From NCBI GenBank assembly GCA_013416795.1, contig RQSC01000397.1:1-44072 (forward strand): DNA of 44,072 bases. The letters run 5' to 3'. The notes under the pieces are model-generated. The model saw nothing but the letters and a program-made list of their open reading frames with translations. It was not told the origin of the DNA and ran no database searches. Numbering within the stretch: the stretch's first letter is position 1; each line of letters begins with the position of its first letter. The position numbers were made by a program, and so were the translations under genes. Positions 1-44,072 of the stretch are shown piece by piece. The DNA is from Prasinococcaceae sp. CCMP 1430 (Eukaryota > Prasinodermophyta > Palmophyllophyceae > Prasinococcales > Prasinococcaceae).

Positions 1-162
1 GGTGGTACTGCCGATGCACCGTGGCGACTCGGCGCACACAACCCGTGTCGCCCTTCCCTGGCCACAAAGCCCCGCCGCGCGCGCGCGGCGGGGCTTTGTG
101 GCCAGGGAAGGGCGACACGGGTTGTGTGCGCCGAGTCGCCACGGTGCATCGGCAGTACCACC
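1..162. repeat. Perfect 162-bp palindrome at the left edge
   Basis: Positions 1-81 are the exact reverse complement of 82-162, with no spacer and no mismatch; the centre lies in an alternating GC run at about 74-89. It could form an 81-bp hairpin. It lies at the very edge of the window, so it may extend leftward. It may be a genuine hairpin or terminal structure, or a fold-back assembly artefact at a contig end; the sequence alone does not decide. No protein family is recognisable in it. Confidence 0.97.
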
Positions 163-744
163 GTCGGAGGTACGGTACCATCATCAGGATGGTACACCGG
201 GCAGTGCTGCCGACCCCGGGGTGGGTCCGCTCGAACTCGCCGAGGCCCATCGGGGATGGGTGGCGCGAGGTCAAACCCGGGAAGACGGGAGGGTCTGCGG
301 GATACCAGCGGGGTCTGACCGGGGAGGCGCCGGAGAAGACCCGGGGTCGGGTGCCAACACCCGCCAACCAGGAGCAGCGACGAAGCGCGACGCCACCGCC
401 TCGAGCGAGCGGGGAAAAAAAAAAAAGCCTGAGGGCGCGGTGGCGGTTTTTGGTGGTGCGGTGTTTGGTGTCTGTGTGTGGGTGGGGTTGGACCGCCATC
501 CGTCGCCGCTCTCTAGATAGTGACTACGCGCGCTGGCTGTTATTCTTTGGTCGAACAAGTCCGGACGCCGCGGCGCAGGCCCGCCCAGACGCTGCCTCAT
601 CTCCTTTCCGCCGGGCCGGTCAGACGAGGTCGAGGGCCGCGAGCGCAAGAGTCAAAAGGTTACGAGGTGGAGCTGCGGCGCTGTGCATGTGTCCAGCGCC
701 GACCGCCGTCGACAGACCGATGAAGCCTGCCCTCGCGCGTGCAG
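163..744. other. Non-coding flank downstream of ferritin
   Basis: No recognisable gene. It holds a short hairpin (8-bp arms 175-182 and 188-195, 5-nt loop), a run of 12 A at 415-426 and a GT-rich stretch at about 440-490. It presumably includes the ferritin 3' UTR. I saw no TGTAA-type poly(A) signal on the minus strand here. Confidence 0.6.
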
Positions 745-1181
745 TCAGTCGAGCGTGCGGTCGAAGGCCCACGTGCCGTGGCCCTTGCCAACGCGGTCGA
801 GCTGCGTGACCATGCGCGCCGCCTCGTCGATCGACTCCGCCTGCGGCTCGAGCAGCTCGCCTTCCACGAAGTCGACGAGCTGGCAGTCATCGACGCTGTC
901 CGCGACGGCGTGCAGCTCGAGGAGCTTGTCCATGTTGAGCTTCTCGAGCGACAGGGCGAGCGACGCGGCGTGCAGCGCGTCGCCCTTGTCGGCGTTGTCA
1001 AACTCGGACGGCGGATCTCCGAGCGGTCCGAGGATGACGCGCCCGCCGCGCATCACCTGGTACTCCATCAGCATCTCGGCGTGCTCGCGCTCCTCCGTGC
1101 TCTCCTTCTTGAAGTGCGCAGCAAGGCCGGGCAGTGCCACGTTGTCGCGCGCGAAGTACTGCGACATGGCCAGGTACATCA
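745..1181 (-). CDS. Ferritin, C-terminal exon (gene incomplete)
   Basis: Ferritin stores iron by oxidising Fe(II) in a 24-subunit cage; the plant and algal type is usually plastid-located. This exon covers the end of helix A through the C-terminus. The YLAM and DRDNVAL-like region is followed by EEREHAE, which holds the ferroxidase Glu and His of helix B, then SLEKLNM with the helix C Glu, and EPQAESID with the later Gln. The sequence is closer to plant ferritins (LMEYQ, RGG) than to bacterial ones. The exon probably starts at 1181 after an AG at 1183-1182, splitting the Val codon before MYLAM. The upstream exon with the EQIN motif and the first ferroxidase Glu is not found between here and the ABCG gene. 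A single N at 1319 suggests it was lost in an assembly gap. TGA stop at 747-745. Confidence 0.92.
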
Positions 1182-1318
1182 CTGGCGGGCGAGGTCCGGT
1201 CGGCAAATACGCACCGCAGAAGGGACAACAGCGCAGGGGCGTCAGTCGCATGGATGAGGAACGTCAAGGGAACCGCGTGCCTGCCCGCTACATTTGCTTT
1301 CCCGCGCTATCCTAGCAG

Positions 1319-1319
1319 N
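1319..1319. other. Ambiguous base, possible collapsed assembly gap
   Basis: This is the only N in the window. It lies between the ferritin C-terminal exon and sequence that could encode a ferritin transit peptide. The expected middle exon is absent, so the N may stand for missing sequence rather than one uncertain base. Confidence 0.7.
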
Positions 1320-1396
1320 GCAGGCGGCGCGTGCGGCCTGCCCGTTGGCGATCGCCATGCGCGCGCGCTCACGGTGAGGGGCGCGGTCGCCGCCAT
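1320..1396 (-). CDS. Possible ferritin transit-peptide exon fragment
   Basis: On the minus strand an ATG at 1396-1394 opens a short frame, MAATAPLTVSARAW and onward, rich in Ala, Ser and Arg as plastid transit peptides are. It runs into the N at 1319. An AT-rich element ATTAAAAATA lies upstream of it at 1524-1533. Only position and composition support the link to ferritin; there is no family-specific motif. Confidence 0.25.
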
Positions 1397-1737
1397 ATCT
1401 GCGCCCCTCCGCTCCCTCCTTCCGCTGGACGCGCTCGCCCGCCGTCGCAGACGCACGCGTGGCGCCTCCGGCCCCCCTGACGGGTACACAGTGTACGAAA
1501 AGTGACGCACCAAGTTGGCCGCGATTAAAAATATCTGGGGCCTGGGGGAAAGGTGGCTTCGCCCAAGGGGCACAAATTAAAAGACGGACGCGTGTCAAGG
1601 ACGCAATCGATGCAATCAAATTTGGAGCAAACCCTAACTATACTAAACCCTAAGAGCAGCTCGTCGTGCGGAGTTGAGTGCGCACGCCTCGAGCGAGCGA
1701 CGTCGAGCGCACCGGTTGTGGTGACCTCGAGCTCGCG

Positions 1738-4700
1738 TCACCGGCCACGCCACGCGCGCAGGCGCAGCACAATGAGCGTGGCGCCCCACGCCGCGGCGAG
1801 CATCACGGCCAGGCCGACGAGATCAGCGCGCATGCCCAGCGGATCGAAGCCGAACGTGCGCAGGATGGTGTCCCCGCTCACGACCTGGTAAAGCTCCGCA
1901 GGAGCTGGAAGCGCGTGCAGGGGCGGCGCGAGGCGCGGCGGTCAGCGCGTTGAGCGGGTCGCGAGGTTGCGCCACTGCTGCTTGCTCGCGCGCCCTGCCC
2001 ACGCACTGCGCGCGCAAGGTGCCCGCGCGGCAGCGTTCGCGCCAGCCTCGCACCCTTGTACGACGAGAAGTGCCAGCCCTGCGTCCCGTGGAACTCGTTG
2101 ATGAGCAAGGCCTCGTAGCCGTACCGAAAGTACGAGCAGTGGCCGAGCACGCGAACGATCGCCGGCGCGTCGCCCTCCTCTTGACTCAGAACGAGACCGC
2201 CAAAGAGCACGCTCGCGAGGATCCACAACGCACCGGCGACGTTGGCAACCGCAGGCGACGACGCAGCCGCACCGATCATCATGCTGCATGCGGACGCTGC
2301 GGTGTTGAGGAGGGCAACGACAATTGTGAAGACGGCCACGCGCCGGCCGGATGGCAGCAGGTCCACCAAGAAGTGCGCAGACAGAGCGAAGAAGCAGGGC
2401 GGCACCAACCGCAAGACGAGCGTGTCGACCAGCACGGACGACAAAAAGTACGCCAAGGTGCCGTACGACCCCCCAGCCCGCTCGTGTATGAAGAGCCTGC
2501 GCTCCTCGTGCCAAAGAGGGAGCGAGCTCAGGCTCATCAGCGCAAAATACAGCGCCACGAAGAAGATGCACCCGAGGCGGTTCTGGATGCCGGGCGCGTC
2601 GATGCCTGCGCGCTCGAAGGTTACTCCGATCACCGTAGCCATGAGAAAGCTGACAAGAAAGTTCACGGTCAGGAGCAACGGGTGGCGAAGGGTGTTGTAG
2701 AAGGCCCTCCAAAGAAGAAGGCGCAGCTGCAAGCCGAAGGGTGCGAATCTGTGCCTTCGCCGTGCGAACGCCGAGCCACAGCCCCCTGGAGGCACCACCC
2801 CCGTGCCAACGCGGCTCCTCACCGCACCCTCAACGCTCCTTTGAAAGGTGTGCGCGGCTTGCCGAACGAGCTCGTCGACGGTCGCAGGCTCACCATGCAC
2901 GAGCGCGTCGAGCACCCTGTCCGCCACATGCTCGTGCTCGCGCGGCGCGTATGCAGGACCCACCGCCTCGAAGTGCGCGCGCACGTCGCGCGCCGAGCCC
3001 GAGTACACCATCCGCCCGTCACCGCTCAGAATGAGCACGCGGTCGAACAGCTGGAAGGCATCTGCGCGCGGCTGGTGAATGCTCATCACACTGGTGACGC
3101 CACCCTCCCCGAGAGCGCTCAGGATCCCCAGCACGCGGGTGCTATTGCTCGAGTCGAGGCCGCTGGTCGGCTCGTCGAGAAAGAGCAGGCCCGGCTGCGT
3201 CAGCAGCTCCGCAGCGATGCTCACACGACGTCGCTCGCCGCCGGACAACCCGCGGCGGCTCGCGCTGCCAATCGTCCCACCGGCCACCTTCTGCAGGCCC
3301 AGGCGGGTCACCAGCTCGCACACCCGCCGCTCGCGCTGCTCGCGCCCCATTTGGCGCGGCAGCCGCAGAGCGGCGTGAAACAGCAGATACTCGAGCACCG
3401 TCGAGGTCGACGGCAGCGCATCCTCCTGCGGCACGTAGCCTGATATGCTGCGAAGCGCCTCGGCGCTTGCGATCTGGCCGTTCACACGCACCGTGCCGCG
3501 AACGCAACGGCCCCACAACCTGCCCGACAGAACGTCTAGGAGCGTCGACTTGCCGGCACCCGATGGACCGAGGATCGCGCAGAGCCCCGTCGACTCCGCA
3601 CACGAGTGCGCGGCCACGCCGGAGACATCGCGCAAAATTGGCGTGTCCCCCTTCGTGGTCACGTCGACGACGCCGACCTCCCTCCATGTCAGGCTCAAGG
3701 CGCTTCGGTCGCGCCGAGGAGGCACGTCGACGCTATGTTCGGCCGCCTCGTCTCCGGCTCGCGGGTCGTCGCTTCGGATGCCCTCGCATTCGTCGAGGAG
3801 GAAATCGCTTGAGTTGCCCCCGTATTCACCCAGAAGATGTCGGTCTACGTCCTCGCGGCTAGACCTTCCGTCGTTTCGAATGCTCATCAAGCGAGCCCAC
3901 GTGTCGGACATCAGCCCGTTGGAGCTCCGCGACTGGGTGTTCAGAAGGCGCAGCTTTGTGTACGCGACGATGCCACCCACGGCGCACACCGCCAACAGGA
4001 GGCACACGTCCAGCGATGCGTTGCTCGCATCTAGCCCGAACTGACTCAGCACACTGTCACCGTCGACGGTGAGCGGCGGCAGCGGCTTGTCGCCCGGATC
4101 GGTGGTGTTTGGAACCACGAAAGTCCACTTCGCTGGAGTGTCATGAAAGTCGTTGGCGGCGAGGAGCTCAAACGCGTAATTGACGAAGGACAAATAGCTC
4201 AACCATCGTACGAGCTCCGGAAGCGAGTGCTTGTTGAGGAGGAAGCCTCCAAACATGAACACAATGATGAACACGTTCGACATAATCAGGTTTGCGGCCC
4301 TTGGGGAGCGGCTCGAGCACGTGACTGCCATGCACAATATCGCTGCGGCTGTGTTCGACGCGAGCAAGATCAGCGCAAAGGCAGCTTGGTGACCATCTGC
4401 GTCGTTGAAGCCGACCGTGCGATAGGTGAAACCAACGAAAAACCAAGCAGGCAAGACACGCAACAGGAGGACGTCGACTGCGAGGCCGCCCAGCACGTAC
4501 TCCAACGTCCCATACACTCCGAGCGCCCTCTCGTGCAAGAAGATGAGGCGATTCTCATGCCAAGACGGCACGCTGCCCATCGTGAGCAGTGACATGTACA
4601 CCAGCACGAAGAAGAAGGCTCCCAAGCGATCTTGCATGCCCGCAGTCTCCGTGCCAGCGTCGCGATATAGCAGGCCGAGCGCACCAGCAGTCACTGCCGT

Positions 4701-7274
4701 CGCACCATATGTCAAGTAAATGTGAAAGGGGTCGCGAATGCAGTCAACGGTGTCGCGCCAGCACAGCAGGAGCAAACGTCGCAGCCACCATGCCCGCTGG
4801 GGCGGCACGCGGTCTGCCTCCGAGGCCGATGTGTCGACTGTGCAGGGGAGGACCTCCGGCGCGCAGCACAGAGTGGTAAAGTCGTCACGCAAAGCACCGC
4901 GCATGGCCACGCCTGCACGCACGAGCTCCTCCGCGTCATTCGCAGAGCCCCGCACGAGCGCATCGAGCACTCTGTCCGCCACATGCTCGTGCTCGCGCGG
5001 CGCGTATGCAGGACCCACCGCCTCGAAGTGCGCGCGCACGTCGCGCGCCGAGCCCGAGTACACCATCCGCCCGTCACCGCTCAGAATGAGCACGCGGTCG
5101 AACAGCTGGAAGGCATCTGCGCGCGGCTGGTGAATGCTCATCACGCTGGTGACGCCACCCTCCCCGAGAGCGCTCAGGATCCCCAGCACGCGGGTGCTAT
5201 TGCTCGAGTCGAGGCCGCTGGTCGGCTCGTCGAGAAAGAGCAGGCCCGGCTGCGTCAGCAGCTCCGCAGCGATGCTCACACGACGTCGCTCGCCGCCGGA
5301 CAACCCGCGGCGGCTCGCGCTGCCAATCGTCCCACCGGCCACCTTCTGCAGGCCCAGGCGGGTCACCAGCTCGCACACCCGCCGCTCGCGCTGCTCGCGC
5401 CCCATTTGGCGCGGCAGCCGCAGAGCGGCGTGAAACAGCAGATACTCGAGCACCGTCGAGGTCGACGGCAGCGCATCCTCCTGCGGCACGTAGCCTGATA
5501 TGCTGCGAAGCGCCTCGGCGCTTGCGATCTGGCCGTTCACACGCACCGTGCCGCGAACGCAACGGCCCCACAACCTGCCCGACAGAACGTCTAGGAGCGT
5601 CGACTTGCCGGCACCCGATGGACCGAGGATCGCGCAGAGCCCCGTCGACTCCGCACACGAGTGCGCGGCCACGCCGGAGACATCGTGGAGCACGCACGAA
5701 GGCGCCTCCCACGACGACCCCTCGGGAGTATAAGATACATCGTGCCAGCTAAGCGCAAGCATGCTTGCGAACAACCGGGTGGTCGGAAGGCCGGCGGTGG
5801 CAAGCGTGGTGTCGTTGTTTGGGACCAGTGTGAAGCTCTGGGACCGCGCTCCCTCGCCTTCCTGCTGATGTTTTGCCTGCAACGCGTCGTGCCATCTGGT
5901 GCTCAGGGGCGCGAGCAAGAATCCAGCCCCTGTGAGTGCCGCCACCGCGGCGCCAAAGCCATACATGACGGCAGCGTCCAGTACACTCTTGTGTTTGTCA
6001 GCAGGGGGCGCTGGCGGCACGGGGACGGGCGGGGCGTCCTGGTACAAGCAGCCTCCCACGTGGCACGTCATCCCGAGAGATGTAAATTGGCTGAAGACAC
6101 AACGAAACGCGCCGTCCTCCGTTGAAGGATTGGCCTCGCACTCAAGGGTCGATGGGACGCTCGACTGCGGAGTACTCAGCGGGTTGCAGTGATGCTGCCA
6201 GTACTTGTACGTCTTGCCACTGGGCGACTTCGCTGGGGTGCAATCCGTGCAATCGCCGCAGCTAAAGATGTTGTACCCCGGGCATTTGGGAACATCCGCG
6301 GGTGGGCACTGCACCTGCCCTCCCACGCAATGGATAGTGATGCAGCTCTCCGGCGGTGTGCTTTCGCCGCCGCCGTGCCACAAGGGGCTGGCGCACTCGG
6401 TCACACTCAGCGAGCATCCCGTGAAGTCTGCATCCATCACACCCGGGTACGCGTAGTCGTACCGTTCGGGAGGGATCTCCGGGATGACCTGCACTGGGGT
6501 GCCGCCGTACTCCTCGACGCGCAGGACGTGGGTCCCATCGTCTGCGTCAGTTGCGTTAGCGTACGCCATCAGAAACGAGGTCGCCGGCTGGAGGCTGTCG
6601 GGCGAAACGCACACAGTTTCCATCGCCCTGAAGCCTCCGCAGACGCAGCTAAGACGCTTGCCCCCTTCAGACGCGAGCTCCTCCTCTGTTGGCAGCAGCG
6701 TGTCGCTCGTGCAGTTCGTCGCGGCTGTGCCGTCAGGCGACTCAGGACAGGCCGAGGCATCCACACACACCGAGCAGTCTGGGCCGCGCCACCCACCCCC
6801 CGCGGGACACTTGCAGCTCGCGCAGTTCTCCGACGACGACGAGCTGTCCGTGGAGACGAGTGTGCCCCCATGCAAGCACGCCGGCTTGCCGACCTTCATC
6901 GCGTTCGCACAGTTACGAGCAGCCGCGCCGCTGCTGTCACCGCCGCCTTCAACGCCACCGCCGCCGGTCGCATCTGGTGACAGCCACGGCAGAGGCGCTC
7001 CGCCCGCCACCCCCTCACCGCCTGGGTGGCCGCCCCCCGTGGCTGCTCCCGCTCCCCCCAGCGCGAGCGCGAGCGCGAGCGCGAGCGCGAGCGCGAGCGC
7101 GAGCGCGAGCGCGAGCGCCACGCGGCCCCGTATGCGCACGCAACCTCGCGGCGCGCGCGCGCGCGCGGCGCGCGAAGCGCGTGTCATCGGCGCCAAGCGC
7201 GCCTTACCCCGTTCCCCCCCCAACAAGGGGGGGCGTGGGGGCGGGGGGGGGGGGCGGCTGACGCAGTGTGGCAC
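1738..7274 (-). CDS. Double-length ABCG transporter with Cys-rich N-terminal ectodomain
   Basis: ABCG proteins use ATP to move lipids or small molecules across membranes. Exon 1 (7274-2054) and exon 2 (1904-1738) flank a 149-bp GT-AG intron; together they give about 1795 residues. Order: signal peptide whose core is an (Ala-Leu)n run; Cys-rich, EGF-like ectodomain (about 115-430); one membrane segment (about 437-460); NBD1 (about 526-774) with Walker A GPSGAGKST, signature LSGGERRR and Walker B LLFLDEPTSGLD; TMD1; NBD2 (about 1211-1459) with the same motifs; TMD2. Exon 2 supplies the last membrane helix and ends LRLRAWRGR. Without splicing, the frame ends in a non-conserved tail. The extended N-terminus recalls plant ABCG24/28-type proteins, which to my knowledge have one NBD-TMD unit. 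A second Met at 7187 avoids a poly-Pro leader and may be the real start. The substrate cannot be inferred. Confidence 0.92.
2897..3630. repeat. Intragenic direct repeat, copy in NBD2 of the ABCG gene
   Basis: These 734 bp match 4952-5685 at a constant offset of 2055 with no indel. I found three differences: 2907/4962, 2916/4971 and 3090/5145. The repeat covers nearly all of the second ATP-binding cassette. Similarity ends abruptly at both edges. Confidence 0.95.
4952..5685. repeat. Intragenic direct repeat, copy in NBD1 of the ABCG gene
   Basis: Partner of 2897-3630, about 99.6% identical including synonymous positions. It encodes most of the first ATP-binding cassette. The adjacent transmembrane domains of the two halves are clearly diverged. 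Confidence 0.95.
7061..7118. repeat. (GCGAGC)n hexanucleotide repeat in the ABCG signal peptide
   Basis: About nine and a half units of a 6-bp repeat. On the minus strand it encodes alternating Ala and Leu, forming the hydrophobic core of the ABCG signal peptide. Each gained or lost unit would change the core by two residues without a frameshift. Confidence 0.93.
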
Positions 7275-7880
7275 GCGCCCCCCCTGAACGAGCGCACAGA
7301 AGGCCCACGTCCTTCAACCTCCACGCGCCTCGTGCCGTTCGAGCACTGCGCGTGCTTTTCGACGTGATTGTTCACCAGCGCTCTTTCTCTATCGCACCTC
7401 TTCGGCTCTTCCACAGAGTCTGTTTGTCGGTCCGAGAGACAGTCACAGGATTACATTACATTATCACTGCATTAAAAATAATGATTCGTGTGGCCACGGG
7501 CGACCAAGTGGAGCCAGGGTGGCACTCGTCGCACCGCTGCCGATAGGCTCGCGTGGTGCGCACGCGACGATACCACACCCCGCGCGGGGCGCGGGGGTGC
7601 CGCGGGCCACGGGCGGCCACAGAAGGGAGGTGGCCGCTGCGCCGGCGAGGCGGAGCTCTCGCCGCGGCGCGCCGAGCATCGGGCGGCGGGTGAGTGTTAG
7701 GAGCCGAGGTGGTGGTGGTGGGGGGGCTGCAGAGCGACAAGGCGTGTTTTTTTGAGCAGTTCGACTGACGACTGCGGAGCGGGTGCGTGTGCGGGTGGTG
7801 TTCGCCCGCGCCGTGCGCCGCCCGGCGCACCAGAGCCTTCGCAGGGCGGGCGGACCGGCGGGCGCGTGCATTCGGCTGCT
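7275..7880. promoter_or_regulatory. Shared upstream region of ABCG and VPS13
   Basis: The two genes are divergent, so this roughly 0.6 kb must hold both promoters. An AT-rich island at about 7448-7492 stands out from the GC-rich surroundings and includes ATTAAAAATA at 7471-7480, the same 10-mer as at 1524-1533 near ferritin. The assignment is by position only. Confidence 0.5.
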
Positions 7881-10800
7881 ATGTTCGAGAAGCAGGTGGC
7901 GTTCCACCTGCAGAAGTACCTTGGGAAATACTGCTACGGTCTCGAAAAGGAATCGCTGCGCCTCTCGGTGCTCAAGGGCGACATCGTACTGCGCGACCTC
8001 GCACTGAAGCCTGAGGCGCTCGACGAATTGCGGCTTCCCATCAAGGTGCGCGCGGGCTATGTAGGGAGCGTCACGCTGAAAGTGCCCTGGGGATCCCTCG
8101 GAAAGAAGCCCGTTGAGGTGCAGCTCGATTCCATCTTTGCCGTTGCGGCACTCGCCGATGCGGATGCAGCTGGCACCGGCGAGACCGACGAAGACCTCGA
8201 GACCGCGGCGCGAAAGAAGCGCCTGAAAGCCGCAGAAGACGCTTGGGTTGGCGCACAGGGCGCAGCAACACAGAGTGGCGACGACAGTGGCGGTGGGGGC
8301 GGCTGGGTGAAGTCATACACCGATACGGTGCTTGGCAATCTCCAACTTTCCATAACAAACGTGCACGTTCGCTTCGAGCACAACCAAGATGGAGGCGCTC
8401 GAGGTGGCTCGCGCTTCGCAGCTGGGCTCCTACTGCGCTCGCTGGAGGCCCACACTGTGGATGAGAGCGGCGAGAAGGCCTTCGTTGCGCGCAACGCGCT
8501 GGGAACCATGCGCAAGCGCATGACGCTCGAAGGGCTCGCCCTCTACCATGACACCGACTCGCTTGCGCTGCAGCCCCCGCGAGGGAAGGCGTGGGACGTG
8601 CTCAGCGCCGACGAATGGCGTCAAATGTTCGGAGTTTCGCCCGTGCACGCAGAGCAGGAAGTGCAGCCAGCGCAACATACGTACGTGCTCTGTCCCATCG
8701 ACCTCGGTGTCCAGTACGTCCAACTTGGCGGCCCCGAGGCCGCCATGAGAGCGCACGGCGAGCCCATGCAGAGCGCAATGATGCATGTGCAAGAGATCGT
8801 CCTACGCATCGATGCGACGCAATACCAAGGAGTTATGCAAGCCATAGAAGCTCTATCTCGCGCGACGGCCGCAGGTGCTAGTGCGTTCGCACATTTGCGA
8901 CCGCTCCGCCGGCCTCGCTACTGCCCCGGTCGCTGGTGGCGGTATGCGTACGAGGTGGTGCGGCGCACGGCGATCCGCAAGCATTCGACGATTCGATGGT
9001 CTTCAGTGAAACGACTGTGCGCATGCCGACGTGAGTACATCCATGCTTACGCGTCCGTGCTGATGGGCGAAGGAAGTGAGAGCGAGGACGCAGCCCGAAC
9101 GGTTGATAGATTGGACACTGAGCTTGAGTACGAAGCTGCACTCTTGTTCCGTTGCCTCGCGCATACCGAGGCAAAGCGTCGCACGCGCAGTAAGCAGCTG
9201 GCGGCGCAGAAGAAAGTAGGCTCTTCCTGGTACTCATGGTGGACTGGCAGTAGCTCCAAGAAGGACGCGGCAGATGCAGAGGCCGCTGCTGCTGACGCAG
9301 CCGATGGTGAGGACGGCAGTATGGGCGAGGAGGAGTGGGCCACGCTGCAGCAGCTCGTCGAAGACAGCAAGTGGAAGCCACCAGCAGCAAGCAGCGAGGC
9401 GGCTGAGGCAGTGCAGATGGCCGTCAAAGTCCACATTGCGAAGCTCGGATTTGACCTTGTGCAAAACGGCACTGGGAAAGCGATGGCGACGCTCATAGAC
9501 GGTCGCATGCTCAATGTTGGCGTCGATGCTACCGTGAGCAACGCCTCAACTGCCGTGCAAGTGTCGGTGGCGCGCTACTTCTTGGGGGATCTGCTTCGAA
9601 GCGGGCAATCTAATACCGCGATCGACGTTCTGGTCGAAATGCCCCCGCCGCACGGGGATGCCGCCGCGAGTGTTGATATGCGATGCCGTGCAGATCTGAC
9701 ATCGCCACTCTTCAGGGTGCAGAGCTCGGAGGTCACCGAACTTGTTGAGTTCTTCAAGTTGCCCTCGGCAGACATCGATCTGTCAACGACTGTGACGGTG
9801 GCCGCAGGGGTGGCAAATCAGGCCGCAATCGAGGCGCAGACGCGTATGCGAAGTGCATTGGCATCTCGCACAAAGCTAGCACTCTCGCTGAACATTGGCG
9901 CGCCCCAGATTCTTGTTCCGAGCATCGAGATGCAGGAGGGCGCAGTCGACGAGCGGAGTATGCTCCTGGTGGACTTTGGTCGTCTCGAGGTGCGCACTGA
10001 CCCCTCGAATGACGAGAACTACGATCACTTTGGTATCACGCTGCGTGGTGCCTGCTTGCACCTCTTGTCTCACAACGAGCCTCTCGATGACGCCTACATT
10101 GATGACTTGGGTGGGACTCACAGCAGCACGCCGATTCTGGAACCTGTCACCGTACACGTCGGCATCGACGTGCAGCACTCGGGTTCCACCGCCGTTGCTG
10201 CTGCAAGGGTCGGTATTGTCCTCGACGACATACGCTTGCATGTGTCACCTGCACGGCTGCGCCAATTGGTATATGTCCGTCAGACGGTGAGCGCAAGCGA
10301 CGGCGACGGCCGGTCGACTGTACACACAGCTGTCACGAAGCCTTGGCGCGAATTCAACACCTTTGACACAAGTGGACGCGTTGCCGTGCGTTCTTACGAT
10401 CGGTGGAAGCAGACGACGACCTGGATACCTGCGTGGGCTGCAATCTCCGGCCCATACCTGGTGTTGTGCGAGGACGAGGATTCTGTGCGCCCGAAGCAAT
10501 GGATATTCCTCGGAGGTGGAAGGGTTGTTTCCGAGGCGGGTTCGAACCTCTGTCGTCGCGACGGTGCTGCAACTATCGTTTTGCACTCCGAGACGATGTC
10601 AGTGAAGGAAGCGCTCGATGCCTTTCAGGACACGAACGTGTGCGCTCTGGAGCTTGACAGCAGTGCCGCGTCAACGTGGGCAGCAGCCCTGCGCCTCGCA
10701 ACGACTGCGAATCGAGGGCTCGGGCTGGCGCAGGTCGCTGCCGCGACTACAGTCTCCGTGCCCGGCAGCTCCGCCGAAAGGAAGCCGGCATTGTATGTTG

Positions 10801-13800
10801 CTGGCATTGTCCCATCGATTGAGGTCAAGCTCAGTGGCAACACTCGCTTTGGTGCGCCCGTGCCCGTTGCTGCAGAACGCCCAATCGCGCGCTTGTCTCT
10901 AAGTGGTGGGCGTGTTGCGATGGAGCAGTACAGCACGTGCATGGACGTCCGGGCTGCCTTTTCTTCGCTCGACGCGAGAGACGAGCTGAGTGATGCTATG
11001 GGCTTGCCTATCCTCGCGTCTTCCTCACAGGGCGTCGACTGCCTGCCAGGCTCGGTCAAGGAGGCACTCGACAAGGTCGAAGGGGACATGCGTGTGTTCC
11101 AGGATGATTGTGATGACGTCGCCAGTGATGATGTTGTTGCCAGCGATATCGCCACCGCGCGCACCGACCGCGTCGCTGCAGCTCCGGCCTGTAGCTACAG
11201 TGAGTTGCTCGACACCATTGGACATGCCGGTCACTTCGAACGCCAAACTGATCTCCTCTCTGCCAGCATCAGCATGGTCTCATCGGGCAGTTGGCGGCAC
11301 TCGGCTGCAACGCCCGAGACAGATGTCACTCTCACGCTGCGCCCTTTTCGTCTTTTCTGTCGAGTGCCGACAGTGAAGACGCTCTTGGCGTTGTCAGAGC
11401 AGCTCGCCGATCCAGCGACGGCGTCTGGCGAGGCCAAAGATGCAGGCACAGGTCCGCTCGCCGAAGACTGGGTGGAACCCGTGGATGATCGGTCGCTCGA
11501 GACACCGGCGGAGCAGCCGACGCAGGAGAAGAAGTCGACTGGTGCAGCACGCCAGAACGCGGCAACCTTTAAGCTGCGCGCGAAGCTTCAGAACGTGACG
11601 TTGACTTTGCTTGACGACGATGCCTCCATGGTGGCGGCACTCGCTCTCTCGCGCGTGGCTGTGGAGACCACCTCGTGTCCCGACGGTGGCATGGTCGTAG
11701 ATGGAAGGCTTGGCGGGATCAAGGTTGTTGATGGATATTGCGCGTCGGATGAGATGTACTGGGAGGCAATCCGCATGCACAATCCAAGCGACGAGATGCT
11801 TGTGCAATTGCGCTATGAAGTGGTGCCTTCTGCGAACGCACATCAGTTCGGGTACGCATCTGCAGCAGATGTCAAGGCTGCCAGTCTACGTATCGTGTAC
11901 CTCGCCCGCTTTATTGCACGCATAACCGAATATTCGTCGCGGCTCGCCACGGCAACGCCAGCTTCTGTGGACGTCGACCAGTCGACACCGAACGTTCGCG
12001 TGCAGGGAGCCGCACACGCATCAGGCGGTGGGCGCGGACGCGAGGAGAACGTCCTGCCTCTGAAGCTGTCGATCAATATCGATGCCCCAGTCCTCGATAT
12101 CCCTCGGTCGCCAGAGAGTTCGGCGTGCGTGCGGATGGACCTTGGCCGCCTGCGCGTCAGCAACGCACTCGAGAATGCTTGCGACGTAGTTACGGTCGCG
12201 CTCGAGGAGGCATCGATCGAGCTGAGAGGGCCAGGGATAGGCTCGGTCAACGTCACGGACGCGCCGCTCGCTGCGCAGGTCGAATTGACAAAGCCACTCT
12301 TCGCATCCGATGGGCGGTCCGCTACGGCGGCCAAGGTATCTCTAGGGGATGTTGGTCTCCTGGTGACTGAGAAGAGCGTGTCTTTCGTGCTGTTGGTCCT
12401 TGAGGAAAATCTGGGAAAGACAGCAACCACGACCCCCGCGCTGGTCACGGACGGGCAAGCTGAGGGCGCGTCTGATCAGGCCGATGCGGGCAAGAGTGAG
12501 TCACAGGACATGTCCTCTGGGAGCGAATCGACAGGTGACGTCTGTTTAAGCGTCTCGGCAACCCTCGATACCATCAAAGTGCGACTCGGACAGGCAAATG
12601 GAAATGATGTGGTGGCGATTGCAGAACTTCTGTCTACAGATCTCAAAGCGAGCTACGTTGTGACGGCAGATGTTTGCGCCCGGGCCTCCATCACGGTCGG
12701 TGGGCTGGCTATCACGGACGCTCAGACCGACACAGATCGCCGGGCGCTCTCGCTGCTTGGATGGGACTACTCTGTGTCGCCGCCAGCGCAGCAGACGTTC
12801 TTGCACCTCACCTACGACGACAGGGGCAAGACCCGAGGCGCTACAGCCTCCATTCGTGTGACAGAGCCGACGCTCAGGCTCAGAGTGGAATGGGCTTTCT
12901 CACTGCTCCATTTTGTCAACTCCGCGAGCGACGGCAACAGACCCAAGATTGGTAGCGACGATCTCGTTCTCAAACCAGGGCCGTACGTTGCGCCGAGCGA
13001 TACGGTCTTGTCGGAGCGTTGCCGTTTACTGGCAGACGCAACAGGCGATGGCATGCGCTATATTTTTGATGGCAATGGCAACGCTCTCGAAATTCCCATC
13101 ATGCTCACCCACCAGGGCGCGCTCATCGTCGTCGGCCATGGGCACGAGTTGCATTTCACAAACACGCGCATCGTCAACTCAGAGAACTTGAGCTCTTGTA
13201 CGTACCTCTCCTCTGGCGCTAGAGTCACTTTCGGTGACTCCGTGACCTTTGATGGATGCGGTGGAGAGCCGTTCGAGGCCGAGGGAGCCCTTGCTACGGA
13301 GGCAGCGCCTGCGAGCGCGCAACCTTTCACCACAACTATCGACATCGTCGGTGCCAACGTGACATTGCTATCGAAGAATGACCGAAATGACGCGGTCGAC
13401 GGCGTGGCGCTGAATGTCCCTGCCATGTCGCTGCTGTTCAGTCAGCGAGGGGCTTCAGTCAGTGCAGAGGCATCAGTGAGCGGCGCGCGAATGGAGCACG
13501 TCTTCTACACGCATGGCGAGGCAAGCAATCCTCCAGTCAGAGCGCAGATGCGGAAGCTCATGGACCCATTCGACTTCCGCTGCACTTATCCCCCCACCGG
13601 TCAGGAGGATGCGCTAGCAGTTACTTCACTCAGAGCGAGCGTCGATGCGGACACCCTCGACGTTCTATCCAGGCTCACAAGAGCAGTGTCGACGTTTGTA
13701 GTGGGCCAATCGCCACTAGTCAAAGCTTGCACTGAATACTCGCGCGTCCTACCCGAAGCGATGCTCCAGGGGACCGCGCTTGGCAGCCAGCTCAGCTTTT

Positions 13801-16800
13801 GGCAAGTCCGCGCGCCTCTGGGTTACGCCTCACTTGGCCACGTGGCCATGTGCGGGAATGACCCACCGACTAATCCAACATTGGTGGTAGACAGCGCACG
13901 CACTGCGGTCGCAAGCCATGGCATGTGTGCCCTGGCGCGGCCGACTGGCTTCGAGCCCATGTGGGTGGACCCCGACAAAAACTTTACCATCTGGCGACCT
14001 GTGCCGGCGTCGGGATATGTGGCGATGGGTTGCGTGGTTGGCGCCGGTGTGGAACACCCCTCGCTCGACATTGTGCAGTGCATGCATGAGTCACTTATTC
14101 GCCAATCGTCTTGCTACGAGTGCGTCAGCGCCACTGGCGTGAGCGCAAACGAGCTGGTCCGCGTATGGCAGATTTCCGGCCCGCTTCGCACCTTCACCAT
14201 ACGGAACGACTCGGATGTGAGCAGGGTGTGCACCATGCGCGACCCTTCGCTGCTCTACTCCATGCGAAACGCACGCACACGTTTGCCGAGGACGCTCGTG
14301 TCGCCCACAGGCAGCGACGCGAGCACCAACTCACGCTTCGGACGTTATGCGCACTGCTTTGCAATGCAGGCGGTATTCGTGCAGAAAAAAGATAATGGCC
14401 GCGGTGGATTTACAATCTGGAAGGTGCAGCCCCCCGCTGGGTATGTTGCTCTTGGAGACTGGATCGCAGACGGTGACGATTACCCGACGGCCCCGTCGGT
14501 GGTGCTCAGGGATCATCCTGACTGCGTCGCGCCTTCCGGACGGTGGACGCGTGTCTGGAACTACGACCGAGCGAAGGGGTATAAGCACGGGTTGGCGCTC
14601 TGGGCACCAGTTCCGCCATCAGATGACTATGTAGCGCTGGGGTGTGTGTGGTCACAGCGGATGCCAACGGCCGTGACGGCCGTGAGGTGCGTGCACCGCA
14701 ACCTGGTGGAGACGTGCGGAGTGTCGGACAGGAGTAGCGCGTATCAATTCGCATTCAAGTACACTGAGTTGCGGGTGCTTCGCACAGTGAAGTCCAACTC
14801 GTATTTCGCTGTGCTGCCCAGTGCCAGCCCGTCCGCTAAGTTGTGGCAGCTGGTAGATTTCAAGAGCTCTTCAAGAACGTCAGAAGATGTGATCTTCATG
14901 ACGTGCCCGGGGATCGCCGTGACGGCGTATGATATGCGGCCAGGTTTGAAGAACCAGCCACTCCTTCAGCTAGCCGCCTCTTCGATCTCAGCTGGCATCG
15001 TACAGACGAAACAAACGGTGGCTGTCAGAGGCACGCGTGACATGCAGACGATAGAATCCGCTTGCTCCCTCACCCTCGCCTGCTTCAACCCCCAGCTGGG
15101 CGCATGGGAGCCCTTGGTGGAGCCTTTTCAGGTCCAGCTTAGCTTTCACTGCGAGGCCGAGAGTGAAGCACACGAGCTGCCAGCGAAGACACTCATCCTC
15201 GTGCGCGGCACTTCCGCACTCGAGTTGAATGCAAGCAGTGCGATGCTGTATCGCCTCATCGACTCGTCGCGCGCGTTTCTCGCGGCCAGTGAAGGCGGCA
15301 ACACCCTTGCGGTCCGCAATAGCTTGAGTATTCCTGTGTGGCTTCGTGCTGTGCACAGCTCTTCGCGTGGGGATGACTACCATGTGGTTGCAAGTGGTGA
15401 GCGAACGATCCTGCCCATGCCTGTCGAGAGCACTGAGGATTTAGGTGCTCGAGCGCACCTGGAGGCACCAGAGTACATTAGCGTGCAGATTGTCGCACTG
15501 AGGCAAGTTCCACATCGCAAGGGACGATTGCAATGCCAGGTGCGCGCGCGTGTCGATCGCACTGGGCATAGCAAGGCCGTGACGCGCTGGAACCAGGCGG
15601 ACAGCGGCGGCTCGTCCGATGCGCCTGCTTTCTCCGAGGTCGCTTTCGATGAGTGCTTTCTGCTGCACGCCGACACAGCAGCGTCAACTTGCCCAATGCT
15701 GCATTTCGAAGCTGGGTGTGCCCTTAGTGGGGACCCGACCAACGCAGAGGTGCTGCGGGCGTCTGCAACGATTGATGTGAGCGGGCTCCCGCTTGCTCGC
15801 GCACTTGAGACGGTTGACCGCACCTCGCTCATCCTTGCTCACTGCGAAGGTGAGCTACATCTCGATGTTCGCATAGCAAGGTCCGATGGCTACGCGAAGA
15901 GGGCAAGTTTGAGCCTCGAGAAGGCCACGTCGGCCGCGGAAGCTGGTGCTGCACCCTGCAAGCTCCTCTTTAGCGTCCGCGATCCGCATGGCGACGCGAG
16001 CGTCGCTGAAGATGGCGCTGGGTGGCATGACATGCCCGTGCATGTGGCCATGCCGATGGTGCATGACATCCTGGAGAGCGGCGCATCCGCTGCAGGGATC
16101 CCGCGCACTTCGCACACCGTTATTACAAGCGTCACTATTCAGGGCGGCAGGCGACTGGTAGACATCCGAGCGCCCGTCGTTGTCCAGAACAAAACTGGTC
16201 ATGAATTGGCACTCGGCATCAGCAACTCGGCGGAGGGTATCGCCGGCAGCTCTACGGATTTGCCAGGCTCACCAAGCCCTCGTGCAGGTGCCTTCAATGT
16301 GACCGAGCACGAGGTTTTCGAAAACCAGCGATTTCTGCCCTTCAAGGGCTTCAAAGGGACCCACCTGTTCCCAACTGAACGCAAGTCGTGGCAGTACACG
16401 GTGCACGGCAAGGGCACGAGCTCCAGCAGCGATCCTCGTGAGGGCGGTGTTCGAAAGCATCCCGATGGTCGGGCCGCCCAGCCCTGGCTCGAGGATGGCG
16501 CGGAATGGGTCAGCGCGTGGGAGGTAGACCTCCTCGGCCTCGCGCAAAACGCCGTCGACAAAGACGGCTGGGCTTACGCATTCGACTTTTCAGGGGCATC
16601 CATGGGCATGTGGAAGCCTCACGCCGGCCAAGGCAAGAATGGGACGGGATGCTTCGTGCGTCGTCGTAGATGGTTGAGGCGGGCTCGGAGTCCAGGCTCG
16701 GCTTTAGGATCGAGCGCCAGTGCAGGCGCAGGTGCGTCGGGGTCTACCGCACTCTCCCTCCGGGGCTCTGATTACCGTTACGCTGGTTCCATAGGCCAGG

Positions 16801-19800
16801 GGGGGCTCAGCGCGCTGCCGCACTCGGCTGTGTCCGCATTGTTGGGCACGGAACTCGTCTTTGCCGTGACAGAGGGCGATGAGCGGATCAGTGGCTGGAG
16901 TGAAATTGCGCACAGCCAGAGTGGAGGGGGGGTCGTTCCGTCACTGCTTCGACCCCAGCGCTGGCTCATGCGCTGCGCATCTGGTGCGGATTACACATAC
17001 CTCTGTGCTGAGGCGTCGCAGACCAAGATCGGTGTGTCTGCGGACTCGGATTGGACTCTAACGATCACCGCCCCATTGAGCGTCACCAACGCGCTTCCGT
17101 TCCCCGTAGCGGTCGAACTGTGGGAGAAGCCCAAGTACGAAAAGCAGCCGACGAAGCAAATGGCTCTGTCGGACCTGAAGCCTGGCGACACATGCAATGC
17201 GTATCACGTTGATTTGGCGCGCCCGTCATACCTCTCGCTGCGCCACGGCATGGCAGGCGGCGGAATCGGGAGGGTCCCTCTGTTTGTTGTGCACGACTAC
17301 GTGCAGGCGCGCGCCAAGCGGCACATGGACGAGGCCGCGTTGGTCCTGGGCGATGAAACCTACGAATTGCGTCTCCCCAGCGGCCGGACTGTTGCCATTA
17401 CCGTCGAGAGGAAGTGTGCTGACAATTTTGATGCGGCGGCGTCGGTGTCGGTTCGCTTTCACGCGCCTTTCTGGCTCAACAAGCACATGCGAATGCCCCT
17501 CGCGTACAGCATCTTGCGCCAGCGTGGGTCGGTAGGAGACGACGGTGCCTTCAATCCAGCCGAGGCGTCGCACGCGACGCTTGTTGAGGAGATAGGCTGC
17601 GGTGGATTAACGAACATCGCTGCCGTGCCTGCCAGTGTCGGGGATGCGGACACCCTGCTACTCCGCGTGGGCGTCCTGACAGGCGAAGAGACGGTGTGGA
17701 GCGGTAGTGTGCCCATCTACGACGGGGGCACGGGCGCGCCGGCTTTTGGAACGTATGCTATCGACCTCGTCGAGGCCGGTGGGCGCATGACGTTCCCTGC
17801 AGCCGTTGCCATCGAGGAAGGGGAGGGCGCCTACGCGTCGACTGCAATGGTGAACGTAAGGCCACGTGACACGATCACAAATCGCGCAGGCCTCGACCTG
17901 TGGCTCTTTGAGGACACGGTCGAGGACGGCCGCGGCACCCTGCTGCAAGCCGGCGCCGTTGACCGTGGCCTCTCTTGGTCTGTTGACGACATGGCCGAGC
18001 GCGTGGTGCGCATCGCGGTGGACGCCGGGGGCGTGCCCAACACGCGCGTTGTGGTGAGGGGCACAAGCGAGATACGTGTTTACGGCGCCATCCAGGAGGA
18101 CGTGCATCTCTGCTGCATCTGCCAACCGGGCAGTCTGGGTTCGTACCACTTGGAGCTCAACCTTGTGGCTCTGCACGAGTTGCCGTACCGCATCGAGAAT
18201 CGGTCAGAGTACGAGCTGGCTCTGCTCGAGACCAGCCAGAGGCCTGTTGCTCTGAGCCCTTTCGCGGCTATGGGCTGGGTGTGGACGAGCAGCGACCAGC
18301 TTGACCAGGCCATGCGCATCGGTGTCACTGGCAGCAACGCGGTGAGCGACGAGCTGCGGCTTGACGATGATCCGCGGCTCTTCGAGTGCTCCGCATTTGG
18401 CGACGCAGACCAGCGCCTCCGCGCGTGGCTGCAGGACGATGGGCATAAGCGGGTGTTGGTTGTGGCGCCTTCAAAGCTCTCCATGGTGCAGCACGCGACC
18501 ACGCCTGCCTTTGACGAGTCATCAGCAAGTGGAAACATGGGAGCATTGCGCTCAGCCAATGCAGCAGGTGTCGGCGTTCCCGGCGTTTGCGAGACGCGCA
18601 TGCTGCTGCCCGAGATTGGCCTGAGCGTCATCGACAGCACTCCTGAGGAGCTCGCGTACGTCTGTCTCCATGGCGCGAGTGTGGGTATCACTCGATGCAG
18701 GACAGTGACGCAAGCTCTCGTGAAGGTACAGTCCGCGCAAGTCGACAATTGCCTCGTTGGTACGCCTTTCCCGGTGATGCTCGTGCCAGGAACGTCGCAG
18801 GAACCGGACATCTCATTCACGCTGGTGACCTCGAACAACCTTCCTGGCGTCACGGAGGTACCCTTCTGCAAGGTAGCGCTCTCGAGCGGTACGCACCACG
18901 TCTACGTGCACGAGCGTCTTGTGTGGCGACTGATGGATTTTGTGGCGGAGATCGGTCTGGAGAGACTGGCGGTGCCTGACGGCGATGCGCCGCGTGCTTT
19001 CGACAACCTGGTGCGACTGGACCGCCTGCGCATCGAGCGCGGCAAGGCCAAGGTCACAATCAAGGTGTCTCCCGAGAATCGCCCTGGCTGGCTGTCGAAC
19101 GACGCCGTCAGCGCGGGGCTGAGCCTAGTGGACGGTGTGGCTCTGCCTTTGAATCTGCGGCCCATCACGCTCGACAGATTTTATGACCGTCAGAGCAAGC
19201 TGACCGCGCGCCTTGTCAAGGCAGTGACCGACCAGATGATTCGCCAAGCCATGCGGGTACTCACCAAAAATGTGGGGGTGCTCCTGAGCAACGTCGCCAC
19301 GTCAGTGCAGTTCGTCAACAACAAACTCGCCGGGCTTTCAATGGATAAGAAGTACATTCGCGAGCGCGCCAAGGCGCGCAGCGCTGTGCAGATCGGTGAC
19401 CTTGCGGATGGCCTTGTCGAGGGCAGTGACGCGCTCGCGCACGGGCTTCTTAGGGGAGTCACTGGCGTGTTCCTGAAGCCTGTGGAGGGCGCTAAAAAGG
19501 ATGGGATCAAGGGTTTCGTCAAGGGGGTCGGCAAGGGTGTCATCGGCCTCGCCACTCAGCCTGTTACAGGCGTGATCGACTTCGCTACGCAAACCGCTGA
19601 GGGCGCAATCAGAACCATCGACAAGGTCACGGACAAGGTCAAGGAGGTCGGCGAGGAGGCTCTGACAGGGAGTTCAAGTGCTGACGGCGCGGGCCACGGG
19701 CGTGCCCGCGTCCCTCGCGCCCTGCTCGACGGACGCATCGAAGACTACGAAGAGAGCCTCGCCATGGCATACCACAGCCGTCGTGAGCATGACCATGCTC

Positions 19801-19841
19801 AGCAGCTTTTGATGCGGAAGGCGTCGAGGAATTTGTTCTAG
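7881..19841 (+). CDS. VPS13: VPS13-family bridge-like lipid transfer protein
   Basis: VPS13 proteins are rod-like channels that move bulk glycerolipids at membrane contact sites. The chosen Met at 7881 starts the conserved chorein N-terminus (MFEKQVAFHLQKYLGKY); an in-frame Met at 7752 would add 43 unconserved residues. One open frame of 3986 residues. Order: chorein N-terminus; VPS13 repeat region with a WWRYA motif (about 350); PH-like module (about 830-945); a beta-helix-like stretch rich in G-D-N turns (about 1716-1796); two Vps62/DUF946 modules (about 1970-2073 and 2171-2273), each with FTIW and GYVAxG motifs; the adaptor-binding (SHR-BD/VAB) region from about 2750; and a C-terminal VPS13_C/ATG2-like helical part (about 3756-3920) with repeated GVTG and KGVGKG motifs. 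PH plus Vps62 inserts are typical of plant-type VPS13. No intron is evident over 12 kb. Confidence 0.96.
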   Translation: MFEKQVAFHLQKYLGKYCYGLEKESLRLSVLKGDIVLRDLALKPEALDELRLPIKVRAGYVGSVTLKVPWGSLGKKPVEVQLDSIFAVAALADADAAGTGETDEDLETAARKKRLKAAEDAWVGAQGAATQSGDDSGGGGGWVKSYTDTVLGNLQLSITNVHVRFEHNQDGGARGGSRFAAGLLLRSLEAHTVDESGEKAFVARNALGTMRKRMTLEGLALYHDTDSLALQPPRGKAWDVLSADEWRQMFGVSPVHAEQEVQPAQHTYVLCPIDLGVQYVQLGGPEAAMRAHGEPMQSAMMHVQEIVLRIDATQYQGVMQAIEALSRATAAGASAFAHLRPLRRPRYCPGRWWRYAYEVVRRTAIRKHSTIRWSSVKRLCACRREYIHAYASVLMGEGSESEDAARTVDRLDTELEYEAALLFRCLAHTEAKRRTRSKQLAAQKKVGSSWYSWWTGSSSKKDAADAEAAAADAADGEDGSMGEEEWATLQQLVEDSKWKPPAASSEAAEAVQMAVKVHIAKLGFDLVQNGTGKAMATLIDGRMLNVGVDATVSNASTAVQVSVARYFLGDLLRSGQSNTAIDVLVEMPPPHGDAAASVDMRCRADLTSPLFRVQSSEVTELVEFFKLPSADIDLSTTVTVAAGVANQAAIEAQTRMRSALASRTKLALSLNIGAPQILVPSIEMQEGAVDERSMLLVDFGRLEVRTDPSNDENYDHFGITLRGACLHLLSHNEPLDDAYIDDLGGTHSSTPILEPVTVHVGIDVQHSGSTAVAAARVGIVLDDIRLHVSPARLRQLVYVRQTVSASDGDGRSTVHTAVTKPWREFNTFDTSGRVAVRSYDRWKQTTTWIPAWAAISGPYLVLCEDEDSVRPKQWIFLGGGRVVSEAGSNLCRRDGAATIVLHSETMSVKEALDAFQDTNVCALELDSSAASTWAAALRLATTANRGLGLAQVAAATTVSVPGSSAERKPALYVAGIVPSIEVKLSGNTRFGAPVPVAAERPIARLSLSGGRVAMEQYSTCMDVRAAFSSLDARDELSDAMGLPILASSSQGVDCLPGSVKEALDKVEGDMRVFQDDCDDVASDDVVASDIATARTDRVAAAPACSYSELLDTIGHAGHFERQTDLLSASISMVSSGSWRHSAATPETDVTLTLRPFRLFCRVPTVKTLLALSEQLADPATASGEAKDAGTGPLAEDWVEPVDDRSLETPAEQPTQEKKSTGAARQNAATFKLRAKLQNVTLTLLDDDASMVAALALSRVAVETTSCPDGGMVVDGRLGGIKVVDGYCASDEMYWEAIRMHNPSDEMLVQLRYEVVPSANAHQFGYASAADVKAASLRIVYLARFIARITEYSSRLATATPASVDVDQSTPNVRVQGAAHASGGGRGREENVLPLKLSINIDAPVLDIPRSPESSACVRMDLGRLRVSNALENACDVVTVALEEASIELRGPGIGSVNVTDAPLAAQVELTKPLFASDGRSATAAKVSLGDVGLLVTEKSVSFVLLVLEENLGKTATTTPALVTDGQAEGASDQADAGKSESQDMSSGSESTGDVCLSVSATLDTIKVRLGQANGNDVVAIAELLSTDLKASYVVTADVCARASITVGGLAITDAQTDTDRRALSLLGWDYSVSPPAQQTFLHLTYDDRGKTRGATASIRVTEPTLRLRVEWAFSLLHFVNSASDGNRPKIGSDDLVLKPGPYVAPSDTVLSERCRLLADATGDGMRYIFDGNGNALEIPIMLTHQGALIVVGHGHELHFTNTRIVNSENLSSCTYLSSGARVTFGDSVTFDGCGGEPFEAEGALATEAAPASAQPFTTTIDIVGANVTLLSKNDRNDAVDGVALNVPAMSLLFSQRGASVSAEASVSGARMEHVFYTHGEASNPPVRAQMRKLMDPFDFRCTYPPTGQEDALAVTSLRASVDADTLDVLSRLTRAVSTFVVGQSPLVKACTEYSRVLPEAMLQGTALGSQLSFWQVRAPLGYASLGHVAMCGNDPPTNPTLVVDSARTAVASHGMCALARPTGFEPMWVDPDKNFTIWRPVPASGYVAMGCVVGAGVEHPSLDIVQCMHESLIRQSSCYECVSATGVSANELVRVWQISGPLRTFTIRNDSDVSRVCTMRDPSLLYSMRNARTRLPRTLVSPTGSDASTNSRFGRYAHCFAMQAVFVQKKDNGRGGFTIWKVQPPAGYVALGDWIADGDDYPTAPSVVLRDHPDCVAPSGRWTRVWNYDRAKGYKHGLALWAPVPPSDDYVALGCVWSQRMPTAVTAVRCVHRNLVETCGVSDRSSAYQFAFKYTELRVLRTVKSNSYFAVLPSASPSAKLWQLVDFKSSSRTSEDVIFMTCPGIAVTAYDMRPGLKNQPLLQLAASSISAGIVQTKQTVAVRGTRDMQTIESACSLTLACFNPQLGAWEPLVEPFQVQLSFHCEAESEAHELPAKTLILVRGTSALELNASSAMLYRLIDSSRAFLAASEGGNTLAVRNSLSIPVWLRAVHSSSRGDDYHVVASGERTILPMPVESTEDLGARAHLEAPEYISVQIVALRQVPHRKGRLQCQVRARVDRTGHSKAVTRWNQADSGGSSDAPAFSEVAFDECFLLHADTAASTCPMLHFEAGCALSGDPTNAEVLRASATIDVSGLPLARALETVDRTSLILAHCEGELHLDVRIARSDGYAKRASLSLEKATSAAEAGAAPCKLLFSVRDPHGDASVAEDGAGWHDMPVHVAMPMVHDILESGASAAGIPRTSHTVITSVTIQGGRRLVDIRAPVVVQNKTGHELALGISNSAEGIAGSSTDLPGSPSPRAGAFNVTEHEVFENQRFLPFKGFKGTHLFPTERKSWQYTVHGKGTSSSSDPREGGVRKHPDGRAAQPWLEDGAEWVSAWEVDLLGLAQNAVDKDGWAYAFDFSGASMGMWKPHAGQGKNGTGCFVRRRRWLRRARSPGSALGSSASAGAGASGSTALSLRGSDYRYAGSIGQGGLSALPHSAVSALLGTELVFAVTEGDERISGWSEIAHSQSGGGVVPSLLRPQRWLMRCASGADYTYLCAEASQTKIGVSADSDWTLTITAPLSVTNALPFPVAVELWEKPKYEKQPTKQMALSDLKPGDTCNAYHVDLARPSYLSLRHGMAGGGIGRVPLFVVHDYVQARAKRHMDEAALVLGDETYELRLPSGRTVAITVERKCADNFDAAASVSVRFHAPFWLNKHMRMPLAYSILRQRGSVGDDGAFNPAEASHATLVEEIGCGGLTNIAAVPASVGDADTLLLRVGVLTGEETVWSGSVPIYDGGTGAPAFGTYAIDLVEAGGRMTFPAAVAIEEGEGAYASTAMVNVRPRDTITNRAGLDLWLFEDTVEDGRGTLLQAGAVDRGLSWSVDDMAERVVRIAVDAGGVPNTRVVVRGTSEIRVYGAIQEDVHLCCICQPGSLGSYHLELNLVALHELPYRIENRSEYELALLETSQRPVALSPFAAMGWVWTSSDQLDQAMRIGVTGSNAVSDELRLDDDPRLFECSAFGDADQRLRAWLQDDGHKRVLVVAPSKLSMVQHATTPAFDESSASGNMGALRSANAAGVGVPGVCETRMLLPEIGLSVIDSTPEELAYVCLHGASVGITRCRTVTQALVKVQSAQVDNCLVGTPFPVMLVPGTSQEPDISFTLVTSNNLPGVTEVPFCKVALSSGTHHVYVHERLVWRLMDFVAEIGLERLAVPDGDAPRAFDNLVRLDRLRIERGKAKVTIKVSPENRPGWLSNDAVSAGLSLVDGVALPLNLRPITLDRFYDRQSKLTARLVKAVTDQMIRQAMRVLTKNVGVLLSNVATSVQFVNNKLAGLSMDKKYIRERAKARSAVQIGDLADGLVEGSDALAHGLLRGVTGVFLKPVEGAKKDGIKGFVKGVGKGVIGLATQPVTGVIDFATQTAEGAIRTIDKVTDKVKEVGEEALTGSSSADGAGHGRARVPRALLDGRIEDYEESLAMAYHSRREHDHAQQLLMRKASRNLF

Positions 19842-20161
19842 TTGGACTAGTCTATTCATTCGCAGGTAGTCAGGGACTAGTCAAATGCCATCGTAGCAAT
19901 CACTTTTGACACGGGAATGGGCATGCACAGAGAGCTGGGCGTGCCACAGGCGAGCGTCCGGGCGGCGCTCCCCGCCACCGCACACACACACACCGCCACC
20001 ACTGTCAAATACCCCCTGTGCGCGCGTCGAGAGGAGAGAGCGGGCGGGCGCGGTGCCTGCCTGCCCTCCTCTCGCCCCTCCCACGGCGTCCCTCCGCCCC
20101 GCGCCCACGAGCGCGCCCCACGCGGGGGCACCGCCCGCCCACCAGGGCAGCCGCGTGCGCC
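19842..20161. promoter_or_regulatory. VPS13 3' region and selenoprotein K upstream region
   Basis: About 320 bp between two genes on the same strand. The 9-mer GGACTAGTC occurs twice, at 19844-19852 and 19874-19882. A (CA)n-like stretch lies at about 19980-19995. No TGTAA was seen for VPS13, so its 3' end is not defined. Confidence 0.4.
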
Positions 20162-20470
20162 ATGCCCTACGTGTCGTCGGGCGGCCAGGTGCAGCAGCGG
20201 CGCACCTGGCTGCGCCTGTCCCTCGTGACGGACTTCCTCGCGGCGGTGATGAATACGGTGTCGTTCTTCTTCCAGACGCTTATGAATCCTGAGGCGGCCG
20301 ACCGCTACGTGAATGAGCGCCGCGCGCGCGGTCACATCGGCGGCGGCGGCGGCGGTGGCGCGCAGCGCCGCGGAGGCGGGCAGCGCGGCGGCGCTCGCAT
20401 AGCCGGCATGGGCAACCTTCGAAAGACTGTTAACCACCCCTCCATGGGCGGTGGTGGATGAGGAAGGTGA
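20162..20470 (+). CDS. SELENOK: Selenoprotein K with in-frame TGA for selenocysteine
   Basis: SelK is a small single-pass ER membrane protein linked to ER-associated degradation and protein palmitoylation. The frame starts MPYVSSGGQVQQ, then TWLRLSLVTDF, matching the family N-terminus (M-V-Y-x-S-N-G-Q-V, WRLSLITDF). A membrane helix follows at about residues 17-42, then a Gly/Arg-rich cytosolic tail. The TGA at 20459-20461 (codon 100) is followed by GGA AGG TGA, so the end reads GGGG-Sec-Gly-Arg-stop, the diagnostic SelK C-terminus (GG-Sec-GR). The true stop is at 20468-20470, giving 102 residues against about 94 in human. A SECIS-like hairpin follows in the 3' UTR. A conventional caller would stop at the first TGA. 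No intron. Confidence 0.94.
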
Positions 20471-20500
20471 GGGCATAGCACGGCATGGCGCAGCGCACGC

Positions 20501-20586
20501 GAGGCGGGCTCACATGACGCCGCGGCGGGAAAGACGGCAGGAAAGACCTCCTCCGCCCGCGGCCGAGAATCCCACGAGCCCGCGCA
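20501..20586 (+). promoter_or_regulatory. SECIS element of selenoprotein K
   Basis: The 3' UTR hairpin has every part of a eukaryotic SECIS. Helix I pairs GCGGGCTC (20504-20511) with GAGCCCGC (20576-20583). The core has ATGA at 20514-20517 and GA at 20565-20566. Helix II has seven GC pairs (20519-20525 with 20557-20563), a bulged C at 20556, then four more pairs. AAA sits at 20530-20532 at the start of the apical loop, 12 nt after ATGA. A 3-bp mini-stem in the apex (20539-20541 with 20547-20549) fits type 2. It begins 52 nt after the Sec codon, a short spacing. Folded by hand. Confidence 0.87.
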
Positions 20587-20667
20587 ACACACTCGCGTCG
20601 CAGCGCCCGCCGGCACGCGCCACCATACTCCCGGTATGCTCTGCGACCTTGGCTACCACCGGGTGTC

Positions 20668-20672
20668 TGTAA
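20668..20672 (+). terminator. TGTAA poly(A) signal for SelK
   Basis: TGTAA is the usual chlorophyte poly(A) signal. This copy lies about 200 nt after the SelK stop and downstream of the SECIS, so the mature 3' UTR would keep the SECIS. Confidence 0.6.
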
Positions 20673-20922
20673 TTGTGTATCTTCTTGAAGTATTACTCCA
20701 GTACTAGAGCCGAGTAGCGTACACTTGCGTGCGACCCACTGCGCGAGGCGACCCGCGCTTGTAAACAAGACGAGCGGCCACGCGCGGTGCTTGCAAGCCT
20801 CACCGCAGCTGCCCCCCCCCCCCCCCGGCGGCGAGCGCGGTGCCGCGCGCGGACGTTGTGGAGCGTCAAGAGATGTGAGTCTGTTGTGATTAGCGAGCGA
20901 GCATGCGCGCGCATTCGCATTA
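20673..20922. other. Spacer between convergent SelK and PP4R1
   Basis: No gene seen. It contains a run of 15 C at 20812-20826. It presumably carries the 3' UTR of PP4R1; no minus-strand TGTAA was found. Confidence 0.5.
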
Positions 20923-23066
20923 TTATCTGGCGCCCAGTGCGGCCTGGATGGAGACGTCTGCGTCGACGTCTTCCTCAAGAGCCTCAAGGGCCCTGCTTAC
21001 GTCTGGGAGGCACCCCAGCAGCGAGTGCTGCGCGAGCGGTCCGCCGGCGAGCGTTTTTGCTAGCTCAAGGCGTACGTTGGCGACGGGATCCGATGCGAGT
21101 CGCAGCAACATGGGCACGAACTCCGCCACCATGATGTCGGTGTCCACCTCGCGCGCCATGTGAGAACACACGCGTGCGTACAGCTGGCGCTCACGGTAGT
21201 TGCTGCTCAGCGACATGGCGCGCAACGCCTCGATGGTGCCGCGCGCGAGCGCGTCTGTGGCAACATTGCGCACATTCGAACGCCGCACGAGCGCGCACGC
21301 CAGCACGCAAGGCGTGGCTTCCGCAGCGCGATTGCGCACTGACGCCACGGGGTCACGCAGGAGCGCGAGCGCTGCCGGCAGCAGGGCCTCGGCGGCAACG
21401 CGTGCGCCAGCGAGCTGCGCTAGCTGCGCAAGCGTGCCTGCCAGCGCTTCGCGCAGGCGCCAATTTTTGCAGCGCTCGGACACGACATCCCTGGCACTTT
21501 CGCCCGCGGCCTCGAGGGCGCCCCCTTCCCCAACCACGCGGGCCAGCGGCAGCCCCGCGATCCACCCCGCCGCGTCGGTAGGCCTCAGCTGCGCGGCGAA
21601 CTTTGGTGCGGCGGACAACGCTGCCACTGCCACCTCGTCGAGGTCGCGCAAGAATCTCGACATGGCGGGCACCAGCGCGTCCTGCGCCGCGTCCGGCCCG
21701 ATCACCTGTGCTAGCTCGTGCAGCGACAGTGCGAGCGTGCGGCGCACCTTCCATTGCAGCGCACTGCACAGCGAGTCGAAGGCGCCCCTCAGCTCGTCCC
21801 AGCGCTCCGCACCTAGCGTGAGCGCCACTGCTGGCAGTGCAAAGGCACACTCGTAGGTGAGGTCGGTACTTCCGGGCGGGCCAGCCCCACCGCCGCCATC
21901 TGGATCGGGATCCGCCATCGCAGTGAAGTAGCTCACCACATCCGGTGAGACTTCCTTCCCGCCACAGCGTGCAACGAGCGCACCGAGCGAGCGCAGCGCC
22001 GCTGTGCGCACCCACTGGCTCACGTCGTTTGCGAGCTCCTCGAATACCTCGAGCAGCTCGATACATTGCTCCTGGTCGCACACGGCCGCGACATCGACGA
22101 CGGACTCAGCGACAGCCTTGCGCACGCTCCACGCTTGATTGTGCGTATGTGCGTGCGCGTGTGTGCGTGCGCGTGTGTGCGCGCGCGCGTGTGAGCAACG
22201 TCACGCGCACTAAGCGCGCGCGATGGATCGGGTCACGCAGGAGGCCTTCGTGACGGGCGGGTACGACGACGCACCTCGCGCAGCTGCGCGCCTCCTGCGC
22301 GCCCTTTCGCACGCGCGTTCGCACCTTCGTCAGAGGCGAGCTCGACGAATACCCTGAGCAGCCTTTCGTGCACATCTTCGGCCGCCGCCCCATCCCCCTC
22401 AGCGACGGCCGCCATCACCGCCGGCAGGGCGCGAGCGAGCGCTGCGCGTACCCGAAACTCTGTGTCCTGCCTCAGCCCGAAGCACACCTGCGAGAGCTGC
22501 AGGCAGCCCACTCGGGCGCCCATGTGCTTTGCGCTCTCGCGCGCGACGGCGAGGCCCACAACGCGGCTCTCCTCATCGGCGTCTCCTACCAGCAACTTAA
22601 TCGACGCCACGCACCGGGCGTGCCCCGCCGTTGGAGCGTTCTCGGCGAGAGAAGCAAACGCGCGCACCGCGGCCTCTTGCACCTCGTCGACGTCATCAGT
22701 GAGAAGCACGACAACAGCGTCGAGCAGGCGAGCGAAGGACGTGAGCGTCCCTGAGTCGCCATCGTCGGCGCAACGGGCACTCCACGCGGCCTCGTTTCTG
22801 GTTGCGCAGCACACGGCGAGCCTTGCAAGCTGCTCGGCCGTCGTCTCGCGGATCTCGTCGTCGTCGTCCTCACACAGCTCGGCAAGCGCAGGCAGCACTG
22901 CGGGCAGCGCGGTGGCTCCGCCCTCAGCGCCCACGGCCTCGGCGAGCAATCGCACCTGCACCAGCCGCTGCACTGCCACCTCCGAGCCCGCGTATTTCAG
23001 AAAACGCTCCACAGGACTCACGCTCTCCTCGTCCGCATCGAGGTCGCTCGCATCGAACGAGTTCAC
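20923..23066 (-). CDS. PPP4R1: PP4 regulatory subunit 1 (HEAT-repeat protein)
   Basis: PP4R1 is a HEAT-repeat scaffold that binds and directs the catalytic subunit of protein phosphatase 4. Exon 1 (23066-22325) and exon 2 (22133-20923) flank a 191-bp intron with donor GTGCGA and phase 1. The joint recreates the family signature D-x-AWSVRKA at the boundary. Further family matches are the SPVERFLKY-like N-terminus, CAFALPAVALTLG, LQWKVRRTLALSLHELA and FLRDLDEV. The product is about 650 residues, shorter than the human protein (about 950), because the acidic linker between the two HEAT blocks is reduced to a short Gly-rich stretch (DPDPDGGGGAGPPG). It diverges from the SLC35B gene and converges on SelK. 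Confidence 0.94.
22137..22194. repeat. GT/GC dinucleotide-rich microsatellite in the PP4R1 intron
   Basis: Alternating purine-pyrimidine run of GTGTGCGTGCGCG type, wholly inside the intron 22134-22324 and next to its 3' splice site. Such runs can adopt Z-DNA. Confidence 0.85.
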
Positions 23067-24400
23067 GGGGAACTCGCGCTCGCCTGCGTGCGGGGCAGAT
23101 GGTTGAGGGTGGCGGGTGGCGATAGAAAGCGTGCGTGCGCGCGCGTGCAGGTGGACGAGCGCGGAATGTGTCAGTTCTCGTCACCTGCGCATCATCGGGC
23201 GCGCCGGCGCTTCATGCACACTCGAGCGTCCGCACGTCCACGCGCCCTTCCCTACCTTCAAGCTCAGCGTCTGGCCCCGACGCGACGGGCACCCCGCGCC
23301 CGCGCGGGCTGGGAGCGTACGCGTCCGCGCGCGCGCCTCGTGGCGACGGAGCCGGCGATCCAACACCGAAAGTCTGCTCCAGCGGGCGCGAGGACTGTGG
23401 CTCCATCCTCTCCGAGCCCGCCCGCGCCTGCGTGACCGCGTGCGCGCGAGCGCGCGCGGCCGACCGACCAAGCTAGAGGGACGGCGGGCCTTCCAGGCAC
23501 TCTTCACGCCTCCACTCGCGCGCATCGACCTCCCCACGCGTCATAGTCACCGCCCTGGCACTCGCAGCGCCCAGCGCTCGCCTGCCCGCCCGCCCGTCGC
23601 ACCCACGGGCGCGCTGTGGCACGCAGGCGCACAGATTCCAGGAGGGCGTCCCGGCGAGGATGAGGGGCCACACTGTACACGCGCAGCACCACACACTCTC
23701 ACCGCGGCCAGGCACGGCGCTGCCCTCCCACGAGCGCGCTGTGGCGGTCGCGCGATGGCGCGCGCCACACGCGAGACCAGCCACACGCAGCGGGGCGACC
23801 GCGAACCCTCCATTGGACACATGTCTTGACCGGAAATTGATCCAAATCCCGCGCGCGCTGGACCCCGGGCGGGCGGGCCGGAGCGCCCCCGCTACCCTGC
23901 CGTTCACCCCCGCGAAACGTCTCCAAAATTCAAATCCGCCGCCTGCCAGCGAACCGCAAATGATCAGCACTCAACCACCTCGCACTCGATCAATCAACGC
24001 GTCCACCGCCAACGGACCGACGGGTGTTGCAACATTGATCGAGCTCAACATGCGTGGCTGCTGATTGACGTATCAATCGAATCAATCATTCGCGATCGCG
24101 CGCGCGTCGCGCGTGCCCGTCGATCGATGAGCGGCGCATCCTCCAGCCAACCATCGGTCGGCGGCGGACGGGCCGTTAAAAGTCCCCCAACCAAAGAGCG
24201 CACCGAATGCGGAGACGACTCCAGCAGGCGTCCGAAAAAACGCGCGCGCGCGGCCGAAATGGAAAATTGCGGGGAAGATTTTCCGAATGCACGCGCGCGC
24301 TGGTCGAGTGGCGTGGCGTAGCGCGGGGGCTGTTGAGCGCCGCCGCGCGTCGGGGCGCGCGTGCGGCGTGGAAGCCCCGGCCGCCGCCCCGCGTGCCGCG
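23067..24400. promoter_or_regulatory. Long divergent intergenic region, PP4R1 / SLC35B
   Basis: At 1.33 kb this is the longest spacer between annotated genes in the window. Open frames in it have low-complexity Arg/Ala/Pro composition and match no family I recognise. At 23925-24260 it turns distinctly AT-richer, with several TCAAT/ATTGA motifs, including GATTGACGTATCAATC at 24063-24078 (6-bp inverted arms around a CGTA centre, containing TGACGT). I infer promoter and 5' UTR sequence; no RNA gene was recognised. Confidence 0.45.
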
Positions 24401-25936
24401 ATGGCGGACGCCGCCAAGGAGCCGGCCGCCGCCGCGCCCAAGGCCAAGGCCGAGATCACCATGTTCGACCAGGTGCTGTGGACGCTGCCCGAAGGCGTGC
24501 AGCAGTTCGTCAGCGCAAACACGTACGCGATTGGCATCGCGTGGTCGTGCTTCGGCATTATCGGCTTTCTTGTGGTCTACGGCCTGCTCCAGGTGCGCAC
24601 GCGCACGCGCACCGCCGCAGCCACGATCGTGCGCGCGCGGCGCCATCGTGCCGGGCGCCGCAGGCGCCTTTGCGCGGCGGGGGCTGGTACGGGCATGCGA
24701 GTGTGTGTCTCTGCGGTATTGGGGATGGAGCGCGATGCTGGGGAGAGCGCGTGGAGGACGGGGAGGATAGGCGGCGAGATCCTGACGGGCGCGCCGCAAT
24801 CATCGCGGATCCGCAGGAGCGCATCATGAAGCACCCCTACGGCACTGGTGCGGACGAGGAGAGCTTCACGTGGTCGCTTTTCCTGGTCATGACCAACCGC
24901 CTGGTGACATGCGCGGTGAACATCGTGCTGTTGTACACGTTCGCGCGCTCTGAGATGGCGCCCGTCGCGCCGCTGTACAAGTACGCCGCCGTTTCGGTCT
25001 CCAATGTGGTGGCCACCTACTGCCAGGTGCGAGCATTGCACGCACCTGCCTATCCCCCCCACCCAGCGCGTGCCAGCGCCCCGCGCCCGAGCCCGCGGGT
25101 GCGCGGCGCGATCTTTGTCGCCCCACCACATCACACGGTCAGGTGCTGACGCGCCACCTCTCCGAATGCCTACGGCGCGCGCGCAGTACGAGGCGCTGCG
25201 CTACGTGAGCTTCCCACTGCAGACGCTCGGCAAGACGGCGAAGATGATTCCTGTGATGATCTGGGGCTACTTCATCTCGAAGAAGAAGTACGGCCTGCGC
25301 GACTACGGCATCGCGATTGGCGTGACCATCGGCTGCGCCGTCTTCGTGATGTTCGGCGACGAGTTCGAATCGAAGCGCGCCAACTCAAAGGAGACGTCCA
25401 TGTACGGCCTGTTCCTGATGGGCGGCTACCTGCTCTTCGACGGCTTCACGTCGACCTTCCAGGACAAGCTCTTCAGCGGCTACAAGATGTCTACCTACAA
25501 CCAGATCTTCTACGTGCAGGGCTGCTCCGCTATCTTCTCGGGCTTCTCGCTGCTCAGCAGCGGCCAGCTGATGCCGGCGCTGAGCTTTGTGCAGCGCCAC
25601 CCCGACGCCCTCGCGCACGCGTTGACGCTGTCGGGCGCTTCGACGTGCTCGAACCTCTTCATCAGCTGGACCATCAAGACCTACGGCGCGCTCATCTTCG
25701 CGACCATCATGACCACCCGCCAGTTCATTTCCATCCTCACATCGTGCATCATGTTCATGCACCCGCTGAGCTGGCCTGGCCAGTACGTCGGCATGGCGAT
25801 CGTCTTCGCCGCTCTGTACTACAAGAGCTTCACCACGAAGGACAAAAAGAAGGCCGCCGCAGCGCCGGCGCCTGAGCTTGGGCCTGAGGACGTGGAGGCC
25901 GCCAAGGGCCTTCTCGCGCCTGGCCAGTCTGCCTAA
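24401..25936 (+). CDS. Nucleotide-sugar/PAPS-type transporter, SLC35B (plant UTR5-like)
   Basis: An SLC35 drug/metabolite-superfamily carrier of the Golgi or ER, exchanging a nucleotide sugar or PAPS for the nucleotide monophosphate. Three exons: 24401-24592, 24817-25026 and 25187-25936, all phase 0, with introns of 224 and 160 bp and donors GTGCGC and GTGCGA; 383 residues. Splicing recreates the family block CQYEALRYVSFPLQTLGKTA followed by KMIPVMIWG. Later motifs are GYLLFDGFTSTFQDKLF, NQIFY and GALIFATIMTTRQ. These agree best with Arabidopsis UTR5 and animal SLC35B2. About ten membrane helices are expected. The substrate (UDP-Gal/Glc or PAPS) cannot be told from sequence. TAA stop at 25934-25936. 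Confidence 0.93.
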
Positions 25937-26046
25937 TAAACTCTCGTCTGACGCCATCGGCGATGGGGCGAGAGGCGCGCTCGCTGCGGGCTGCGGGCGC
26001 GAGCGCAGTTGCCCGCCGCAGCGCAAGCGAGCGTCCCACCGTATCA

Positions 26047-26051
26047 TGTAA
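26047..26051 (+). terminator. TGTAA poly(A) signal for the SLC35B gene
   Basis: TGTAA about 110 nt after the stop, before the convergent GatA signal. An AATAAA at 25935-25940 overlaps the stop codon and is a weaker candidate. Confidence 0.55.
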
Positions 26052-26131
26052 TTGGTGAGGTAGTCACACCGCGCAAACCCCCGGTGGCGCGAGCTACGCT
26101 TGAGAGGCGAGGCCTTGGAGGATGCGACGTA

Positions 26132-26136
26132 TTACA
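26132..26136 (-). terminator. TGTAA poly(A) signal for GatA
   Basis: TTACA on the plus strand reads TGTAA on the minus strand, 37 nt beyond the GatA stop. Confidence 0.55.
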
Positions 26137-26172
26137 GCGGCGAGCGCCCGCGCGCGCGGCCACTCCCTGTGC

Positions 26173-27669
26173 TCATGGCTGCGGCGGCTCGCGCGCGACA
26201 AACCCCGCGCGGCGCTCGAGCACGTGCCCGACTGACAGCAGCCCGAGCTCGTCGAATGCGGCGCCGACGAGCTGCACGCCGGCGGGCAGTGCGCCCGCAG
26301 CGGCTGGCGCGGGAAGCGCGAGGGCGGGCAGGCCGGCCATATTCACATTGACGGTCATCACGTCGCCGGCGTAGGCCACCAGCGGGTCCTTGGTGAGCTC
26401 GCCCATCGACGGCGTGCCAACGGCGGCGGGCATCAGCAGCGCGTCGCGGCCGTCGAGCGCCGCGGCGAAGTCGCGCTGCACGAGCGTGCGCACGCGCTGC
26501 GCGCGTTTGTAGTACGCGTCGATCGAGCCCGCCGACAGTGTGTACGTGCCCGCCAGGATGCGCTGCACCACCTCGTCGCCAAAGCCCTCCCCGCGCGTCG
26601 CCTTCAGGGACGCCACCGCGTCTGCGTCGGCTGCGCCGCTCCGTGCGCCGCACGTGACGCCGTCGTATCGCGCGAGGTTGGAGCTAGCCTCGGACGCAGC
26701 GATCACGTAGTAGGCACGCAGGCCGTTGTCGAGATTGGGCACCGAGACCTCGTCCACCTCGGCGCCCAGCTCCCGCAGCGCGGCGGCGGCCGCCTCCACC
26801 GCGGCGGCGCTCTCCGCTGACAGCGCATCGCTCAGCGTCTCGCGCACCACCCCAAAGCGCCGGCCAGCAAGCGGTCGGTCTTCCTCGAGAGCCGCCGCGT
26901 CGGGCAGAGCCGCCGCGTAGTCTGGCACGTCTCGGCCAACCGCACAAGTGGCGTCCGCAGGGTCGGCACCAGCCATCACGCCCAGACAGATGGCCGCGTC
27001 CTCCACGCTGGTGGCCAGCGGGCCCACGCAGTCGAGGCTACTCGCGTACGCAACGAGGCCGTTGCGGCTCACGCGGCCGTAAGTAGGTTTGAGGCCGACG
27101 ACGCCGCACAGCGCGGCAGGCTGGCGGATCGAGCCGCCTGTGTCGGACCCGAGTGCGAGCGCACACTGGCGCGCGGCCACCGCCGCCGCCGACCCGCCGC
27201 TTGAGCCACCCGGCACTCGCGAAGCGTCCCACGGGTTGGTCGTCGCCTGGTACGCGCTGTTCTCCGTCGACGAGCCCATGCCAAATTCATCCATGTTGCA
27301 CTTGCCCACGAGCACAGCGCCGGCAGCGCGCAGGCGCGCAACGGCAGTCGCGTCATAGGTGGGAATGAATCCCTCCAGCGAGCGGCTGCCGGCCGTCGTC
27401 GGCGCACCCATCGTGCAGAGGTTGTCCTTCACGCCAACGGGCACTCCCGCGAGCGGCCCGGGGAGCGTGCCCGTATCTGCGAGCGCGGCATCTACCGCGG
27501 CAGCCGCCTCGAGCGCCGCGTCACGCTGAAGCGAGAGAAATGCACGCACCCCAGGCTCGGTGGCGTCGATGCGCTCAAGGTGCTCCTGCGCGACGCCCAC
27601 TGCCGTCGCCTCGCCGCGCAGCAGCCGCTCCTGGATGCGGCGGATCGCCGACGGCGCTGCCGCCGCGGC
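26173..27669 (-). CDS. GATA: Glutamyl-tRNA(Gln) amidotransferase subunit A, organellar (5' end unresolved)
   Basis: GatA is the amidase subunit of GatCAB, which converts Glu-tRNA(Gln) to Gln-tRNA(Gln) in plastids and mitochondria. The amidase-signature catalytic triad is present: Lys in GVPVGVKDNL, cis-Ser in PGGSSGGSAAAVAA, and nucleophilic Ser in GSDTGGSIRQPAALCG. Family motifs continue with KPTYGRVSRNGLVAYASSLD and GTYTLSAGSIDAYYKRAQ. About 498 residues are covered, close to full family length. The frame stays open far upstream, but translates a His/Thr-rich microsatellite that is unlikely to be coding. I place an acceptor AG at 27671-27670 before the first conserved residues (AIRRIQERLL), with a transit-peptide exon upstream that I could not locate. 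TGA stop at 26175-26173. Confidence 0.95.
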   Translation of the reverse strand, partial: AAAAAPSAIRRIQERLLRGEATAVGVAQEHLERIDATEPGVRAFLSLQRDAALEAAAAVDAALADTGTLPGPLAGVPVGVKDNLCTMGAPTTAGSRSLEGFIPTYDATAVARLRAAGAVLVGKCNMDEFGMGSSTENSAYQATTNPWDASRVPGGSSGGSAAAVAARQCALALGSDTGGSIRQPAALCGVVGLKPTYGRVSRNGLVAYASSLDCVGPLATSVEDAAICLGVMAGADPADATCAVGRDVPDYAAALPDAAALEEDRPLAGRRFGVVRETLSDALSAESAAAVEAAAAALRELGAEVDEVSVPNLDNGLRAYYVIAASEASSNLARYDGVTCGARSGAADADAVASLKATRGEGFGDEVVQRILAGTYTLSAGSIDAYYKRAQRVRTLVQRDFAAALDGRDALLMPAAVGTPSMGELTKDPLVAYAGDVMTVNVNMAGLPALALPAPAAAGALPAGVQLVGAAFDELGLLSVGHVLERRAGFVAREPPQP

Positions 27670-28387
27670 CTGCGCGGCCCGTGCCGCACACAGTGCGCGC
27701 CGCCGGCCGTGAGCACGTGCGTCACGCCGGCTTTCTTCGCGCACGCGCGCGCGCGCGTGTTTGTGTGCGTGTGCGTGTGTGTGTGTGTGTGAGCGTGCTG
27801 GGTGACACTGGGTGTTGTGACTGTTGTTTTCATCAGTCCGACGGCGTGCGTGTGTGTTGTTGTTGTGGCCGTTCGTTGCTTTCGATCGATGCGCGTGGGG
27901 GTGGGGGGTGGGGGGGGAAGTCATGGCTGGAAATCGAGTGCTCGATCGAAAGGGCGCGGCGACGGAGCGAGCTTCGAGACGATGCGATGCGCGAACCCGC
28001 GGACCCCTACAGTAAATAAAAAAAAGGGAGCGGGGGCACAGCTGGCGTTGGGCGTGTGAGCGTTGCGGTCTGCTGGGCGACGCCACACGGCGCGCTGCCG
28101 GGGGCGCCCCCCAAAGCCCGGCGCGCCCCGGGGGCGCGGGGCGGTGGGCATTGCGTGGCGCGCGCACAGCCGGACAGCAGGTCGTCCACGCGCCGCGCTC
28201 CGCGCGCTGCGAGACGCGGGGGGGGGAGGGGCGGCGGGCGGGCGGGCGTGCGGCGCGGGCGGGTAGCACGCACGGCAGGTGTTGGCTGCGCTGCGTTTTT
28301 TGCACGCGGACGCGAGGGCGCCGCCGGCGACGGCTCTCTCTCGTGCGCGCGGAGGCGTGCACCTCGGGTGGCGAGGAGGCGGGAACA
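27670..28387. promoter_or_regulatory. Divergent region GatA / SLH protein, with GatA 5' exon not located
   Basis: It probably contains the GatA transit-peptide exon and first intron plus both promoters. A (GT)n/(GC)n microsatellite spans about 27741-27792, and an A-rich stretch (TAAATAAAAAAAA type) lies at about 28012-28026. Several frames look transit-peptide-like by composition, but none carries decisive evidence. Confidence 0.4.
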
Positions 28388-30880
28388 ATGTCGGTGCCGC
28401 GCACAGGGCACGCTCAAGCGACGCGGCGTGCGTCCGTGCCGCGCCTCGGGGGCGGTGGGGCCGCGCGCACATGCCTGCGGCGCGCACCCGTGCGGACGCG
28501 CACGCGGACGCCGCGCGCAGACGCCTCTACGCCTGCGAGTGATGCGGGCGGGGAGGGCTCAAGTGGCGGGACCGCTGACGTCGTGCGCGTCGAAGGTGTA
28601 AGCTCTGACTGGCTGGACGACGGACTGTCAGACACGGAGGCTGGCGAGGGGAGCTGGAGCGGGGCTGCGGCGCCACGCGCAGACAGGTCGCGTAAGGAAT
28701 CTGCAGCCGCGGCGGCGAAGGCTGCCGCAAGAGACAGCGTCGAGGCGGTCAAGCGGTGGGCTCAGGAGGCGCGGCCACCGCAGCCAGGCGACGTCGAGCG
28801 GCTGAGGCGTGAGCTTGCACGCGGTGTCAGGAAGCCCGCGGCGCTGGCGACCCTTGGGGGGGCGGCGGTTGTCTTTGCGCTTGCTGCGGTCGCTGCATCA
28901 AAGCGAAGCGCGGCAGAGGCCGAGGCGCGTGCCGCTGCGCGTGCCGCTGCAGCTGCCGAGATAGCGCCAGACACTGCAGAGGCCGATGCGGCCGACGTGG
29001 CCGGCGACGCGCGTGAAGCAGCTGATGGTGTCGGGCTGAGCGAGGGTGTAGACCTCGAGGTTAGGGCATCGCCCGGCGCTACGCCCGAGGCGCAGGCGCC
29101 CGCCGAGGGCGGCGCTGGAGCGGCGCTCGCGACACCGACCATGCAGCGACATGCGCCGTACTACACGTTGGGCGAGCGGCACCATGCTGCTCACAGGAGT
29201 GACACTGCGAGCGGTGGAGACACATTCGGCCTGGGCGGTGCAGATGTGCGCCCGCAGGCGTTGCGCGCGGACGCGACGCCGTTGGAGCGACTGCAGCACT
29301 ACGGCATCGCCGACCAGGAGGCGTTGCCCTACGAGGTCATCACCCGACGTAAGTTCGCGCGATGGCTGCGCGATGCTGCTGGTGACGTGCAGATCCAGGG
29401 GAATGCGCCTGCCTCTGCGCAGAGGCGCGTGTCGCCCGTCGACACGGGTGAGCTCCCGGTCTTCTTGGATGTCGGCGCGGGCGATCCCGACTTTGCCGTC
29501 GTGCAGAGCCTCGCGGACGCTGGTGTCATTCCGAGCCAGTACAGCGGCGGTGGGTCCCTCTTTCGCCCAGATGCTCCGCTTACTCGCGAGGCCCTCATCG
29601 CTTGGAAGCTTGCACTCGACCAGCGCACGCTGCCACCCGCCACCGCCGCTGATGTGGCCTGGTTGTGGGGCTTCAGCGACGCCAACGCGATCGCCGACGC
29701 GGCGCTCAGCGCTGTCGCGGCCGACCGTGGTCTTGGCCAGGCCTCGACCATTGCTGCAACGTTCGGCTGGACCAAGTTGCTGCATCCCAAACGCGCGGTG
29801 ACGTGTGAGCAGGCCGCACGCGCGCTCGTGGTCTGGAGCGACCCTGGCGTGGACCCGATGCCGGCTGCGGCTGCAGCGGGCGCGGGGATGGGAGCCGGGG
29901 GCGCGCCGGCCGCCGCGGACACTGCGCGCGCAGGTGCGACGATGGGCACTCCCGAAGCAGTCGTGAGGACAGATGTGCCAGTTTCGCGGGTGGCGGCACC
30001 TGAGGAGTCGCCACAAGCAGCTGCGCGGGCTGTCGAGGCGGTGCTACAGGAGGAGCAGGACGCATCGCAGCAACAGGGGGAGAGCGCTGAGGATGTAGCC
30101 AAGGAAGGGCCTGCGGAGGCAGATGAGGAACCAAGCGAGACCGATCCGCCCGCGCCGGCGGACGTGCCGGCACCTGTGGCCACGCAGCAGAGCACATCGG
30201 TGCTGTCGCAGCCGAGCACGCACCAGCCGCAGTCGAGCACGGAATCGCAGCCGCAGCCGCAGCCACCGCGCACAGCGCAGGAGCCTACAGCGCAGCCTGC
30301 CGGCGCGAATGCGCTCACAGCCCAGCCTGCGACGGGATCGGACGACGGCGTGCCCCCGTTGCAGTCCGCGGCAGTGTTCGTCGGCACAGCCGCGGGCCGC
30401 ATCCTTGGCATGACTGCACACTCCGTCCAGTGGCTCGCGGGCACGGTGAACGAGCAGCTGATCGCGAGCGGCAGGCTCGAGGCCTGGGGGCGCGCGGCGT
30501 GCACGGCCGCCAAAGATGCTTCGGCACTGATTGGGGTTAAGGCCGTCGAGGCGGGAAAGGTGATCGCGGTGGCCGCCGCACCCGTGCTGCACCAAACGAA
30601 GGAGCGCGCGAGTCAGCTAGCAAGCGCGGCTTCGGACTCTCTCAGGGCCGCGTACGTCCGCTTTCAGGAGGCTGCAGTGCAAGCGCGGGCCGAGGCTGGG
30701 GACAAAGCTAGCGCCGAGGCCAAGATGGCGTCAGCGAAAGCTGGGCCCGACGCTTCGAGCGGTGGGGATGACGACAAGCGCGACAATAGCGGCGGCGGTG
30801 ACGCTGCTAGCACTGGGTCGCCACCCACCGGGGGCGAGGACGCGCCGCCGTCGGACGCGCCGGCCGCACCGTCGGCATGA
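28388..30880 (+). CDS. SLH-domain protein, plant/cyanobacterial type, probably plastid
   Basis: The protein has 830 residues. The N-terminus (MSVPRTGHAQATRR) is rich in Arg, Ser and Thr and low in acidic residues, as in plastid transit peptides. A hydrophobic segment at about 150-171 could anchor it in a membrane. From about 298 to 481 it carries SLH-like units: LQHYGIADQEALPYE with RRKFARWL, then VFLDVGAGDPDFAVVQSLAD with AGVIPSQ, LTREALIAWK, and a last unit ending AVTCEQAARAL. This order resembles Arabidopsis At5g23890-type plastid proteins. A long Pro/Gln/Glu-rich linker follows, then an Ala-rich helical C-terminal part. The function of the family is not well defined. Start chosen because residues upstream in frame are low-complexity. 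The gene has no evident intron. Confidence 0.75.
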   Translation: MSVPRTGHAQATRRASVPRLGGGGAARTCLRRAPVRTRTRTPRADASTPASDAGGEGSSGGTADVVRVEGVSSDWLDDGLSDTEAGEGSWSGAAAPRADRSRKESAAAAAKAAARDSVEAVKRWAQEARPPQPGDVERLRRELARGVRKPAALATLGGAAVVFALAAVAASKRSAAEAEARAAARAAAAAEIAPDTAEADAADVAGDAREAADGVGLSEGVDLEVRASPGATPEAQAPAEGGAGAALATPTMQRHAPYYTLGERHHAAHRSDTASGGDTFGLGGADVRPQALRADATPLERLQHYGIADQEALPYEVITRRKFARWLRDAAGDVQIQGNAPASAQRRVSPVDTGELPVFLDVGAGDPDFAVVQSLADAGVIPSQYSGGGSLFRPDAPLTREALIAWKLALDQRTLPPATAADVAWLWGFSDANAIADAALSAVAADRGLGQASTIAATFGWTKLLHPKRAVTCEQAARALVVWSDPGVDPMPAAAAAGAGMGAGGAPAAADTARAGATMGTPEAVVRTDVPVSRVAAPEESPQAAARAVEAVLQEEQDASQQQGESAEDVAKEGPAEADEEPSETDPPAPADVPAPVATQQSTSVLSQPSTHQPQSSTESQPQPQPPRTAQEPTAQPAGANALTAQPATGSDDGVPPLQSAAVFVGTAAGRILGMTAHSVQWLAGTVNEQLIASGRLEAWGRAACTAAKDASALIGVKAVEAGKVIAVAAAPVLHQTKERASQLASAASDSLRAAYVRFQEAAVQARAEAGDKASAEAKMASAKAGPDASSGGDDDKRDNSGGGDAASTGSPPTGGEDAPPSDAPAAPSA

Positions 30881-31031
30881 GCTCGCTCCAGTTTGCAACG
30901 CGGGCTTGGACAGACAGGGGTGTGGTTGAGCTGCCGCTGGGGGCTGACAGAGTGCAGTAATGATCTGCTCACACGCCACGACCACCGCTCTTTGCGCAGG
31001 TGGTTCTCGGGAGTGTCCGATGCGTGTACTT

Positions 31032-31036
31032 TTACA
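31032..31036 (-). terminator. TGTAA poly(A) signal for RPT4
   Basis: TTACA on the plus strand, TGTAA on the minus strand, about 42 nt beyond the RPT4 stop. Confidence 0.55.
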
Positions 31037-31077
31037 GGGCGCCACCAACAGCGGGCAGGGCGAGCGATGCGCGACGC

Positions 31078-32843
31078 TCACTCCTTTCCGAAGTCGGCAC
31101 TGTAGTGCGCGGAGGATTCGAGCTTCTTTGCATCTACCAGCTTGCGCACTGCCTTCATGAAGTCGTCCTGCACGGCGTAGTCGCGCTCGTCCCGGATGGC
31201 GAACATGCCAGCCTCCGTGCACACGTTGCGCAGGTCCGCCGCGTTGAAGTTCTCCGCGAGCTTGGCGACTTGCTCGTAGTCAATGTCCCCGTGCTTCGTC
31301 ATTGGGGCTGCGTGAATCTTCATCACTTCGATCCTGTTCGAGGTGCCACCGACGCCAGCTCCCGTCAGCGCAGCGCATGCGTCTGGATGTCCGAGACATC
31401 TTGGCGCATCTAATGCCCAACCTCGCGGGCCGGGCGCGTTCAAAACATCGAGCTGAAATGCGCGCGCTGTCGTGCGTCCAAGGCCGCTGGCAACACGCAC
31501 CTTCCCTGCTCGTTGGGGAGGGGGATCTCGATCTTTCTATCGAGGCGCCCGGGGCGCAGCAGCGCGGGATCGAGCACGTCGGGCCGATTTGTCGCCATGA
31601 TGCACTTGACCTTGCCAAGCTTGTCGAACCCGTCCAGCTGCGAGAGGAGCTCCATGAGCGTCCTCTGAATCTCGCGATCCGCGCTCGTGCCCTCGCTGAA
31701 GCGCTTCCCGCCAATAGCATCGACCTCGTCCATAAAGATGATGCACGGCTGATGCTCGTTTGCGTACGCGAACATCTCACGGATGAGCCGAGCGCTCTCG
31801 CCGATGTATTTGTCGACGATCGCGCTGCTCACCACCTTGAGGAAGTTGGCGTCGATGTTGTTCGCCACCGCGCGCGCCAGCAGCGTCTTGCCCGTTCCTG
31901 GCGGACCGTATAGGAGCACGCCCTTGGGGGGATCGATGCCCACTCGCAGGAACAGCTCCGGATTCTGCAGCGGCAGCTCAATGGCTTCGCGCAGGTCGCG
32001 GATCTGCTCGCCAAGCCCACCGATAGCGCTGTAGCTCACGTCACCCGGGTCCTCCGTCTTCATGTTGTGCACCACCGGGTCAACCTCGCGCGGGAGGTAC
32101 CGCATGATCGTGAGCGTCGTCTAGAGCGCGCCGCGCCGTGCGATCAGGGCGGCGCGACGGGAGTGCCGCAAGGGTGCATTTTGTCAGCGGAGGGGATGGC
32201 CAAGACTGAGGGTTGCGATGCCGGCCTAGCGTGCTACGTGCTGGTGGGCGGCAACTCGCTGCCAGCAGCGCAGCGCATGGCCTGCTGCACGCACCATGTC
32301 CAGCGCCACGCGCGTGCCGCTCGTCAGCTTCGTCTTGTCGACCTTGGTGCGGCATCCCACCACGTAGCGCGGGCCACTGCTCGCCTTGACGATGAAGCGC
32401 TCGGCATCGAGCTGGCGCAGCACCTCGCCGATGATCTGTCCCACACTCTGGAGCGCCTTGAGGTCGTCCTCGGTTTTATCGTAGTCCTTTTGCAGCTGCT
32501 TCGTGGTCTCACGAACTGCGCGGCGCGCGCGGCGCCCGCATCAGCGAGTGCGGCAGCGCCATCGGCAGGGTCAGCATCGGCGATCGGAGCATCCTACGGC
32601 GCCATCCCACGCGCGCCCGCCCGCGCGCAGCTACAGCCGCCCATCCTTGCCGCGCGCCTGCGCCCGCGCCCGCGCGTGGCGAGCGTAGATCCCCTCCCGT
32701 GCGCGGCCCTCCATCCCCTTCCCCTGCGCGCGCTTGCGCCCGCGCGACGCACGCTGCCTCGTGCGCCCGTCGAGCTCCCTGTGCTGCAGCAGCTTGTTGC
32801 GGAAGTCCGCAAGCGCCGCCTGCTTCGCTCCGTCGGCGTCCAT
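31078..32843 (-). CDS. RPT4: 26S proteasome regulatory ATPase RPT4 (PSMC6 / subunit 10B)
   Basis: One of six AAA ATPases in the base of the 19S particle, which unfold substrates for the 20S core. Four exons: 32843-32753, 32515-32295, 32120-31501 and 31333-31078, with introns of 237, 174 and 167 bp, all with GTGCGT donors; the phases close to give 395 residues. Order: N-terminal coiled coil ([14 protein letters not shown], then [15 protein letters not shown]), OB-fold block ([16 protein letters not shown]), Walker A GPPGTGKT, Walker [13 protein letters not shown], second region of homology [20 protein letters not shown], and C-terminus [13 protein letters not shown]. The match to RPT4 over other RPT subunits rests on VDPVVHNM and the C-terminal block. 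It lies divergent to LPA1 and convergent with the SLH gene. Confidence 0.97.
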
Positions 32844-33281
32844 CGCGCGCTGCGGTCCGGGGGGAAAGGGATGGGGAGGCGCCGCCGCCCGCGCGCGCGC
32901 GCGCGCGCTGTGACGCTGCGCCCGGAGCGCGCGCGCGCGTGGAGCCGGCCGGATCCCCCGGAACCGCCGGCGATCGAAATCCTTCCGCGAAATCCCATCT
33001 CTCGCCATGCGCGCGCACCCCGAAAACGTGCGCCGCGGCCGCGCAGCGCGTGCGGGCGCATCAATTCGAACCACTTCCCGCGCATCTCGCTGCGGGAGCA
33101 GCGACGGCCGCGCGCGCGAGGGGAGGAGGAGGGAGCACGGGCGACGCCGAGGGGAAATCTAAAAGAATTTCCGTTATTTTCCGAAAGAAATGCATCAAAA
33201 TCAAAATCGGAGCCGGCGGATAAGCTAATAGTAAATTTTTACCAACAGCTAATTCTCCACCATCACTTGAAAAAATGCCAG
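32844..33281. promoter_or_regulatory. Divergent region RPT4 / LPA1 with AT-rich island
   Basis: GC-rich for its first 300 bp, then a sharp AT-rich island at about 33158-33275. An acceptor AG at 33280-33281 ends an apparent LPA1 intron, so the first LPA1 exon with its transit peptide should lie in this region; I could not define it. Promoters of both genes are expected here. Confidence 0.45.
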
Positions 33282-34743
33282 GGGCGCGCCGCTGCGGCGC
33301 GCGGCGGCGGCGTCCGATGCGGCGACGCGCGTCGGGGAGGGGCTCGAGCTCTTCGACAAGGTGCGTGCGGGTGGGCGCGGGAGGGAAGAAAATGCGTTAG
33401 GAGAGTGTAGGCGTGGGTGGGGTGGGAGTGCGCGGGCATGCGGGGGCAGCGGAGGATACGGCGGGGCTCCCATCTGAACAGTGGCTCACACGCGCCTGGC
33501 GCCCCGTACGTGCCGGCTACCGCTCATGCGCCCCTCGCAGGGCAAGAAGGTCGCAGCGCTGGACAAATTCATGGAGGCTCTGGAGCTTGGCCCAAACAAT
33601 GAGGAGAAAAAGGCGGCGCTGTACAACGCGGCGTGCTGCTACGCGTCCTTCGAGCAGAGCGAGGATGCAGTAGACGCTCTGCGCGAGGCGCTCGATTGCG
33701 GCCTGCGGTACAGCACCATCCTGGCGGATGCCGACCTTGCCACGCTGCGCGGCACGGCCGAGTTCGCCGCACTCAAGGCAGAGGTTGTCGAGGGCGGCAA
33801 TGCTGATGGGGGCTCTTTTCGGCGGGACCTGAAACTTATCAACGAGGCGCGCTCGCCCTTCCGCCCCGTGCGTGGCTTCCTGTACGTCGCGCTTGGTCTG
33901 GCCGCCTTCCTGTCAACCCTTTTCACGCTGCCGCGGCTGGGGGCCGCGCTGTCCGGCGAGGAGGGCGTCACACTGTTGGGCGTCCTGCAAAATCTGGGCA
34001 TCAACGTTGCGGGTCTGACCGCTATCTTCTTCCTGTGGCGGCGCGACCAGGAGGGCGAGGCCAAGGAGGTCGATACTCTGACCGTCGAGGAGACCCTCTC
34101 GCGGCTGCCGGTGGCGGTCGGCTCTGGCGGAAGCAACGAGCGCATCGTGCAGCTGTGTGACCTGCGCTCCAATGCGCGGCCAGTGGTGCTCGCCGGCTCT
34201 GACAAGAGCGTGCGTGCGGCGGTGGCTGCTGCCGGCAAGTACAAGGCAAAGCTTGAAGAGCGCGGGCTCGTGCTCGTGCCATTCGTCATCGGCAGCTCGA
34301 CCGCGCTCGAGGAGCAGCAGCGCAAGGGTTTCGGCGCCAAGGCCAAAAAGCTCACGGAGCGAGTGGCGCCCGAGGACCGGCCGGCGGCGCGCACGGAGGC
34401 AGAGCTCGCGGAGGCGGCTGCCGCGGCGGCGAAGGACGGAGGGGCGGGCGGGGGCGCGGACGACGACTTCGACGCCAAGGTGGCGGCGGCCGCTGCGCGC
34501 GCCAAGCTGCAGGCCAGCCGGCGCTTCCGGGCGGATCCCCCGGCCGCGTCGCTCTCCGAGTGGGAGCGCTTCGTGGAGGAGCTGCAGAGCAGCACCGACG
34601 GCGTGGGGCGGGGCGACGACTGCTTCCTCGTGTTGCGCCTCGATGGGCGCCTGCGCGCCTCCGGCAAGGGCATGCCCGACTGGGAGCGGCTCATCGAGGA
34701 CGTGCCCAAGTCCACTGAGCTCGTGTCGAAGCTCGAGAGCTAA
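33282..34743 (+). CDS. LPA1: LOW PSII ACCUMULATION 1-like protein (5' exon not located)
   Basis: LPA1 is a thylakoid membrane protein that assists D1 assembly into photosystem II. An exon at 33282-33360 ends in GLELFDK and joins 33541 (GKKVAALDKFMEAL) across a 180-bp intron with donor GTGCGT; together they form a TPR helix pair. Then come ALYNAACCYA (second TPR), the family block FRRDLKLINEARSPFRPVRG, two membrane segments (about 33880-33940 and 33970-34035), TVEETLSRLPV, IVQLCDLR with RPVVLAG, a thioredoxin-like stretch, and the conserved end WERFVEELQ, then LRLDGRLRASGKGMPDW. These blocks follow plant LPA1 in order. The exon beginning at 33282 follows an in-frame stop at 33268-33270, so an upstream exon must supply the start and transit peptide. 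Confidence 0.9.
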
Positions 34744-34849
34744 GATGTGAGCGAGCGCCTGTGGGAGAGCGAGGCGCACTCAGCGCATCGCGAGCGCGCG
34801 TAGGGTCCCGTAACGACGCCTCGCCCCTCCACCAGCACGCCTTCTTACG

Positions 34850-35972
34850 TCACTTGCGGAAGGCGTCGCGCTCCTTGCGCCTGAACCTGCGGGCGAACTC
34901 GGCGTCGCTCGCGACATTGAACTCGCCCTCACCTGTGCGCAGGTCGCGCGACCCGCCACGCCCGCCGTGCCCGCCCCTGCCGCCGCTGCGCCTGCCCCTG
35001 CCACCTCTACCGCCGCCATCGCCGCGGTCATCGCGCTCGCGCTCGCGGCGGTCGCCTCTGTGTCCGTGCTTGTCCCTCATCTTCCGCGCGTGTTCCGCGG
35101 AGTGCGCGTTGAAGTTCGCAGACGCAGATGCCGGGAGCTGGCCACGTCCGCTGCTGCGCGCACCGTTGCCGCCCTCGCCGCCGCCCTTGCCCCCCTTCTT
35201 CGCCATGAGCCTTGCCTTGGCCCTCTCCGTCTCTTCGATGTTTTTGAGCTTGTACTCGACGGGTAGCGCCACCTCGGCCATGCCACCCGCAACAAAGTCC
35301 ATCTGCTCGGTGTCGTCCTGCGCGGCCTCCGTGCGCAGGCGCTCGGGCACGGCGTACACCGATCCACCCTTGGCAGCCTCAGCAGCCTCGCGCGCGGCGA
35401 TCTCCTCAGGCGTCTCCTTCAGCAAGCCCCGCTTCGCCATCTCCTCCTTGAGGTATGCCTGCAAGCCACATGGCGGGCATCGCGGAAAGTAGGAGTCAGA
35501 GCCGGGCATGCACACACGCACGAGGTGGGGTGTAGGACTCAGCGATGGTGTCGCGCGCCTGAGGGGTGCGATGCGACTGCGGCCCTCTCCGCACCTTAAG
35601 CCTGGGGTCCTCCGCGTCTTCTTCGGCGCCGTTGGCGTCCTCTGTTGCTGCGAAATTCGCCCTGAGTGCCTCGGGGTCGTCAGCGCCTGCTGCGGCCGCG
35701 TCGGCGGCAGCGGCGCGCTCGGCGGCGGCACGCTCTGCAGCGACGCGCTCTGCGGCCTCGCGCGCCGCCGTGCCTCGCGCGAGGTCGTCCGCAGACATGC
35801 CCGGGCGCACGCGCGCACGCGCAGCCTGCAGGCAGCGCACGTCCGCCAGCGCCTCGAGGTCTGCAGACTCACTGCCGTCCAGCGCCTTGCCACCATCCTC
35901 CGCGCCGTCCACCTCAGCATCCCTGCGCTTGCGGAAGTTGCGCTGCTTCGGCTTGCGAAACGCAGGCGCCAT
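34850..35972 (-). CDS. TLS1/C9orf78 (HCA59) family nuclear protein with RGG tract
   Basis: C9orf78/TLS1 proteins are nuclear and spliceosome-associated. Exon 1 (35972-35595) and exon 2 (35458-34850) flank a 136-bp intron with donor GTGCGG, phase 0; 328 residues. The N-terminus (FRKPKQRNFRKRR) is basic, matching the family start. The block after EDPRLK leads into AYLKEEMAKRGL, and then the best conserved part, EVALPVEYKLKNIEETE with AKARLMA. The C-terminal third is rich in Arg-Gly with several RGG/RGGRG units, followed by an acidic and basic tail ending RKERDAFRK. Human C9orf78 is 289 residues and I recall no RGG box in it. Only 106 bp separate its stop from that of LPA1. Confidence 0.87.
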
Positions 35973-36568
35973 CGCGAGCGCGCGGCGGAGCGCGCGGCGG
36001 AGCGCGCGGCGGAGCGACGGAACGCCCTCGCGCCCCTCGCCTCTCGAGGACCTCCCGGCGTTTCGCCCCCTCCACCGTACTAGCGCCCCCCCCTCCCCCC
36101 GCCCTTTTCTGGGCGCGCTGTGGCCACCCCTGCGTGCAGCTTCGCGCCCAGCGGCTGCAGCCACACCGAGCGCAGCCGCCAAGCGCTCGCCTTGCCGTGT
36201 CATGCCCTCTCTGAATTCACTTTGAACACTCGTTGCAACCGGAGTTTCATCAGAGAGGCCAAAACGCGCGGGTTGGTTGTCGCGCGCGTCGCCAGCCAGC
36301 GTCTCACGCGTCGCCGGAAAAGACCATCTGATCCTGGGATCGAGGGCGTCGTGGGGGCGGCGTTGGCGGCGACGACTGCGGAGGGTGGATGGATTTTCCA
36401 TCGTGCCGGCCCGATGGCGGCTGCTGGCAGCCTGCTTGCTGCGGGGCGCCACAGCGCGCGCGCGCGGCGCCGCTGGGGCGGAGGGCCGAGCAGGCGCGGA
36501 CAGACGCGGGTGGAGGGGGGGGAGGGGAAGGCGGGTGGCCTGCTGTCGGCTGTTGATGACAGCGACAA
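35973..36568. promoter_or_regulatory. Shared upstream region of TLS1 and COX15
   Basis: Divergent 0.6-kb spacer. Apart from the 12-bp tandem repeat it holds an 8-bp inverted repeat, CTCTCTGA at 36207-36214 and TCAGAGAG at 36250-36257, separated by 35 nt of less GC-rich sequence. An ATG at 36414 opens an Arg/Ala-rich frame that could be an alternative COX15 targeting exon. Confidence 0.45.
35976..36016. repeat. 12-bp tandem repeat in the TLS1 5' leader
   Basis: Three units of GAGCGCGCGGCG and part of a fourth, directly upstream of the TLS1 ATG on the minus strand. Likely in the 5' UTR. Confidence 0.85.
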
Positions 36569-38005
36569 ATGCAAGTGGTCGCAGCATCCATTCTGCCCGA
36601 AGGTGCGCTGGCGGCGCCGCCGGCCCCCGTGCTCGCGCGCGGCTTTGCGGCAGCGGCAGTGACGAGGGCGGCGGCGGGCGTGGGTGCAGTCGCCAGCGTG
36701 GCTGCGCCGGCTGCTGCAGCAGTGGCGCCCAACGCGGCCACGGGCGTGTCGCCGGTGGCCCTCTGGCTGTACGGCAGCGCGGGATGGGTGTTTGGCATGG
36801 TGGTCGTCGGTGGCATCACGCGCCTCACCAAGTCCGGGCTGTCCATGACCAAGTGGAAGTTTGTTGGCACACTGCCGCCGCTGACGCAGGAGGAGTGGGA
36901 GGAGGAGTTCACCCTCTACAAGGCGTCGCCCGAGTTCCGCAAGATGCACTCGTGGATGACCGTTGAAGACTTTAAGGTGAGGCTCGCGCCTGCGGCGCCC
37001 ATCCTCCTCCCTCCCATTTATTGTGGCGTGCGCGTGCTCGCCGCCGCTCTGACGGGCATGCTGACACGCGCGCTCTGGGCTCCTCCACCCCCACCCCCAC
37101 CCCCTTCCTTCGCGTACTCGCGTTCGCTCCAGCCCATTTTTTGGTGGGAGTACGCGCACCGCATGCTAGGCCGCGGCCTCGGCGTGGCCTTCGCAATCCC
37201 TTGCGCATACTTCGCCTCGCGCGGCATGATCAACGCCCCGCTCGGAAGGCGCCTCGCGGCGCTCTTCGTCGCAGGCGGCAGCCAGGGCTTCGTCGGATGG
37301 TGGATGGTGAAGTCAGGGCTCGAAGAGCCCGAATCTGAGCACGAGTGCCCACGTGTGTCGCCGTACCGCCTTGCGACGCACCTCATGTGCGCGTTCGCGA
37401 TATACACTGGCCTGCTGTGGACAGCAATGAGCGTGCACGTGCCGACGCCTGCTCCCGCGACAGCAGACGTGGCCGCAGCGCTGCGGCGCGTGCGGCGGCT
37501 CGCACACCCGCTCGCGGGCCTTGTCGCGGTGACGGCCGCTTCGGGCGCGTTCGTGGCTGGCCTCGAAGCGGGTCGTGCCTACAACACTTTTCCCACGATG
37601 AATGGCCAGTGGGTCCCCGATGAGGTGTGGGACATGACCCCGCTCCACAAGAATTTCTTCGAGAACACGGCGCTCGTGCAGCTCGACCACCGCGTGCTTG
37701 CACTCTCGACGTTCGCTGCGTCGTGGGCGACGTGGTTTGCCACGCGCGGGCTGCCGCTCACTTCAGGCGCGGCGGCAGCTCTTCATTTGCTGCCCGTGGC
37801 AGCAAGTGCACAGGCCGCCCTTGGTGTTGCCACTCTGCTACACGCGGTGCCCGTGTCACTCGGATCGGCGCACCAGGCGGGCGCGCTCACGCTCTTCACG
37901 ATCGTGGTGGCGCTCATGCACGCTACGCGCGCGCCGGCCGTGGCTGCGCGTGGGGCAGCGCGTGCCGCAAGTGCTGCAGCCAAGGTTGCCCAGCCCGCGT
38001 CGTAG
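36569..38005 (+). CDS. COX15: Heme A synthase COX15, mitochondrial
   Basis: COX15 oxidises heme O to heme A for cytochrome c oxidase in the inner mitochondrial membrane. Exons 36569-36976 and 37133-38005 are separated by a 156-bp intron with donor GTGAGG; 426 residues. The N-terminus is Ala-rich with scattered Arg, as in mitochondrial presequences, though an earlier start at 36414 through another exon is possible. Motifs: GGITRLTKSGLSMTKWK, splice junction VEDFK followed by FWWEYAHRMLGRG, GFVGWWMVKSGL, VSPYRLATHLMCAF, AGRAYNTFPTMNGQWVPDE, LVQLDHRVLA and LGSAHQAGALTLF. The four heme-ligand His residues (EYAH, ATHL, QLDH, SAHQ) are all present. Eight membrane helices fit the family. Confidence 0.96.
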   Translation: MQVVAASILPEGALAAPPAPVLARGFAAAAVTRAAAGVGAVASVAAPAAAAVAPNAATGVSPVALWLYGSAGWVFGMVVVGGITRLTKSGLSMTKWKFVGTLPPLTQEEWEEEFTLYKASPEFRKMHSWMTVEDFKVRLAPAAPILLPPIYCGVRVLAAALTGMLTRALWAPPPPPPPPSFAYSRSLQPIFWWEYAHRMLGRGLGVAFAIPCAYFASRGMINAPLGRRLAALFVAGGSQGFVGWWMVKSGLEEPESEHECPRVSPYRLATHLMCAFAIYTGLLWTAMSVHVPTPAPATADVAAALRRVRRLAHPLAGLVAVTAASGAFVAGLEAGRAYNTFPTMNGQWVPDEVWDMTPLHKNFFENTALVQLDHRVLALSTFAASWATWFATRGLPLTSGAAAALHLLPVAASAQAALGVATLLHAVPVSLGSAHQAGALTLFTIVVALMHATRAPAVAARGAARAASAAAKVAQPAS

Positions 38006-38093
38006 CGCGCGGCTCGTGCGCTCGTGCTCATGCCATGCGTGCTCGCGGCGCGCTCACATTTTTTTTTCTGTTTTGTTGGTGTACAAAAATGGG

Positions 38094-38098
38094 TGTAA
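38094..38098 (+). terminator. TGTAA poly(A) signal for COX15 (first copy)
   Basis: TGTAA about 90 nt after the stop, following a T-rich tract at 38059-38068. Confidence 0.6.
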
Positions 38099-38122
38099 TG
38101 ATACAGGTCGGTAAACCGCGCA

Positions 38123-38127
38123 TGTAA
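38123..38127 (+). terminator. TGTAA poly(A) signal for COX15 (second copy)
   Basis: Second TGTAA, 29 nt after the first and only 11 nt before the convergent E3 stop codon. If it is used, the COX15 transcript would overlap the E3 coding end in antisense. Confidence 0.45.
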
Positions 38128-38137
38128 CGCGAGTGCC

Positions 38138-41100
38138 TCAGTCATCAACGTCCATCATAGCAGCCTCGCTGCGCGCGACCTCCTCGGCGTCGCTCATGAG
38201 CTGCTCCTCAACTGCGGCAGGCGACTTGTCGGTAGTCTTTTTCGCGGCGCCCGCAGTCTGCGTCAGCGTGGCGGCCGTCGCCTTCGCAGACGCGGCCTCC
38301 TCCTTAAGCGAGCTACGGCGTGTACGCTCCTCGGACAGCCAGTCATCGATGCGTGCCTTGAGCTCGGCCTGTGGGACGAGCATGTCCAAGGTGAGCTCCG
38401 AGCGGTTGAAGGGATCCGAGGAATCGGTGAGAAGGTGGCGTTCTATGACCGACCGCTCGCAGACGACGCCACTCGACGGCAGCTTCACCGGGTCGCGCAT
38501 GATTTCAGAGCAGATAGGGTCCACGAACTCATCAGGCGCCTCGTCGGGCTCGGCGTTGAGATCGAGCGACGCCTGCACTGCCGCGTGCAAGCCAATGAGC
38601 TCCGTGCGGTGGACGTGCTCCGGGTTGGTCGACATGGAAGACGTGTTCGCGGAGAGTCCCTGCAGGTACTCAATGCAGGGCAGGATGGCATCGCCCCTCG
38701 AGGTGGCGAGCGCCTCCGCGGGGGTCTCGGCCGACTTGAAATGACGCGCTGCCATGTGCAGGGTCACGAGGATTGACGTGACGGGGCCTAGGATACCTGT
38801 GCGACTGATCTTGCTGAGCTGTGGCGCGCGCTGCGCCAGCGTATCGTTGAAGAGCGCGGCGCCTTTGCCAGCAGTGGTGAGCGTAAGCACGAAGGCGAGC
38901 ACCTCGGCGAGCCGCCCGAGACTCAACGCTGAGCCCTGTGTTCCGCCGTTGCCTCCGAGCAAAACCCTGGGACACTCGATCGAAATCACCTCGAGCAGGC
39001 ACAGCAGGTTGACGCTGAGCTCATACATAATATTGCACTTTCGCATCATCTGATTTTGCTGCGGGCTGAGCATGGACGGCGGAGGTGCGGCCGCACCCGC
39101 AGCGCCCGCCCGCGCCGCTCCGACAGCGATCCCGGGACCGCCACCGCCCGTCCTGGCCACGCCAGCACCAGCGCCTCCACCGTCTGCGCCCTGGGGTGCC
39201 CTGCCGCCGAGTAGCACCTGAGGGAAGTCCGACTGCGCGCTGTTGGCCCTTGCGTCAGCTAGCTCCTTCATCGACATGTGAAACTCCGAGACGGTCCAGT
39301 TGAGGGTGTTGAGCGCACGGTCCATGAAGACCTTGCACACTTCGGACTTCGCCAACTCGGCACGCATGCTACAGCGGTAGATATGCCCTGACCCTGCGTA
39401 CTGCTGCGAGCGCGAGTACTTGGGATGGAAGCCGCGCGCACGGCTGAGCCTGAGCATGATGTTGGCAGCCGGGATCCAGAAGCGCTGGTCGAAGCATGCA
39501 AACAGCGCGCGCATCATGTGCGACTTGCCGATCTGGCTCTCCTGGAAGGCCGCGAGGTAGTCGCTGTACTGGAGCAGCACCGACGCTGACTGCAGCACAA
39601 TGTCGCGCACGTCCGGGTTGATGATGCGCCTGTCGTCGGCGTGGATGGTCAAGAAAGTCACGATGGATGCCACTGTCGTGTCCTTGGTGCTAAAGGCGGC
39701 CATGCAGGTGGGATCCGACCTGCGCATCGCGTGGAAGGCGTCGAGCAACGTCTCGATATAGCACTCGGGCACCCACGCCCACAGGTCTGACCGCGAGCTG
39801 AGGGAAATCAGCAGGCGCGCAATGAGGCCGGTGATGGCGAGCACGTTGGTCTGCATGTGTGACGACTGCAGCGTGACGCGTTGGTACGCGGCGGCGCGCA
39901 CGCTGGCGATCGCGTCGTCGCGCAGCGCGTCCCGAGCCCGTCGCAGGTCCTCGAGGGCAGATTCCGCAGCCGTCATCGACGGCGTGGGTGCAGGTGGCCG
40001 CGCAGCGACGCCGTCTGCGCGCCCGCTTCCACTGCTGTCTAAATCGCCACCACCTGCGAGATGATTGCCTTCGCTGCTTCCAGCGGTGTCGCCGCTGCTG
40101 ACTGCGCCGCCGGTGCCGGGGCTGTCGGCGGCTGCGACACCCTCATCGCCGCCTTGCGCTCCCTCCGACTCCATAGCTTCGGCGCTGCGCTCTGCTTCCC
40201 GAGCTGCAACGGCCTCCCGCTCGTCAAGGCTGCGCTCGGTCTCACTCAGGTTCGCAACTGACGCCTGCTGCTGCGCGTGGAACCAGCTGGCCTGTTTGAA
40301 GCCTTGGCATACGGCAATATGGTACAGCACAATGACAGCATCCAGCAGCTCGAAGCTCTCGTCGACTGTGAAATCTGCTGGTGTCGCGTCCTCGCGACCA
40401 TGCACGAGCTCGAGGGGCGTCCTACTGTCTGTGAGCTTGGCACTGTTCTCTCTACCTGCGACTGCACCTGTCAGCCCCTGTGAGGCGTCGCTTCCTTCCG
40501 CTGGTCCAGCAGCGGGGCCCGCGCCGGGGAAGCGTGGTCGGTCGATGTCTGTGGCCATCTCCTCGCCTTCACCCTGGTCGCCGTCGCGATCGCCCGCGGC
40601 GCCGTCTTCGTCCTCGTCGGGATCACGCACGCCCTTGACGAGACGGCCAGTGAGCGCGCCGTTGGCTGCCGCCAGCTGCGCCTCCGCAGTCGCACCGAAC
40701 ACCTCGATAGCGGGCATGCTGCGCATCTGCTCTTCGGATGCTACCGCGTGCTTGCGCAGGTGGCCAAGCGCGCCACCGATGCGGGGGTAGTCGAGGTCGT
40801 CCGCATAGCGCGGAAGCAGATTCGAGGGTTTCCATTTGAGCGGCAGCTTCGATTTGAGCAGCGGCTGCATCAGCTGCAGGAGAGCGAAGTACAGCGACAC
40901 GAGCACCGTCGGATCCGTGAGGCCGGGTGGGGGCACGTTGCGCGTGGCACCCCGATTCTTGCGCACAATGGACTCGACGAAGTTGAAGAGCCGTCGCCCG
41001 CGCACGGCTTGCCCGGGTGGCTTGAAGACCAGCACGCGGCGCAGCAGCGCCACCTTGAGGTCGTTGTTCAGCGCCTGGTGCGGCTTGAGCGGACCGGCGA

Positions 41101-43000
41101 CGCCGTCCATCCATGCGGACACGTGTTTTGAGTCCGCACGGCGAGGAGGCATCGCGGTGGCCGGCAATATTACCTGCAAGTCGGACTCATTCGGAGCTTT
41201 CATCGCCAGCAGGCCCTCCATGTGCCCATAGAACTCGGGCATCACGCTCCAGGCGTCCATCGCAGCATCGGATCGCGCGATAGCGAGGGCGAGCGCGACG
41301 AATGTGCTCGAGGTCGGTGCACCCTCGGCGATGGGAAACGCCAGCGACGAGCGCGCGCGAAGCGCAACCGTATCGAAAAGCGCCCTCAGTAGCTTGTGTA
41401 CATCTGACTGCTCGCCCGTTGCGCCGATACTGTTGATGCAGTGCGCGACGAGATGCGTGCCTAGAGACGGATCGTTGAGCGCGCTTGTGGTACCACCCGC
41501 CGCGACCTCGCGCTCCACTTCTGCGAGTTGCTGCGGACAGCCAGGCTCGAGCATGCCAAGGATCATGGGGAGTACGGCGTCAGCGACCAGATAGTCGCTG
41601 GCAGCGACGAGCGGCAGCAGCCTCTCGCAGACGGTCCTGCAGAGCAGTAGGGCGTGCGACTCCCCCAGCGCGCCGCGCGACGAGGGCGACGGTGCATCTG
41701 GCCCCGCGCCGCCGCCGCCACCCCTGCTCGCCCTCATGATGCGTCCCAGCGTGTCGGCAAGGTAGCGCCCTCGCTTGAGGTCGGCGACGGGAGGCGGCAG
41801 CTGCATCGGCGTGAAGCCATCGATAGGGTACAGAAAGGGGCGGTCGCCAAAGTTGACGTCGCATTTCTCGCCATGGCTCAGACTCAAGGCGGGAAAGTAA
41901 GCCAGGCCGCTCTCGAACCCCTTGACGCCGGTGAACGCGACTCCCATGTCGACGCCATTGCGAGCGTACGAGATCTCGCCGGCGTCCAGATCGATCATGC
42001 AGCCGATGACGTCTCCCTTGGCCCACTGCTGCCCGTAGGCGCTTGACTCCACCGACCATTTGCGCACGCGCTTGCCGTCGTACGCGAACGAGTTCGGTGC
42101 GTCCCCAACGCCCTCTTCATTTGTAAACGGGCAGCTCAGGGTGGCCCAGCCGATCTGCTGGATGCCCGATGTGCCCAGCGTGATTTCGTACATCCAGCTG
42201 CCGCCGTAGACGCACGAGTTCGCGCGAGCGGAGCTGAAGTTCGAAAGGGACTCCAGCCGCCCGCTGCGCTCGAATGTGATCCGGCCGGACAGTGACCGTG
42301 CCTCCATTCGCACGCGGGTGCCCTCGGGCGTAAGGATGCCGAAACGCCCAGGGGCGCCTGCGCCGCCGGGTGGGACCTGTGCGGGCGCGCTGCCATGGGC
42401 GGGGGCAGCCGAGTCCTGCTCGTCAGCACCCCCTGGCTCGACCTGCTCCTCAGATGGGGCCATCGTGACATCGCCGTCGCCCCCGGGTGCTGCCTCCTGC
42501 GCCCCCGCCTCTGCGCCCTTCTCACCCGAGGTGGGATTTGCGAGCGCCGCGGCTGGGCCCGCCAATTGTCCGCTGCCTCCCACCTCGCCGCACGACTCGT
42601 CAGCCCCGAGGTGCTCGAGGTGCGCATCGATCGCATCCTGGATCATCGCGAAGTCGGGCCAGGCCGACGCCCCCTGCTTCGCCCGTCGCACAAGGGAGAG
42701 CCACTCGCCGGCATCACCGTCCGCGTGGCCCGCGCCCACTGGCCTGCCTGCCGCGCCGAGCACGTACCGCAGCTCGCGCTCAAGCGACTCCTCGCCGAGG
42801 GCCTCTGCGCTCACCTCCATTCTCTGCGCGATCACACCGACGCCGTCCTGCAGCGCGCCGTGTGCCGCAGCGAGAGCGGCCGCGGAGAGCGCATCGGCCT
42901 CGCTCCCACCGGCGACCCCGCCCTTGTCGTCAGCGAGCAGCAGCGCAAGGCCGCGGGGCGCCTGCTGCGCATCCACGCCGTCGTCGTCGGGCCGCGTCAT
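38138..43000 (-). CDS. RKP/KPC1-like SPRY protein with C-terminal UFD2-type U-box
   Basis: A predicted E3 ubiquitin ligase of 1620 residues with no evident intron. Start chosen at 43000 (MTRPDDDGVDAQQ) because it is followed by GLALLLADD, like the start of Arabidopsis RKP; the frame could extend 32 residues further. Order: N-terminal region; SPRY domain (about 238-400) with IQQIGWATLSCPFTNEEGVG, DVIGCMIDLDAGEISYARNG and YFPALSLSHGEKCDVNFGDR, all close to RKP; a long helical scaffold with acidic and Gly-rich linkers; then a U-box (about 1488-1555) with DEFVDPICSEIMRDPVKLPS and DPFNRSELTLDMLVPQAELK, like the E4/UFD2 U-box. KPC1 and RKP are known to end in a RING; no RING Cys/His pattern is seen here. 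It ends in an acidic tail. Confidence 0.88.
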   Translation of the reverse strand: MTRPDDDGVDAQQAPRGLALLLADDKGGVAGGSEADALSAAALAAAHGALQDGVGVIAQRMEVSAEALGEESLERELRYVLGAAGRPVGAGHADGDAGEWLSLVRRAKQGASAWPDFAMIQDAIDAHLEHLGADESCGEVGGSGQLAGPAAALANPTSGEKGAEAGAQEAAPGGDGDVTMAPSEEQVEPGGADEQDSAAPAHGSAPAQVPPGGAGAPGRFGILTPEGTRVRMEARSLSGRITFERSGRLESLSNFSSARANSCVYGGSWMYEITLGTSGIQQIGWATLSCPFTNEEGVGDAPNSFAYDGKRVRKWSVESSAYGQQWAKGDVIGCMIDLDAGEISYARNGVDMGVAFTGVKGFESGLAYFPALSLSHGEKCDVNFGDRPFLYPIDGFTPMQLPPPVADLKRGRYLADTLGRIMRASRGGGGGAGPDAPSPSSRGALGESHALLLCRTVCERLLPLVAASDYLVADAVLPMILGMLEPGCPQQLAEVEREVAAGGTTSALNDPSLGTHLVAHCINSIGATGEQSDVHKLLRALFDTVALRARSSLAFPIAEGAPTSSTFVALALAIARSDAAMDAWSVMPEFYGHMEGLLAMKAPNESDLQVILPATAMPPRRADSKHVSAWMDGVAGPLKPHQALNNDLKVALLRRVLVFKPPGQAVRGRRLFNFVESIVRKNRGATRNVPPPGLTDPTVLVSLYFALLQLMQPLLKSKLPLKWKPSNLLPRYADDLDYPRIGGALGHLRKHAVASEEQMRSMPAIEVFGATAEAQLAAANGALTGRLVKGVRDPDEDEDGAAGDRDGDQGEGEEMATDIDRPRFPGAGPAAGPAEGSDASQGLTGAVAGRENSAKLTDSRTPLELVHGREDATPADFTVDESFELLDAVIVLYHIAVCQGFKQASWFHAQQQASVANLSETERSLDEREAVAAREAERSAEAMESEGAQGGDEGVAAADSPGTGGAVSSGDTAGSSEGNHLAGGGDLDSSGSGRADGVAARPPAPTPSMTAAESALEDLRRARDALRDDAIASVRAAAYQRVTLQSSHMQTNVLAITGLIARLLISLSSRSDLWAWVPECYIETLLDAFHAMRRSDPTCMAAFSTKDTTVASIVTFLTIHADDRRIINPDVRDIVLQSASVLLQYSDYLAAFQESQIGKSHMMRALFACFDQRFWIPAANIMLRLSRARGFHPKYSRSQQYAGSGHIYRCSMRAELAKSEVCKVFMDRALNTLNWTVSEFHMSMKELADARANSAQSDFPQVLLGGRAPQGADGGGAGAGVARTGGGGPGIAVGAARAGAAGAAAPPPSMLSPQQNQMMRKCNIMYELSVNLLCLLEVISIECPRVLLGGNGGTQGSALSLGRLAEVLAFVLTLTTAGKGAALFNDTLAQRAPQLSKISRTGILGPVTSILVTLHMAARHFKSAETPAEALATSRGDAILPCIEYLQGLSANTSSMSTNPEHVHRTELIGLHAAVQASLDLNAEPDEAPDEFVDPICSEIMRDPVKLPSSGVVCERSVIERHLLTDSSDPFNRSELTLDMLVPQAELKARIDDWLSEERTRRSSLKEEAASAKATAATLTQTAGAAKKTTDKSPAAVEEQLMSDAEEVARSEAAMMDVDD

Positions 43001-44072
43001 TCGCCGCGTGCGCGCGCGAGCAGCGCCGCCGCCCCCGCGCGTGGCGTGGCTCGCCGCCCTGCTTCCCGCCCGCCGAGCGTGGACACTTTCGCGCACGCGT
43101 CAGCCCACAGGGCCGCGAGGGCGGCGGCAGCGGCGGCCGGCGGGGGGGAGCACGCGCTCGCTTGCTCGTGCTGACCAGCGCGCGACCCGCGCGCGCCAAG
43201 AGGCCACGGCGCAAAAAGGACGTGCGAGGGCCGCGGGGCGTCCGCTCACAACACCCTTCTGGCCGCTTGGCGCACGTGCCCCCGAAGGGGATGGTTGGGT
43301 GCGTGGGGAGGAGTCGGAGGGGCTGGTAGAGAGCCTCGGCTCGAGCTCGAGCTGCCCCGCCCGCCGCTCCGCGCGAGTCCCTCGGGAGGGGGGGGGCGAG
43401 GGAAAGGGGGCGAGGCGCGAGCGCGCTGTGGCCCTGCCTGTCTGTGGGCCCCGCGCGCGATCGCTCCGACCGTCGCGCGTCGGTCGGTGCGATCGCGCGC
43501 GCGCGCCTCCAAAACTCAGATCAAATCTCTGATGAAGCGTCGATCGAAGCTTCGCTTCCGCTTCCGCGCGCGCCGCGCGCAGCCCATGCCGCGGTTCCAT
43601 CAGTCGACAGTCAGTCAGAGTCAGTTGGCGCGTGGACGCGGATCCGGTTGCGCGCAGTGCCGGTGACGCCCGGCCGGCGCCAACGCGCCGGAGCGTATCA
43701 ATTCGTTGGGTAATTTCCGCCGCGCCCGCGCCGCACGCCGCGGCGCAGCGCGGCCGGCTCCGGCTCCGGAAGGAAGGTCGGGCCGACCCGCGTCCGCGCG
43801 CCCACCCCGACCGGAGTGGCGCGCTCGTCTCTCCCGGGACTGGCCGGGAGCGCGTGCAACCCGCACATCGTGATGGGGGGACGAATACGTTCCAGCTCCC
43901 CCCCAGCTGGCTCCCCCCCCCGCATGCAAAGTGATGTAGGGCGGCGGATTCCATTGACCTAGTTTTCAATGCATCTGGCTTTTTGCGCGGGGCGGCGCGC
44001 TTTCTCGCGCCGGCGAATCCCCGCGGCCGGGCCCGGCGCCGGCAGAGCGCCCGCGCGCGCGGGCGGGGGAAG
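43001..44072. promoter_or_regulatory. Upstream region of the E3 gene, no further gene seen
   Basis: About 1 kb of GC-rich sequence. No open frame here matches a family I know. Features: a G-rich run at about 43385-43410; a strong hairpin at 43453-43500; a locally AT-richer patch at about 43508-43560; and C-rich runs at about 43900-43920. It should include the E3 promoter, and perhaps that of a divergent gene beyond the right edge. Confidence 0.45.
43453..43500. repeat. Inverted repeat with 20-bp arms
   Basis: Arms 43453-43472 and 43481-43500 are complementary with one mismatch around an 8-nt loop. It lies 450 bp upstream of the E3 start codon, in a promoter or 5' UTR position. Confidence 0.85.

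Follow-up and report, generated by a model that had tools for sequence, protein, structure and literature searches.

Genomic evidence for a selenocysteine-containing SelK gene with a nearby SECIS element in a green-alga-like eukaryote

In proteins of the SelK family, a single membrane helix at the N-terminal end precedes a tail rich in Gly and Arg; they usually end in UGR-stop (U, selenocysteine, Sec), and elsewhere act as redox and quality-control partners in the endoplasmic reticulum (ER). Eukaryotic SECIS elements follow a common set of rules, including: (i) a core of (A/G)TGA and GA, (ii) a closing helix II, (iii) AA placed 10-13 nt after the quartet, and (iv) an outer helix I. Sec-containing SelK has been published in green algae since 2007, with Sec-containing SelK, SelT, and five glutathione peroxidases (GPx) listed for Ostreococcus tauri (PMC2375036). 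Misannotation of selenoproteins is documented in vertebrates (PMC12822975).

Here we describe a gene in a 44,072-nucleotide stretch of DNA (the window; contig C88 of a 24.5 Mb assembly in 145 contigs) which, with a probability that we put at about 95%, encodes a Sec-containing SelK read through the UGA at 20459 via a SECIS element at 20504-20583, in a green-alga-like eukaryote. Given that Sec-containing SelK is reported in green algae (PMC2375036), the gene is of a well-known kind, and ordinary eukaryotic Sec insertion is its best reading. The reading corrects a protein that standard gene prediction truncates at its Sec codon.

Coding frame and predicted protein

The open reading frame (ORF) at 20162-20458 (+) matches the Pfam profile PF10961 (SelK_SelG) with an E-value of 2.7e-16 and 60.4 bits (cut-off 23.3), residues 2-80 aligning with positions 1-81 of the 86 in the profile. 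This bears out the SelK identity proposed in an earlier reading made from the letters of the DNA (the sequence-only reading). The start codon is the ATG at 20162; the frame is open back to 19910 with no ATG upstream, runs to 20470 without an intron, and encodes 99 residues ahead of its first TGA. Its 3' end reads TGA (20459-20461), GGA, AGG, TGA (20468-20470), and translation of the first TGA as Sec yields the C-terminus ...GGGGUGR and a total of 102 residues, exactly as had been proposed. Downstream of the predicted helix the tail is rich in Gly and Arg. Features of the coding region are as follows.

20162..20470, + strand: SelK coding sequence with UGA as Sec, stop included, 102 residues (PF10961 profile match; translation)
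20216..20272, + strand: predicted membrane helix LSLVTDFLAAVMNTVSFFF, residues 19-37 (highest 19-residue hydrophobicity, Kyte-Doolittle mean 1.6)
20459..20461, + strand: UGA codon for Sec100, the third-last residue, followed by Gly-Arg-stop (translation)
20468..20470, + strand: terminal stop codon, likewise UGA (next in-frame TAA or TAG not before 20705)

Alternatively, the protein may truly stop at the first TGA, as a 99-residue product without Sec, in which case the UGR end and the hairpin downstream would be chance products of a GC-rich genome. This is the form that a plain gene prediction yields and the form in which the gene is deposited: a homology search of the protein database returned, as its sole match, the window's own frame in a 99-residue version (33 contigs, 5 member sequences), cut at the TGA as the sequence-only reading had expected of automatic annotation. 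No other SelK relatives were found in the protein database or in viral contigs, and a search of the PDB with SelK gave two matches, both unrelated (E 0.35 and 0.44). Against a chance origin, just 2 of the 1008 TGA triplets in the whole window (all frames, both strands) are followed by Gly-Arg-stop, that of SelK among them. Taken with the shuffling results and the other genes described below, we consider termination at the first TGA very improbable.

The SelK gene lies downstream of a long ORF (7752-19841, +) of 4029 aa in a single frame without intron, the first 1416 residues of which match VPS13 (VPS13_N); an ABC transporter (1878-7274, -) lies beyond this VPS13-like frame. On the minus strand, ORFs of 199 aa (19877-20476) and 185 aa (20430-20987) overlap SelK and its 3' region in antisense, and are probably GC-rich chance frames.

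The SECIS element: parts, fold, and rarity

A hairpin with the parts of a SECIS element starts 33 nt past the stop codon at 20468-20470. Its components are listed below.

20504..20583, + strand: SECIS element with apical mini-stem (shape scan, shuffles, folding)
20504..20511, + strand: helix I, 5' arm GCGGGCTC (paired to 20576-20583 in the minimum-energy fold)
20514..20517, + strand: SECIS core ATGA (shape scan)
20519..20529, + strand: helix II, 5' arm, 11 bp (shape scan)
20530..20532, + strand: apical unpaired AAA, 12 nt past the quartet (element inspection)
20536..20551, + strand: apical mini-stem plus loop (shape scan)
20552..20563, + strand: helix II, 3' arm, with a single bulged base at 20556 (shape scan)
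20565..20566, + strand: SECIS core GA (shape scan)
20576..20583, + strand: helix I, 3' arm GAGCCCGC (minimum-energy fold)

Helix I, the ATGA/GA core, the 11-bp helix II, and the AAA after 12 nt were thus located where a hand fold had originally placed them, and the hairpin agrees with every one of the eukaryotic rules given above (core, helix I, helix II, and AA spacing). Its minimum-energy fold has an energy of -38.4 kcal/mol (z -2.86), a value matched by 1 of 200 shuffles, and includes the 8 bp of helix I (GCGGGCTC/GAGCCCGC). Helix II adopts another register in this unconstrained fold; the SECIS-shaped fold (core open, bulged 11-bp helix II, mini-stem) has an energy of -36.9, i.e. 1.5 kcal/mol above the minimum, under an energy model that credits nothing to the non-Watson-Crick quartet of the core.

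Rarity was assessed using a SECIS-shape scanner written from these rules, applied on both strands to the window plus loci L001-L040 (342,912 bases), a set in which overlapping loci cause some sites to be listed two to four times. In the strict scan (inner length 32-60 nt), the SelK site stands at the top of the 23 SECIS-like sites listed, with a total of -51.6 kcal/mol. The next three places, ranks 2 to 4, go to sites 3' of TGA-containing GPx genes (loci L015, L010, and L011, in that order); rank 7 belongs to GPx locus L009, ranks 13 and 14 are one site at GPx loci L013/L014, and the sites ranked 5 and 6 lie on the minus strand of the window and were treated as background. When the inner length is allowed to reach 85 nt, a window site at 30768 beats SelK in total (-59.9), and the 60-nt limit used for both ranking and shuffles was chosen after this longer site had outscored SelK. 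Inner lengths are 37-43 nt in five control elements from the strict scan, and 60 nt (the GPx gene on contig C135) and 57 nt (SelT) in two elements taken under relaxed rules.

Among 5000 dinucleotide shuffles of the 452-nt 3' region (20471-20922), the total of the SelK site was reached by none and its inner energy by 2, while 79 contained some SECIS-like site. The last count illustrates how readily GC-rich 3' regions fold, and is the part of the result that suits a 99-residue protein followed by a chance hairpin; the absence of any shuffle reaching the SelK total argues the other way. Rfam reported no SECIS in the window, in the SelK 3' region at E-values up to 10, or in locus L007 at E-values up to 5. 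This miss says little about SelK because five GPx control loci, searched at the gathering threshold, likewise gave no SECIS match. A MAFFT alignment of six other SECIS stretches misplaced one core and was rejected as the basis for a covariance model.

Selenoprotein genes, Sec machinery, and lineage of the assembly

The assembly carries at least eight Sec genes, i.e. the eight that were found: SelK, SelT, and six GPx. SelT (an Rdx match on C107) has a CQSU motif (CxxU) containing TGA. The GPx search returned 9 matches on 7 contigs, counted as 7 genes; the catalytic codon is TGA in six of these (C68, C3, C89, C135, C76, and C75), and the seventh (C11) has Cys. A strict SECIS-like site lies downstream on the sense strand in 5 of the 6 TGA-containing GPx genes, and strict scanning of the Cys-GPx locus found none on the sense strand. 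For the C135 GPx and SelT, a candidate SECIS-like site appears under relaxed rules only. A search for Sep15/SelM gave no match in the assembly, and its controls were silent too.

Two of the GPx loci display further peculiarities. In L009 (C68), the Sec-containing segment LDLGAAKGKVALVENVAGLUGTTVKDY occurs twice in tandem, with Sec-like TGAs at 1480 and 1561 (81 nt apart), reflecting either exon duplication or assembly error. SECIS elements of the CC type are known in animals; in L012 (C135), the SECIS-like hairpin at 2226 seemingly has a C-rich CACC, 12 nt on, in place of the apical AA.

SepSecS, which catalyses the final step in making Sec-tRNA in archaea and eukaryotes, is encoded on C123 (TIGR03531, 488.3 bits, cut-off 224.85; PF05889, 360.3 bits). 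A PSTK-like frame on C54 matches in two collinear pieces of 36.3 and 20.1 bits, far under the cut-off of 382.35. The sequence-only reading had held that the lineage probably makes selenoproteins, a view strengthened by SepSecS, Sec-containing SelT, and six Sec-containing GPx genes in the same assembly; of the machinery genes that it proposed to look for, tRNA-Sec and SelD were not found in partial searches and eEFSec domains were unmatched in assembly and controls alike.

For tRNA-Sec, neither the Rfam model (53 of 2117 candidates scored) nor two patterns found a gene in the assembly, and its absence is not shown, given the fraction of candidates scored with the model. Four Rfam-model matches were rejected, as they sit on tRNA-Leu and tRNA-Ser genes, and the pattern matches fall on ordinary, mostly organellar tRNAs, except that 4 of the 17 loci of one pattern have no tRNA gene according to ARAGORN. 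SelD gave 0 matches and 0 candidates. The eEFSec domain searches gave 0 matches in the assembly and are uninformative, since 14 control genomes were equally silent. Among 15 selB-like matches, considered as candidates for eEFSec, the six frames read resemble other translational GTPases on inspection (EF-Tu, IF-2, LepA, and eIF2-gamma). These searches were partial, taking one exon at a time in an assembly whose completeness is unknown, so the misses are no proof of absence. While the missing tRNA-Sec would fit a protein ending at the first TGA, seven further TGA-containing genes of selenoprotein families, together with SepSecS, tell against that ending.

The source organism looks green-alga-like, judging from its sequences. 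Among the 120 SepSecS matches listed of 2778, the closest other than the query itself stands at 72%, and the nearest ones with names all come from green algae, namely Sanguina aurantia at 63%, Chlorella sorokiniana at 56%, and Coccomyxa elongata at 64% over 87% of the query. The plastid genes of contig C136 support an alga. By inspection, this contig (476,838 bases; L004, L033) holds tufA, rps7, rps12, other ribosomal protein genes, psaC, the terminal part of psbA, and numerous tRNAs; it looks like a plastid genome contig, although 477 kb would be large for a plastid. Giant organelle genomes are known in Sanguina, the genus of the closest named SepSecS match among those listed. The same tRNA array with equal spacing occurs on C41 (9285-17197, L018-L021) and C98 (213277-221189, L026-L029), either because the repeat is a large one or because the assembly holds it in duplicate; adjacent frames in L018 resemble mitochondrial nad3 and nad4L on inspection.

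UGA spacing and comparison with known systems

Under the preferred reading, a Sec-containing SelK encoded by a presumably nuclear gene, ribosomes would translate 99 codons up to the UGA at 20459, where the 3'-UTR SECIS at 20504-20583 would recruit SBP2, eEFSec, and Sec-tRNA(Sec) for insertion of selenocysteine. Gly and Arg would then be added, and the second UGA (20468) would terminate translation. The product is predicted to be a single-pass protein, presumably of the ER membrane, with a Gly/Arg-rich tail and a Sec near its C-terminus, and may act as SelK does elsewhere.

The SECIS core follows the end of the Sec UGA by 52 nt and that of the stop UGA by 43 nt, the two in-frame UGAs being 9 nt apart. 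A gap of about 52 nt close to the lower limit, as noted from the outset, is thereby confirmed by measurement: the reported minimum distance between Sec codon and SECIS is 51 nt, the exact counting points being left unstated in the relevant passage of PMC3737529. Such proximity raises a second alternative, namely that SelK is a selenoprotein whose working SECIS is located further downstream, the hairpin at 20504-20583 being too near the UGA. In its favour, the gap sits at that reported minimum (PMC3737529), and gaps elsewhere in this genome are far larger: 470 to 920 nt in six other genes (seven genomic values, any introns counted in), and about 1083 nt, by position subtraction, in the C75 GPx. 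However, the strict scan found no second site within 20471-20922, and the SelK hairpin has the full set of SECIS parts and scores above the GPx elements found in this genome. A more distant working element therefore seems highly unlikely, and we retain the hairpin at 20504-20583 as the SECIS of the Sec-containing SelK.

A speculative idea, which we regard as a long shot, is that where the SECIS lies could in itself decide between Sec at the first UGA and termination at the second, given that 52 and 43 nt flank the reported 51-nt minimum. The Sec UGA stands 42 nt from the base of helix I, and if the minimum is counted to that base, the idea of a distance ruler would be undone. A selenoprotein gene with two UGAs has a precedent in vertebrate Dio2, where the second of the in-frame UGAs is considered to serve mainly as a stop (PMC3316567). 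The close pair of UGAs found here, bordering on the reported distance limit, offers a convenient natural test of how a Sec UGA is discriminated from a stop UGA.

In its selenoprotein set, the organism resembles O. tauri and O. lucimarinus as described in PMC2375036: Sec-containing SelK and SelT, several Sec-containing GPx, and SECIS elements with an apical mini-stem. It departs from O. tauri in the base preceding the UGA of the SECIS quartet, a position of which one element among eight here has G and the other seven have A, whereas in O. tauri it is G in all but one (PMC2375036). A C just outside ATGA was considered as a lineage mark and dropped, the position at issue in PMC2375036 being the A of ATGA. 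With the SelK family, the gene shares the PF10961 profile match, the single predicted membrane helix, the Gly/Arg-rich tail, and Sec third from the end; it differs in the long glycine run of its tail, a SECIS 33 nt past the stop, and a stop that is itself UGA. The element likewise resembles eukaryotic SECIS with an apical mini-stem in its ATGA/GA core, helix I, 11-bp helix II, and AAA after 12 nt, but is very GC-rich and lies near the Sec codon.
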